A DNA stretch of 64,000 nt from the NCBI GenBank assembly GCA_019096065.1, contig JAGUCH010000002.1, positions 6,398,501-6,462,500 on the forward strand, given 5' to 3'. This document shows positions 1 through 64,000 of the stretch, one piece after another. Position 1 is the first letter of the stretch, and the number at the start of each line of letters is the position of its first letter. The position numbers and the translations under genes were made by a program. The stretch comes from Paracyclopina nana. Its lineage: Eukaryota > Arthropoda > Copepoda > Cyclopoida > Cyclopettidae. The notes below the pieces were generated by a model. It saw only the letters and a program-made list of their open reading frames with translations. It was not told where the DNA came from and searched no databases.

Positions 1-540
1 GGAGGCGAATTCATATACGTCAATCCACCTACGGACAAAGTACCAACTTATGTGGAGCTCACCGAAAAAATGGGCAATACTATGTTCTTGACTGAGTTGA
101 TGAGAGGCATCATGGTGACAACTGGAACTATCTTTAAGGAGCCAGCCACTATTAATTACCCCTTTGAGAAGGGACCCTTGAGCCCTCGCTTCAGGGGAGA
201 ACATGCCTTGAGGAGGTATGCAAGCGGCGAGGAAAGGTGCATCGCTTGTAAATTATGTGAAGCCATCTGCCCAGCCCAGGCAATAACTATCGAGGCTGAA
301 GAGAGAGCTGATGGAGCGAGGAGGACGACCAGATACGACATCGACATGACAAAGTGCATCTATTGCGGCTTTTGCCAAGAGGCCTGCCCCGTTGACGCAA
401 TCGTGGAAGGACCCAACTTTGAGTTCTCCACTGAAACACATGAAGAGCTCCTATACAACAAGGAAAAGCTGCTCAACAATGGGGACAAGTGGGAGGCTGA
501 AATAGCGGCCAACATTGAGGCCGACTACCTCTACCGATGA
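1..540 (+). CDS. NDUFS8: NADH dehydrogenase [ubiquinone] Fe-S protein 8 (complex I TYKY subunit), 5' partial
   Basis: The reading frame is open from base 1 and ends with TGA at 538-540, so the upstream part (mitochondrial targeting region) lies outside the window. Two ferredoxin-type cysteine clusters are visible, [12 protein letters not shown] and [12 protein letters not shown]. They are the ligands of the two [4Fe-4S] clusters (N6a/N6b) that pass electrons through the peripheral arm of respiratory complex I in the mitochondrial matrix. The segment between the N-terminus and the first cluster ([19 protein letters not shown]) is a hallmark of this subunit. It is convergent with the next gene, 86 bp away. 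Identity is essentially certain; only the true start is unknown. Confidence 0.96.
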
Positions 541-626
541 GGACACGATAACAAGGCCTTCCCCTAACTATATTCATGCTTGAAACCATACTACTATTAG
601 TAAAGTGATCTGTAACAATTGCTCGT

Positions 627-1919
627 CTATTTCTTGGCCTTTTTAGACACATTCTTAGGCTCCTCGTTTTTCGGAACATATCCTCTCTTGCCCTTGGCAC
701 CACCCTTAACAACCGGCAGTCTCGCCCAAAACTCGTCACCGTCTCCCTTTAATTCAGGCATCTTTTTCTTTCCTTTCATCTTTTTTGGCTCCACTTCAGC
801 CTCGGGTTTGGCAAGTTCGGGGTCAAAGTCTTTGGTAAGGAGCACCTGATTGAGCCTTGACTTGAGATACATCTTTTGGACAGCTTTCGGTTGGTTGATA
901 TCAAAAACACGGACAAACCGGTCCAAGCCAACGACGGCAAAAGTCCTATGCACAGGGTGGCTATCAATGCTACGAATCCCCCCTGTGCACCCTCTATATT
1001 TGCGACGCATGCCTTTGTGGGCCATCCTCAAATCGTATTGGGCCAAGTGTCCAGCACCAGTGCCCACAATGACTTCATGATCAACAGACGTTGAACTTAT
1101 AGCTGTGAGCACCTCATCCTGCCACAACATACTGAGGACGGGCCTCCTTTGACCCTTTCTAGTATCGTACAGTCTGATATGACCATGCCTCGAAACAAGA
1201 GCAATCTGATCGGCAGTTTGATTGTCCACAAAACACATGTCCATAACCCAGACTGGAACGCGAAGTTGGAGGCGATCCAGTGGGACATTTTTCGCTCGAA
1301 ACACTGGCCCGCTTTCGGTCTTATTGAGGTCCCAGACCTGCAGATCGTTCTCTTTGCCACCAGTGGCAATCAAGTTGGCTGAGCCTGGAACTTGCCTCAT
1401 TGTAGACAATGCTCTGTCCACCTTTAGGGCAACTAAGTGTTTTTCTCTGTCTTCCTCCGTTTCGAATGCGTTCGCCTTCAGCTTTCCACTGCAGCTTAGC
1501 TCAAAGTCAATTGTGCTGAATTTAACGCGTGGTTCCCTCCACACTTGAACGATGCCGGACTCACCAGCCACGACCAAAGAGTCTTCCGCTCTGCATACGC
1601 CTACGATTTTGCCCATGCCAATGCCATCGACCTCAAAGCTACTGGCAAAGGTTTTGTCATCGGGATTAAACGTTCTTACAATTTGTCCTCTTAGGCCCAG
1701 AATGATTTCACTCTGTTGCTCTTTGTTTCCCCACGCCATGGCCGTGATTTCATGTTTCCTCTCCAAGTTGTGCATATTGGAGAAGTTCTTGGCTATGTTC
1801 GTCTTGGAATTGATGCTGACACCTTTCAGAATTCCTGTTTCAGCACCAACATAAATGTTGAAATCCGGAGGGGCTTGTTGAGGCTCATCCTCAATAATTT
1901 CCACTTCTTCCATTGTCAT
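627..1919 (-). CDS. WDR74: WD repeat-containing protein 74 (60S ribosome biogenesis, Nsa1-like)
   Basis: Single-exon frame of about 430 aa. The frame is open further upstream to 2003, but the ATG at 1919 (or 1913) is preferred because the family signature VGAETGILKGV follows about 25 residues later, as in animal WDR74. The protein has a seven-bladed WD beta-propeller (blade motifs such as ATGGKENDLQVWDL and VVGLDRFVRVFDI) and a lysine-rich tail (MKGKKKMPELKG...KKAKK) typical of a nucleolar protein. Known family role: WDR74 works with the AAA ATPase NVL2 and the MTR4 helicase during pre-60S maturation. It is divergent from NELFCD, about 340 bp away. Confidence 0.9.
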   Translation of the reverse strand: MTMEEVEIIEDEPQQAPPDFNIYVGAETGILKGVSINSKTNIAKNFSNMHNLERKHEITAMAWGNKEQQSEIILGLRGQIVRTFNPDDKTFASSFEVDGIGMGKIVGVCRAEDSLVVAGESGIVQVWREPRVKFSTIDFELSCSGKLKANAFETEEDREKHLVALKVDRALSTMRQVPGSANLIATGGKENDLQVWDLNKTESGPVFRAKNVPLDRLQLRVPVWVMDMCFVDNQTADQIALVSRHGHIRLYDTRKGQRRPVLSMLWQDEVLTAISSTSVDHEVIVGTGAGHLAQYDLRMAHKGMRRKYRGCTGGIRSIDSHPVHRTFAVVGLDRFVRVFDINQPKAVQKMYLKSRLNQVLLTKDFDPELAKPEAEVEPKKMKGKKKMPELKGDGDEFWARLPVVKGGAKGKRGYVPKNEEPKNVSKKAKK

Positions 1920-2260
1920 AATTCCCGAGATTATCTGAGAAATTGTAGACTCGCGAAATTGCACGTGCGTAAATGTAAACTTGTGTACAGTCTTGACCAA
2001 CAAATTTTAAGGCAACAGAACGCCGAAAGTAGCTCAAAATGTGAACATACAAAAATATTGTTATAGGTACAAGCATCACGAAAAAAATATATCTTCTGTG
2101 TTTTTTGAAATATCTCAAAATTCCTGCAATGTTTTTAAAAGTACCATCTAAGCAATCGATTCAAAATTAAGTAGGTTTTACTTTCGATCCGCATACCCAG
2201 TTCAAGCGTCACTTGCTCAGCAGTCGTACACAACAGAGTTTCTGAACAAAGTAAGAAAAT

Positions 2261-4000
2261 ATGGAGCCAGATGACTATTTTCCCTCTGGTGATCCTCCTG
2301 CAGAAGATGGTGAAGCTACAGACGAACCCGCTGAGGTTGAAGACACCCAGCAGATATTGGACACATGTCTAGTTCGCTTTGCATCGCCTGACTTCATCAT
2401 GGAGCCTGAAATTTTCACGCAGCTCAAACAGTATTTCCAAGCTGGCGGCAACCCTGAGCAAGTAATTGACCTATTGTCTAGAAATTATATTGCAGTCGCC
2501 CAAATGGCCAACCTGATGGCTGAGTGGCTCATCTTGGCTGGAGCTGAAATCACTGATGTTCAGCAGCGCGTCGAAAATCACTTACATGACATGATTCTGA
2601 AGACTTTCGATCCTAAAAAGGCGGACGCCATTTTCGCCGAAGAGGGAGAAACCCCCTCGTGGCTTGCCGAGCTGATAGAATATCCTACGTGGAGATCCTT
2701 GATCTACAGGCTCGCTGAGGACTATCCCGATTGTCTGATGCTCAACTTCACCATTAAGTTGATCTCAGACGCTGGCTTTCAGGGCGAAATAACCTCGATT
2801 TCAACTGCTGCTCAGCAAATTGAAGTCTTCTCACGAATTCTCAAGACGTCTGTAGTGACATTTTTGCAATCGGATGAAGACCGGTTAGGCAAGAACATGT
2901 CTGAGTGTGCCAAGATGATTTGCCACGGACAGCATACTTATGTTTACGCACAAGTGTTGTTGTCTGTTCTCGCCACCGAGAACAAAGGTGGGCACATTGT
3001 GAAAAGACTCCAAGAAGAGATACAAAGGGAAGCTCAGAAAGGACAGCATGATATCACACCAATCACAATGGCCCTCACTACAGGATTCCAGCATACCAGA
3101 GCTGTGCAAGCCTTGCAATCTATGCTCTCGAGGAACTCATTAAACCCCGCAGACATAGTGGTGCTCCACAAGCTGTATATTGCACTGGACCCTCCTCCAG
3201 TTGATCTCATTCGCATTCCACAATTTCTTGAGCTTCTCATCGACGCACTGTTCAAGAAAGGCTCGAAAATCAATCAAGAGCACAAGTCAAAGTACATTTA
3301 TCTTTTGGCTTACGCCAGCAGTGTATGTGACAATTGGAACTTTAAACGTGGCACTCGAAAAAGTCTCAACAAGGATGAGCTGAAGGGTACGACTCAAGCC
3401 GTTGAAAAAGTGCACAGTATTTGCACGTCCAGCAAAGGTTCCAATGAGTTGATTGCAGAGCTCAGCACTTTGTACCATTGCATTCGATTCCCTGTTGTGT
3501 CTGTCGGTGTCATTCGATGGGTTGAATGCGTGGTAACGGACCCTGTCTTCTTCTCCCTGAGCACTGAATACTGTCCAGTGCACTTGGCCCTCATCGATGA
3601 AGTTGTTACTTGCCACCCACTGTTGCATCAAAGAGTACTCGATTTGTTTATTCAACTCTTTGAAGCTCACTACGAAAGTCTGGAGATCTTGGCTCAGCTG
3701 GAAATCAAGAAAATGCTTCTGGACAGGCTTGTCAACCTATTGTCCAAGGGCTACGTCATACCTGTGGTGAAGTACATCAAGTCTTGCTGGGATAACACAG
3801 ACACTGACGTCTCTCTGATCCGATATTTTGTGCGAGAAGTTTTGGACACCATTGCACCCCCTTATAGCTCCGAATTTGTGCAACTTTTCTTGCCCCTGGT
3901 TGAAAACGATGAAATCACCGAGTCCATGAGAAACGACGGCGAAGAAGACCCCGTATCAGAATTTATCGTTCATTGTCGTGCCAATTTTGCGCTGCCTTGA
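2261..4000 (+). CDS. NELFCD: Negative elongation factor C/D subunit (TH1-like)
   Basis: One uninterrupted 579-aa frame, close to the usual length of about 580-590 aa. The N-terminus is acidic, followed by the conserved TH1 body ([41 protein letters not shown]). NELF-C/D is a core subunit of the NELF complex, which holds RNA polymerase II in the promoter-proximal pause. The ATG at 2261 follows an AAAAT context and is the first in frame. It is unusual only in lacking introns. Confidence 0.95.
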
Positions 4001-4044
4001 AAAATGTTTGTTGCAAATTGCGAATCCCAAATCATGCGTGTGTT

Positions 4045-4050
4045 AATAAA
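4045..4050 (+). promoter_or_regulatory. Polyadenylation signal AATAAA of NELFCD
   Basis: A canonical hexamer lies 45 bp after the NELFCD stop codon and only 21 bp before the next ATG. The two genes are therefore almost touching, and a CTTTGCAG acceptor-like sequence lies directly before the next start. Confidence 0.6.
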
Positions 4051-4070
4051 TTTTTATCGTCTTTGCAGAT

Positions 4071-4736
4071 ATGCTACTAGCAACGGTTAAGGAGCACTTC
4101 CGACGGGTTCATTCAACGAAACAAAGAGAAATAGCTGAAAACATTCTAGTGGTGATAGATAGGGCAAAGCCTTGCTACTTATTCGATGCGAGTGATTTCC
4201 AGGAGGAAAACTTGTTCAGCTTAGTGCAAAACATCAGAGACCTATTTTCGCCAGATTTGATGATGCTCAAAGTCATTAATCCTGTATTTGGCTGTGACTA
4301 CTTTATAGGCCTTAAAGATTCGATGTTGGAAGCAATAGAACCTGGCTCTAACAAACTTTTGGTTACAGTGAGCGAATCGGGTCCAACTCTAGAGAATTTG
4401 GATCCTGTACGCTTTTTGTCCATCACAAATGTGCTTAAAAGAGCCTCTCAGCTTGTTATCACGATTGATGCTCCAGAGGATGGAACGGCGCTTTACGGTT
4501 TGCTGTTAGGCTTCCCTATAGTGTATAGTGGGAATTTTGTGAACTGTAGCAAGAGCCTAACAAGAGTTGAAGCAACAAGAAACGGCGTTTGTTTTTCAAG
4601 CTTTACTTTTCCACAGGAGCTGTTGTCTGAAAAAGTAAGACTCGTCGTGGATGCATGGACGTCCAAGATAATGCGGAACGAGAACATGACCGTACATGAA
4701 AGCACAGTAGAAGCAAACGGTAGCCTGAGCATGTGA
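4071..4736 (+). CDS. C1orf74-like protein (UPF0739 family)
   Basis: A 221-aa single-exon frame. The sequence (LVVIDRAKPCYLFDASDFQ, VINPVFGCDYFIG, GLLLGFPIVYS) fits my memory of the UPF0739/C1orf74 family of small cytosolic proteins with no assigned biochemical role; the human protein is somewhat longer. No membrane segment or signal peptide is visible. The start lies 70 bp after the NELFCD stop, in the same orientation, so the pair could share a transcript or the second gene could have a 5' exon within NELFCD. A CTTTGCAG acceptor-like site directly precedes the ATG. The assignment is by recall, not search. Confidence 0.6.
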   Translation: MLLATVKEHFRRVHSTKQREIAENILVVIDRAKPCYLFDASDFQEENLFSLVQNIRDLFSPDLMMLKVINPVFGCDYFIGLKDSMLEAIEPGSNKLLVTVSESGPTLENLDPVRFLSITNVLKRASQLVITIDAPEDGTALYGLLLGFPIVYSGNFVNCSKSLTRVEATRNGVCFSSFTFPQELLSEKVRLVVDAWTSKIMRNENMTVHESTVEANGSLSM

Positions 4737-4888
4737 CAATTATCTGTACAAGTATAATCAGCAAAGTTAATTCAATAATTGAAAAAGGGTTTTCAAGGCC
4801 TAAAAGATAATCTCACAAGAGCGGCTTCTAATCTAGTTGGAGATGAACTATATGGAAAAATAAAGCCTTATTCGACTCGTTTAGTGGT

Positions 4889-5367
4889 TCAATTCCTCGC
4901 ACTACGCTCGGTTTCAACGAGGCATTCGCGTACCAAAATACGAGCGTACACAATTCCCCGTTTCAACCGCTCCGCGCTTGACTTGGATCCAGCGTAGGTC
5001 GGTCGAATATCTTTGCTCATCTCTTCGATGACCGACAAGAGTTGCTGATATTTGCTCTGAGACTGCGGGTCAAGTGCGCCAGAGTTCTGCAAAAATAAAC
5101 TTGAGTTAGCTGCGACCTCGCGTCAAAAGACTCATTTATCGGTACCTGAGGGATGCCATTTTGCGTTGGTGTCGGAGTTCGTGTGTTGTTTGTGGATACT
5201 TTGGGCGAATTGGTTACCGAGATCGGAGGTGTCGATTGCCGCGAAAAGTGTGATGCCGCCGATTGCTGCTGCGCGGAGAGAGAGGCGAATGCAGAGGCCG
5301 CTTGTTGCTGCTGTGCTAATGCCGCAAGTAGCTGGAAGTCCGCAAGGTCCATATTTGACATGTTCAT
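4889..5367 (-). CDS. CDK2AP1: Cyclin-dependent kinase 2-associated protein 1/2 homologue (NuRD subunit)
   Basis: Two exons: 5146..5367 and 4889..5086. Donor CAG|GTACCG and acceptor TTTTTGCAG are both visible on the minus strand, and the junction is in phase 0, giving 139 aa. The N-terminal half is low-complexity and Q/A/S-rich. The C-terminal half carries the family signature ([45 protein letters not shown]), which forms the small dimeric helical domain. Known family role: DOC1-type subunit of the NuRD chromatin-remodelling complex, also reported to bind CDK2. Alternative in-frame ATGs lie at 5361 and 5352. Convergent with the C1orf74-like gene. Confidence 0.92.
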
Positions 5368-5800
5368 GATGCCGAATCAAATTTTCCTTTGTGCTGCAGG
5401 ACGACGACGCCACTTTCCGGCTGCCACACAGTGAAAATAGCTTATTAAATCATTTGCGTAAACAACCACGAAAGATCGAATGTAGTGACGAGTTCGCAGT
5501 TGTGCTAACCAATTTTATCGCGAAATCGAAGAAAGCGAAATATTTGAAAACAATTGCCACAAGATTTATCATTATGCAGTAATCAGCTTTTGACTCATAG
5601 GTAGCAACTTTAAAATCCTGTTGAAATTTGCATGTGGCTCCAAATGTGTGCCCTAAAAAAGAGGATCTACGGAAGAGAGACGATGACGCTAATTGTTTTG
5701 AATCGGGTGTTCATGCCCTGCGTACCAGCTCAGCTGAGACTTGCGAGAAACGAGGAAGAGGCACACGTTTCTCTTTGTGATTGTTCGTCATCGTCCCTTC
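5368..5800. other. Divergent intergenic region between CDK2AP1 and UPRT
   Basis: A 433-bp region with start codons facing away on both sides, so it must hold both promoters. I see no clear TATA box or conserved motif. A short open frame lies before the UPRT ATG but looks like 5' UTR. Confidence 0.5.
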
Positions 5801-6632
5801 ATGACCGATCTAGAAATGGGCAAGGAGAAGTCAACGGCTCAAGAGCTGAAGGCTAGTGAAACTGCTCAGCCGAACCTCATGTCGAGCACCTCTTACGGGT
5901 CAGTGTCGGCCGACTCTACGTCAGAATGGGCTGAACTTGGTCTCGGTCCGAACTTTCGCATTTTAAAGCAAACCGACCAGATTGAGGAGCTGCAAACTCG
6001 ACTGCGGGACAGAAACACCAGCCGTAGCGATTTCAAGTTCGTTGCCGACCGGCTCATTCGTATGGTCATTGAGGAAGGCTTAAACCAGCTGCGTAAGTTA
6101 ACAGAATTATGTTATGTAGACTATTTGTAGAAATAGTCATAGTTTTTCTCTCATCGCAGCATATTCTGAAATGGAGGTGACAACTCCCACTGGCCGTAAG
6201 TACGTCGGCCTCAAGTACGAGAAGGGCAATTGTGGCGTGTCCATTGTGCGGTCGGGGGAGGCTATGGAAAAGGCTTTGCAAGACTGCTGCCGGTCAATGC
6301 GAATCGGCAAGATTCTCGTGGACTCTGATGCTGAAACCCACGAGGCACGTGTCATATTTGCCAAATTCCCCACCGACATAGCACAACGCAAAGTCTTGCT
6401 TTTGTACCCCATCATGAACTCTGGGAACAAAGTGTGTCGTGCCATCAAAGTCCTGCTTGACCACAAGGTCCCTGAAGACCATTTGATCCTCATCAATCTA
6501 TTCAGCACGCCCACGGCTGCCAAACGCTTAGTCACCGAGTTCCCCAACTTGTGTGTCCTCACGTCCGAGATCCACGAAGTCGCTCCCAATCACTTTGGCG
6601 AAAAGTACTTTGGAACTGACAGGGCAGATTGA
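5801..6632 (+). CDS. UPRT: Uracil phosphoribosyltransferase homologue (animal UPRT)
   Basis: Two exons: 5801..6092 and 6160..6632. The 67-nt intron has donor C|GTAAGT and acceptor ATCGCAG, and splicing yields a 254-aa protein reading ...EEGLNQLPYSEMEVTTPTG across the junction, as in animal UPRT. The frame is open 20 codons upstream of 5801, but the ATG at 5801 is preferred. The PRPP-binding region reads LLYPIMNSGN, so the Asp usual in bacterial UPRTases is replaced by Tyr, as in vertebrate UPRT, whose catalytic activity is doubtful. The uracil-site end HFGEKYFGTD is intact. The pyrimidine-salvage role is inferred from the family. Confidence 0.93.
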
Positions 6633-6778
6633 CTCGGCCAATTTACGCCTATGTTTACTTATAACACAATCATGCTAGTTGCCATAAACAAAGGAATCAT
6701 CATCACTCCTGTGACTCTGTTGTCATGGGTAATTATCTGAAGAAAGTATTTTCTACTTCCAGGTGAGCTCCAGCATTG

Positions 6779-8329
6779 ATGGGTTGGCAACACCTCCCCG
6801 AGCCGATCCTGTGCCAAATCTTCAGGCATTTATCGGCCTCAGAGGTTGTTTTGGGATGCAGCCTCGTGTGCAGGCACTGGTATGTAGTCAGCCATGACAA
6901 CCTTCTGTGGAAGCACCTTTTCATCAGAAACTTCAAAGTGAGCAGAAACACTCGCATCCGATGCCCAGAGTCGAGCTGGCATGACGAGTACAAAAGGCTA
7001 ATGGATGATATTCCCACCGTGCTTGAGCAAACTCTAACAGATCACAAAGATGAGGTTCTCCACGTGGCCTTCAGTCATGATGGCACAGAATTTGTCTCCT
7101 GCTCCAAAGATCATTCCATCATTGTCTGGACGGACCACGAGAGAAAGAGTTTTGAGAGCTGTCGTAAGATTGACATGGCCTCGGTGCACTGGATACATAC
7201 GTGGGGGTCAGAATTTAGCCCTGATGACACCAAAGTGCTCGTAGCCGGAGTTCTTTCATCGATCAATGGAGAGCTGGCTATCTTCAGCACTGGCCGCACC
7301 AGCCATTCGGCGTCTCACGGGAACTACCAACTTTTGTGCAGAGTCATGAATGACCCCTATGATATTTTTGGATGCTGGGCTTCCAGTCGCCTTTTCTTGT
7401 CAGGAACCATCATATCTTACGCCGGAGTTGCGAGCACAGTGTGGTTGTGCGAAACACAGTCGAGAGATGACGGCTTGGACAGAGACGAAGAGGATCCTGC
7501 CGACAGTCTGATTGATCTGAACGCACCTAAAAAGGCGCTATTTAAGTTCAGGAGCGAAAACTCGTCTATATTTGCAAGATTTTTGCAATGCTACTCGAGG
7601 GCCAAAATTCACGAAGACGAGGGAGTTTGGGTTCCTGGTGACAGTCAGGAGCCAGCCGTAAGAAGAGATCCATATCTAGATGGAGACTTTGTGGATCTGC
7701 CTTTTGAACCGCAGGGCTTGTCGTCATCAGATATCCAGGATGTAATTGAAGCCCAGGTATGTGCGGCCTTCATCTGTGGCGATCGAACTTCGATTCCCCA
7801 CCAAGTGGGCTTTCAACGGTTGACCTCGCGTTCCTTAGAGAATGATCCGTTGACCCTGCCAAAACCAGAAAAAGTCATTGATTTAAATGGGCACATTGTT
7901 GGGATTGCAGTGAGTCCCGAGCACTCAGAGCTTTATGTTAATGTTCGATCCTGGCCAGAAAATGCCATGCCTTCAATGGATAACCCGCCGCCCATTTCCA
8001 ACCAGATTGAGCTCAAAGTCATAGACTTGAAGACGATGACGGTGCAGGACAATTGTCTGCATGGCCACATTGGCTATACGCCCTCGGATAAAGCCTTTTA
8101 CTTGTACTTGTCAGTATCTACGCAGCTCGTAGGGAGTGGATCAGAGGACAAGAAAGGCTATTTGTGGGATCGCCATTACAAATGCAATGTGGCTAAACTG
8201 GCGCATGAGGCATGCGTCAATTCAGCTGTAATACGACCTGCATGCAACGAGGACACTGCTGTGACAGCCTCAGATGATTTTACTATCCGAGTCTGGAGGT
8301 CAAAAAGATCGCTTAGAAGTAAATCTTGA
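6779..8329 (+). CDS. FBXW5: F-box/WD repeat-containing protein 5
   Basis: A 516-aa single-exon frame from the ATG at 6779. An N-terminal F-box (LPEPILCQIFRHLSASEVV...SLVCRHWYVVS, residues about 6-40) is followed by a WD propeller whose first blade (DEVLHVAFSHDGTEFVSCSKDHSIIVW) and last blade (DDFTIRVW) are clear. FBXW5 is a substrate receptor for SCF and CUL4-DDB1 ubiquitin ligases. A CTTCCAG acceptor-like site 15-20 bp before the ATG suggests a 5' UTR intron. It follows UPRT in the same orientation at 146 bp. Confidence 0.92.
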   Translation: MGWQHLPEPILCQIFRHLSASEVVLGCSLVCRHWYVVSHDNLLWKHLFIRNFKVSRNTRIRCPESSWHDEYKRLMDDIPTVLEQTLTDHKDEVLHVAFSHDGTEFVSCSKDHSIIVWTDHERKSFESCRKIDMASVHWIHTWGSEFSPDDTKVLVAGVLSSINGELAIFSTGRTSHSASHGNYQLLCRVMNDPYDIFGCWASSRLFLSGTIISYAGVASTVWLCETQSRDDGLDRDEEDPADSLIDLNAPKKALFKFRSENSSIFARFLQCYSRAKIHEDEGVWVPGDSQEPAVRRDPYLDGDFVDLPFEPQGLSSSDIQDVIEAQVCAAFICGDRTSIPHQVGFQRLTSRSLENDPLTLPKPEKVIDLNGHIVGIAVSPEHSELYVNVRSWPENAMPSMDNPPPISNQIELKVIDLKTMTVQDNCLHGHIGYTPSDKAFYLYLSVSTQLVGSGSEDKKGYLWDRHYKCNVAKLAHEACVNSAVIRPACNEDTAVTASDDFTIRVWRSKRSLRSKS

Positions 8330-8660
8330 ATTTTCGATTACTATTGCCTTTATTAACTTATCAACGCAGGCTTGAGATGCCAGAATAAATGAAATTTTCA
8401 AAAACAACCACTCATAATCCCTCACTTTCTGTCCATTGCCATTTGACATATTTTGGTAAGACGTAAATGATCCACAAGAAGTATTCAAAGTGATCATTAC
8501 ATCAACGCGAAAAACAGCGGCAAAAATATAATTAGCTTGGCGAGCCATTTCGTTATATTATAAGCTGTTACGATGATTTTTTGAATAGAATGAAAAGTTG
8601 TAGCAGACACTTTCAAAGGATGAAAAAAGAACAGCTCCTGAAAATGCCTCATGTCACAGC
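8330..8660. other. Convergent intergenic region
   Basis: 331 bp between the FBXW5 and GHITM stop codons, AT-rich and presumably the two 3' UTRs. I see no gene, repeat or RNA in it. Confidence 0.5.
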
Positions 8661-9764
8661 CTACTTTTTCCTCCCTCCATTCATGGCTAGAATTTGCGCA
8701 ATCCGAATAAAAATGTTGATGGTGTCCAGGTAGATGCTGATAGAGTTGTTTACAGGGTCATAACGCTTCATCCCATACCCGTTAGGATGAGTTTCCGCCC
8801 TCTTGATGATTTTTTGGGTGTCATACAGCAAAAATCCACTGAAAAGAACCAGTCCTCCATAAAGGGCAACAGAATACAGTCCCGCACCTAAGGCAGTAGT
8901 GGGGGGAAGAAAAGCTGAAGCGATGGATGACATGAAGACGACACCGAATCCCATGGCTAAGGGGCCACCCATGTAGAGGAATTTTTCCGATGGGGCTGTA
9001 ACAGCAATGGCTGACAGACCTCCAACAACTCCAGCTGTGTACCATGCAGCCCTGAATTAAGAAGCCTTAAAAATTGCATCGCAGCGGATAAGTCAAAATA
9101 GAGAGTACCTCATGAGGATTGGGCCGCCAAGGAGGCACATAGGTGCTATGACAGCTCCGATTACTCCACAGTGTCCAAGCCAGGCAAGTTGCTTAGCTCC
9201 AAACCCTTCTTGGTAAGGTATGGATCGCACGAGCATTCCTGAGCCAATCATGGCAGCGATGGACACTCCCAAAGCAATCCACCCTTGCCTCATAACAATG
9301 TTCATCATGGCAGGAGACTTGAAAATGGCCGCCGCAGATGCCGCAGTCACCCCAATCGAGGCTCCGAAATAGAGGTACGTATCTCGAATTCGCTCTTTTA
9401 CATAATCTGGCCACATGATGGCCTTGTCGACAGCTCCAACTTCATTAGAGAATCCAAGTCCATAGAAGGCCAATGCTCCCTAGAAAGGAGCGAATCAGGT
9501 AACACTAAGCAGAATATGTAAACCACTTACAATGCCAAGGGCTGAGGCACCGGCTACCACTCCTTGACCAATGCTGAAAGGCAGCCCCGAAGTTGCGGGA
9601 GTATTTAGAGTTTCCTTAAGGGTCCTTCGACGAGCTGCATGGCTTTGCCTCAATCCTTGCTTCGCGTCAAAAGCCATCAAACGTTGGATGGTTGAAGAGG
9701 AAACATTGTTCGGTCTGGAAACCAAAAGACGAGGAACGCTCACAGCGAATCGCGAGGCCAACAT
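8661..9764 (-). CDS. GHITM: Growth hormone-inducible transmembrane protein (mitochondrial BAX-inhibitor family)
   Basis: Three exons: 9531..9764, 9109..9479 and 8661..9051. The introns are 51 and 57 nt with clean GT-AG borders (ATT|GTAAGT; AG|GTACTC), giving 331 aa. The N-terminus is basic and Ser/Arg-rich, consistent with a mitochondrial targeting sequence. Several hydrophobic helices follow, and the C-terminal block (LYDTQKIIKRAETH, YDPVNNSISIYLDTINIFIRI) is the BAX-inhibitor/TMBIM signature. GHITM (TMBIM5) is an inner-membrane protein that shapes cristae and handles cations. Foreign DNA begins 31 bp upstream of the ATG, so its promoter has been displaced or replaced. Confidence 0.95.
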
Positions 9765-9795
9765 TTTCGGTAAAACTGATCAGACGGTGCAATTT

Positions 9796-11204
9796 GGCGT
9801 ATGATGAAATGACGACTTTTGTAAGCTTTGTTTATTATGCAGCTAACTCTTAAGTCTAGAATGTTCATGTGTCGGTTCGACAACAGAGCCAATCCACTAT
9901 TAAGACATATCAACCTGAGGGCTACTGTAACCCACAAAAAATTGCCCGCCCAAAATACACACATATCCTGAAAGCTTATGCTCTGGGGGTTCATATGGTA
10001 TCACATTGACTTGAAGAAGGTCCTAACCCAAACTATTTTCAACACCCAAAAAATATACATTTTCTGAAAGCTTATGTTCTTATGGTTCATTAAGTAGTAA
10101 TTTAAAAATCCTGGCCTATGGCTTCTCATAACATAAAATTTTCAAAAACGTCTAGCACCTACAGTTTAATATTTTGTGAGATTATTAATAGCAATGACCC
10201 CCCTCTGAAAAAAAGAAGATCAAACTTTTTTTATTTCATAAGCAAGTCTGTAAAATTCACTCAAATTGAGATATTTGATGCCAAACTTATTATGCAAAAT
10301 AATCTAGCGATTTTACTATGAAGTAACTTAAGTTTTAATTTTGAATTTTAGTGGGGGTCATTGATGCTAACTATTCCCAAAAAATGAGCCATTTTTGCGC
10401 TAAACATTTTTAAATTTTTTTATGTTATTGGAAGCGATAGGCCAGGATTTTTATTTTATCACCAAATGAACCCTAGGGACATACACTTTCAGAAAATATA
10501 TAATTCTTGGGTGTTGTAAGTAGTTTGGGTTAGGTCCTTTGCCAAGTCAATGTGGGCAGGGCAATAAATAAGGTTAGTAGTAATTTTTTTAAATCCTGGC
10601 CTAGCGCTTTCCATATTTTATGGGAATAGTTAGCATCAATGACCCCCACTAAAATTCAAAATTAAAACTTAAGTTACTTCATAGTAAAATCGCTAGATTA
10701 TTTTGCATAATAAGTTTGGCATCAAATATCTCAATTTGAGTGAATTTTACAGACTTGCTTATGAAATAAAAAAAGTTTGATCTTCTTTTTTTCAGAGGGG
10801 GGTCATTGCTATTAATAATCTCACAAAATATTAAACTGTAGGTGCTAGACGTTTTTGAAAATTTTATGTTATGAGAAGCCATAGGCCAGGATTTTTAAAT
10901 TACTACTTAATGAACCATAAGAACATAAGCTTTCAGAAAATGTATATTTTTTGGGTGTTGAAAATAGTTTGGGTTAGGACCTTCTTCAAGTCAATGTGAT
11001 ACCATATGAACCCCCAGAGCATAAGCTTTCAGGATATGTGTGTATTTTGGGCGGGCAATTTTTTGTGGGTTACAGTAGCCCTCAGGTTGATATGTCTTAA
11101 TAGTGGATTGGCTCTGTTGTCGAACCGACACATGAACATTCTAGACTTAAGAGTTAGCTGCATAATAAACAAAGCTTACAAAAGTCGTCATTTCATCATA
11201 CGCC
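9796..11204. mobile_element. Foldback element 1 (1.4-kb palindromic repeat)
   Basis: The two arms are reverse complements about a centre at 10500 (arm ends 9796 and 11204). The arms run without interruption from about 9796 to 10378 and from 10622 to 11204. A 243-bp middle segment contains a further degenerate copy of the same repeat. Landmarks such as ATCCTGGCCTA and GAAAGCTTATG occur repeatedly in both orientations. Short open frames in it are mirrored and AT-rich and do not look coding. No transposase is present, so it is a non-autonomous foldback element. I could not define a target-site duplication. Confidence 0.75.
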
Positions 11205-11205
11205 A

Positions 11206-12579
11206 TTTTCTTTTATTTGAAAGCACTAACCTTTGGCTGACTGTGCAAAAAGTAAAATAAAGTAAAATAAATTCATCCGGGGGAAGGTTCCTCAATTTTG
11301 CTCCAAAGTTACCCCCAAAAAATCATGATTTGCCCCTTCGAGCACAGTGGTCATTCATGATGCCAACTTTTATGCCATTTCTAGAGAGACCCTAAGGGGG
11401 TCTAACATTGCACAAAAAACGAGTTCCTAAATGTTGTTTAATATGGGCACCAGGGAGGTCCAAGGTTTTACAAAGTAAGAATTTCACAAAACTTTGGGGG
11501 CCCATATCTCCACTCCTAGAGGTCCACCGGCAAAACCCTTGGGCACAGTGAACCCCCTAGGGTAGACCCTCCAAATGGTCCACAACATTTCCAGAAAGCT
11601 TTCAGTGACACTAACCCCACTAGAAAACTCCATGATAACTATGGTATAAATCCCTGATGAAAAACAAACTTGTTAATTTTAATGAAAAAATAGGTTTAAA
11701 TGCTTGCTTTGTCATTGGAGAGTCAATATATGTAAAAATAATAGACATATGTTTAATGAAAAATTTAAGTAAATCGACATTTTTTGACTTATCTGCTCCC
11801 TTATAAGACCCTTATTGTGTCATATAAATTTCGTCAAAGGAACGGTTTTTTGAATTTACATTAATCAAGCACTTTTAATTGTTTTTTTTGTTTCAATTTA
11901 GTTGTGGTAGACTGCTAGTAGAGAGAAATTTCACTTTCAATTACTTCTTATTGAAATTTGCTTCTCGTATAACACCTGCATGTAAGAATTAGAGATTTAT
12001 AAGCGTCATTAACATTTTGTACTTATATGTTATATGTGCACTACTTAGGCTTGAATAGGTAATAGAACTGCATTTGGCGATGTAAGGAAATATTGGCTAC
12101 TTCTTTTTCTCCCTTTTTTTAAAAAAATCATCATCAAAATCATACTTTCATAAGCAGCTTATGACACAATAATGTTATTAGATACTTATGTCTTTATTTT
12201 TGCGGCAACTACGCTAAGATTACAGTTTAGTTTTGCAAAGATTGGAAATGTAACATAGATCAGTTATTCGATTACCATCTCACTAACTGCATCTGGACAA
12301 AGGAGGACATGAGTATTGCATTTTGTGATACTTGTCCTAACATATTCATCCTTTCCATGTTCATTGCAAATATGACTTTTCATAATTCCATCATCTCATT
12401 GTCAAAGCAAGCAAATTTAAAATATGACTGACGCTGCCATTTCAGCAGTTTTTGTTGGTAGTTGCCGTTAGTTATAACACAGTCGTTGTCATTTAAACAT
12501 GTTTTTTTAAAACTTAGCCAACTTTTTGGTCCCATATAAGTAGGTAATGAAACGCTTATATCATAAGACTTTTATTACT
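11206..12579. other. Outer non-coding flank of the left arm
   Basis: About 1.37 kb beyond the 3' end of the transposase gene. It is AT-rich with a C/G-run segment at 11270-11600 (several CCCC and GGGG runs). Several copies of the intron-type motif (CTTATAAG, CATAAGCTGCTTATGA near 12150) are present. No gene recognised. Confidence 0.5.
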
Positions 12580-15500
12580 TCACACAAACAAAGCCGGGAA
12601 TGATAAGCAATAAATAATATCGCCATGAATGACACCCTTTGCACGAACGTGAGGTTTCGGAATATCAATGAGTGCATCGCTATGAAGGACATACTTGAAC
12701 CTTCGTACCAGGATTGCATCAAAGTTCAAATCAGTTGCTTCTGGGTGCGTAAATTTGGATGTCTTAATTGCGTGACATTTATAGCTGACCTCGTCTTCTT
12801 CTTGAATTTCATAGAACATCATATCATTCGCCAAAATGATGGAGTCGTCCCCGTCGCGTTTGCCTTTGGTAGTGCTAATCCTGACCGTTTTTTTGCAGTA
12901 ATGCTCACGCATGTTCAACAGGTTAGCTTTCAGCATGACACTCTTGCAGTAACTCTGCGTATTATTGACAAGAAAAGACATCATGTATCCGTAGTGGCCC
13001 TCGTAGTTCTCTGTACTAATGTCATCCAGAGAAAAGTCAACTCGAGTCTCCACAAGGTGCGAAAATGCATGCCAATTGTAGGAGGTCATGTCAATGTCGT
13101 AGATGTCAAGCCATTTGCAGAATGCGTTCAGTAGCTTCTGAAGGTCGACATACTTTTGGCAGTACACCCACAGCTTGTCATCCTTCAATGCAGCATTTAT
13201 GATGAAAGCGAAACGTAGAAACATCCTTCTTTCATCAATGTACTGATCGCCTTCGAAGGCATCTGCAAATTGAATGAATCCACAAGTCACAATTGCGCAA
13301 AACTCTTCGCCTTTGAGATTTCTGAAGCACTTGGTCAATTCTCGGGGCTTCCGTGAAAATTCTGACGGAAGGTTGACTTTGGTCCAAGTGTCGTCAAACC
13401 TGAAAGGTTCGGTAATGTAACTTATATTTTTTTGGCAAAATAAAAATGTCACTCTTATAAGTGGATTATGAATCGCTGTTATCATAAGAAATTTATGCTT
13501 ACTTTCTTAGTATTTTCATGATTCTCTCAGGAAGCTCGCCAGCGCCAGCTCTGATGTTAAGCATCCGCTTCATCAGGCCTCTTGTGCATCCAAGGAACAG
13601 CAGGTGAAGTGGTTCCAACGGAACATCTTTCACAATGTCAAAGTTTGGAATTTTTAAAAGAATGGACGGACCTTTGATTCCTTTTGTCACCTCATCGGTC
13701 AACTTAACGTTGTTTGCTTTTGCGTCCTCAATCTTAGCTAGTATTTCCATCCATCTTTCATGTGTCCGCTTTTCCTGGTCTGCTGCCATGTATGCAGGGA
13801 AAAGCACCTTCTTTTTGGTGGCGGAAGCATCAGTAGTGCCGATGATCTCGCACTTGGAACATGAACAAAACCCTGAGTGGCCCTTCATGTTGAGCATTTC
13901 AGCTCTCATCGGCGCGTCGCAAAGGCATCGGCATAGAGTGAATCCGTCATCGGCTGCAGCCACCAATAGTGGCTCCAAGAGATTCGTCGTTTTCTTGTAA
14001 GTTCCGTATCTGCCGAAAGAAACGACATATATATTTTTTTGATCTTTTAAAAACTGCACTCTTATGAACGCCTTAAAAGTCGCTAAATACATAAGTAATT
14101 CATACCTTGTCTTGTGCATAGCTAATACATATATCAGTCGGCAGAGCTCAAATCTGATGCAGCAAACGTTGACTTTGTCAATGCCTGACACGGTAACAGG
14201 AATTCCATCAACACTCAAGTCATATGCCACTGGTGTGTCATCTGTAATGTTGTGAATGAGCCTATGGAAGTCATAAAGCTCCTTAACAGAATGGAATGTC
14301 CACTCGTCCAAAGTTTCGAACTTGTAAGCCTTGTACAATTTCCTGGGGAATTCATTGACATTATCGATTACAACGAATTCCTTTGTCTCGCGATTCTTCA
14401 AGAGTATATCGATTTTGATGGGCGGCAACTTCTTGTAGTATTTCTTGCGCACAGTTTTGTAGCATGGCATTTTGCCATACTTTTCACAATTACTCGCACA
14501 GATCCATGCCCACCAGGCATCTGCCTGGGTTTCGTTCAAGTGAAGGCTTGCTGCGGCTATCATGAAGTAGTTTTCAATCTTTGGCACTGCCTCATTCCTA
14601 TCCAAATCCTTTATTGAGTCCATAAATCGAGCGAACTCTGCTTGGTCGTACTTAGTTTGCAATTTACCCTTACGTGGGTCAGCATATAAGTACTTGCCAT
14701 CAGCCGAAATGCAACAGCCATCAACAATCATTTGAGGGAAGTCACCCTCATTAATATTGTCTGTCATTTCGTCATCGTCATTAGATACCTGAAATTGTTA
14801 TTTCGATTTTTTTTGTTCGGTTCTTTTTTTGACCCTTATAAGTAGGGTATAAATCGCTTAAGTTATATGGCAGTTATATGAATCTTACCTCACTTTCTCT
14901 AGCTGATAAAGAGTCGTAGTCGAATTTAGTGGCTTCCTTCATTTCGTATTCGAATGCCGTCTCAACAAAGAAGTCATGCTCAACCATCTCTTCATACTCT
15001 TCAGCTGCTTTAAAGTTCTGTGTCATCAAGTCCTGTTCACACACATCGCTGTCAGTTTCCACGGATGAAACTGATGTCGTCCTGAAACGATGCCTGCTGA
15101 CACCTTCCAGTTGTTCGTGGTCGCTCTCTCTGTCTGTTATTCTAGGCTTCTTAGTTCTAAGTGGTTCTGGTGATGATGGCACAACGTCTGTTTCCTCGAA
15201 ATTACGTTTTGTCTGCCTTCCGTGGAATATTTGGCTCTCTTCTTCTTCATCATTCCAATTCCCAGGATCCTCAAGTGTTTGGCCACAATAGTTGAGTGTC
15301 ATATCCAGCGTCTCTTGATTGTCGGACGCAATCTATAAGACAAAATGTATCTTCAATGTCTCACATATAACTCGGTTATGAAACGCTTATATTATAACTG
15401 TTGCATATGTGGGAATGAAGAGATTTACCTTTTTCTCAAATCTTGATGTGCCACTTGTTCCAGGCTGTGGGTCAATGCACGGATCAACGATCACTTCCTC

Positions 15501-15797
15501 GCTAGCCTTCTCAGTGCATCTGAATGAGCTAAGAGCTCGCTCATCAATACGAGGACCTTTGTCATCGCTCATTTTGGCAAGTGCTCGAAATTGCATTGAT
15601 GAGTTGCCATGAAGTTCGGCCTCTAAAAGCTCGGCCGTGCGTTTATTACGCAAATATCTCTTTCGACGTTCGTATGAAGTACGGTCCGGCTGTTTCGGTA
15701 CATCGACATCAGCGCTGACATTGTATGTGGCACAAATAGCACGAATACGGCTTTGTGGTCCAGCGTCTTCCTTACGTTTGGATGTCACCCTTCCCAT
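12580..15797 (-). CDS. Tnp2/EnSpm-like transposase, left copy
   Basis: Five exons on the minus strand: 15429..15797, 14889..15332, 14106..14788, 13503..14009, 12580..13399. All junctions have GT-AG borders and compatible phases, giving 940 aa. The N-terminal 270 residues are charged and low in structure. The core matches the large animal transposase family related to plant CACTA Tnp2: DGIPVTVSG, then CDAPMRA, GHSGFCSCSKCEIIG (zinc-binding) and VPLEPLHLLFLGCTRGLMKRML. A C-terminal helical block (FSRKPRELTKCFRNLKGEEF ... NWHAFSHLVETRVDF ... ENYEGHYGYM) follows. The frame is fully open, so this copy may be functional. It differs from the right copy by Cys instead of Arg after ...CASN (TGT versus CGT). 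Family placement is from motif recall. Confidence 0.8.
13400..13502 (-). repeat. Motif-bearing intron 4 of transposase gene
   Basis: A 103-nt intron containing TTCTTATGATAACAGCGATT followed by CATAATCCACTTATAAGAG. Confidence 0.6.
14010..14105 (-). repeat. Motif-bearing intron 3 of transposase gene
   Basis: A 96-nt intron with the more diverged version: ACTTATGTATTTAGCGACTT, then TTAAGGCGTTCATAAGAG. Confidence 0.5.
14789..14888 (-). repeat. Motif-bearing intron 2 of transposase gene
   Basis: A 100-nt intron with AACTTAAGCGATTTATACCC and TACTTATAAGGGTCA. The second half is nearly identical to the arm of the hairpin at 20130-20247. Confidence 0.6.
15333..15428 (-). repeat. Motif-bearing intron 1 of transposase gene
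   Basis: A 96-nt intron with ATATAAGCGTTTCATAACC and GAGTTATATGTGAG, a diverged form of the motif. Confidence 0.5.
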
Positions 15798-16106
15798 AAC
15801 ACTTATCAATTTTGATTGATAATGTGTTTAAATTGCATGCGAGTTGAATTTGGTCAACTGCTAATTGTTTACGCCGTCTAACTGATGCATTGGCCTGGCC
15901 CGGCTAGTTGCGCTACCTGCCTGGGGACGACTGTGGCCCATGCCGACTTCCGTGTCCTGCCGGCCAACATGTGCTGCCCAGCCATCAACCGCCCATTCAG
16001 CCGACAGGTAGGAGCGCGGCCAACAGCCAATCACAGCGCTTGGCGCGATAAGAAGTGAGGGGCCCTCATTCTCAGAAGCGACGCCATTGAAGACGTTGCC
16101 GCAAAA
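15798..16106. promoter_or_regulatory. Shared divergent promoter of the two element genes (left arm)
   Basis: 309 bp separate the two start codons. It is clearly more GC-rich than the rest of the arm, with GC blocks (GGCCTGGCCCGGCTAG, GCCGGCCAAC) and a CCAAT box (AGCCAATCACAG near 16027) about 80 bp before the accessory-gene ATG. No TATA box is obvious. The head-to-head layout implies coordinated expression of the two proteins. Confidence 0.6.
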
Positions 16107-19100
16107 ATGGCGGATTTGGAAAAAACGTTTTCCGAGAGCGAATTACCGAAGAAAGGGACTTACGATAGGCTTATCATCTTCGATAAGTCAAACCCCATGA
16201 AGCCTTTCTACGATGTGGAGGTGAAAGACCTGGATTTTGTGGATCGAACGTGGACGGACATTTTCGGCTTCAATCCCGTTCACCGCCTTAAAATTAGCCA
16301 TCGATCAAGTAAAGGAATGGAGCATCGAGGCCAAGTTGGCGAGGTTCCCGTCTATTTGTTTGCTCGGGTCCATGAACGTAAGTAATTCATACTCGTTTAT
16401 AGTGAATACGTAAGGCAATGCATCACACGGCCAATTCTTTTTCAGGTGTTAGCGCTCCCCAGCTGCGCAGCGTGTTGACGGAGGTCAACTCACGTTTTTG
16501 CAAGCACCTTCTGAATAAGGATGAGCGTGAGTTGTTCTACAAGAAGTTCGTGAACCACTACCCCGAGCGCGTCGTCCCCAAGTACGACTTTCCTTACCGT
16601 GAGGATCCAATGGAACAATTCGTGTACCGTTTTTGGGGGGCGATCAATACTCGCAAGAAGGAGGGTACAATTACCAAAATCACGAGTACAGAGTCAGATG
16701 TAAGTATGAATCGCTTATGTCTTTAGAGATTTATACCCTACTTATAGGCGTCAACGAAACTTAGGAAATTTTTAAAAAAAGTACTAATACTTATTATTAC
16801 CTACATTGCAGGACGACACGGTCGCACCATCCCCTGGGCCATCAATCGATCCGAATCCCACAGAGTTCACTGTGAGGACGTCGCCCGTTAAGTCCACTCC
16901 AAAGAAGAGTGCGTCAGTTGCTGAGGAGACATCTCCAATAATGACGCTCATCCACGCTCCAGACTTTGAGCCTGACGAAAGTCTTCCGAGCAGCCAGCCA
17001 GTCACTGCAAGGCCATCAAGAGCCTCAAAGAAAGCCGCAGCTGAGACTATTCGGTCCAAATTTGCGAGCCAAGAAGAAGAAGAGACGCCTGCAATTGCAA
17101 CTTCGACTCCAAAAGCTGCTGAGGCCGAGAAGAACATGGACGACAAGAAGAAGAAGGACAAGAATGTGCCTCGATTGCCCGATTTGCCTGACGAAGAAGC
17201 CCATCGTCCATCGCCATCCAAAGGTACAATCTGCATAAGTTTTTACTGAGTTATGACTAACTTTTACTCGTTCCTTCTGTTAGACGATGATGTAGAGCAA
17301 GCCGTTGCTGCTACAGAGGCCATTGAGGAGGAATTGCCAAGTCCTGCTCCCATTGTTGACCCACCGACGCTGTCATCAGTCCTGAAGCGCAAGAAGCCGG
17401 CCGCAAAAGACAAGGACGAGGGAGAGGACGACATTCCTGAATTTGATCAGCCAAAGTCGTCAGGTCGTAGTCAGCCTCCTTCCCGCTTGGCACGCAAGAG
17501 GAAGACCGATAAGGACGACGACAATGAGTCCATTGTCTTGATGACAAAGGACGGCGCCGGCATAACTCTCGATGATTTCTTCAGGAGGTTTGTCAAGTAC
17601 TTCTTCGAGCAATGGGACAAGCAGCCATCAAAGGGAAAAGGAGCGGTCAGCGATGGTCAATTGAATAGTATGCGTGGTCACATCCTTGACATCCGCAACG
17701 GCTTGGACACCTTGACCAAATTCACTATGGATGCGCACAAGACTAGCGCAAATGTCATTAATGTAAGTACAGTAATCAATGCCTTAAGATAACACCGTTT
17801 TATAAGCCAGTTATAAGCGTTGTAAGGTTAATGTTTCTTTTTAAAAATATGCACATTTCTCACTCAGAAAACCGCAAAGGCCAATGTCGAGACGACGGCC
17901 AAAATGAACTTGATCATTGCTGGCCAACAGAGAATGCAAGTTGACGTTCAAAAAATGGGCACAACGAGGGAGGCAAGGATGCAACATGCATGCCTGATGC
18001 TTGAAGGATTCCTCCCCTTCAACATCTTGACCCCTGCTCACGATGTTTTGTTGTCATGCAACATCATCAAGATGCTGCTCACGGACATGATGACTCCACA
18101 TGTCAATGGCATCCCCATGAAAAACTTGGCAAAAGACGTTGCAGCCGTTGTCATCTCTAAGATGTACAGTCAACTCGCGTCGGGCCATCAAGTGCTAGGA
18201 GAAAAATCGAGGTAATTGCATAAACTGATCGTACTGAGACTCATTTTCTTATATGCCATTGTTTTTTATTGCAGTGGACAAGTCTTAATGGAATGGCCAA
18301 AGCGTGCCCTCCATCCTTTCTTGCTGAAACTGTTCAACACTTTGCTGTTGAGCATCTACAGCAAGATGAAGAAGAACGACAAGTCTGCCGAGGAGCTTGT
18401 CCAAGTCAACATGGAGACCGTTAAGGAGTTCATCCGCCGGCGATTGAGTGCTGACCGAAAGAGGATGCAGGATGACGCAATCAAGTACTCGAAGACGCCA
18501 GAGGAAGCTGCTGGTGCCATGTATGACTGCGATTTGGCGTTCAGGATGGATATGGCTGTAAGTTTATTTAAAGAAGCTTATGACTTTCTTAAGAAAATAG
18601 CGATTTATAAGGCAGTTATAGGCGTCAGTGTTACTTTGAAAGTTTTAAAAAAACATATGTCCTTAGCACATCTCTAACTCGCGAATTCCAACGAGAGACG
18701 AGTACATCGCGACAAAAATAACTCGAGAGGACTTCAAAAAGTTCGCTATGATGCGCCCTGACGCCAAAAAGACGATTCTTGAAGGCCAGGAAAAGTTCCG
18801 CCTAATGGTCAGTCGTTCCACGAAAAACTTGCGCACGGCTAGGGATGCTGTGGAGTGCATCTTCACAATTTGTGAAATTTTGGAGCGAGACCGATCCACG
18901 ATCTCTTTTGACAGCTTCGTCAGACATGTGCCTCATGTAAGTTGATGCTACCTTAGACATTGCACAGTGTGCTGTAATTCACACTAATTATTTTGATAGT
19001 TTGAAGAAGATTACCACGTTTGGGAGGCCGAAATCGTGGACACGCAAACGTTCAAGGAGCGATTCATTGCTCGTGACGAAACGGATTTTAGAGATGACCC

Positions 19101-19836
19101 TGAGGAGCTTGCAAACAGAGAGAAGGCAGAAAAGAAGGCAGCCGCTGCTGAGAAGAAAGACCGTGAGCGCAGACGAAAAGAAGCTGAAACGGGACCGAGA
19201 GCTTCTGTCTTAGGACGCAACCAGGACAGCAGCGATGACCTGGAGCTGGTCATTAATCTGGCAAAGCCTTCAAAGAAACGAGTGCAAGACGAGAAGGACA
19301 GCAGCAATGGCGAGAGCCCAAAAAAGAGGAGGAAGCAGTCGCCAGCCAAAAGAGAAAGTAGCGATAAGTAAGTGCTCATGATATCATATGTCTCTCTTAT
19401 GGAAATAGCGATTTATAAGCCAGTTATGACAGTGCAACTTTGCAACATTTTTTTAAAAAACATCATACACAACACATATCTTTGTAGGAAGAAGCAGTCA
19501 AAAAAGGCTCTTTTTGACACCTCCAGCGAAGAGTCCGACAGCGCCGAAGAAGCAAAGCCTCCTGTGAGTCCTTTACCTAAAAAAAAGCCATACCCCTTCA
19601 TTACCTTTCTTTCTTAGGCTCGTAAATCAAGCGCCAGGCTGACGGCAAAGGAATTGTTGAAGAAAGTTGCGGCTGCATCACAGGCCAAGAAGAAGAAGGC
19701 CCCGGCAAAGAAAGGCCAAAAGAGAGGCAAAAAGGTGTCTCAGGCGGAGGATGACGACGACGAAGAAGAGGAGGAAGAGGAGGAGGACGACGACGAGTCA
19801 ACGACCGACGCTTCCTCTATTGACAATGGCGAGTAA
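16107..19836 (+). CDS. Large accessory protein of the palindromic element (991 aa), function unknown, left copy
   Basis: Ten exons: 16107-16377, 16446-16699, 16812-17223, 17284-17762, 17868-18211, 18275-18557, 18667-18936, 19000-19367, 19488-19563, 19618-19836. Every junction has GT-AG borders and phases that fit, a strong sign of a real and intact gene. Residues 1-175 form a compact folded-looking region (FYDVEVKDLDFVDRTWTDIF, EQFVYRFWGAIN). The middle is acidic/basic and disordered. A predicted helical region (NVINKTAKANVETTAKMNL, SIYSKMKKNDKSAEELVQVN) follows. The end is Lys/Arg-rich and then strongly acidic (EEEEEEEDDDESTTD). I recognise no known domain. By analogy to TNPA/TNPD of plant En/Spm it could bind subterminal motifs and assist the transposase, but that is inference. 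Confidence 0.72.
16700..16811 (+). repeat. Motif-bearing intron 2 of accessory gene
   Basis: A 112-nt intron containing CGCTTATGTCTTTAGAGATT and TATACCCTACTTATAGGCG, then a TTTTTAAAAAAA run. Confidence 0.6.
17763..17867 (+). repeat. Motif-bearing intron 4 of accessory gene
   Basis: A 105-nt intron with GCCTTAAGATAACACCG, TTTTATAAGCCAGTTATAAG and CGTTGTAA. The right-arm copy has one extra A in the second block. Confidence 0.6.
18558..18666 (+). repeat. Motif-bearing intron 6 of accessory gene
   Basis: A 109-nt intron with TCTTAAGAAAATAGCGATT, TATAAGGCAGTTATAGGCG and AGTTTTAAAAAAAC. Confidence 0.6.
19368..19487 (+). repeat. Motif-bearing intron 8 of accessory gene
   Basis: A 120-nt intron with CTCTTATGGAAATAGCGATT, TATAAGCCAGTTATGACAG and a TTTTTTTAAAAAAC run. 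Confidence 0.6.
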
Positions 19837-20054
19837 GGAAGGTGGCTCAAATAGCGCTAGTCGACGCTTCCTGTGATAGAAGAATACTGGTAATAGTAAT
19901 AATTTTTGGACCAAAAAGTAGCTTTTTTTTAATTGCTAAACAAAATTCTTGTGATAAAAGAATAACTGAGAATAAATAAGAATACTTATGCTTAAAATGA
20001 ATGCTACCATATCTACGTCGACGCGTTGGGCAGTGCCTAGAGCTGCATTTTATG

Positions 20055-20120
20055 AAAAACTGTCCCTCATAATCTCCTATAAGTAGCGCTACTTATAGGA
20101 GATTATAAGGGACAGTTTTT
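20055..20120. repeat. Near-perfect 66-nt hairpin
   Basis: A palindrome centred on AGCGCT at 20085-20090, with one mismatch (CCTCATAAT against ATTATAAGG). Its arm carries CCTATAAGTAGCGCT, related to the intron motif. Mirrored in the right arm at about 22270-22336. Confidence 0.75.
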
Positions 20121-20129
20121 AAGGAACGC

Positions 20130-20247
20130 TTTTTTAAAACTTCATTTTTTTTCTTGTCCCTTATAAGTGCAGTATGATTCGCTATTTTTATAAGCGAGTC
20201 TTACCGCACTTATAAGGGACAAGAAAAAAAATGAAATTTTAAAAAAA
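20130..20247. repeat. Imperfect 118-nt hairpin carrying the intron motif
   Basis: Arms TTCTTGTCCCTTATAAGTGC and its complement lie around a loop near 20188. Read on the minus strand, one arm gives AGCGAATCATACTGCACTT ATAAGGGAC, the best full-length match to the shared intron motif. Mirrored in the right arm. Confidence 0.7.
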
Positions 20248-20459
20248 AAATTATTATAACACAGTAAAAAATAAGGTAAGAATATAGAGATTTATATTTG
20301 AAACAACATTTTTAGCAATGAAAAATTTTTTTTTAAAAATTACATTTCCCATCACGGCTCTCGATCAAGTTAACTGAAAGGTGGAACATATGTTTTTTAT
20401 GCATACCAGCCATGACCGCAGTTAAAATAACACAAAACTGAGTCGCTAGCATGATTTTC

Positions 20460-20665
20460 TCAGTTCTCATCAAACGGGTATGAATCTTGAGATTCATGTG
20501 GCATTACTGACATCGGAGAAGTTTGTCTAATTGCAAAATGAAAGGTCTCACACGATGCCTGTTCATATGTAATTGCAGAATCAAGGTAAGTTTTTACAAT
20601 ATGTAACATTAGCTGTCGAGCATGATGAAATGTCATAATGCCGTATTTTGGGGCTCCCTTATAAA
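20460..20665 (-). other. Candidate orphan exon (about 67 codons), left arm
   Basis: An open frame ending with TGA at 20460-20462, with balanced amino-acid composition (MTFHHARQLMLHIVKTYLD, SAITYEQASCETFHF). It stands out from the AT-rich surroundings and is identical in the other arm (21726..21931, plus strand). It stops exactly at the inner arm boundary, so any upstream part has been lost or replaced by the spacer. I do not recognise it; it could be a captured host exon or a third gene of the element. Confidence 0.35.
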
Positions 20666-21725
20666 TTTTGCCGAAAATGTCACATAAATCGCTGATACAG
20701 CACCTACTTATACCATAGTTATGAGTCAATAAAGCCTTATAAATCCCTATATTCATAAGGCTCAAATTCTAGTGGGGCCTTTTGTGGGATTCTAATTCTT
20801 CACATCAACTTGAGGGCTACTTTAACCCAGAAAAAATTGCCCACCCAAAATACATACATATTGTGAAAGCTTATGCTAGGGAGATTTGTTTGGTAGTAAT
20901 TTTAAAATCCTGACCTAGGGCTTGCCATTCCATACAATTTTAAAAAACTTCCAGCGCCAAAAGTATGGACAAAGTAGTATTTTGCGTCTTTTAAAGTACC
21001 CCCACTAAAATTGCACGATCTATCTTTCTTCATTTCATAAGAAAATTGCTAGGATGCTCTGGAATTGAGATATAGCGGTGGCAGTTTTCTTTTTTGTCAA
21101 ATGGCATGAATTCAAAATCTCTCAGAGACCAATCTGACCACAGTATCTCGATTCCAGGGCATCCTGGCATTTTTTTATGAAATGAAGAAAGATAGATCGT
21201 GCAATTTTAGTGGGGGTATTTTAACAGGTAAAATTCGACCAAGTCAATGCTTTCAGCGCTAGAAGTTTTTTAAAATTGTATGTAATGGGAAGCACTAGGC
21301 CAGGATTTTAAAAATGAAAAATTTGGAGAATTTGGAAAAATGTCATTAATTAAAGTTGTAGCTCTGGCAAAATAAAGATTGCCTATGAAAATTGAGCGTA
21401 TTTTAATCATGTACAACAGAGTTATGGCCGAAAAACAAAAAGCGTTCATAAACAAGTACCCTTGGGAGTCCGAATTCGGAAAAAAGTCATAAATTAAAGT
21501 TGTTGCCCTGTCAAAATGAGAGCTACACACAAAAATTCAGTACGTTTGGTTAACTGGGAGCGGAGAAAAATGGAAGTCTGTCATTTGGCTGAAAATTGAA
21601 AATGCCGCAAATAAACATTATGCGGAATGCCAAGATGTGCGCACATACCAAATTTCAGGCGAAAATGTCAAACCACCCTCGAATTAATCCCAAATAACCT
21701 ACATAGTGCCGATATACACAGCCCC
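20666..21725. mobile_element. Central spacer containing foldback element 2
   Basis: A 1,060-bp spacer between the arms. Its core, about 20880-21330, is itself palindromic (centre near 21107; CCCACTAAAATTGCACGATC pairs with its complement at 21195-21214). It shares ATCCTGRCCTAG, GAAAGCTTATG and GGGCTACTTTAACCCA blocks with foldback element 1 at 9796-11204, so the two belong to one family. From 21330 to 21725 I see AT-rich sequence without a gene. Confidence 0.65.
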
Positions 21726-22554
21726 TTTATAAGGGAGCCCCAAAATACGGCATTATGACATTTCATCATGCTCGACAGCTAATGTTACATATTGTAAAAA
21801 CTTACCTTGATTCTGCAATTACATATGAACAGGCATCGTGTGAGACCTTTCATTTTGCAATTAGACAAACTTCTCCGATGTCAGTAATGCCACATGAATC
21901 TCAAGATTCATACCCGTTTGATGAGAACTGAGAAAATCATGCTAGCGACTCAGTTTTGTGTTATTTTAACTGCGGTCATGGCTGGTATGCATAAAAAACA
22001 TATGTTCCACCTTTCAGTTAACTTGATCGAGAGCCGTGATGGGAAATGTAATTTTTAAAAAAAAATTTTTCATTGCTAAAAATGTTGTTTCAAATATAAA
22101 TCTCTATATTCTTACCTTATTTTTTACTGTGTTATAATAATTTTTTTTTTAAAATTTCATTTTTTTTCTTGTCCCTTATAAGTGCGGTAAGACTCGCTTA
22201 TAAAAATAGCGAATCATACTGCACTTATAAGGGACAAGAAAAAAAATGAAGTTTTAAAAAAGCGTTCCTTAAAAACTGTCCCTTATAATCTCCTATAAGT
22301 AGCGCTACTTATAGGAGATTATGAGGGACAGTTTTTCATAAAATGCAGCTCTAGGCACTGCCCAACGCGTCGACGTAGATATGGTAGCATTCATTTTAAG
22401 CATAAGTATTCTTATTTATTCTCAGTTATTCTTTTATCACAAGAATTTTGTTTAGCAATTAAAAAAAAGCTACTTTTTGGTCCAAAAATTATTACTATTA
22501 CCAGTATTCTTCTATCACAGGAAGCGTCGACTAGCGCTATTTGAGCCACCTTCC

Positions 22555-25500
22555 TTACTCGCCATTGTCAATAGAGGAAGCGTCGGTCGTTGACTCGTCG
22601 TCGTCCTCCTCCTCTTCCTCCTCTTCTTCGTCGTCGTCATCCTCCGCCTGAGACACCTTTTTGCCTCTCTTTTGGCCTTTCTTTGCCGGGGCCTTCTTCT
22701 TCTTGGCCTGTGATGCAGCCGCAACTTTCTTCAACGATTCCTTTGCCGTCAGCCTGGCGCTTGATTTACGAGCCTAAGAAAGAAAGGTAATGAAGGGGTA
22801 TGGCTTTTTTTTTAGGTAAAGGACTCACAGGAGGCTTTGCTTCTTCGGCGCTGTCGGACTCTTCGCTGGAGGTGTCAAAAAGAGCCTTTTTTGACTGCTT
22901 CTTCCTACAAAGATATGTGTTGTGTATGATGTTTTTTAAAAAAATGTTGCAAAGTTGCACTGTCATAACTGGCTTATAAATCGCTATTTCCATAAGAGAG
23001 ACATATGATATCATGAGCACTTACTTATCGCTACTTTCTCTTTTGGCTGGCGACTGCTTCCTCCTCTTTTTTGGGCTCTCGCCATTGCTGCTGTCCTTCT
23101 CGTCTTGCACTCGTTTCTTTGAAGGCTTTGCCAGATTAATGACCAGCTCCAGGTCATCGCTGCTGTCCTGGTTGCGTCCTAAGACAGAAGCTCTCGGTCC
23201 CGTTTCAGCTTCTTTTCGTCTGCGCTCACGGTCTTTCTTCTCAGCAGCGGCTGCCTTCTTTTCTGCCTTCTCTCTGTTTGCAAGCTCCTCAGGGTCATCT
23301 CTAAAATCCGTTTCGTCACGAGCAATGAATCGCTCCTTGAACGTTTGCGTGTCCACGATTTCGGCCTCCCAAACGTGGTAATCTTCTTCAAACTATCAAA
23401 ATAATTAGTGTGAATTACAGCACACTGTGCAATGTCTAAGGTAGCATCAACTTACATGAGGCACATGTCTGACGAAGCTGTCAAAAGAGATCGTGGATCG
23501 GTCTCGCTCCAAAATTTCACAAATTGTGAAGATGCACTCCACAGCATCCCTAGCCGTGCGCAAGTTTTTCGTGGAACGACTGACCATTAGGCGGAACTTT
23601 TCCTGGCCTTCAAGAATCGTCTTTTTGGCGTCAGGGCGCATCATAGCGAACTTTTTGAAGTCCTCTCAAGTTATTTTTGTCGCGATGTACTCGTCTCTCG
23701 TTGGAATTCGCGAGTTAGAGATGTGCTAAGGACATATGTTTTTTTAAAACTTTCAAAGTAACACTGACGCCTATAACTGCCTTATAAATCGCTATTTTCT
23801 TAAGAAAGTCATAAGCTTCTTTAAATAAACTTACAGCCATATCCATCCTGAACGCCAAATCGCAGTCATACATGGCACCAGCAGCTTCCTCTGGCGTCTT
23901 CGAGTACTTGATTGCGTCATCCTGCATCCTCTTTCGGTCAGCACTCAATCGCCGGCGGATGAACTCCTTAACGGTCTCCATGTTGACTTGGACAAGCTCC
24001 TCGGCAGACTTGTCGTTCTTCTTCATCTTGCTGTAGATGCTCAACAGCAAAGTGTTGAACAGTTTCAGCAAGAAAGGATGGAGGGCACGCTTTGGCCATT
24101 CCATTAAGACTTGTCCACTGCAATAAAAAACAATGGCATATAAGAAAATGAGTCTCAGTACGATCAGTTTATGCAATTACCTCGATTTTTCTCCTAGCAC
24201 TTGATGGCCCGACGCGAGTTGACTGTACATCTTAGAGATGACAACGGCTGCAACGTCTTTTGCCAAGTTTTTCATGGGGATGCCATTGACATGTGGAGTC
24301 ATCATGTCCGTGAGCAGCATCTTGATGATGTTGCATGACAACAAAACATCGTGAGCAGGGGTCAAGATGTTGAAGGGGAGGAATCCTTCAAGCATCAGGC
24401 ATGCATGTTGCATCCTTGCCTCCCTCGTTGTGCCCATTTTTTGAACGTCAACTTGCATTCTCTGTTGGCCAGCAATGATCAAGTTCATTTTGGCCGTCGT
24501 CTCGACATTGGCCTTTGCGGTTTTCTGAGTGAGAAATGTGCATATTTTTAAAAAGAAACATTAACCTTACAACGCTTTATAACTGGCTTATAAAACGGTG
24601 TTATCTTAAGGCATTGATTACTGTACTTACATTAATGACATTTGCGCTAGTCTTGTGCGCATCCATAGTGAATTTGGTCAAGGTGTCCAAGCCGTTGCGG
24701 ATGTCAAGGATGTGACCACGCATACTATTCAATTGACCATCGCTGACCGCTCCTTTTCCCTTTGATGGCTGCTTGTCCCATTGCTCGAAGAAGTACTTGA
24801 CAAACCTCCTGAAGAAATCATCGAGAGTTATGCCGGCGCCGTCCTTTGTCATCAAGACAATGGACTCATTGTCGTCGTCCTTATCGGTCTTCCTCTTGCG
24901 TGCCAAGCGGGAAGGAGGCTGACTACGACCTGACGACTTTGGCTGATCAAATTCAGGAATGTCGTCCTCTCCCTCGTCCTTGTCTTTTGCGGCCGGCTTC
25001 TTGCGCTTCAGGACTGATGACAGCGTCGGTGGGTCAACAATGGGAGCAGGACTTGGCAATTCCTCCTCAATGGCCTCTGTAGCAGCAACGGCTTGCTCTA
25101 CATCATCGTCTAACAGAAGGAACGAGTAAAAGTTAGTCATAACTCAGTAAAAACTTATGCAGATTGTACCTTTGGATGGCGATGGACGATGGGCTTCTTC
25201 GTCAGGCAAATCGGGCAATCGAGGCACATTCTTGTCCTTCTTCTTCTTGTCGTCCATGTTCTTCTCGGCCTCAGCAGCTTTTGGAGTCGAAGTTGCAATT
25301 GCAGGCGTCTCTTCTTCTTCTTGGCTCGCAAATTTGGACCGAATAGTCTCAGCTGCGGCTTTCTTTGAGGCTCTTGATGGCCTTGCAGTGACTGGCTGGC
25401 TGCTCGGAAGACTTTCGTCAGGCTCAAAGTCTGGAGCGTGGATGAGCGTCATTATTGGAGATGTCTCCTCAGCAACTGACGCACTCTTCTTTGGAGTGGA

Positions 25501-26286
25501 CTTAACGGGCGACGTCCTCACAGTGAACTCTGTGGGATTCGGATCGATTGATGGCCCAGGGGATGGTGCGACCGTGTCGTCCTGCAATGTAGGTAATAAT
25601 AAGTATTAGTACTTTTTTTAAAAATTTCCTAAGTTTCGTTGACGCCTATAAGTAGGGTATAAATCTCTAAAGACATAAGCGATTCATACTTACATCTGAC
25701 TCTGTACTCGTGATTTTGGTAATTGTACCCTCCTTCTTGCGAGTATTGATCGCCCCCCAAAAACGGTACACGAATTGTTCCATTGGATCCTCACGGTAAG
25801 GAAAGTCGTACTTGGGGACGACGCGCTCGGGGTAGTGGTTCACGAACTTCTTGTAGAACAACTCACGCTCATCCTTATTCAGAAGGTGCTTGCAAAAACG
25901 TGAGTTGACCTCCGTCAACACGCTGCGCAGCTGGGGAGCGCTAACACCTGAAAAAGAATTGGCCGTGTGATGCATTGCCTTACGTATTCACTATAAACGA
26001 GTATGAATTACTTACGTTCATGGACCCGAGCAAACAAATAGACGGGAACCTCGCCAACTTGGCCTCGATGCTCCATTCCTTTACTTGATCGATGGCTAAT
26101 TTTAAGGCGGTGAACGGGATTGAAGCCGAAAATGTCCGTCCACGTTCGATCCACAAAATCCAGGTCTTTCACCTCCACATCGTAGAAAGGCTTCATGGGG
26201 TTTGACTTATCGAAGATGATAAGCCTATCGTAAGTCCCTTTCTTCGGTAATTCGCTCTCGGAAAACGTTTTTTCCAAATCCGCCAT
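22555..26286 (-). pseudogene. Accessory gene, right copy, with premature stop in exon 7
   Basis: Mirror copy of 16107..19836 with the same ten exons. A single C-to-T change turns the CGA codon of the left copy (18724-18726) into TGA at 23666-23668. This truncates the predicted protein after about 700 of 991 residues. Two further one-base insertions fall harmlessly in introns 4 and 9. The mutated site is a CpG, the usual target of methyl-cytosine deamination. Everything downstream is otherwise intact, so the inactivation is very recent, or it is a base-call error. Confidence 0.75.
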
Positions 26287-26595
26287 TTTTGCGGCAACGT
26301 CTTCAATGGCGTCGCTTCTGAGAATGAGGGCCCCTCACTTCTTATCGCGCCAAGCGCTGTGATTGGCTGTTGGCCGCGCTCCTACCTGTCGGCTGAATGG
26401 GCGGTTGATGGCTGGGCAGCACATGTTGGCCGGCAGGACACGGAAGTCGGCATGGGCCACAGTCGTCCCCAGGCAGGTAGCGCAACTAGCCGGGCCAGGC
26501 CAATGCATCAGTTAGACGGCGTAAACAATTAGCAGTTGACCAAATTCAACTCGCATGCAATTTAAACACATTATCAATCAAAATTGATAAGTGTT
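26287..26595. promoter_or_regulatory. Shared divergent promoter of the two element genes (right arm)
   Basis: Mirror of 15798..16106. The CCAAT box appears as ATTGG near 26362. I noticed no difference between the two copies. Confidence 0.55.
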
Positions 26596-29500
26596 ATGGG
26601 AAGGGTGACATCCAAACGTAAGGAAGACGCTGGACCACAAAGCCGTATTCGTGCTATTTGTGCCACATACAATGTCAGCGCTGATGTCGATGTACCGAAA
26701 CAGCCGGACCGTACTTCATACGAACGTCGAAAGAGATATTTGCGTAATAAACGCACGGCCGAGCTTTTAGAGGCCGAACTTCATGGCAACTCATCAATGC
26801 AATTTCGAGCACTTGCCAAAATGAGCGATGACAAAGGTCCTCGTATTGATGAGCGAGCTCTTAGCTCATTCAGATGCACTGAGAAGGCTAGCGAGGAAGT
26901 GATCGTTGATCCGTGCATTGACCCACAGCCTGGAACAAGTGGCACATCAAGATTTGAGAAAAAGGTAAATCTCTTCATTCCCACATATGCAACAGTTATA
27001 ATATAAGCGTTTCATAACCGAGTTATATGTGAGACATTGAAGATACATTTTGTCTTATAGATTGCGTCCGACAATCAAGAGACGCTGGATATGACACTCA
27101 ACTATTGTGGCCAAACACTTGAGGATCCTGGGAATTGGAATGATGAAGAAGAAGAGAGCCAAATATTCCACGGAAGGCAGACAAAACGTAATTTCGAGGA
27201 AACAGACGTTGTGCCATCATCACCAGAACCACTTAGAACTAAGAAGCCTAGAATAACAGACAGAGAGAGCGACCACGAACAACTGGAAGGTGTCAGCAGG
27301 CATCGTTTCAGGACGACATCAGTTTCATCCGTGGAAACTGACAGCGATGTGTGTGAACAGGACTTGATGACACAGAACTTTAAAGCAGCTGAAGAGTATG
27401 AAGAGATGGTTGAGCATGACTTCTTTGTTGAGACGGCATTCGAATACGAAATGAAGGAAGCCACTAAATTCGACTACGACTCTTTATCAGCTAGAGAAAG
27501 TGAGGTAAGATTCATATAACTGCCATATAACTTAAGCGATTTATACCCTACTTATAAGGGTCAAAAAAAGAACCGAACAAAAAAAATCGAAATAACAATT
27601 TCAGGTATCTAATGACGATGACGAAATGACAGACAATATTAATGAGGGTGACTTCCCTCAAATGATTGTTGATGGCTGTTGCATTTCGGCTGATGGCAAG
27701 TACTTATATGCTGACCCACGTAAGGGTAAATTGCAAACTAAGTACGACCAAGCAGAGTTCGCTCGATTTATGGACTCAATAAAGGATTTGGATAGGAATG
27801 AGGCAGTGCCAAAGATTGAAAACTACTTCATGATAGCCGCAGCAAGCCTTCACTTGAACGAAACCCAGGCAGATGCCTGGTGGGCATGGATCTGTGCGAG
27901 TAATCGTGAAAAGTATGGCAAAATGCCATGCTACAAAACTGTGCGCAAGAAATACTACAAGAAGTTGCCGCCCATCAAAATCGATATACTCTTGAAGAAT
28001 CGCGAGACAAAGGAATTCGTTGTAATCGATAATGTCAATGAATTCCCCAGGAAATTGTACAAGGCTTACAAGTTCGAAACTTTGGACGAGTGGACATTCC
28101 ATTCTGTTAAGGAGCTTTATGACTTCCATAGGCTCATTCACAACATTACAGATGACACACCAGTGGCATATGACTTGAGTGTTGATGGAATTCCTGTTAC
28201 CGTGTCAGGCATTGACAAAGTCAACGTTTGCTGCATCAGATTTGAGCTCTGCCGACTGATATATGTATTAGCTATGCACAAGACAAGGTATGAATTACTT
28301 ATGTATTTAGCGACTTTTAAGGCGTTCATAAGAGTGCAGTTTTTAAAAGATCAAAAAAATATATATGTCGTTTCTTTCGGCAGATACGGAACTTACAAGA
28401 AAACGACGAATCTCTTGGAGCCACTATTGGTGGCTGCAGCCGATGACGGATTCACTCTATGCCGATGCCTTTGCGACGCGCCGATGAGAGCTGAAATGCT
28501 CAACATGAAGGGCCACTCAGGGTTTTGTTCATGTTCCAAGTGCGAGATCATCGGCACTACTGATGCTTCCGCCACCAAAAAGAAGGTGCTTTTCCCTGCA
28601 TACATGGCAGCAGACCAGGAAAAGCGGACACATGAAAGATGGATGGAAATACTAGCTAAGATTGAGGACGCAAAAGCAAACAACGTTAAGTTGACCGATG
28701 AGGTGACAAAAGGAATCAAAGGTCCGTCCATTCTTTTAAAAATTCCAAACTTTGACATTGTGAAAGATGTTCCGTTGGAACCACTTCACCTGCTGTTCCT
28801 TGGATGCACAAGAGGCCTGATGAAGCGGATGCTTAACATCAGAGCTGGCGCTGGCGAGCTTCCTGAGAGAATCATGAAAATACTAAGAAAGTAAGCATAA
28901 ATTTCTTATGATAACAGCGATTCATAATCCACTTATAAGAGTGACATTTTTATTTTGCCAAAAAAATATAAGTTACATTACCGAACCTTTCAGGTTTGAC
29001 GACACTTGGACCAAAGTCAACCTTCCGTCAGAATTTTCACGGAAGCCCCGAGAATTGACCAAGTGCTTCAGAAATCTCAAAGGCGAAGAGTTTTGCGCAA
29101 TTGTGACTTGTGGATTCATTCAATTTGCAGATGCCTTCGAAGGCGATCAGTACATTGATGAAAGAAGGATGTTTCTACGTTTCGCTTTCATCATAAATGC
29201 TGCATTGAAGGATGACAAGCTGTGGGTGTACTGCCAAAAGTATGTCGACCTTCAGAAGCTACTGAACGCATTCTGCAAATGGCTTGACATCTACGACATT
29301 GACATGACCTCCTACAATTGGCATGCATTTTCGCACCTTGTGGAGACTCGAGTTGACTTTTCTCTGGATGACATTAGTACAGAGAACTACGAGGGCCACT
29401 ACGGATACATGATGTCTTTTCTTGTCAATAATACGCAGAGTTACTGCAAGAGTGTCATGCTGAAAGCTAACCTGTTGAACATGCGTGAGCATTACTGCAA

Positions 29501-29813
29501 AAAAACGGTCAGGATTAGCACTACCAAAGGCAAACGCGACGGGGACGACTCCATCATTTTGGCGAATGATATGATGTTCTATGAAATTCAAGAAGAAGAC
29601 GAGGTCAGCTATAAATGTCACGCAATTAAGACATCCAAATTTACGCACCCAGAAGCAACTGATTTGAACTTTGATGCAATCCTGGTACGAAGGTTCAAGT
29701 ATGTCCTTCATAGCGATGCACTCATTGATATTCCGAAACCTCACGTTCGTGCAAAGGGTGTCATTCATGGCGATATTATTTATTGCTTATCATTCCCGGC
29801 TTTGTTTGTGTGA
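26596..29813 (+). CDS. Tnp2/EnSpm-like transposase, right copy
   Basis: Exons 26596-26964, 27061-27504, 27605-28287, 28384-28890 and 28994-29813, giving 940 aa with an intact frame. It has Arg (CGT) where the left copy has Cys (TGT) in the segment before ...EKYGKMPCYK. Since CGT is the CpG form, the right copy is probably ancestral at this site. Stop TGA at 29811-29813, followed at once by TAATAAA, a likely polyadenylation signal. Confidence 0.8.
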
Positions 29814-31187
29814 AGTAATAAAAGTCTTATGATATAAGCGTTTCATTACCTACTTATATGGGACCAAAAAGTTGGCTAAGTTTTAAAAAAACATGTTTAA
29901 ATGACAACGACTGTGTTATAACTAACGGCAACTACCAACAAAAACTGCTGAAATGGCAGCGTCAGTCATATTTTAAATTTGCTTGCTTTGACAATGAGAT
30001 GATGGAATTATGAAAAGTCATATTTGCAATGAACATGGAAAGGATGAATATGTTAGGACAAGTATCACAAAATGCAATACTCATGTCCTCCTTTGTCCAG
30101 ATGCAGTTAGTGAGATGGTAATCGAATAACTGATCTATGTTACATTTCCAATCTTTGCAAAACTAAACTGTAATCTTAGCGTAGTTGCCGCAAAAATAAA
30201 GACATAAGTATCTAATAACATTATTGTGTCATAAGCTGCTTATGAAAGTATGATTTTGATGATGATTTTTTTGAAAAAAGGGAGAAAAAGAAGTAGCCAA
30301 TATTTCCTTACATCGCCAAATGCAGTTCTATTACCTATTCAAGCCTAAGTAGTGCACATATAACATATAAGTACAAAATGTTAATGACGCTTATAAATCT
30401 CTAATTCTTACATGCAGGTGTTATACGAGAAGCAAATTTCAATAAGAAGTAATTGAAAGTGAAATTTCTCTCTACTAGCAGTCTACCACAACTAAATTGA
30501 AACAAAAAAAACAATTAAAAGTGCTTGATTAATGTAAATTCAAAAAACCGTTCCTTTGACGAAATTTATATGACACAATAAGGGTCTTATAAGGGAGCAG
30601 ATAAGTCAAAAAATGTCGATTTACTTAAATTTTTCATTAAACATATGTCTATTATTTTTACATATATTGACTCTCCAATGACAAAGCAAGCATTTAAACC
30701 TATTTTTTCATTAAAATTAACAAGTTTGTTTTTCATCAGGGATTTATACCATAGTTATCATGGAGTTTTCTAGTGGGGTTAGTGTCACTGAAAGCTTTCT
30801 GGAAATGTTGTGGACCATTTGGAGGGTCTACCCTAGGGGGTTCACTGTGCCCAAGGGTTTTGCCGGTGGACCTCTAGGAGTGGAGATATGGGCCCCCAAA
30901 GTTTTGTGAAATTCTTACTTTGTAAAACCTTGGACCTCCCTGGTGCCCATATTAAACAACATTTAGGAACTCGTTTTTTGTGCAATGTTAGACCCCCTTA
31001 GGGTCTCTCTAGAAATGGCATAAAAGTTGGCATCATGAATGACCACTGTGCTCGAAGGGGCAAATCATGATTTTTTGGGGGTAACTTTGGAGCAAAATTG
31101 AGGAACCTTCCCCCGGATGAATTTATTTTACTTTTTGCACAGTCAGCCAAAGGTTAGTGCTTTCAAATAAAAGAAAAAAAAAAAAAA
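29814..31187. other. Outer non-coding flank of the right arm and terminal poly-A
   Basis: Mirror of 11206..12579. A copy of the intron-type motif follows the transposase stop (GTCTTATGATATAAGCGTTT, then CTACTTATATGGGAC at about 29823-29866), outside any intron. Terminal poly-A at 31174-31187. No gene. Confidence 0.5.
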
Positions 31188-31333
31188 CGACCCTCTTTTG
31201 TTTGGAGCCAGATATTGTCCATCAAAGTTTTGCTTATTTTAGCCAATATAAGTTTGTTTAACAAACTTCAGATTTATGACCTGAAATAGAAATTTTATTA
31301 TAATTATGAAATGTTGTGAACACTTTTTGGGAG

Positions 31334-31963
31334 TTACCAATGACAAGATCCAAATTGGTTGAGGGCTGGGTTGCTGTGTGGGTTGTACAACGGTGTGGTA
31401 GTGGCTTTGATACCCAGGGTAGTGCACACCTCACGCATTAATTGGGCTGTGAAATGCGTCCCCTGGTCAGTGTGCAGTCGCTCTGGAAGACCAAACCGGG
31501 GAATGATTTCTGTGGTGAGGAATCTGACTGCGGTGTCTGCATCATTTGATCGGCAAGGAAAGGCCTTGATCCACTTGGTGTAATAGGTTTGCATAGACCC
31601 CCCAAGGGTGACACGCTTGCCCCGCACGCTGGTGAAATAACTAGTTGAGGTTTTTACTTGACCCATCCGTATATTTACTGACTCTGTACAATTGTTTCCA
31701 CCGGGACGGTGCACACCTCGCCCACCTGTCGAGCCCAACAGCCTCTGCCTCGGCATAGCAGGTCGCACTGGGGAGATCGGTGGCCCTCCAGGTTGCCGAG
31801 CTAGCACATCAACTTGGGCCTGCAGGTTCTTGTAGATGTTGTCCTGCTCCTTGAAGAGAGCCTCCCGCAGTCGTTGCCGAAACCCTGCGCGGGACTCCCT
31901 TGGGGCGTCGGGTCCCTCATTGTCTGCAGAGCCCGCAGCGGCTGTCGTAGCGTACTTGGGCAC
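31334..31963 (-). pseudogene. Retroelement integrase core fragment fused to a foreign N-terminal segment
   Basis: A 209-codon frame. The last 80 residues carry the retroviral integrase core: YYTKWIKAFPCR, then FGLPERLHTDQGTHF with the second catalytic Asp, and the TTPLYNPHSN motif. The third catalytic region (E) is cut off. The first half (QRLREALFKEQDNIYKNLQA) is unrelated to integrase and may be the cytoplasmic tail of the upstream glycoprotein. Position after env rather than before it is not canonical for Ty3/gypsy. Confidence 0.7.
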
Positions 31964-32109
31964 GGCATTGTCATCATCTTAGCTGCCCAGGTCAGCCAAG
32001 GGAAAAGCCTGGGCGGTCCCACCCCCAGGGTGGCATTGCCCTCGCCCTTTGGCCTGGTCCTGGTCATCCTCTGCGCCGGGGAAGAGTATCTGGTCTTGGC
32101 CCAGGTTTG

Positions 32110-33853
32110 TCACCATTCGCCACGGCATCTCCACCATAAGGAACGCGGTGTGCCACACGGCCAGGAGCATCCACCACCTGTAGCTGTGTCACCGGCACAA
32201 GATGACCATCCGGAGCCCGGCTCCAAGGACCAGCTTGATGAGCCCCACAGAGACCCCATGAAGTATGAGTAGTACCTTCCCAAGGAGCTGAAGAATGGAA
32301 TGATCGCGCTGCCCACTTGGTCCACCATTTGATCAATGTCCTCCTGGGACCAGAAGGTGGTGGAGCAACTGCCGGTGATGAGCGAGTTAAGCAGGACATT
32401 TCTGGTGATGGTATTCACTACTGCCTCGCGACTACAAACAGGTGCAGGTACAAGATGTGGTTGGCCCTCTGCTCTGCCGAGAACACCCTGCCACCCAATC
32501 CTCGGCTGAAGTCGTAGTGGTGGCTTCGCGGTGCTGCGTATGACATGGGGTTGAGCTGCGTGGGGGCGATGCAGGCGTGAATCTGCGGCATCGCACACAT
32601 CCACTGGTAGTGGATGCGCCAATTAATGGGCATGATGGAGTCGCAAGGGACGATGCTGGGCCGGTCGGTCAGGATGAAAGACAACGGTCCCGCAAACGGC
32701 ATCTAATTGTTGACCAGCACAGGAATCTCCTGGGTGCAGTTGTTGATAGACCACATGACTGCCTGAACTGGGTAGCAAGTAGTGATGGAACAAGTCGGAA
32801 CATTTGGGTTCAAGCGAGTTCCGAGTTGCTGAAACTTTTTCCGAGCGAGTTCGAGTTACCACTAATGGAAAATGAGCTCGGTCGAGTTATCAATTTTCAA
32901 AAACCGAGTAACTTCGAGTTTCAAGATTGCTTCATAACCTGCAGTGTTAATTTGAGTTTTATTATCTTATAGCTAGAAAAATTTTGTAGCTTCATCTCAT
33001 TTGACTTTCAAGTTCGCCAAAATTGCTTCTGAGTTTTCGGAGTTCTCCCGAAATATTTTTCAAGCGAGTACGAGTTAAATGCTTATGTGGCCCGAGTCTA
33101 GTTGGCCTTTCGAGTTACCGAGTCAAGTTCGAACTCATTCCATCACTAGTAGCAAGAGGTCACATATGCCACAGCTCCTGCCTGAGTGACCAGGTGTCCA
33201 GGTCCGTGACTGTCCAACGTGGTGTAAGAGGATGAGCCGGAGGCCATGCTCTGCAACACAATGGTGCCCTTGGCATCGTCCTGGACGATCAGGTCCTGGA
33301 AATTGACGGCAAGTTGGTTGGAGAACACCACCCTGCCGTTGGCCGTGTTGAGTTTGCCATAGATCGGTTCTACCAAGGCCAAGGCGTGGAACATAGTGGT
33401 CTCATATGATTTATAGAACGTCACCCCTCCACTCACAAAGGTCATCGTGGTGCACTTGTGGTTTTGATCCAACCCTCCCTTGGAGAAGTACGACAGGGAG
33501 ACCGGGTTGTTCAGGGTCACCTCCACTCGCTTGTTTTCCACTATGAGATAACACTTCTCCACGGCATCCCGACAGGCCTGCGGGGTCACTAAATACGGCT
33601 GGTTGACATCCGTCATCTGGCTGCCATAACTGATGCTGTTACAGCCGCATCAAGTCACTTGTCGTGACAGGTGTACCCGACAGCGGAAGGCCTTGATAGA
33701 CAGCGTGGACACGGTCTGTTGTACCTGGACCGTGATATTGATTGAGGCCTGGTACAAGCTCCTAATGTCCTCGCATAATTCCGGTTGACTGAGGTCAATG
33801 GCCTCCTGGATAGTGTCTGGGTGTGCACAGTCGTATGTTGTGAATGAGGTCAC
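32110..33853 (-). pseudogene. Chuvirus-like envelope glycoprotein remnant
   Basis: Fragments in different frames: 33650-33853 (start, with a YDCAHPDT motif), 33146-33616 (ectodomain; CTTMTFVSGGVTFYKSYE), 32418-32702 (cysteine-rich W/C/P block, CDSIMPINW and YQWMCAMPQIHAC) and about 32110-32420 (pre-membrane segment and hydrophobic stretch). The pattern fits the glycoproteins of chuviruses that have repeatedly been captured as env by arthropod LTR retroelements; this is recall, not a search. At least two frameshifts and a 369-bp transposon insertion make it non-functional. Confidence 0.55.
32780..33148. mobile_element. hAT-type MITE inside the env remnant
   Basis: A 369-bp element with 11-bp perfect terminal inverted repeats (TAGTGATGGAA / TTCCATCACTA), flanked by an exact 8-bp duplication GTAGCAAG at 32772-32779 and 33149-33156. 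Eight-base duplications and TAGTG/CAGTG ends are typical of hAT elements. The interior is full of CGAGTT / GAGTTCGAGTT repeats in one orientation, which could be transposase-binding subterminal repeats. No coding capacity. Confidence 0.9.
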
Positions 33854-33920
33854 CTTGGCCTCGGGCGTATAAAAGTCTGCGCCCCTGCCTACTGATAGTT
33901 GACCCTGGTGGACGGTTCAA

Positions 33921-34217
33921 GGCCAAGGTTCAAAAGGCGACAACATGTAATGAGTTGCCATGGGCAGAGGTTGGCTGCACAATAAATGGTCCAGAAGCAG
34001 CGTGATTGCGTCGCCTGCTTGCTGGGTTGGTTGTCCCCACTCCTTGTGCGGGCTCATGATCTTTCTGTGAGTTCCTCTGGCCCACCCAGAATTTGTTGCA
34101 AATATTCTTGCAACATTTCGGCCAATGTTTGTCTTTTTCGGCTCACCGGTGGTGCAGCTCTGGCCATTTGCGGTCGCACGCAGTCGTCGTGCTCAATGTG
34201 GGGCGTATCAGGCTGCT
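33921..34217. repeat. Direct repeat, copy 1 (retroelement internal)
   Basis: About 297 bp, roughly 95% identical to 34577..34873, starting GGCCAAGGTTCAAAAGGCG and ending GGGCGTATCAGGCTGCT. The intervening DNA is a unique segment of about 360 bp. Confidence 0.85.
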
Positions 34218-34576
34218 GATTGGGCTCGTCATTGCATAGCGTTGTCATCATCGTCGTAGTCTAGGGCTGTTTCCAGCTCAGGCACGTTGTACTCAGGTAT
34301 CGTGGGGTCGTCATTGAACTGCGGTGTCGAGTCTTCTCTTGCATGGGGAAACCCGTATTCCCTGTCAGTGGGTTCCACCGCATATTCAAGAGAATGGTGG
34401 AGATGGTGGACCCAAACTTCATGTTGAGGGAGCAACAATATGGCACATTTACTCAATAAACACTTCATCTGCAGTGTCCGATGGCATGGAAGGCTGCTGT
34501 GATTGCGACGATGATGCCGACTCAGAGGCCTAACGAATCGGCGATGGCAGTGACGGCCTCAGAGGTGGTGGCCAGT

Positions 34577-34873
34577 GGCCAAGGTTCAAAAGGCGGCAAC
34601 AGGTAATGAGTTGCCATGGGCAGAGGTTGGCTGCACAATAAATGGTCCAGAGGCAGCGTGATTGTGTCGCCTTCTTGCTGGGTTGGTTGTCCCCACTCCT
34701 TGTGTGGGCTCATGATCTTTCTGTGAGTTCCTCTGGCCCACCCAGAATTTGTTGCAAATATTCTTGCAACATTTCGGCCAATGTTTGTCTTTTTCGGCTC
34801 GCCAGTGGTGCAGCTCTGGCCATTTGCGGTCGCATGCAGTCGTCATGCTCAATGAGGGGCGTATCAGGCTGCT
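34577..34873. repeat. Direct repeat, copy 2 (retroelement internal)
   Basis: Second copy of the 297-bp repeat. Its edge coincides with the point where the RNase H frame (…DDFEVVHQAA) breaks off, so it marks a rearrangement breakpoint. The duplicated unit has no recognisable domain. Confidence 0.85.
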
Positions 34874-35808
34874 TGGTGCACTACCTCGAAGTCGTCATTA
34901 AAGATGGTGTCAAGCCATCTGGCCAGCATGCCAGTGGGAGCTTCCATGGATCGGATCCACAGTAGAACATGGTGGTCAGTTCTCAATATGAAGCGGTGAT
35001 GCTGCAAGTAGTACTTAAACTGCTTAATAAATATAATGACTGCGACCAGCTGTCCTTGATTGGTGGAGTAGTTGCTCTGGGCTGGGGTTAGCTTCTTGGC
35101 CCCGTAGAGGATGACTCTCTCCTTGCCACCCTGAACTTGGGACAGTACAGCTCCCACTGCTCGGTTCTCTTGCGAGAAATCTGTGTGAAGTATGAACGGA
35201 TTTGGCGACGCGAAGTCTGGGTAGGCCAGCACTGGGGCCAACACGAGGCATCTCTTAATCTCCTCAAAAGCCTCTCGGTATTCTCGAGCCGGCACAAAGG
35301 TCTGCGTGTCAGCTGTGCCGTCATCCATTGAGAGCTTAGCGGTCAGAGGGGCAGCGATATGCTGGTATTTCTCGATGAAGGCCCGATAGTAATTGGCCTT
35401 GCCCATGAATACCCTTAACAGCTTGTGGGTGTTGGGCAAGGGCCATCTGTGGATTAGATTTAGGCCGGCATGACTTCCAGTCCCTTGGGCGTGACAACGA
35501 GCCCCAGAAAAGTCACCCTGGTTAGGAACAAATGGCATTTGGATGGCTTGAGCAATAGGCCTCTGGTGGGCTTGCAGCACAACCTGCAGGTTGCGGAGGT
35601 GAGACGTGAAATCCGAGGAGTGGACTAGACAGTCATCCAAGTAAGGGAGACCCACGTCCCACGACACTCCTTCAAGCACCAAGCGGTTGAGCCGGCTATA
35701 CGTCTTAGGGGCGTTGGTGAGCCCAAACGGCATTTTCAGGAAGGCATATAAGCCGTCTCCCGTGGAGAAGGTGGTCTTCTCCACATCCCCCAGCTTGATG
35801 GGCACCAC
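34864..35808 (-). pseudogene. Reverse transcriptase / RNase H fragment
   Basis: A 314-codon frame with FLKMPFGLTNAPKTY, the active-site motif YLDDCLVHS, the thumb/connection FMGKANYYRAFIEKYQHIAAPL, and RNase H landmarks (FILHTDFSQ, VLSQVQGGKERVILYGAKKL, TNQGQLVAVI, FILRTDHHVLLWI). The RNase H Asp/Glu residues look partly replaced (TNQGQL for the usual TEKE). A block after YLDD (about 35480-35560) is scrambled relative to other gypsy RTs. Upstream RT motifs lie separately at 36079-36360. Confidence 0.85.
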
Positions 35809-36078
35809 ATTGAAGGCCCCGACAGCGTTTAGGGTGGAGAAGATGGTGGAGCGGGCCAGTCGGCTCAGATTATCCCCAACATCCCCGATAGGGTGAGAAT
35901 CAATGATAGTGGCCTTGTTGAGCTCGGTTTAGTCCACACACCACTGAAGGCTCCCATCCTTTTTGCGGACGGGAACCAGTGGTGCGGACCACGGCAAGGA
36001 GATTGGAGTGATGACCTCTTCGTATAGCCACCTCTGAATCTGTTCTTTTAGAGAGGCCTCTAAGCTGGGATTGATGGT

Positions 36079-36360
36079 TCAGCGGCGGATATTGATTGGC
36101 CTTGTCCCAGGCTTGAGGTCGATGGCGTGCTCTACCAGCTTGGTCTGGCCGGTGCAGCCATCGAAGGAGAAGACCCCGAGGTAGGCGGCGAGGAGTGAGG
36201 CGGCGGCCTTCAGCCGCTCTGGGTCCTTCTGAATGAGTTCATTCTCTTCCAGCCTAAAGGCCCGTATAGCAAACTTGATCTTTTCCTGCAGGCCTGCATA
36301 GGGAGGAAGTCTCGCACAGGGCTGGCCCTCGGTGGGCTTGACGGGGCGCATTGCTTGCAC
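36079..36360 (-). pseudogene. RT N-terminal linker fragment
   Basis: Residues CTGQTKLVEHAIDLKPGTRPINIRR match the conserved H-x-I-d-t-g-x-x-P-i-r-x-R-x-R segment just before the RT domain of Ty3/gypsy elements. Preceded by a helical spacer (FRLEENELIQKDPERLKAAA). A stop separates it from the main RT frame. Confidence 0.6.
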
Positions 36361-36408
36361 CTGCGGTTCTGGGCCCGTGTCAGGGCCAACTGTTGGAGAC
36401 TCGCATTC

Positions 36409-37137
36409 TCAGAGGATGCCGTAGCGAGCACCCCCCTTCAGGCGCAAGTGGTGGTCCAGGGGGTTCAAAACTCCCACCATCAAGTGGCCTCCTGCGGCTG
36501 GCTGGACCACTGCGTGTAAACAAGGAGCCAGCTGGGCCTCCTCGACAAACTGGGCCTCCGCTTTGAGGGCTGCTGGTTCTGGTTTGGCGTTCCCATGGAG
36601 CCACTTGGCCGCGACAGCTGCGACCAGGACAGCGATGCGCTGTGGAACGGTCGTGGGTCGCATCACGAGAAAGGAGTACTCGGCGGCCGGAAGGTCCATG
36701 GCAGCGTGCAAGGCTCCAACCATGGTGACATACTTGCCATGCATCCGGAGGTTGCCTTGAGAGTGGAGCTGATTGATGCGATGATAGCTCAGAAATGGTC
36801 CGGACAGGTTGAAGTCCATGGACAAGTTGCGCAGTACGGGGGGCCATTTAGAGAACACGTGGGGATGCTCCCCAATCTGGACTCTCATGGGATGTCGAAG
36901 TTCCCGAAGTACTTGTAGCCGATGGCACACGTGGGCGGTGCCCACTGCTGTCATGTCACAGAGGGGTCGCAGGCCATGCGGGAGAACTCCTAGGCGCTGT
37001 GCAAAAGCCTCGGAAATGCAGGTGCGCCAGCTGTTACTGCTATCAATGAGGGTGCGGGTCTTGACCCAGCCAATACGCACCGGCAATTGAGTCACGAATT
37101 GTTTATGCTTGATAATGTGATCGAGGGCGGCAAGCAT
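36409..37137 (-). pseudogene. Retropepsin-like protease fragment
   Basis: The segment RTLIDSSNSWRTCISEAFAQRL looks like a retropepsin active-site region (D-S/T-G) in which the Gly has become Ser. It is followed by HVCHRLQV-type flap sequence and a second conserved block with HGKYVTMVGALHA. The Gly loss suggests inactivity. A diverged second copy lies at 39029-39601. Confidence 0.6.
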
Positions 37138-37361
37138 GAGAGATGCTGGGGAGACCCAGCTGGAGCCCTCTTCAACCGGGTCGAGTCGTTTCCCACTGGC
37201 AAGGCCGTAGTGGCCTCTGCTTAGCTCTCAGACTTGGCCTTGCAGATTTTGTTGACCTTAGGCCACTTGTTGGCCGGCTGGCGGCAGTCAGAGGTAGTAT
37301 CCTGGCCAGAAGATTGTCTCCTCTTGGAGCTCTGAGACAAGGCACCCTAGTCCCCAGAGGA

Positions 37362-37622
37362 TCACTGCTGCTGCTGGCTCGCAGCGCTGTACCACATGTT
37401 GGTCTTGGGGTTGTAGCAGTTGTTGCGCTTGTCCCCGTCCAGGGCCCGGCACTCGGCTCGCCGATGGCCTTTCCTCTCGCAGTAGTAGCAAATGATCTCG
37501 GTGTTGGCCTCAGACAAGTGCATGGTGGCGACTTGGCCCTTGCCTTGCCTGATGGACATCAAGCACTCCGCCTGGCAGGCGGCCTCCAAGGCCTCGCCCA
37601 TGGTGGTGAAATTGTGCCCTGA
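37362..37622 (-). pseudogene. Gag nucleocapsid zinc knuckle
   Basis: One CCHC knuckle, CYYCERKGHRRAEC (C-x2-C-x4-H-x4-C), in a short frame preceded by EALEAACQAECLMSIRQGKG. This is the RNA-binding end of gag. Confidence 0.75.
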
Positions 37623-37734
37623 GATGCCCCATCACCACATCTTTCCAATACATCTTGGTGACAAAGATGCATATGAGGTGTGGATATGTTTCCACCTCTC
37701 GGGCAAGCTCGGGTCTGGCTCTTACAAAGATGCT

Positions 37735-38164
37735 TCAGAGGCAGGCATGCCACTGGGGAATAGCTTCATCAGACCGCTGCTGCGCGGTTTCTAGCGCGAT
37801 ACGAGAAACCTGAGACAAGGTGGCCGTGACGAAGAATCTCTCATATGCATCCAGCAGATGCAGGAAGGTGAAGGCTTCATGATCGATGCGCAAGTCGACC
37901 TCATTGACCATTCGCAGGGCTACGCCCACCATGGTGTGCTTGATCTCCATCTTTTTGGTGGCTTCGGTCACTCGTGAGCTGATAGCGACGGTAGCTGCAG
38001 TGTTCTCAAACTTCTCTAGCTTGCGCTTCAGGCCGAATTGAGCAGCCACGGCTTCAGCTTCCAGCTTACGTGTCTCGGCCTCCAGTCGACGTAGGGCTGC
38101 CTCTTGCTGTCAAGCCTGGAGGTCAGCTTGGCGTTGGGTCTCCAGCCCTTGCATGATTTGGAGC
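37735..38164 (-). pseudogene. Gag coiled-coil/capsid fragment
   Basis: A charged coiled coil (RRLEAETRKLEAEAVAAQFG) followed by a helical capsid-like region (HLLDAYERFFVTATLSQVSR). An in-frame TGA near 38110 interrupts the N-terminal part, and a frame change separates it from the zinc knuckle. Confidence 0.55.
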
Positions 38165-38189
38165 ATCATAGCTTACCTGTCAGCAGGCC

Positions 38190-38262
38190 CTGCTGTGGAT
38201 CCATGGAGGCTCCCACCGGCATGCTCACGGGGTGGCTCGATACTATCTCCAACTATTACTTT
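38190..38262 (+). pseudogene. Inverted RNase H fragment
   Basis: The plus strand here encodes MEAPTGMLTGWLDTI, the same sequence found on the minus strand at about 34900-34960 (MEAPTGMLARWLDTI). This piece has therefore been inverted relative to the rest of the debris. Confidence 0.65.
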
Positions 38263-38273
38263 CCGGACGATGA

Positions 38274-38801
38274 CTATTTCTGGGTGGCCAACTTCAAGCT
38301 CATCCCCACCAAGCCAGAGTTGTGGACGGAAGCCCAAGAGGAGGAGGATGATCTCATCACCCTGTGGAAGCTTGTCCAGCTGCAGCTGCCTCTAACCTTG
38401 CAATTGGGACAGCATGGCCCCCACGGCTCGGCTTTCCTTGAAGAAGTCTGTATCCAAGATGAATGGGTTTGGTGACACGATGTCTGGAATGCGAGCACTG
38501 GGGCCGATACCAAGCGGCGCTTAAGCTCTTCAAAGGCCTCCTGGTATACCTTGGTCCACTCAAAGACCTGCGTGTCAGTAGTGCCGTCTTCCTTGGAGAG
38601 CTTGGCTGTCAAGGGAGTAGCGATGTGCTGGTACTTCTCAATGTAAGTGCGGTAGTAGTTGGCCTTGCCCATGAACACCCACTGGAGCTTTCGCATGTTG
38701 GGCAGCGGCCACTTGCGGATGAGATTGATGGCATGCTCGACCAGCTTGGTCTGTCCAGAACGGCCATCAAACGAGAAGGCTCCAAGGTACATCAGGTGCA
38801 T
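38274..38801 (-). pseudogene. Second RT/RNase H fragment
   Basis: Contains FMGKANYYRTYIEKYQHIAT and IRKWPLPNMRKLQW, close to but distinct from the copy at 34864-35808. An internal deletion joins the pre-RT linker (SGQTKLVEHAINL) directly to the thumb/connection region, removing the catalytic palm. Frameshifted in its last third. Confidence 0.75.
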
Positions 38802-39028
38802 CAGTTTTGAACGAGGCCATAGGCTGGAGGGACTTTACTTGCAGCTTGGGGTCTGCGGCCTAGGTGAAGACAGGCTCCTTGTATTCTTGCAAGGTGCCGT
38901 AGCACGTGCCTCCTTTGAGGCGGAGAGGATGATCCATGGGGTTGAGAACCCCCACCCTCAGGTTGCCACCCGTGGCCGGCTGCACCACAGCACACTTCCA
39001 GGGGGCCAGCTCAGTTTTTTTTGGCAAA

Positions 39029-39601
39029 TCAAAGCTTGTCCTCCTGGGCCGCCGATTGGGTGTTCCCATGAGGCCACTGGGCAACAACGGCCACCAGTAT
39101 GGTGACAGTGGGAGGCGGGATCAGCGCAGGACAGATCACGTGGACCTGGTACCCAGTGGCCGAGGTGGCCGTCTGCAGGGCACCAACCATGGGAATGTGC
39201 TTACCATGCACCTGCAGTGGGCCTTGAGAGTGGAGCTGGTCGATGGGGTGATGGCTCAAGAATGGTTGTATCAAGAACAGGTGCATATGCTCTCCTTGCT
39301 GGACACGCAGCAGCTGGAGTAGCTCCCCCAGCATTTGCAGATGGTGGCAACCGTGAGTGGTGCCCATGGCTGTCATATCGAGGAGCGGTCGGAGGATGTG
39401 AGGGAGGACTCTCAAACGTTGTGCGAAGTCCTCTGAGATGCACATGCGCCAGTTGTTACAACTATCAACCAGGGCTCTGGTCTTGACCGAGCCAATGCAC
39501 ACTGGCACTTGGGCTGCAAATTGTTTGTGGTTGGTGATATGCTCGAGGGCGGCTAAGATGAGGGAAGCTGAGGAGACCCGGTTGGGGCCCTCTACAACCA
39601 A
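39029..39601 (-). pseudogene. Second retropepsin-like fragment
   Basis: Parallels 36409-37137 (TRALVDSCNNWRMCISEDF, HGKHIPMVGALQTA). The active-site triad is degenerate (DSC). It belongs to the more 5' element of the pair. Confidence 0.6.
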
Positions 39602-39719
39602 TTTGGGTCGTTTCCCGCAGGCTGTTCCTTGGTGCCATCTGCGTCTCCCTCAGACCCAGCCATGCAGATCTCATTTACCTTGGGCTTCTTGCACGATTGA
39701 GATCGGCGATCAGGGGCTG

Positions 39720-41418
39720 AGCCTTCATCCTGCCTCAATAACATTTGTAGAGCTTGGGCTGGGATTTCCAAAACGGTCTTTGACTTTGCTTAAAGCCAAA
39801 GGACAACTGAGATACAAGCAACTTTCTTATTTGATGCATTTTGATAAACTTTTTGGACTCAAATTAAAGGGCATGTTCAGACGGTTGCATCAGTGCAAAA
39901 ATTACATTTTATTGATGTTCCTGCAATGAGCTATGCCTAATTCAACAATTTAACCTCAATTAATGGAGCTGCTCCATACAAAACATGAAAATGGCGATTT
40001 TGAGGCACTAGAATGGAATTGTTTGAAAAAGTTCATGTTCATAAAATAACATTTGTAGAGCTCGGACTGGGATTTCCAAAATTGCCTTTGGTTGGGCTTA
40101 AAGCCTCAGGACAACGGAAAAAATTGCAACTTTCTTTTACTAAAATGTGCAACATGCGCAACTACTAAAATGCGCAACATGCACAATTTTTTTGAAACCA
40201 ATTGGTTTAATTTTCTAATTATTCTCATTTATTAATAGCCTTTGTGGAACTTAATTGCGGTATTTCATTACAGAGTGGCGTCTCAAATTAGCAGAAAATG
40301 TCAAAATCTCTTTGATCTGCAGAACTATTCACATAAGTATCATAACAATAACATTGATGTAGGGCGATCCCAGCGGCCTTTATGGGCAACATTTGTGATT
40401 TTCAGCTGACACTGCTCGAGCCAAAAAACTGAGTTAGCGCGTTTTTGCGACTCGTAAAGTAGTTCGAAATAAAGACCCAAGCACATAAGAGTTATCAATT
40501 TTTGTGAAGGATTACTTTATGACGGTAAAATAAAATGGTTTTAAATCTATTGTACCCAAAAAACTTAAAACATCAAGACGTTAGAGTCCTGAAGCTATGC
40601 ATTTGTAAAAACAAAGTAACCATTTACTATAGCTATTTGCCCTAAATAAAGTGGCTCGACTAATGCATACAAAATGTGATTTTGAACTCGGCTCACAAGT
40701 GTTTCTTCAAAAAACTCGGTAGATGGAGTGTCTTTGTTATGATGCTGCTGTCTATTATCAAGTTTGCCTCAAAAGTTCATAAAATCCATTGAAATCCATG
40801 AATTTCAATAATTTTCTGCCCTGAAGGAGCTCCCTGAGCCATCCAGCATAGGAATAATCTCTACTCAAAGCTGATGTTCCACTAAGGCTATACATGCTAA
40901 TTAAAAATGTCAACTTAACAAAAGAAATTGAAAAAAAGTTTGTGAAAAAAATCTAATCTATGTAATAAAGTTATAACTGTTTCATTTTATTGCCAACAAC
41001 ATAGACTTCAAGTTTGCTGCACAACTTAGTACCTACTAAAATGCTCAGCATGAGCAACAGCTCAATTTAATGTTTTAAGTTTGATAACAAGTCTTATTCT
41101 TGCTTAGTGTTCTAGATATAACTCCGCCCACTTCGCTCCACTACGTTATAGGGTAACATACACAGCAAGCCGGCAGCTTCCTAAAAGGAACAGCTACGCT
41201 GTTTTTTTTGAGGTTTTTTGCTTTTTAAAAAGGCATAAAACAATGCATGGCTTGAGGGAGGATGGAGTATGAACGTGATTTAAAATCATTGTGATTGAGC
41301 CACAAATATCATGAAAAAGGCATCATAGTGCTGAAAAAATTGGCAAATCAAATTTGTTTTGAATTTTAAATTTCCCGCTTAAAAAGGAAGCAACTTTCCG
41401 TTTGAAAAGTGTGAAAAA
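39720..41418. other. AT-rich non-coding stretch with a short direct repeat
   Basis: No gene recognised. A block of about 95 bp at 39743 (AACATTTGTAGAGCTTGGGC ...) recurs at 40051 with about 85% identity. The segment 41110-41230 upstream of the BEL gag is the most likely place for the end of an LTR or leader, but I could not find a repeat partner in the window. Confidence 0.5.
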
Positions 41419-42009
41419 ATGCTCAATTACTATCAAAAAGGGCCAATTTTAATGAAATTCTGTTCTGAAACTGAACACATCTTACTACACTGGGCCTGGC
41501 GAAAAAACCGCAATACCGCATGCGTATCACTTGCTCACAAAGGCGCACTATGGGCGAAGTTGAACGGCATCGACATTGATCACCGCAAGCTTAAAACCGT
41601 GCACGTGGCGAAATTCACCGCGATGGAAATCCTCGCGAACGTCAGTAAATCTTGCTATCAGGAAGTTGGCTGCATGATAGTTTCTGGTCTCACGATGAGA
41701 ATGTGCCAAGCATCCACCGATCATTGGAATCTGTTTTTGCTAGCGCATAATTTCGATCCTCGTGACCCTACCATCGATAACTTCTGCGATTGGTGCACCT
41801 ACTTGGAGACAAATTTGGCGAAAGACGTGTTGGCAAAAGCGCAGCAGGATGCATCGCCTCTAAAGAATGTTTTTGCACCATCTAATGGCGGTACCAAGGT
41901 ATTGTCAACGGTGACTCAGGAGAATGCCACCGAATGTCAAGATTCTCCACAACCTGAAATGGAACTGCCTGGAGACAGCGATGAAGACGATGTCCCAGTT
42001 TATGCCGTG
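41419..42009 (+). pseudogene. BEL/Pao retrotransposon gag, 5' part, split by the Polinton
   Basis: Open frame encoding the capsid-like part of a BEL/Pao gag (KFTAMEILANVSKSCYQEVG, DHWNLFLLAHNFDPRDPTID). It is interrupted at 42009 by the Polinton; the frame runs 54 nt into the TIR before a stop. The other half resumes in the same frame at 63663 after one copy of the GCCGTG duplication. The ATG at 41419 is the first in frame but may not be the true start. Confidence 0.72.
42004..42009 (+). repeat. Polinton target-site duplication, left
   Basis: GCCGTG directly before the AG of the element; repeated at 63657..63662. Confidence 0.95.
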
Positions 42010-42336
42010 AGTAGTTTGCATTTCCAACAATTCTGGCAATTTGGTTTGCTTAATAGACCTTGAAAGACTCATAGTAGTAAACCCTGATAAACATCTGGTA
42101 ACGCTGCAACTTCTCATAATTGAGGTGATTTGTGTCCCAGTGAAGTCTTTTTTAATTCATTGCTCTCTGTCATAGTAGTGTGAAAGCAAATGGATGAGAC
42201 ACAATGAAAGTGAAACCACCATCACTGATACAGAAATAATTCTGATTTTGGCTCTTTTGATGAACATGTTGATGATTTGAAAGTGTACAATTTTCATGTC
42301 TGGTACCTCCCTGAATTGACCAACACAATGAAAGTC
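42010..42336 (+). repeat. Left terminal inverted repeat of the Polinton
   Basis: About 327 bp, roughly 88-90% identical to the reverse complement of 63327..63656. Similarity is highest over the outer 180 bp. Confidence 0.9.
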
Positions 42337-42414
42337 AAAATGTTTTATTGTTCTACATAATAATAGAGTTCATGTTCTAACATATTCCTGATGCATTCAA
42401 AATGGGACTTCTCC

Positions 42415-42822
42415 TCATGTGTCTTGACTGCTATTTGGTAGTGGTAGTGTGTGGACAATGTCACCACTGCTGACAAATGAATCACTCTTCAATTGGATGG
42501 TGATAGATGCACCACTTGCACTCTAAAAATGTTATAATAAATTATTAGCAATTAATATAATTGTCAGCACATTGATGAAAATGCTTACCTTTACTTGGTC
42601 TTCAATTTCCATGAGACATTTGCATACAACACAAAGGTTGTCCACAGCATTGGTTGTCAAAGAGCTGAGAAGACTTTTCACTTCTGCTTTCATGCAGCCA
42701 GAACTATCATATTTTATGATCTCCAGGATATCATGTAGGGTAATTCCAGACATTGATGTTCTTCTCCCAACTGCTCTAGATATAATGCTAGCATCACTGC
42801 AAAATGATATGACACCAATCAC
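42415..42822 (-). CDS. Small spliced Polinton gene, function unknown
   Basis: Two exons, 42589..42822 and 42415..42522, joined in phase 0 (AAG|GTAAGC ... TTTTTAG|AGT), giving about 113 aa. The product has CVVCKC, a short acidic stretch (LMEIEDQVK) and a Ser/Thr-rich end. A possible acceptor (TTTTGCAG) at about 42800 suggests there could be an upstream exon, so the start is unsure. No family recognised. It lies just inside the left TIR and is divergent from the next gene. Confidence 0.4.
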
Positions 42823-42919
42823 CTCATTTTACGCGCGCATTTCATCTGCTCAATGTGATAGCAGTCATCAGCAACATTTCTGATCTGTTGGCCATTAAGA
42901 CAAGTGCAAGGATAGCAGC

Positions 42920-43501
42920 ATGACCCCCAAAAATAAGAAGCCTAGGTTAACTCTTCGAGACCTCAGCACCAGAGGACCCAGGTGTCTCCAATGCCTCTGC
43001 CTCAAAGTCATCAACACTCATCTCAAACCTGTTGAGAGTTTTAAGGAAATTGAAGAAATACTGGAGAGTGACTGGTTCATAAGAAGAATTGAATGGCTGA
43101 CCAATCCAAAGAGTACTCATTCCAGATTTGTCAATTGGACTACCAGAGAAGAATCACTATTTTCCTTCAGAGTGAATGATAGCTTTGGTACATTCAGAAC
43201 AGATGTTGTGTGGCTGATAGAAGATGAATTCTTGAGGAAAATGAATATTGAAGAAGTCTTTTGTATGACTGACAAATTCACCATAGCTAATTCATTTATC
43301 CTACCAGAGCTATACATAGGCTGGCTTGAACTCAACTTGAAAGTCCCTACAACAGTTGCAACAAGCATCTATTTGACACACAACTCAAAACTGTACACAC
43401 AAGAATATGAAGAAAATGGTGTAATGGCTGGAACCTTCAAATTTTGCCACAAAGCTCTGAAAATTATTATCCACAATCACTGTGTATGTTGTCTTGAATA
43501 A
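42920..43501 (+). CDS. Polinton protein of unknown function (193 aa)
   Basis: A single open frame from ATG 42920 with good amino-acid balance. The N-terminus is basic (MTPKNKKPRLTLRDL), then CLQCLCL, a charged middle (SFKEIEEILESDWFIRRIEW) and a hydrophobic/aromatic half (FILPELYIGWLELNLKVP). I cannot assign it. I tested it mentally against the adenain-type protease (H...D/E...Q...C) and see no convincing GSHW-like block. Position at the left end of the element is where lineage-specific Polinton genes usually sit. Confidence 0.5.
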   Translation: MTPKNKKPRLTLRDLSTRGPRCLQCLCLKVINTHLKPVESFKEIEEILESDWFIRRIEWLTNPKSTHSRFVNWTTREESLFSFRVNDSFGTFRTDVVWLIEDEFLRKMNIEEVFCMTDKFTIANSFILPELYIGWLELNLKVPTTVATSIYLTHNSKLYTQEYEENGVMAGTFKFCHKALKIIIHNHCVCCLE

Positions 43502-44459
43502 AATGAAAATAATGCCTGAAAGTCTGAGTTGCTCAATATGATATCCCTAGGAAAAAACACTTGTGGGGAACAAATCTTAATAGGATCATTAATTAAAAGC
43601 TGACTTTTAGAGCTCTGAATTCTGCAAAATCCCACAGCCAATTTTGATGAATAATTAGCAGAATGGGGTCAAATTACATTCTGAACCCAGAATAGATAAA
43701 TTTCACACGACATACATACACAATGTAATTAGAGACCATCTATCAAGGAGACTGTCAAAACAATCATCAACACCTGTTGACCAGTGTTTGTGCATCTTTG
43801 CTGAAATAATTCACTAATTAGCACAAGATGACAAATTGGCTCCAAAATTGACCGCGTAAATTTTCCCTCCCAAAGGAGAAAGTCCAATTACAGCACAATA
43901 GTTTTTGGCTCCAAAATAAGAATTCTGTCCATTGATCTTCACCTATAAAAAGCCTGCATACTATTTTGCACCCCCAGTTTATCATATCAACTCAAGGAGA
44001 AAGTTACCTCTACACACCTATCAATAAACTTCTAAATTCATCAGCCATATAGGTAGGCCATAATTCAATTTTTTATAAACCGCTTAAGCTACCGTAGCGA
44101 CTCAGATCGAGCTTTTAGCTCACCAAGTTTGGCTTGTTCATTTTTGTCAAAAAGCTCCACATAATTGGTAGTAGAAAATACTGAGCGAAAATTCAAAAGT
44201 GCTCTAGTCTGCTCGTATACCGGCTCAAAGACCACCTGAAATTTGAGGAAAAATTCCATCAAATCAACCAATTCCCATTTTAAGACCTCATGACAGAGAT
44301 TCAAATATTGACAACACAAAGGTTGACCTGTTTATTTTTGTGAAAAAGCTCATTTTTTGTGATAAGATTTCGTGTGAGGATTAATGAGGAGAAAATTCCA
44401 TCTCTGATTTTGCGCGAAAAAGCTCTGCCCATACTCATCTTTTAATTTGAAATAATGGC

Positions 44460-45800
44460 GCGAAAGTTTCAGCTCAGATTTTGCGTAAAAGGTGGCTCCT
44501 CCCCTTTTTGAGAGTTGGATTTTTTCCCGCCAATTTTTGAAAATCCAAAGTTGATTCAGAGGAGCTTTTTGCCAAAAATGAACTTGTCAAACTTTACAAG
44601 CTTATATCTCGGGAACGAAAAGACCCACGTTTTTGCAATTTACATTTCTAGAAAGCTCGTGCAAAAATCTATTTGCATGCAAAATTTCAAGTTTCTAATG
44701 CGAAAAGTTTTCGAGTTATTCAAATTCAAAGTTGTAATTTTTTGGGCATAAAAATCTGAGCTGGCTTTGCGCTCCAAAAAAGGGGAGGAGCTACTTTTTC
44801 GCAAAATCTGAGCTGAAACTTTCGCGCCATTATTCAAATTCAAAGTTGTAATTTTTGGGCATAAAAATCTGAGCTGGCTTTGCGCTCCAAAAAAAAAAAA
44901 GGGGAGGAGCTACTTTTCGCAAAATCGGAGCAGAATTTTCCCACCAAGATTTCAAATGCAAAGATGATCTAGTTTTCGCGCTCAAAAAAAGGAGGAGCTA
45001 CTTTTTCGCAAAATCAGAGCAGAATTTTCCCGCCAAGATTTCAAATGCAAAGATGATCTAGTTTTCGCGCTCAAAAAAGGGAGGAGCTACTTTTTCGCAA
45101 TCTATTTTGGTGCAAAATTTCCAGTTTCTAATCCAAAACGTTTTCGAGTTATTCAAATTCAAAAGTGGAGTAATTTTGGACATAGATATTTGAGCTCGCT
45201 CCAAAAAAGGGGTGGAGCTTGGAGTTAGATTTTTACCCGCCAATTTTTGAAAATCCAAAGTTGATAGAGTGGAGCTTTTTGCCGAAAATGAACTTGTCAA
45301 ACTTTACGAGCTCATATCTTGGGAATAAAAAGACCTACATTTTTGCAATTTACATTTCTAGAAAGCTCGTGCAAAAATCTATTTGCATGCAAAATTTCAA
45401 GTTGCTAATGCGAAACGTTTTCGTTTTATTCAAATTCATAGTTGAGTAATTTTGGACATAAAAATCTGAGATGGCTTCGCGCTCCAAAAAAAGGGGTGGA
45501 GCTTGGAGTTGGATTTTTTCCCGCCAATTTTTGAAAATCCAAAGTTGATAGAGTGGAGCTTTTTGCCAAAAGTGAACTTGTCAAACTTTACAAGCTCTTA
45601 TCTCGGGAACGAAAAGACCTACATTTTTGCAATTTGTATTTCTAGAAAGCTCATGTTAACATCTATTTGCATGCAAAATTTCAAGTTGCTAATGCGAAGC
45701 GTTTTCGAGTTATTCAAATTCCAAGTTTTCATTTTTTGGGCATAAAAATCTGAGCAGGCTTCGCGCTCCAAAAAAGGGGCGGAGCTATCGTTTCCGCAAA
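44460..45800 (+). repeat. Cluster of about 280-bp direct repeats
   Basis: Three fuller copies start near 44515, 45222 and 45505. Each has CCCGCCAATTTTTGAAAATC, then GAACTTGTCAAACTTTA, CATTTCTAGAAAGCTCGTGC and ATGCAAAATTTCAAGTT. Between them lie shorter pieces with GGGGAGGAGCTACTTTTTCG; one such piece is repeated back to back (about 44927-45095). Confidence 0.8.
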
Positions 45801-46499
45801 ATCTTAATTTACGGAGACTTCTAGCTCAGTTGCTTAAATGACTTACTAATAAAAAGTGTTCAGCTTGGTCTCTAGATTCCAAAACTGTAAATAGTTCCAA
45901 AATCGGAGCATTTTTCGAAGTTTGACATTGAATAGACGGATGAAACGCAGCTTTATGTACTACGTAGTACATAGAGCGTTTTGTTAAGAAGTAGCGGGTG
46001 TAAAAGTGGAGATATCAATTTTGCTATGAAGTAAAAGTAGTTTCTGCTAAGTCTCAGGATTCCATAGATGTAAACAGTTTTAAAATCGGACAACTACGAG
46101 CGGAGATAGCGCTGAGCGCTCAGCAGTACATAACTTCGTAAATGAAAATGCGCTGAGAGACTTTGAGTACTAATAAAAGTGATAGAGATTGTCAAGACGA
46201 ATTCAGGAGTGCAAAAAGAAGTGAGCTGAGACGCTCCGTTGCTGATATATCGCTCCCCAAAGTTTACTACTTAAAACTTTGCATGGAAATATAATTTGCT
46301 AAAATGTAGGACTTTTCATTCCCCAGATGTTAGCTTGTGAAGCTTGTCAAGATCATTTTCCCCCAAAGCTTCAATCCAAACATTTTTGCATTGCTTTTTC
46401 AAAAATGTGCAGTGAGAAATCTCATTTAAAAAGTGACATTCGAAAAATCTTGCAAACTATCTGAAAACATGATAGTTAAGAATTAGAAATTTTGAGGTC

Positions 46500-46625
46500 A
46501 AAAACAATTTTTAGTATGAGCTTTCTAGAAACATCAGTTTTCAACAATGTACAATTTTTCGTTCCCAAGATATCAGCTCTTAAAGTTTGACAAGTTCATT
46601 TTTTGGCAAAAAGCTACATTATTTG
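46500..46625 (-). repeat. Inverted copy of the 280-bp repeat
   Basis: TTTTTCGTTCCCAAGATATC and AAGTTTGACAAGTTCATTTT are the reverse complement of the core of the repeats at 44.5-45.8 kb. Confidence 0.7.
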
Positions 46626-46641
46626 GCATGAAGGGAAATTA

Positions 46642-46863
46642 GGGCCTGTTCACCTGCTTATTATGGCCGTTATTTTGGCAAAATATTGGAGAGAAATACT
46701 GAGAAACTGAGAATTTTTATATTGGTGTAGGATGGCTTTTGGTACCAATATACCGATTCCGAAGTCAAAATCTGAAAAATGATTTTAAAAATACCACATA
46801 TTTGCAAATTTCATCATAATATCGCGCGTTATTTTGCTGATAATAATGCAGGTGAACAGGGCC
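46642..46863. mobile_element. Tourist-like MITE, copy 1 (222 bp)
   Basis: Inverted ends GGGCCTGTTCACCTGC / GCAGGTGAACAGGGCC. Same family as the element 54 bp downstream. End sequence resembles PIF/Harbinger (Tourist) MITEs. Confidence 0.75.
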
Positions 46864-46916
46864 TAATGTCAAAATAAATTTTGATTTTTAGTTGAAAAGA
46901 AGCTCTGAATAATTTA

Positions 46917-47138
46917 GGGCCTGTTCACCTGCTTATTATAGCCGTTATTTTGGCAAAATATTGGAGAGAAATACTGAGAAACTGAGAATTTTATGTTTGG
47001 TGTAGGATGGCTTTTGGTACCAATAGATCAATTCAGAGGTCAAAATCTCAAAAATGATTTTACAAATACCGGAAATTTGCATATATCAGCATAATATCGC
47101 GCGTTATTTGGCTAATAATATTGCAGGTGAACAGGTCC
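46917..47138. mobile_element. Tourist-like MITE, copy 2 (222 bp)
   Basis: Same length and ends as copy 1 (GGGCCTGTTC ... GAACAGGTCC), flanked by TTA at 46914-46916 and 47139-47141, the 3-bp duplication expected for PIF/Harbinger elements. Confidence 0.8.
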
Positions 47139-47181
47139 TTAATCCAGAACTGTGCTTTTAGCAATCCCCATCAGCTAAAAG

Positions 47182-47355
47182 ATGGATCATGAACCTTTGG
47201 AGGAAGTTGAATACTTTTTGTACCTCATCTTTGGAGCTGCACTATTTTTGCTCCTAGTTGTGTGCTGTATGAGACTTGATGATGATGAAACTTCTCCAGC
47301 ACCTGTTCATCATTTTGATCAGGCTAACCTAGAATCTGGCTACTGCTCTGATTGA
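47182..47355 (+). CDS. 57-aa single-pass membrane protein (Polinton)
   Basis: ATG at 47182 and TGA at 47353. The N-terminus is acidic (MDHEPLEEVE), then one hydrophobic helix (YFLYLIFGAALFLLLVVCC, residues 11-29), a basic residue and an acidic/His tail (MRLDDDETSPAP). Topology is probably type III or tail-out. Small membrane proteins of unknown role are common in Polinton/adintovirus genomes. It is short, so chance is possible, but the clean hydrophobic helix argues for a gene. Confidence 0.55.
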   Translation: MDHEPLEEVEYFLYLIFGAALFLLLVVCCMRLDDDETSPAPVHHFDQANLESGYCSD

Positions 47356-47547
47356 CCTAGGTAAATTCTTGTAAGGGCTCTCAACATGTATTTTTCAAAT
47401 CTCTTTTTCAGGGACATACATCCATCATCACACTTCTACCCAAGGTAGGACATTTTTAAACAATAACAAATCACCCCAGAGACTCGCGATTCAAAAAGGA
47501 ATGGTACTTTAGGACAGTAATTGTTCAATAGTGGTAACTTGAAAAAT

Positions 47548-48042
47548 ATGGACACTTTTATGTATAACAATGCCCAAAACTCGCAAGCCCCACAAGCTCC
47601 GCAAGTCCCACAGGGTCCGCAAGCCCCGCAAGCCATCCAAAGCTTCCAAGGGGGTGCCCCACAAGAAAACTACTCCCAAAACTTTCAAGGGGCGCAAAGC
47701 CCATGGATCACGCAAAATCAAGGGAGACTTGATGCATACCCAAGTGTGCGAAATAATACGCAAATCCCCTCACCATCAGTTCCCTTGACTATTGGGTCCC
47801 ACATTAGACACTTGGGCTTGGAGGGCGAAGGAGAATTGAGATCGCGCATCATTAATATTACTCAAAACCTTCGCATCTATAAAATTGACCAGAATGTGCC
47901 TGGTAATGAAATGCGACCGGGATTTTCTTCCAAGACCTTGTGCCTGCAACGTTGTACCAATCGTGGAAATTTTACCTTTTTTATCCCCCTTGGACAAGCT
48001 GGAACATTGAGCCAAAGTATTCAAACAATTTTGTTTGAATGA
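47548..48042 (+). CDS. Q/P/A-rich Polinton protein, overlaps a basic frame
   Basis: From ATG 47548, 164 aa. Residues about 8-35 are a QAPQ repeat; the C-terminal half is ordinary in composition (LRSRIINITQNLRIYKIDQN, CLQRCTNRGNFTFFIPLGQA). The repeat exists because the underlying 9-nt unit (CGCAAGCCC-like) is read +1 relative to a Lys/Arg/Pro-rich frame. I do not recognise a family; a virion or scaffolding role would be guesswork. Confidence 0.55.
   Translation: MDTFMYNNAQNSQAPQAPQVPQGPQAPQAIQSFQGGAPQENYSQNFQGAQSPWITQNQGRLDAYPSVRNNTQIPSPSVPLTIGSHIRHLGLEGEGELRSRIINITQNLRIYKIDQNVPGNEMRPGFSSKTLCLQRCTNRGNFTFFIPLGQAGTLSQSIQTILFE
47570..47788 (+). CDS. Lysine/arginine-rich 72-aa frame, possible DNA-condensing core protein
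   Basis: Starts at ATG 47570 inside the preceding gene, in another frame (KPHKLRKSHRVRKPRKPSK, KKTTPKTFKGRKAHGSRKIK). More than a third of the residues are K/R/H. It resembles the protamine-like core peptides of adenoviruses and adintoviruses in composition only. Either this or the Q-rich frame, or both, could be the real product. Confidence 0.45.
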   Translation: MPKTRKPHKLRKSHRVRKPRKPSKASKGVPHKKTTPKTFKGRKAHGSRKIKGDLMHTQVCEIIRKSPHHQFP

Positions 48043-48200
48043 ATGAACAAAGAGTTTTTGTGTTATCTATTGTTGCCAAAAAAGTATATTGGCAACATGA
48101 AGAGTTTTTTTTCTCTTAAACATGACCATCACTTTTGCTCATCGTTATCATTTTTATTTATTTATACATGTACATGATGACATGAAATAAAAATACACTG

Positions 48201-48467
48201 TTAAAATACTGATGTCATTGGTTTATGACAAAATGTCAAGTTATTATTTTGTATGGATGCATCAAGGCTAGTTTCATTGAGCAATGCCAACAAGTGGACT
48301 GCAATTGCAGAGATGAGTTGATCGTCAATTTTTGTCGTCACCAGTTGCAAGAAGCCCAGGAGAGAGATGAGTAGAGTTAAAAAAAGTATGATGCAGTTTG
48401 CCTTCTTCCTCATGAAGCGAACGAGCAAACTGTCTTTAGGGTGTGGCGAGGATGGAGGAGTTGTCAT
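48201..48467 (-). CDS. 88-aa membrane protein (Polinton)
   Basis: A Pro/Ser-rich, then basic N-terminus (MTTPPSSPHPKDSLLVRFMRKK) is followed by a strong hydrophobic segment (CIILFLTLLISLLGFLQLV, residues about 25-43) and a hydrophilic C-terminus with a glycosylation-type NNLT. Predicted single-pass, N-in. No family recognised. Convergent with the preceding gene. Confidence 0.5.
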   Translation of the reverse strand: MTTPPSSPHPKDSLLVRFMRKKANCIILFLTLLISLLGFLQLVTTKIDDQLISAIAVHLLALLNETSLDASIQNNNLTFCHKPMTSVF

Positions 48468-48507
48468 GGCTGCAGTTGTCCTTGCTAGCTTTTGTCTCTC
48501 TTAAAGT

Positions 48508-49104
48508 ATGGTGCTTTGTGCAGTGTGTGGATTTGACTCTGCCACAGAGCTTGGGCTACGATGGCATCAGATGAAGCGACACAGAATACGCATTCGATTT
48601 GAGTGCTTTGTGTGCCCAGCGCCCCACCCACATTTTCAGTCTAGAGCAGACTATCTCAACCACTTGGAGATTCACAATACTACAGATGCATTCACGTTGG
48701 TCAAGACTGCATTTGGGGGCAATATTGTTCACTATGCAAAGTCGATTCAGCACAACACACTTGCTAGTTTCAAAACATCTCCAGATTTACAAGCAGGAGT
48801 TGACTTGCTCAAAAGCCAACTCAATAGGATGGGAGGGTTGGCTTTTTCGCTTGTGCTCATCTCTCATTTCTACTCGCTCAATGCACAGGGAGAGCGAGAA
48901 GAAGATATTCAAGTTCCATTAAGAGCAACTAGACACCAACTTGCCTTAGGCACAATCTATCGCATTCGTGAAGCATTATTGGCTTGCCTGGATGAAATTG
49001 CATTGCGCATAGAGTGTCTTGAAAATGTGCAAGGAAGTGGTTGGATTTTCAATGCACTTTTAGAATTCTCGCTTGAAATTGAAGCAACACGCATCTTGCC
49101 ATGA
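48508..49104 (+). CDS. Zinc-finger protein resembling the detached N-terminal module of Polinton DNA polymerases
   Basis: 198 aa. Two C2H2-type fingers (CAVCGFDSATELGLRWHQMKRH; CFVCPAPHPHF...HLEIH) are followed by a region ending in IECLENVQGSGWIFNALLEF. From memory, fingers plus a GSGW block precede the polymerase domains in many animal Polinton pPolB proteins and in related captured genes. Here the module is a separate gene, 2.5 kb upstream of pPolB with an opposite-strand gene between, so splicing into pPolB is not possible in a simple way. It may act in trans with the polymerase. Confidence 0.6.
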   Translation: MVLCAVCGFDSATELGLRWHQMKRHRIRIRFECFVCPAPHPHFQSRADYLNHLEIHNTTDAFTLVKTAFGGNIVHYAKSIQHNTLASFKTSPDLQAGVDLLKSQLNRMGGLAFSLVLISHFYSLNAQGEREEDIQVPLRATRHQLALGTIYRIREALLACLDEIALRIECLENVQGSGWIFNALLEFSLEIEATRILP

Positions 49105-49422
49105 AGCCCACATTTATTGGTGAAATGAGACGCAAAGCACATTGCAAGGAAGGTTGAATTGTCATCAACCTTGTATTGCAATGCGACTTTTTTACCAGTT
49201 GATGAGTATCCATCTTTGAGGATCTAACGGCAAAGATTCTGCCATCACTGGAGATAATGTGGAGACTGCTCTCGTTTTGTCCAAGAGCTCATGCAATGCA
49301 TGGTCAAAGCCATGACATTTGGCATCAAGATGATGAATGCATGGGTCAAGCAAGCATGTCCATGATGGTCACTTTTTATTATAACAGTACATGAAGTAAT
49401 GACAAATTAATAAAAATGAGAA
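49105..49422. other. Convergent intergenic region
   Basis: 318 bp between the zinc-finger gene and the penton-like gene. Only likely 3' UTR sequence is visible (TTTATTATAACAG, AATTAATAAAAATGAG); nothing else found. Confidence 0.5.
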
Positions 49423-51378
49423 TCATGTAAACACAGTGGCACATGTGTCAATATAACTTTGATCAGGCCCTAGCTTTTTAAAGATGAAGGTAGCGACAAT
49501 GTCTCTTGTCATGATGGGTTCACCAGAACCATCTTTGATGGTCAAATCTAGGCTAGAGACTTGATTGGTTGCAATTGGATAATAGTCAACATGATGGAAT
49601 TCAGTTGAAAAAAATCCATTGCTTGCATCAACATGTGGTAGTAGCTTGATGATCTTGTTGACGACAACATTTGTTTCAATGGTGAATGGTTCCTTGATGG
49701 GTAATTGAGGCAAATATGGAAATGTAAAGTCTTGCTTGACTTGAATCTTGCCTTCTCCATGCCCACCAAATATGCCAAGGACAGACTTTGACAGCTTTAG
49801 GTCAAAGGACTTGCCCTGCCTGGAGGACAACACAATAGGAAAGGTGGAAGACACTGACAATAATCCATTTGTTTCAAATCGCAATGTGTTTAAAAGCTCA
49901 TGAATGGATGAGATCTTTGTGGGAAATGCAAAGGTGATGAGTGATGATGGTGTACCCAAGACACCTGGAGTCATGACAGCCTCAACTTGAGCATCATCAG
50001 ATGAAAGGTTAAATATGAGTGGAAAGCTCAGTGAAGAAAGACCCACAATCCAATTCGACCTTGCATTGGTCATGGGCAAAGGATAATCTAGCCTCTGCTC
50101 TGTACCTTGCCGAGTCGAAAAAATTCTCGTCAACTCACAGATTGGCATGGTCAAGCGTCTAATGTACACCTTCAAAATGATGGGAGGAGCACTGACACAA
50201 AGTTGAAGAGGGTTATGATGAAGGTCTACTAAAGCAAAGTGCAACTTTGCTACATCTCTAGGTACCAAGCTGGAAAAATTGAGATGCTTGACCACCAAAT
50301 GGAGCACGCTGTTTTTGGCTCTTGTCTCTGGCAAGTTGTGGCCTAAATGCAAGTGAGCAAGCCATGGTTGCTCAGTCTCAAAGCATTGTATCAAGCAATC
50401 GCTGACTTTTGTTGATGGAAATGAGTCATCCATGCTGAAATTACCATCGAGACGACAGAGACCATTCAACTTTTTCAAACCTTGAGAGGAGAATGTAAAG
50501 TACACTTGATCATTCACAACTATCCGCTGTTTGAAGGCTGCATGCTTCAGCACTTGTTCCTTTTTCCCAAACATGATTTTGGCCATTGAAACATGTAACC
50601 ATACATTTGTGTTTGGTGCTAGGCCAATGGACAGTTGATCAAACAATGCATCATAAAAAAATTGGATTGAATTTGAGTCAAACAATTTGAGTTGTTTAAA
50701 AAAGTCAAACTGAGTCAAACTGTTGTGAGGCGCAAGATGAATACATTCAAAGCCTAGCGAGAAGGCTTTGGAGGGTGTTGTCATTTCCACTGCAATGAGT
50801 GGCACATCAGCTTGGTGGATTGGAAAATGAGCATTGACAAACGCATTGGGAATCCATGCTTCAGCAATGGCAATTTCATGATGACCGACAAGAAAGGGTT
50901 CAAGTACATGCTCAAGACCAGACGTGTATTGGATCAACATTGCCAAGCCAAACTTTTCTTGCGCTTGTATTCTTGATACTCTAGAATATTGCAGCAGTAG
51001 GCTAAAAGAAAAAAATGACTCTAATGATAGTGGTAGAGTTGATTTGAGCTTACGATGATCAATTGCATCATCTCCATGACCTTGACACGTGCGTACAGGT
51101 TTAAAGTGAGGATAAGTTTTTATTGATGTGATGGTAGCACAGGACACAGCAGGACTCTCTGCGGACGAGGTCTCCGCCGAGGTCTCCGCCTCCTGCTCTG
51201 AGATCTCCGCAGCCTGCACCGCAGGCTCGGGGATCTGCACCGCGGGCTCGGGGGCCTGCATCGCGGGCTCGGGGGCCTGCACCGCGGGCTCGGGGGCCTG
51301 CACCGCGGGCTCGGGGGCCTGCACTCGTGCCTGCTCAGTGGGCTGGGTTTGGGATCTTGGATCAATGTCTTGACTCAA
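49423..51378 (-). CDS. Penton-like minor capsid protein with N-terminal repeat
   Basis: An open frame of about 650 codons. The C-terminal block (DYYPIATNQVSSLDLTIKDG, then MTRDIVATFIF) resembles the single-jelly-roll penton proteins of Polintons and adenovirus-like elements. The N-terminus carries six near-identical heptads (VQAPEPA) encoded by a GC-rich 21-nt tandem repeat (51210-51330), unlike the AT-rich remainder. The first in-frame ATG is at codon 40 (51261); the frame begins without ATG, so an upstream exon or the internal ATG must supply the start. A donor at 51471 (minus strand) in an open upstream frame is one candidate, but the phase fits only with a weak acceptor. Confidence 0.6.
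   Translation of the reverse strand: MSQDIDPRSQTQPTEQARVQAPEPAVQAPEPAVQAPEPAMQAPEPAVQIPEPAVQAAEISEQEAETSAETSSAESPAVSCATITSIKTYPHFKPVRTCQGHGDDAIDHRKLKSTLPLSLESFFSFSLLLQYSRVSRIQAQEKFGLAMLIQYTSGLEHVLEPFLVGHHEIAIAEAWIPNAFVNAHFPIHQADVPLIAVEMTTPSKAFSLGFECIHLAPHNSLTQFDFFKQLKLFDSNSIQFFYDALFDQLSIGLAPNTNVWLHVSMAKIMFGKKEQVLKHAAFKQRIVVNDQVYFTFSSQGLKKLNGLCRLDGNFSMDDSFPSTKVSDCLIQCFETEQPWLAHLHLGHNLPETRAKNSVLHLVVKHLNFSSLVPRDVAKLHFALVDLHHNPLQLCVSAPPIILKVYIRRLTMPICELTRIFSTRQGTEQRLDYPLPMTNARSNWIVGLSSLSFPLIFNLSSDDAQVEAVMTPGVLGTPSSLITFAFPTKISSIHELLNTLRFETNGLLSVSSTFPIVLSSRQGKSFDLKLSKSVLGIFGGHGEGKIQVKQDFTFPYLPQLPIKEPFTIETNVVVNKIIKLLPHVDASNGFFSTEFHHVDYYPIATNQVSSLDLTIKDGSGEPIMTRDIVATFIFKKLGPDQSYIDTCATVFT
51212..51335 (-). 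repeat. GC-rich 21-nt tandem repeat within the penton-like gene
   Basis: Plus-strand unit GGGCTCGGGGGCCTGCACCG, repeated five to six times with few changes, encodes the VQAPEPA heptad. The GC content is far above the rest of the element. Confidence 0.85.
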
Positions 51379-51568
51379 ACACCAACTTGCAAAGAGGCGT
51401 TCATTGCAACATGAAATGTGGCTAAAAGAAATGTTTGTAATGTTCTAGTAAACAATGTTGTAGCAGCTTACTCAACATGATAGATGGCTCGCAAAGAGCA
51501 AGATTGTTTTCGCACAAACATGATGTTACTTTAACACCATCCTTTTTTGTTTCTTTTAAAGTGAAATC

Positions 51569-54500
51569 ATGGAATTCCTCATCAACTTGAATCATCCTCG
51601 CAGTCATCATGTGCAAGATTTGAATGTGCCAAATGATGCCTCCTATTATTTTGCGGTTGCCTCAAAAGTTTGCGCAGAACACAGACTACGGCCCCTTCGC
51701 CGTTGGTTGCACCATGAAGCACATGCTCAAGATGGCAATTTTGAAGCTCTTGAGGCATGGACAGCTCAACATGGGCCAGTCCACAGCTTTGCAGTCAACT
51801 TGTTTCATTTATCAGGAGACAATGAACCTATTGTCTATTTGATGGATGTGGCCAACCCACAGCATGCATTTCGTGAAAAGTGTGCAAACATTTTGAGGGT
51901 TGTGACCCACACTGGAGACTATCGCTACTTGCTCATCAAGAATACCTATTTGTTTTTGAAACGACATGTGCATCAACGTAGACATGGCCATTCTCTTATT
52001 TGTGAGCGATGTCTCAAAGTTTTTTACTCTCAACCCAAGTACCGGCATCACTGCGCTCAATTTGCTTGTTTTCCATCCACAAATCAAATTGAAACCATGC
52101 CTGCCCTAACAGAGGATGGAGCAAAACCTACCTTGAAGTTCAACAAGTTTTCAGCCCATGTGGCTTATCCAGTTTCAATCTATTTTGATTTTGAGACCAT
52201 GTCTCATCCTTTGCAACCTGATTGCAATGTGTGTTTGGGTCGTTGTCGTTGTGCAACGTCCTACACTCGCAATGTTAGAGAGCATGAAGCCATCAGTGTT
52301 GTTTTCATTATTGTGAATGCTGGGGGAAAAGTGTTGCATGAAGAAACAATCTTCACACAAGATGCTGGAAAGGCCTTCATTGAAAGGCTACTTGATCTGG
52401 AAGCAGACTTGCTGCGGATTGTCAAAACTATTGTGCCTTTGCGAATGACTCAAGAAAATGAGCAAGCCTTTCAAGAGGCCACCACCTGCCACTTGTGTCG
52501 TGCACCTGTAGAGCCAGGTGAAGGTGTCAGGGATCACAATCATTTTGATGGAACCTTTTTGGGGAAGGTAATGTAAAGAAGCAACGCTCAACAATCTATC
52601 AAAGTAATCCTTGCCCTAGGCTCATGCTCGATGCAACTTGCTCAAAATGGATTCCAAGAGCAAAATCCCAGTCATTTCCTTCAATGGGGCCAACTATGAT
52701 TACTATTTTCTGTACAAGGCTTTGGGAGACAACCCCAGGATCAAGTATGCAACTGGACTGGCCAAGAACACTGAGGGGCTTCGAGGGTTTGATTTTAATT
52801 GGTAAGATGTAGTACTTGACATTTTTGGATGTTGTGATACATGATTTTTTTTTTTCCAACAAGGTTCACCTTCATTGATGCCTATGCTCATCTCAACTCT
52901 TCTTTGGCTGAAGTTGGCAAGACATTGCACAAAAGTGGTCATGACTATACACTTTTAAAGCAGTCTAAGGCTTGTCAAAATGAGCATGGTGTCTTTGAAC
53001 CTCAGCGAGTGGAACTGTTGACTCGCAAATCAATTTTTCCATACGATAAATTGGTTGATTTAAACTATTTAGATAGGAACACTTTTCCACCCTATGAGGA
53101 TTTTTACTCCATTTTGACCCAGTCCATCCCAATTACCCATGAGGAACATGCACAAGGAGAAGCCTTGTTTCACAGGTTTCAACTTGCCAACCTCAAAGAA
53201 TACTTGTTGTTGTACAACTTGGGTAAGCTGTGACGCATGCATGCAATACATTTTCTAGCTGTTTTTTTAGTTGATGTCTACATCATGGCAGAGGCCTGTC
53301 AGCGTTATGACAAGATGATGGTGGCAAATTTTGGTCTGCACCCTTTTAAATTTATTAGTCTCCCTGGTTTTGGATTCAATTCATTTTTGAAATCAACTGG
53401 CGTTTCCATTGAGCTCCTCACAGATCTAAGCATGTATCGCATGTTTGAAGAAGGTTTACGAGGAGGTCTTTGTTTCACTGGGATGCGCTATCAGGAGGTA
53501 ACCCCTGGTGTGGACTGTCTCAAACTCTTTGATTTCAACAACCTTTATGGGTAAGACTTGTTTGAACTTGAGCAGTGGTTGATTGAATCATTTTATTTTC
53601 AGACAAGCTCAGTGCTTTCCTTTACCCCTGCGAGACTTTAGCTTTTTGAGTCAAGAGGACATCAACAATTTTGATCCCATGGCTCCTGATGCTCTTGTCA
53701 ATCAAGGGTATGGCTATGTGTGTGAAGTGGACTTGGAATATCCTTTGCACCTTCATCGACGTGATCGTCATATGCCTCTCATCACAGAAAAATACACACC
53801 CACATTTGATGATCTTTCAGACTATCAAAAAGTGGCTTGGACAATGCTGGGGGAGGGATCATGCTACAAGCCATCTCCAAAGCTCACGGCCACATTTAAG
53901 CCCAAATCAATCTACATTTGCCATTTGGCACTGTTGCAGTATTACATCAGTCGAGGCATCATTCTGAAAAAAATACATCGCATTGTTCGTTTTTATCAAG
54001 AAGATTACATTAGAGTGTTCATTGAACTCTGCACCATCATGAGGGCAAATGCTGGATCTCCCTTTGAGGAGAAGCAGATGAAATTGACGTCCAATGCAAA
54101 TTATGGTGAGCAAACAATCTTGATTTGTATTTTTTTTAAGTTTCACATTTCACATTTCACAATTCAGGAAAGCTCCTTGAATGTGTACGTAACTACATCA
54201 GGTTACTGATTACTTTATCTGATCGGCAACGGGCTCGCTACGCAAGTGATGCTTTCTTGATGGCAACAAAGATCATTGGTGACAATGCCGCCTTTCTCTT
54301 TTTCAAGCCCAAGAAGGTTCATCTCAACAAACCCATCTTTAGCGGTTTCTCTGTGCTTGAGTTTAGCAAGTTGATCATGCTCAAGGGCTTTTACCACACA
54401 TTGGCACCCATTCTCAAGGATCATCAAATTCTTACATCTGACACAGACTCATTTTTGATTTATTTCAAAAGTCAAGATGAGTCAGTTGAGTTGGCGGCAC

Positions 54501-55021
54501 TAAGAAATCATGTTGACTTTTCCAATTACCCTCCCAATCATCCGCTCTATGATGCAAGCAAAAGTCGACAATTAGGATTGGTCAAGGATGAAAGTGGAGG
54601 TGTGGCCACCATCAGAGCTGCAGTTTGTCTTCGTAGCAAAGTATATGCCTTGTCGTGTGAGCCAACTGCCTATGCCACCAATGGTGATGGGTTCACAACT
54701 AAAAAATGTAAAGGTGTTGGCAAACATGCCATGAAGCAATTGAGTTTTGAAGACTACAAGGAAAGTCTGCTAAACTTTTCAAAGGTCTACAGCAGCTTTC
54801 ATGTTATACGAAAAAAAGACTTTAGTGTGACAACAGCTAATGTGCGCAAAGTAGCTTTGGCTGCCATGGACGATAAAAGACATTTGCTACCTTGTGGCAT
54901 CCATACCTTGCCCTATGGATCTTGTGAAATTGCAGTCTTTGAAGAAAAGTGTCCAGATTGTGAAGGCATACCATTAAATGTTCAACAAACCATGTTTCAA
55001 GACTTTATTGACAGTCTCTAA
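51569..55021 (+). CDS. Protein-primed family B DNA polymerase (Polinton pPolB), six exons
   Basis: Exons 51569-52567, 52620-52801, 52864-53222, 53271-53550, 53603-54105, 54168-55021; introns of 48-62 nt with GT-AG borders and fitting phases; 1,058 aa. Order of motifs: a zinc finger (CERCLKVF...HHC, about 145-165); exonuclease I motif FDFET (206-210); an endonuclease-VII-like C..C...VRDHNHFDG...AHARCNL segment (307-340), usual in Polinton polymerases; polymerase motif A FDFNNLYG (about 600-607); motif B KLTSNANYGK (about 768-776); motif C TSDTDS (about 864-869). All catalytic aspartates are present. Role: replication of the element from a terminal protein primer. The usual N-terminal domain is missing and may be supplied by the gene at 48508. 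Confidence 0.93.
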
Positions 55022-55050
55022 TCATTTTATTTCACTTTTTCCACTTTAGC

Positions 55051-56214
55051 ATGTATCATCTTCGCCAACATCTTCTTGAGCAAGAGTTGTCTTGTGCAGT
55101 GTGCCTTGATCTTTTGATTGATCCAGTGAGGTAACTATGCTTTTGAATTTTGGCTGGCAAGAGTCATCATGCTTTGTTTTTTAGGACCAATTGTTCACAC
55201 TCATTTTGCAACTTTTGTCTCACAAACTGGACTCGCACTGCTGCTCTAATTGGAAGGCATAAAGTTGTGTGTCCCATCTGCCGCGAACGTCTTCGTTGTG
55301 TGTCTAGTGATGTGGTTCTGGCAAACATGATCCGCATCTTATTTCCGGCTCGGATTGCAGACTTGCAACTTACCTTTGACGAGCGTGGCTTTGTGCTGCC
55401 TTACAAATTTGTGAGATGGGCAACGCGCAAAGTCTTGGGGCGTCCAGAGGACCCTGATCCAACTTGGTTGGCTCAAGATTTGTGGATGCAGCAAGCACCT
55501 GTACAGGAACCAGACGTGGTTCAAGACCCTGTTCAAGTTGTACCAAATGTAGTTGAGACTCAATTGTTGGCCAATACACCCATTGAGCAACACGAGGTAG
55601 CAGTAGTGCTGCAAGAGGGTGATGAGCTGTTGCTATTGGAAGAGGATCAATTCTGGATTGATGCTCCCTTGGTGTTGGATGCTCCAGTCCCAATTGCCCA
55701 ATCACCTTTGGCATTTGTGGAGCCTGGAAATGCTCTGGAAGACGACCTAGAGGTCAACAATGTTGTTGCTGAAGAGACTGCAAGAGCTGAAGAAGTAGAA
55801 GAGGCAGTTGCACACATCTTGATGCAAGAGCCTCAACTTGAGGATGCAATACCAGTAGAGGAAGAAGAGGTGGTTGACCCACCTCCACAACCTCTTGTGC
55901 TGGCTCCAGCACCTCCACTTTCAGCAATGTCTGGACCCTCTGGTTCTGCTGCAGCATTGGAACCTTCTGACCCATTTACTCAGCAAGGACTCCAATTTCA
56001 TTTGGAGGCCATGCGACATGTTCAGCATGCTCAACAGCATGCTCAACACCATGCTCAACAGTTCCAATCCAATCCCATGATGACTGCAGCATGGCAAACC
56101 GTGCCTCTCTTGAGCAATCTGCCCTATCCCCCACAGCCTCCTTATGGTCAATGCTATCGCTGTGGTTCTATGTGGCATTGGTCAACCACCTGTCCCCATC
56201 GCCTCCATTTTTAA
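55051..56214 (+). CDS. RING-finger protein with C-terminal CCHC knuckle (Polinton)
   Basis: Two exons, 55051-55130 and 55185-56214 (54-nt intron within the RING; AG|GTAACT ... TTTTTTAG|G), 369 aa. The N-terminus has a C3HC4 RING: CAVC, then CSHSFCNFC, then CPIC, which suggests E3 ubiquitin ligase activity. A conserved-looking helical segment follows (MIRILFPARIADLQL). The middle is acidic and Pro/Val-rich, then a QHAQHHAQQ stretch, and a C-terminal knuckle CYRCGSMWHWSTTC. Starts 29 bp after the pPolB stop on the same strand. RING proteins are common in large DNA viruses; whether this was captured from the host is unknown. Confidence 0.8.
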
Positions 56215-56278
56215 CTTGACTGACACTTGACAAACATCTAATGATCTCCACTGTACCTAAGAAAGCCAACTATTTTAA

Positions 56279-57137
56279 ATGATCTCAAGACTCACCATGT
56301 ATTCATGTTCCTTTGAAACGCCTTGTAGCATTCTCATTGCTGGACCTAGTAAAGTAACAATTTTTGAAAATAAAAAAAAATGTACATTTGTAAATAGTTT
56401 TCATGTTGTTCAGTCTGGGAAAACTACATTTGTGTACAATGCGCTCAAAGAGAAGCATCGTATTTTTTCACCAGCACCAACACGGGTTTTTTTGGTGTAC
56501 AAGGAAAACCAAGAAATGTATAATGATATGCGACGTGAAGGGTTGATTGACGATTCCATCGCACGCATGATTAGTATGGAGGAGCTGAAAGCGTTGGCAA
56601 GAGCTGAAAAGAATAGGGGTGGTTCACTCCTCATCATATTTGATGATCAACTATTGGCAACTCTCAAGTCTATTGAATTCATCGAAGCAGTAAGTCATTT
56701 CATTCATTTGCATGTCCTTTGCATGATGCACTCTTTCCATTTTAGGTCACTGTTTGTGTTCACCATCTCAAGCTTTCGCTCATTTTTGTCAGTCAATCTA
56801 TTTTTTTTCAAAGTCCTGTCTACAAGCAAATCTCACTACAAAGCCAGGTGTTTGTCCTGACAAAAAATCCAAGGTCAACCCGTGATATGATCAGCATTGC
56901 AAGTCAGTTTCGTCCCTACCATACAAGATTTGTCATTGATGCTTACAAAGACGCCACAAGTCATAGCTATGGTTACCTTGTCATTGATTTTCAGGTAATG
57001 CAATTGCATTTGATTTTCCTTTGCATGCATTTTTTGTTTTTCAGCAACAATGCCCAGAACATTTACGCCTTCGGACAAACATGTTTAGCTTTGAACGCCC
57101 ACTCATTGCCTACCTTGAAAAAAATGCACGCACTTAA
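56279..57137 (+). CDS. FtsK/HerA-type genome-packaging ATPase (A32-like), four exons
   Basis: Exons 56279-56353, 56414-56689, 56746-56994, 57045-57137; 230 aa, the usual size for Polinton ATPases. The first intron splits the Walker A loop: GPSK is at the end of exon 1 and SGKTTF at the start of exon 2. Walker B is LLIIFDD. A conserved LIFVSQSIF segment and the C-terminal LVTKNPRS-like region (VFVLTKNPRSTRDM) follow. Role: pumping the element's DNA into capsids. Introns are 50-60 nt. Confidence 0.88.
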
Positions 57138-57142
57138 GGTAC

Positions 57143-57505
57143 ATGATACAGTTTTTAGAACAAATGTCTCGTAAAAAATCACTTTGCATTATCAAGGCAC
57201 TACTTCGTTGTAAAGAAGGAGCCATTGACATTATCCAAAACCTTGACGCATGTGGTGTCAATGCTCTTTGCGAAGCCATCTTTAACGTTTGCTACAGCAC
57301 AGCTGTAGCTTTTGATTCAAGAAGCAAGTCAAGACTAAGAAAGCTTGTTCATAGTCAACATAAGCTGATAAAAAAAATTTGCAATAAATCTGTCGCTGTT
57401 GAAAAAAGAAAACGTTTGTTGTGCCAAATCTCAAGTCTGATTGAAATCTTTAGGCTCGCTTGGGTAGGTCTTTCATGCTTTCATGAGGGCAAGGGACACG
57501 CATAG
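57143..57505 (+). CDS. Small basic Polinton protein (PX/core-like)
   Basis: 120 aa from ATG 57143; ATG 57167 is an alternative. Pattern LCEAIFNVCYSTA, then a Lys-rich helix (SKSRLRKLVHSQHKLIKKIC) and KRKRLLCQ matches, from memory, a small protein found in many Polintons and adintoviruses (L.E...N......H...L..L........K...L.Q). Often thought to be virion core-associated, but its function is not established. It begins 5 bp after the ATPase stop and overlaps the next gene by 23 nt. Confidence 0.55.
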   Translation: MIQFLEQMSRKKSLCIIKALLRCKEGAIDIIQNLDACGVNALCEAIFNVCYSTAVAFDSRSKSRLRKLVHSQHKLIKKICNKSVAVEKRKRLLCQISSLIEIFRLAWVGLSCFHEGKGHA

Positions 57506-58652
57506 CATTGAAAAACTTGCTCTCATTCCATTTGCACTCTATACAAGACTGTTGGCCCTGTTGGATGAAGACGAAGTCAATTTATTGTATGATTTAAATC
57601 CACACCCCACAACTAACCTTGGGCAAGACAACATGATGAATGAAATTGCTGATGTTGTGCCACCATCCACTCCACACATTCTAGCACCAATCACATTGCA
57701 GCCAAACATCCTGCCATCTGTCAATGACAGTCAAATGACTCGAGAGTCTTCAGTAGCTCCTCCTCCCTCCCTCACTCCTGAGCTACCAGCGTCTACCAAT
57801 GAGAGTCAAATGACTCTAGAGGCTTCAGAGGTCACTGTTGATCTACCAGAGATCTCCCAGACTTTAGATGACCCAAGACATACGTCAACACCACTTCCAG
57901 CCGAGATCACAAGCCATGAACCCTCACAGACTCCTACCCTCCCACCAAAGCGTCCAAGATTTGACTGTCCTTATTGTGCATCATCCTACAAAACGCAATC
58001 TTTGCTTACCCACCACGTGGAGAGAGTCCATGAGAATACAACCACACAAGCAACAAATACAACAAATGTGCATGAGAATGCGACTGCGGCTGTAGCTGCA
58101 CAACCACAAGTTGAATCTGAAATTAGCTTTGAGAGTATTTCTGATGTTGATCCCTACAATTTCATGACTAAACCTAGGACTAAAAGAGTTTGGCGTTGTG
58201 ATTTATGCGAATCGACCTTTGAGAGTGAACCAAAACTGTATCGCCATTGTAAGGCTCATCACAGCCTCGATATTCGTGTGGACGCAACTAACCAACCTCA
58301 AAGACCAAAGACACCAGTGCCGTCTGCACCAGCAAAATTGGTTTGCATTTATTGCAACCAAGGATGCAAGACTGAGCGAGCTAGACAAAGGCACATGATG
58401 AATGTTCATGGTTTGGATGAAAAGGATCCTGAATGGAACCAATCAAAAAACAAGCGTAAACGAGTTGCCCAAGGTAAGCGTAATTCTGGTAAACGAAGAG
58501 GAAAAAGCATTGGACCCCCAGCAAAAGTTGAGCCACAGAAGCGTAAAATGAATCAAACAGATGAAGTTCCCACACAAGATTCAATGCCAAGAAAACGAGG
58601 AAGACCAAAGAAAAATAATTCTTTTAAACTATGGCCTGTTCAAAAAAAGTAA
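57483..58652 (+). CDS. C2H2 zinc-finger / AT-hook protein (Polinton)
   Basis: 389 aa. The N-terminus (EKLALIPFALYTRLLALLDE) resembles the short conserved opening of a Polinton virion protein; a Ser/Thr/Pro-rich linker follows. Three C2H2 fingers are seen: CPYCASSYKTQSLLTHHVER..H, CDLCESTFESEPKLYRHCKA..H and CIYCNQGCKTERARQRHMMN..H. The tail is very basic with an AT-hook (RKRGRPKK). Predicted DNA-binding and nuclear. It could organise the genome or regulate late genes; this is inference. I checked whether it could be spliced to the previous gene and the phases do not fit. Confidence 0.65.
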   Translation: MRARDTHSIEKLALIPFALYTRLLALLDEDEVNLLYDLNPHPTTNLGQDNMMNEIADVVPPSTPHILAPITLQPNILPSVNDSQMTRESSVAPPPSLTPELPASTNESQMTLEASEVTVDLPEISQTLDDPRHTSTPLPAEITSHEPSQTPTLPPKRPRFDCPYCASSYKTQSLLTHHVERVHENTTTQATNTTNVHENATAAVAAQPQVESEISFESISDVDPYNFMTKPRTKRVWRCDLCESTFESEPKLYRHCKAHHSLDIRVDATNQPQRPKTPVPSAPAKLVCIYCNQGCKTERARQRHMMNVHGLDEKDPEWNQSKNKRKRVAQGKRNSGKRRGKSIGPPAKVEPQKRKMNQTDEVPTQDSMPRKRGRPKKNNSFKLWPVQKK

Positions 58653-58691
58653 ATAACATGCATTTTCAACTCAACATTGTCGTATAATTTA

Positions 58692-60086
58692 TTAATGAAT
58701 CATAAAGTTGACAGTTCTGTCCTTGTCGATGACAAGTTCTGAGGCATGTAGTGAGTAGACAATGACTTCCAGTGGAGTTGTTGGAGAGCTTGCAAATCCA
58801 AGGTGGAGCTCCAAGGCTCCAGTTTTGATGGGATGACGGTGGTAGAGGCAGCACTTTGACAAGTTGAAAGCATACAATGAATGACCCTTGCGAAACTGTT
58901 GGTATGTGAATTCTTTAGTGTTTAGGTTGTTGTCGAGGTTGAGCGTTTGCACAAGGTCCAAATACTCTCTCAATGTGCTCCCTCCGCTTTCAAATCCTGG
59001 TTGGTAGGTGCGTGAAGGATACATGGCTGAATTGATTGAGAAGTAAATTGAATTGAGATTGCAATGAGGGAAGTGGAAAGGATTCTTTGCACGACTTGTT
59101 AGCTGGTCTTGGTGCATGAGACCAACCAGTACGAGGTTGGGCAATGTTCCTTGAGCCAAGTTGATTGTTGCTCCTGAGACACCAATAGGAACAGTATGTG
59201 ATGAAACTTTAATTTGTGGCAAATGGTAGCGTAAGGGTGCTTTTAGAATGAGGCTAGCATGGTGATTTGCCACTGTTTCAGCTACAGATACATGAGTCAT
59301 CTCCAATTTTAGAGATTTGAGCCTGATGGCAAATGTGTCTGAACTTGTGCCAAGCAATGAAAAGTTGATGTCATTTCTCATCAGGTCTAAACGAATGGTG
59401 ACTCCGGGAATCATCAAGTAGTTCATGTTGAATAAATCAGCATTGATGGGTATGACAAACTCGTGTGCCTTGTTATTGCAAAACTGGGCTTTGCGTTTGG
59501 CAAATCCAGATGTTGTATCTCCAGCTACCACTTTGTTGACTGTATCATCTTGATCATCAGGTCCAGCTAAATAATGTTGGGTGGTTTTCAAATAGGTGGA
59601 CTTTTGGGTGTTGTTAAATGAAAAGACATTTTCCAAGTAGGCTTTGATGGGTCCCAAAAAGTTGGCACTTGACACAACTTCGCAATTGTTGATGCTAATG
59701 CTTGTCAACTTGAAAAGGGAAGCAGGTACCATAGATATGACTGAAATGTCATCTGTTGCAGATATGCTGACATCATTTCCATTTGAAACTTTTACTAGCT
59801 GCCAGCTTCCCACAAGCCTTGCAGATTGTAGGTCAATGTAGGATGTTCCCTGGGGAGTCACTAAAAATGAGTACACTCTCCCTGCAGTATCAACAGTACC
59901 ATCAAAGGGAGAGAGGGTGGAGTACTGGACCCTATTTGAATTTGTGATGGATGCATCTATTTTTTCAGGCTTGAAGAGGTCTAGCCTCGAAGAAAAGAGA
60001 ACATTCTCATCAGAGTTCAATGAGCCAAGACCCACCCTTCTTGGTAAATTCTTTGAATCCATTTGATCAGTCATCATAACAAGCAT
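58692..60086 (-). CDS. Major capsid protein (double jelly-roll, Polinton hexon-like)
   Basis: 464 aa, single exon; ATGs at 60086, 60077 and 60062 are possible starts. The hallmark of Polinton/adintovirus hexons, LMIPGVTIRLDLMRND, is in the middle. It is followed by the second jelly-roll landmarks (LVLVGLMHQDQLTSRAKNPF, HFPHCNLNSIYFSIN, MYPSRTYQPGFESG). The size is typical. It would assemble the icosahedral shell with the penton-like protein at 49423-51378. The gene is on the opposite strand to most of the element, convergent with the zinc-finger gene and divergent from the TBP-like gene. Confidence 0.8.
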   Translation of the reverse strand: MLVMMTDQMDSKNLPRRVGLGSLNSDENVLFSSRLDLFKPEKIDASITNSNRVQYSTLSPFDGTVDTAGRVYSFLVTPQGTSYIDLQSARLVGSWQLVKVSNGNDVSISATDDISVISMVPASLFKLTSISINNCEVVSSANFLGPIKAYLENVFSFNNTQKSTYLKTTQHYLAGPDDQDDTVNKVVAGDTTSGFAKRKAQFCNNKAHEFVIPINADLFNMNYLMIPGVTIRLDLMRNDINFSLLGTSSDTFAIRLKSLKLEMTHVSVAETVANHHASLILKAPLRYHLPQIKVSSHTVPIGVSGATINLAQGTLPNLVLVGLMHQDQLTSRAKNPFHFPHCNLNSIYFSINSAMYPSRTYQPGFESGGSTLREYLDLVQTLNLDNNLNTKEFTYQQFRKGHSLYAFNLSKCCLYHRHPIKTGALELHLGFASSPTTPLEVIVYSLHASELVIDKDRTVNFMIH

Positions 60087-60115
60087 GGCTTCTTAAGAGC
60101 AGTCTCCTTGTCAAC

Positions 60116-60730
60116 ATGTTTCAAGAGCCTTTGTGTGTGGTCAACATCAAAGGTCATGTCACTTGCAGTGCAATCTCAATGTCTGATTTGTTGATGCGGT
60201 GTCAAGACAAGGGTTTTGCAGTTCGACACTACAATAACTTTGTGCTGATATTTGTGAGTGGAGACAAATTGAGACTCAGTGTTTTCAAGTTGGGCAAGCA
60301 TGCAAGTCATCATGTCAATCTCACAGGAATAAAAAATCATGGTAGCATCCAATATGGAATTGACACTTTGCAAGCATTGGTTGGAGATGGAAACTTGTCT
60401 GATTTTGTGATTGATAATCTTTCAGTCACCACCACTCTCCCTCAAATTGATCAGTCTATTTTTCATCGCCTCATTCACTCCTCCCACAACCATATTTGGA
60501 TAAGACAGAATCGCGAGTCCTATTCTGGGGTGTGCATTAAACTCCAGAGCCATGGCTCCGTTGGAGGACCCACTGGGTTGTTTTATTTCCGTAATAAAAA
60601 GCTTGTGATTCTAGGCTGCAAGACTGTTCCACAATGTCAACACTTTGTCAATCAAATCAGAATGGCAATTCTGGATGTTTGCATCCGAGAACCAAGGACA
60701 GTCGCAATGGAATGTACACCAACTGTTTAG
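60116..60730 (+). CDS. TATA-binding-protein-like protein encoded by the Polinton
   Basis: 204 aa. Two sequence repeats of about 90 residues follow the TBP saddle pattern. Repeat 1 (about 5-95) has ...FVLIFVSG... and ends HVNLTGIKNHGSIQYGIDTL, parallel to the V-x-L-T-G-A-K block of TBP followed by its helix. Repeat 2 (about 96-190) opens DFVIDNLSVTTTLPQID (compare D-F-x-I-Q-N-x-V) and contains TGLFYFRNKKLVILGCK, parallel to L-I-F-x-S-G-K-x-V-L-T-G-A-K. It is far too diverged to be a recent host copy. It overlaps the next gene, which is TFIIB-like, supporting a paired role in promoter recognition. Identity is from pattern reading; a structure prediction would settle it. Confidence 0.68.
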   Translation: MFQEPLCVVNIKGHVTCSAISMSDLLMRCQDKGFAVRHYNNFVLIFVSGDKLRLSVFKLGKHASHHVNLTGIKNHGSIQYGIDTLQALVGDGNLSDFVIDNLSVTTTLPQIDQSIFHRLIHSSHNHIWIRQNRESYSGVCIKLQSHGSVGGPTGLFYFRNKKLVILGCKTVPQCQHFVNQIRMAILDVCIREPRTVAMECTPTV

Positions 60731-61812
60731 ACTGTCACAAAGTGTTGGACTTTTTTGAAGTTGGTCAGCGCTTTCGCAAGTCTGCCCAATCTCTCAAATC
60801 TGCTTCTGGGTGTCCGCATTTCAATACAGTTGAAAATGTTGATGGCTTTGCTACTGTTTGTACGGATTGTGGCGAAGAATTGGGCAGTCTTGCATTCCAA
60901 CCTTATCAACTCAAAGATGATGAAGAGAGGGAAGAGCACGCATTTGCATCAGCATTGTATGAGGACAACATGGATGCTGCAGAGCTGTGCAATCGCATTG
61001 GGCTCCCTGAAAGGTTTGGTGTGCATGCAAATGAACTGTTCAATTCTACTTGCAAAGATCATACGGTCAAGCCTTGCAAAGATCTCTTTGCTGCTTGTTT
61101 TATGGAATCGGTGAAGCGTGAGGGAGTGCCTCTCACCTTGAGAGAGATGACTGGAGCCTCTGGATGCATGCAACAAAGAATGGAGAAGAAAACCAAACAG
61201 CTCTTTCCAGAGTCTGTCGATATTGAGCCTCGACAGTTGGCCTTTCGCTTTGCCATGAAGCTTGGGATCAAGCGTCAAGATGCCATCAAGATTGAGAAAC
61301 GTTTGGCTTACATGAGAAGTGATCATTCCTTTTCACCTGCCACAATTGTGGCTTGTCATATTGGAGACTTTGTTCGCAAGGAGATTGCAACTAAGAAGCA
61401 CTCCAAACTAACACCTTTTCAAAGAAAGCAATGCATTGTTCAGGTGAAATCGAAATCACAGCTTCAAGCTCAAATTGCGTTGGCCCAATTGAGAGATGAT
61501 GATTACTACAGTCACTTAAAGAGCATTCGCAAGAACAAAGATGTTCAAGATATTGCAGGCATCAGCAAAGAAGCAATCAATCGCTTCAACTTGAAAATGT
61601 TCAAAACTTCTGGGTCCATGATGCGATCTGGTCTTGTGCACACCAATCAAGACTCACATGTCACTACCTTGGCCGGGGCAGTGCCTTCAGAAGCACAGGG
61701 TGCTTCAGAAGCCACAGCCTTTCGTGAAGCTACCATTAAAACTTTTAAGAGGAAAAAAAGAAGTGTTTCTCCATTGTTGACCTCACACACAAAAGCTAAT
61801 GTCTCTGGATAA
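60634..61812 (+). CDS. TFIIB-like transcription initiation factor encoded by the Polinton
   Basis: 392 aa. It has two zinc ribbons with identical spacing, C15-x-H17-x13-C31-x2-C34 and C60-x-H62-x13-C76-x2-C79. The second, CPHFNTVENVDGFATVCTDCG, is a typical TFIIB/archaeal TFB ribbon. A helical core follows: DLFAACFMESVKREGVPLTL matches the A-C-x-x-x-x-R-x-x-G-V-P-R-T signature of cyclin repeat 1. FSPATIVACHIGDFVRKEI and VQDIAGISKEAINRF match the R-S-P-x-S-I-A-A and D-I-A-G-V-x-x-x-T-I-R blocks of repeat 2, with an insert of about 60 residues between them. The tail is basic. Its first 97 nt overlap the TBP-like gene and its last 14 nt overlap the integrase gene. Confidence 0.78.
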   Translation: MSTLCQSNQNGNSGCLHPRTKDSRNGMYTNCLDCHKVLDFFEVGQRFRKSAQSLKSASGCPHFNTVENVDGFATVCTDCGEELGSLAFQPYQLKDDEEREEHAFASALYEDNMDAAELCNRIGLPERFGVHANELFNSTCKDHTVKPCKDLFAACFMESVKREGVPLTLREMTGASGCMQQRMEKKTKQLFPESVDIEPRQLAFRFAMKLGIKRQDAIKIEKRLAYMRSDHSFSPATIVACHIGDFVRKEIATKKHSKLTPFQRKQCIVQVKSKSQLQAQIALAQLRDDDYYSHLKSIRKNKDVQDIAGISKEAINRFNLKMFKTSGSMMRSGLVHTNQDSHVTTLAGAVPSEAQGASEATAFREATIKTFKRKKRSVSPLLTSHTKANVSG

Positions 61813-62749
61813 GCTTTACCTAAACAACAAAAGCCCCATTGGCTATGGTGGTGTAGAGCAAATCTACAACTACTTGGACAAGGCATTGTCACGCAGAAAA
61901 ATTGAAAAACTCCTCCAAAAATATGATTCTTTTGCTAAATTTCGCGAGTCTAGACGCGCAAAGCAACATATTCCCATTTATGTCTATCATCCACGTGCAA
62001 CCTTAGCCCTAGACCTGTTTTACTTTCATCGTCAAGAAGAAACCAATGATGGGTATGCTTTCATCATGTCTGTCATTGACTGCTTCACCAAAAAAGCTTG
62101 GTGTGTTCCCCTCCAAAAAAAGAGTGCTGATGTTGTATTGGCAGCATTCACCAACTTGCATCAAACTCACCTTGGTGACTTTAAAGTTCTTACTTGTGAC
62201 AAGGGTTTAGAGTTTGTAAATATGAAAATGAAGACCTATCTAGCAAAGCATGGTATTGAAATGTATCACCCAACAAGATTGGGGAAGGCAGCAATGATTG
62301 AACGCTTTCAAAAGACCATTCAAGTAAAGATTTCCAAGTACTTGCTGGAAAATCAAACCTCAAAGTTTGTGGATGTTCTTGACCAACTTACTGAGTTGTA
62401 CAACAACACCAAGCATCGCTCTTTGCAATGCACTCCCAATGAAGTAGAAGCAAGTGCAAAGAAACAAACACAAGTGCGAGGACTCAATGAAGTGAAATAT
62501 AAAAAAGTGAAATCCAAGAAACCAAAATTTAAAATTGGACAAACTGTTTTGATTTCAAAACCAACCTCTAGGTTTCAGAGAGCCTACCATGAACAATTTG
62601 CCAATGAAGTATTTCGTATTGTAGCCATTGACAAAAAGTTTCCCATTCCATTGTATACCATAAGTAGCTTAGATGGAAGTTCAATGATTGATGGCAAGTT
62701 TTTGCACTCTGAATTTTCTCCCATCTCTATTTCTGAACTCTTTGTATAA
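61799..62749 (+). CDS. Polinton DDE integrase (retroviral-type)
   Basis: 316 aa, single exon. The catalytic triad is visible: D72 (LALDLFYF), D134 (LTCDKGLEF) and E168 (AAMIERFQKT), with 33 residues between the last two, close to the D,D-35-E of retroviral integrases. The C-terminal part (KFKIGQTVLISK ... VFRIVAIDK) has the SH3-like fold seen in Polinton integrases. No N-terminal HHCC finger is obvious; GYGGVEQIYNYL corresponds to the usual region before the core. It integrates the excised/replicated DNA, making the 6-bp duplication seen here. The ATG lies inside the end of the TFIIB-like gene. Confidence 0.92.
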   Translation: MSLDKLYLNNKSPIGYGGVEQIYNYLDKALSRRKIEKLLQKYDSFAKFRESRRAKQHIPIYVYHPRATLALDLFYFHRQEETNDGYAFIMSVIDCFTKKAWCVPLQKKSADVVLAAFTNLHQTHLGDFKVLTCDKGLEFVNMKMKTYLAKHGIEMYHPTRLGKAAMIERFQKTIQVKISKYLLENQTSKFVDVLDQLTELYNNTKHRSLQCTPNEVEASAKKQTQVRGLNEVKYKKVKSKKPKFKIGQTVLISKPTSRFQRAYHEQFANEVFRIVAIDKKFPIPLYTISSLDGSSMIDGKFLHSEFSPISISELFV

Positions 62750-62850
62750 ATAATGTACAACAATAAACATTTTGACTTTACATTGTGTTGGTCAATACAG
62801 GGGTGTGTGAATATTCCTTCCAACTCGATATTTGAGATAGGGAGAGACAA

Positions 62851-63042
62851 TTAAATGTGGTGACGTTTGAGTGTCTCACACATTTGATGTATCATCAATC
62901 CCAGAGTTTTGCGTGGGCGTCGACGACGACGTCTGTTGCGTTTGCGCCGTCTGTGGAGCGATTTGGAAGAAACCTTCTTCCCTGAAGCTGTATTCACTAA
63001 TTTGGGGTTCTGTCTTTGGTGTTGACCATTGCTATTTCCCAT
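62851..63042 (-). CDS. 63-aa arginine-rich core-like protein (Polinton)
   Basis: A basic cluster (SLHRRRKRNRRRRRRPRK) lies between a polar N-terminus (MGNSNGQHQRQNPKL) and a short helical tail (LMIHQMCETLKRHHI). In composition it resembles adenovirus mu/pX and adintovirus core peptides that condense the packaged genome. Convergent with the integrase gene, near the right TIR. Confidence 0.6.
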   Translation of the reverse strand: MGNSNGQHQRQNPKLVNTASGKKVSSKSLHRRRKRNRRRRRRPRKTLGLMIHQMCETLKRHHI

Positions 63043-63326
63043 CTTGAGAAAATATTTGCTACAATCATATTAGTTTTTCTCCTTAAGAATGAACCCAATT
63101 AATCTCAATGTATTTCCAAGTTGAGCTCGAGTCAACTGATAAAAATGTGCTAGTTATGGTGAATTTGTCAGTCATTGAAAAGTCTTCTTGAATTCAAGAA
63201 TTCCTCTTCAATATTGTGATTTTCCAGGAAAAGTTTTCTTGACCAGATGTTATGAATTGACATCATGCTGAGAATGCAGTTGGTGTCAAATATTTTTGAC
63301 AAATCAGGCTAAGAAAATTGTACTAT

Positions 63327-63656
63327 GACTTTTCATTGTGTTGACCAAAATAGGGAGGTACCAGGTGTGAAAATTGTACACTTTCAAATCGCCAACATGT
63401 TAATCAAAAGAGCCAAAATCAGAATTATTTCTGTATCAGTCACAGTGGCTTGTCTTCTCATTGTGTCTCATCCATTTGCTTTCCCACTACTATGACAGAG
63501 AGCAATGTATTATAAAAGACTTCACTGGGACACAAATCACCTCAATTATGTGAGGTTGCAGCGTTACCAGATGTTTCATCAGGGTTTACTACTATGAGCC
63601 CTTCAAGGTCTATTAAGCAAAGCAAATTGCCAGAATTGTTGGAAATGCAAACTACT
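63327..63656 (-). repeat. Right terminal inverted repeat of the Polinton
   Basis: Ends GCAAACTACT at 63656. Small indels and about 10% substitutions relative to the left TIR show that the two ends have diverged, more than expected for a very fresh insertion. Between 63043 and this repeat I see only AT-rich non-coding sequence. Confidence 0.9.
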
Positions 63657-63662
63657 GCCGTG
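63657..63662 (+). repeat. Polinton target-site duplication, right
   Basis: GCCGTG, identical to 42004..42009. Confidence 0.95.
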
Positions 63663-64000
63663 GTTGCAGAAGATGGGAAATTCCTTGGATGCGCACTTTG
63701 CGACGCCGATAATTATACCGCGAAGCATCACCTGTCCGGCTGCCGAGTTTTCAAGAACTTGAGCAGAGGCGAGCAGCGATCCGTGATGAATCGGTCCAAG
63801 GCGTGCTGGAAGTGCTATGAGTATCAGCATTTCGCCCGTGATTGTAAGAGTCCTGTCAAGTGTGCGACTTGTAATAAAGCTCACCCCACCTTTTTGCACC
63901 GCTACTCGAAAGTTTCGTTACTTGCGACCGTACCGCGCTCATTCAGTAAAATGCGTACTCTTTTTCGTGTCATTCCTGTGGAGATTGCGCGTGATCCGAG
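63663..64000 (+). pseudogene. BEL/Pao retrotransposon gag, zinc-finger part (continues beyond window)
   Basis: The frame is open to the window end. It has three successive zinc fingers typical of BEL/Pao gag: CALCDADNYTAKHHLSGC, then CWKCYEYQHFARDC (C-x2-C-x4-H-x4-C), then CATCNKAHPTFLH. The linker RVFKNLSRGEQRSVM is also a family hallmark. It is the same reading frame as the part before the Polinton, so the host element was probably intact when it was hit. Protease and RT should follow outside the window. Confidence 0.88.

Follow-up and report, generated by a model that had tools for sequence, protein, structure and literature searches.

A Polinton in the genome of the copepod Paracyclopina nana carries, next to its integrase gene, adjacent genes for two proteins that our profile searches support as homologues of the TATA-binding protein (TBP) and of TFIIB. 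The best explanation for this pair, and one that we hold to be rather probable, is an element-encoded promoter-recognition module that works with host RNA polymerase II (Pol II). With Polinton/Maverick elements (including adintoviruses), the element shares terminal inverted repeats with AG...CT ends, a 6-bp target duplication, an RVE integrase, a family-B polymerase and a length of about 20 kb; it differs from them by the addition of the TBP-TFIIB pair.

The window, that is, the whole stretch of 64,000 nucleotides that was analyzed, lies on contig C2 of the genome searched (92 Mb, 10 contigs) and contains a complete Polinton of 21,647 bp (21.6 kb) at positions 42010-63656. The left terminal inverted repeat (42010-42337, 328 bp) starts with AGTAGTTTGCATTTCC and shows a 91.5% match with the right repeat (63326-63656, 331 bp), and the ends of the element read AGTAGT...ACTACT. 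Comparison of the flanks revealed a 6-bp target-site duplication, GCCGTG, at 42004-42009 on the left and 63657-63662 on the right. Alignments of the window element with copies on contigs C8 and C9 stop at the same terminal points; these copies have terminal inverted repeats of 332 bp (92.8% alike) and 389 bp (99.0% alike) and the target duplications AGTAGT and TATACA, respectively, so that a 6-bp duplication is present in all three copies examined. The Polinton setting of the TBP/TFIIB pair is supported by these hallmarks. Tandem repeats of 89-284 bp occupy positions 44716-47139 of the element, where alignments to the other two copies are fragmented. Elsewhere, the window holds a palindrome at 11259-31134, whose arms (11259-17816/24577-31134, 17815-19586/22806-24577 and 19579-20665/21726-22812) are all 100% complementary, with a small inverted repeat beside it at 9795-11205. 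Two ORFs of the palindrome had no Pfam match above cut-off, and its ORFs had no tblastn match to the Polinton pieces compared; it is either a recent inverted duplication or an assembly artefact.

The integrase (316 aa; 61799-62749, plus strand) belongs to the RVE family (Pfam rve, E 1e-7), and its family profile matched foamy-virus integrase in the PDB at E 3e-10. A family-B DNA polymerase (51569-55021, plus strand), whose gene is split into several exons or pieces, was recognized by way of relatives in the same genome: the piece at 54257-55018 is 33-36% identical to open frames of 1093-1105 aa from the lineages called B and C below, and these frames match Pfam DNA_pol_B_2 (PF03175) at up to E 1e-20. 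The window pieces by themselves gave no polymerase match in Pfam or PHROGs; DFNNLYG, KLTSNANYG and DTDS, read by eye, are presumably polymerase motifs. The sequence of the polymerase gene contains a 52-nt intron-like interruption (53551-53602, plus strand; GTAAGA...TTTTCAG). A second interruption, of 60 nt (56354-56413, plus strand; GTAACA...TTCAG), divides what we take to be a Walker A motif, read by eye as GPSK and SGKTT on its two sides, in a putative packaging ATPase (56279-57174, plus strand) that is assigned by this motif and had no match above cut-off in the Pfam scan. Both interruptions would be removed by splicing. Lineages B and C have the polymerase as a single uninterrupted frame of about 1100 aa, so that introns are not a general trait of the group. 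The element further encodes a C2H2 zinc-finger protein (389 aa; 57483-58652, plus strand; Pfam E 6e-8) and a 354-aa protein (55150-56214) in which Pfam recognized a RING finger (E 2e-5) and, weakly and below the cut-off, a CCHC knuckle; this protein is perhaps a ubiquitin ligase. Two genes lie on the minus strand. One encodes a 651-aa protein (49423-51378) with nothing above cut-off in Pfam, which we take to be a putative minor capsid or penton protein. The other encodes a conserved candidate major capsid protein (464 aa; 58692-60086), so labeled on our assumption from its position, whose family profile had no match in the PDB. A Pfam scan of 18 of the 23 element ORFs of at least 100 aa matched neither a protease nor an RNA polymerase subunit. 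In PHROGs, the TBP-like protein had two weak matches to families without a name, and seven further proteins or pieces from the window had no match.

The TBP-like gene (60116-60730, plus strand, 204 aa) and the TFIIB-like gene (60634-61812, plus strand, 392 aa) overlap by 97 nt, and the integrase ORF starts at 61799, overlapping the TFIIB-like gene by 14 nt; this arrangement of reading frames is as originally predicted. By itself, the window TBP-like protein reached 15.1 of the 22.9 bits of the Pfam TBP cut-off (E 0.021) and stayed far under the NCBIfam TBP cut-off (E 0.0063), and a sequence search of the PDB gave no match. Five relatives from the same genome (B, C, D, E1 and E3) exceed the Pfam TBP cut-off, and the family profile matched 35 PDB sequences at E<=0.01 (best 1e-15), all of them TBPs or TBP-containing fusions. 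The host TBP exon scored 40.3 bits with the element TBP profile, the best scored shuffle reaching 6.9 in a chance control of 2000 shuffles (HMMER reported 1376 and 1529 for the two element profiles). The predicted structure of the window protein is a two-repeat TBP saddle, with giant-virus TBPs among its best viral structure matches. Family profile, predicted fold and the alignment with host TBP support the 204-aa protein as a TBP homologue. A large protein database contained one TBP relative from outside this genome, which also matches PDB TBPs and suggests that this type of TBP occurs beyond this genome.

In the alignment with host TBP, the asparagine of repeat 1 (N10 in the window protein) is kept in all eight non-host rows and that of repeat 2 (N101) in seven, lineage D having Ser, and the four intercalating positions (window Y39, F57, Y136 and F158) are Phe or Tyr in all eight. 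Given the roles that we assume for this minor-groove Asn pair and for the intercalating residues from TBP-TATA structures, their conservation makes it likely that minor-groove DNA binding is retained. The stirrup of repeat 1 carries an insertion with a conserved H-x-N-x-T; this is presumably the side where cellular TBP meets TFIIA, and the contacts made there have probably changed. The motifs by which two TBP repeats had been proposed, IF-x-SG and LTG-x-K, fared differently: LTGIK (69-73) aligns with CTGAK, but IFVSG (45-49) falls outside the LIFSSGK of TBP, whose counterpart is LSVFKLGK (with F57).

For the TFIIB-like protein, too, the family profile carries the identification. Alone, the window protein matched PF00382 at E 0.081, weakly and in repeat 1 only, and human TFIIB at E 0.004, and the C9 copy alone matched no Pfam family at E<=0.1. 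The lineage B protein matches PF00382 in two stretches, and the family profile covers both cyclin repeats of human TFIIB at E 4e-25. The claim that both repeats are present therefore stands for the family, but the second repeat of the window protein is weak by itself; profile and alignment place the cyclin-repeat region at about residues 113-300 (60970-61533, plus strand). The host TFIIB exon scored 68.8 bits with the element TFIIB profile, the best scored shuffle 8.2. A single-sequence structure model of the TFIIB-like protein was poor (pLDDT 36.6), and a search of the large protein database found no relative of it. The protein is closer to TFIIB than to Brf1 (Pol III), with far higher TFIIB scores: the family profile matched a Brf1-TBP fusion in the PDB at E 0.0024 vs 4e-25 for TFIIB, and the presumed host Brf1, a 726-aa two-repeat frame, scored 23.0 bits vs 68.8 for the host TFIIB exon. 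The profile matches support the 392-aa protein as a TFIIB homologue.

Both of the predicted C-x-H-x13-C-x2-C stretches are present in the TFIIB-like protein, and one of them is matched outside lineage A. The second (C60, H62, C76 and C79; residues 60-79; 60811-60870, plus strand) aligns with the ribbon of the TFIIB-like proteins in lineages D and E; the Pfam Zn_Ribbon_TF matches of D and E1 (E 1e-4) stay under the cut-off of that family, and lineages B and C have a shorter, C-rich form. The first (C15, H17, C31 and C34; residues 15-34; 60676-60735, plus strand) occurs in lineage A only and lies largely in the overlap with the TBP-like gene. Because it is absent from the other lineages and the overlapping frames are without clear constraint (see below), this first ribbon may depend on a start codon other than the one used.

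The same arrangement recurs across the genome. Besides two host-type TBP genes, we found at least 14 TBP-like loci (counts from the genome search are lower bounds), which fall into five lineages: A, that of the window, with three loci, B with one, C with three, D with two and E with five. Occurrence of the adjacent pair in other elements is thus supported within this genome. At each of the 14, the TBP-like gene is accompanied by a relative of the candidate capsid gene in divergent orientation and, within a few kb, by an integrase gene in its own orientation; TFIIB-like sequence lies between TBP and integrase. The TFIIB-like frame is intact in ten loci (A 3, B 1, C 3, D 1, E 2) and broken in four, two of which (E2 and E4) are known only from the ribbon-end frame. 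TBP identity between lineage A and lineages B-E is 22-35%, partly over partial alignments. The host TBP and TFIIB genes contain introns. One further TFIIB match, at C5:4868570, was left uncounted (E 4e-4, with one stop and without a neighboring TBP-like locus); this locus had no match to the profiles at E<=1. The second host-type TBP gene (C1:12294725-12295313, Pfam E 7e-25), which has no integrase or capsid match nearby and no match to the element TBP profile at E<=1, is possibly a TBP-related factor.

Of the 30 integrase matches obtained from the genome, 14 have a TBP-like gene as neighbor. The remaining 16 comprise six C-type copies that start inside the TFIIB gene, two second pieces of listed copies, four matches near family-F capsid matches and four others or fragments. 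The six C-type copies form three inverted pairs about 16.5 kb apart (C3:1719051/1735805, C7:4631898/4648364 and C9:2262750/2279227), with one common breakpoint inside the TFIIB gene; they retain the integrase, have no TBP match nearby and seem to be a palindromic derivative that spread. The two lineage-D copies are also an inverted pair, at C9:811337 (plus) and C9:830102 (minus), and are not a simple assembly duplicate, since their TBP-like genes differ (dS 0.18). By eye, the C-terminal part of the lineage-D TFIIB-like protein (L022, 1691-2869) resembles a small lineage-E protein, MPIGG... (L060, 2198-2680), which is encoded between TFIIB and integrase, and is possibly a fusion. A second Polinton family, F (C9:6276800-6281000 and related loci), has a capsid candidate, an ATPase-like frame (by eye) and an integrase in the same direction. 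Neither the TBP nor the TFIIB profile matched in the 4.2 kb of family F examined, and there was no Pfam TBP match near its loci; the pair therefore seems to mark one Polinton clade.

Comparison of the window element with its C9 copy gave dN/dS values of 0.175 for the TBP-like gene (0.112 outside the overlap), 0.172 for the TFIIB-like gene (0.154 outside the overlap) and 0.062 for the integrase, which shows selection on these genes in this copy pair. For the TBP-like gene, dN/dS was 0.316 between D1 and the open part of D2, and 0.054 between E1 and E3, where dS is saturated. In the 97-nt overlap of window and C9 copy, subtraction leaves six nonsynonymous and one synonymous difference in the TBP frame and five and two in the TFIIB frame; this suggests little constraint, with neither frame clearly held. 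The TBP and TFIIB trees both join lineages B and C (97/97 and 99/98), and the integrase tree separates these two once family F, with its very long branch, is included (62/58). The remaining supports range from 22 to 100, and the three trees, small and long-branched as they are, show no strongly supported conflict. The branch between the element TBPs and host TBP is very long.

How might such a pair be used? We propose that the TBP homologue would bind and bend DNA at element promoters and that the TFIIB homologue would bind the element TBP and bridge to host Pol II. The pair could thereby let the element pick its own start sites, foremost in the interval that separates the candidate capsid gene from the divergent TBP-TFIIB-integrase group, where the module would feed back on itself and on capsid expression. 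In lineage A, 29 bp separate the two start codons there, so that a promoter would have to overlap coding sequence unless translation really begins further downstream in the two frames. The original prediction had left the choice between Pol II and Pol III open; the TFIIB scores far above Brf1 and the two GT-AG intron-like interruptions favor Pol II, and recruitment of that polymerase by the pair stays the proposed step. Given the same interruptions and no RNA polymerase subunit recognized in the element ORFs scanned, transcription most likely takes place in the nucleus on host Pol II. A shared promoter motif upstream of the element genes had also been expected and did not emerge: no k-mer common to 17 upstream regions exceeded what shuffling produces, and among 27 such regions, each of 120 bp, two contain TATA[AT]A. 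These results and the short interval between the start codons speak against the proposal. Private initiation at element promoters, with late capsid genes expressed independently of host TBP, is plausible and fits the divergent capsid-TBP arrangement in all 14 loci.

Alternatively, the pair might act on the host, competing for TFIIA, TFIIB partners or Pol II, or occupying host TATA boxes, and so shut down or reprogram host transcription. The kept DNA-contact positions would allow host TATA boxes to be bound, and the H-x-N-x-T insertion sits in the repeat-1 stirrup, presumably the TFIIA side. A decoy, however, needs no matched TFIIB with a zinc ribbon, and the position of the pair beside the integrase and divergent from the capsid candidate at 14 of 14 loci also speaks against this reading, which we judge rather unlikely. 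It is unlikely, too, that only one partner is element-specific, the TFIIB-like protein serving with host TBP or the TBP-like protein with host TFIIB, as an auxiliary to the ordinary machinery: the TFIIB-like cyclin core is still similar to host TFIIB (68.8 bits), but both genes have been retained together in five lineages, with similar constraint in the copy pair measured.

TFIIIB marks integration sites for the yeast Ty3 element, and the pair could in the same manner work with the neighboring integrase, marking promoters as integration sites. The 14-nt overlap of the TFIIB-like and integrase genes in the window, and the few kb that separate TBP-like gene and integrase in 14 of 14 loci, would suit such a partnership. 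We nevertheless regard it as quite improbable, since the protein is TFIIB-like and not Brf-like, ARAGORN detected no tRNA gene, either in the window or in the flank pieces of the other two copies, the three target duplications differ, and the 4.2 kb of family F that were examined contain an integrase but not the pair. Finally, host TBP and TFIIB are clear homologues of the pair and the TFIIB frame is broken in 4 of 14 loci, as might be seen if captured cellular genes were carried passively; dN/dS values well below 1, the persistence of both genes in five diverged lineages and the very long branch to host TBP make this most improbable. We therefore retain element-directed promoter recognition with host Pol II as the best explanation.

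Viral TBP/TFIIB pairs offer several points of comparison. Chrysochromulina parva virus CpV-BQ1 encodes TBP and TFIIB, which were proposed to redirect host RNA polymerase II (PMC12085832), and both proteins are described in megavirus chilensis (PMC11464507). As far as these accounts extend, giant viruses share virus-encoded TBP plus TFIIB with the window element and differ in their far larger genomes and, in megavirus, an RNA polymerase of their own, whereas here the two genes are neighbors in an integrating element of 21.6 kb. Poxvirus VITF-3 is described as an atypical TBP/TFIIB pair whose loading requires the viral polymerase and whose intercalating residues are isoleucines (PMC12917281). 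On that description it is likewise a two-protein TBP/TFIIB unit encoded by a virus, but the element proteins are aromatic at the intercalating positions and no viral polymerase was recognized in the element. Nimaviruses are represented by the TBP wsv303 of an endogenized large DNA virus of crustaceans (PMC10871703, in part); they share a TBP homologue with the element but are not Polintons, and the section of the account seen has no TFIIB partner. In mirusviruses, the available passages report a TATA-binding protein in most genomes and interpret introns, together with the lack of transcription genes, as pointing to reproduction in the nucleus (PMC12768974, PMC10132985). These are, in contrast, large protist viruses unrelated to Polintons, and the same passages mention no TFIIB.

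In IMG/VR (proteins and alignments), a narrow pattern method that gives weak evidence of absence yielded no confirmed relatives of TFIIB, integrase, TBP or the capsid candidate, and the literature searched, with most subscription papers outside its scope, contained no report of TBP or TFIIB in a Polinton; its passages on these proteins dealt with giant viruses, poxviruses, nimaviruses or mirusviruses, or with marker genes listed for giant viruses. The window element is a Polinton with an initiation module that we otherwise know only from larger viruses. To our knowledge, Polintons have been taken to use the host transcription machinery unaided, and on the broader reading given below, this would be the smallest virus-like genome we know of with its own TBP and TFIIB.

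The broader reading, that of a Polinton clade whose self-encoded and self-regulated promoter recognition makes host RNA polymerase II element-specific and is co-inherited with the integrase across lineages whose TBPs have diverged to 22-35% identity with that of the window, is in our estimation evenly balanced. If it is true, a virus-like transposon in the nucleus would be able to define its own promoter code on a borrowed host polymerase. The adjacent TBP-TFIIB-integrase genes provide a marker for finding such elements in other genomes, and the pair itself offers a minimal TBP/TFIIB model for testing the evolution of orthogonal initiation and of private preinitiation complexes. It may also represent a possible step toward the TBP/TFIIB sets of giant viruses and poxviruses.
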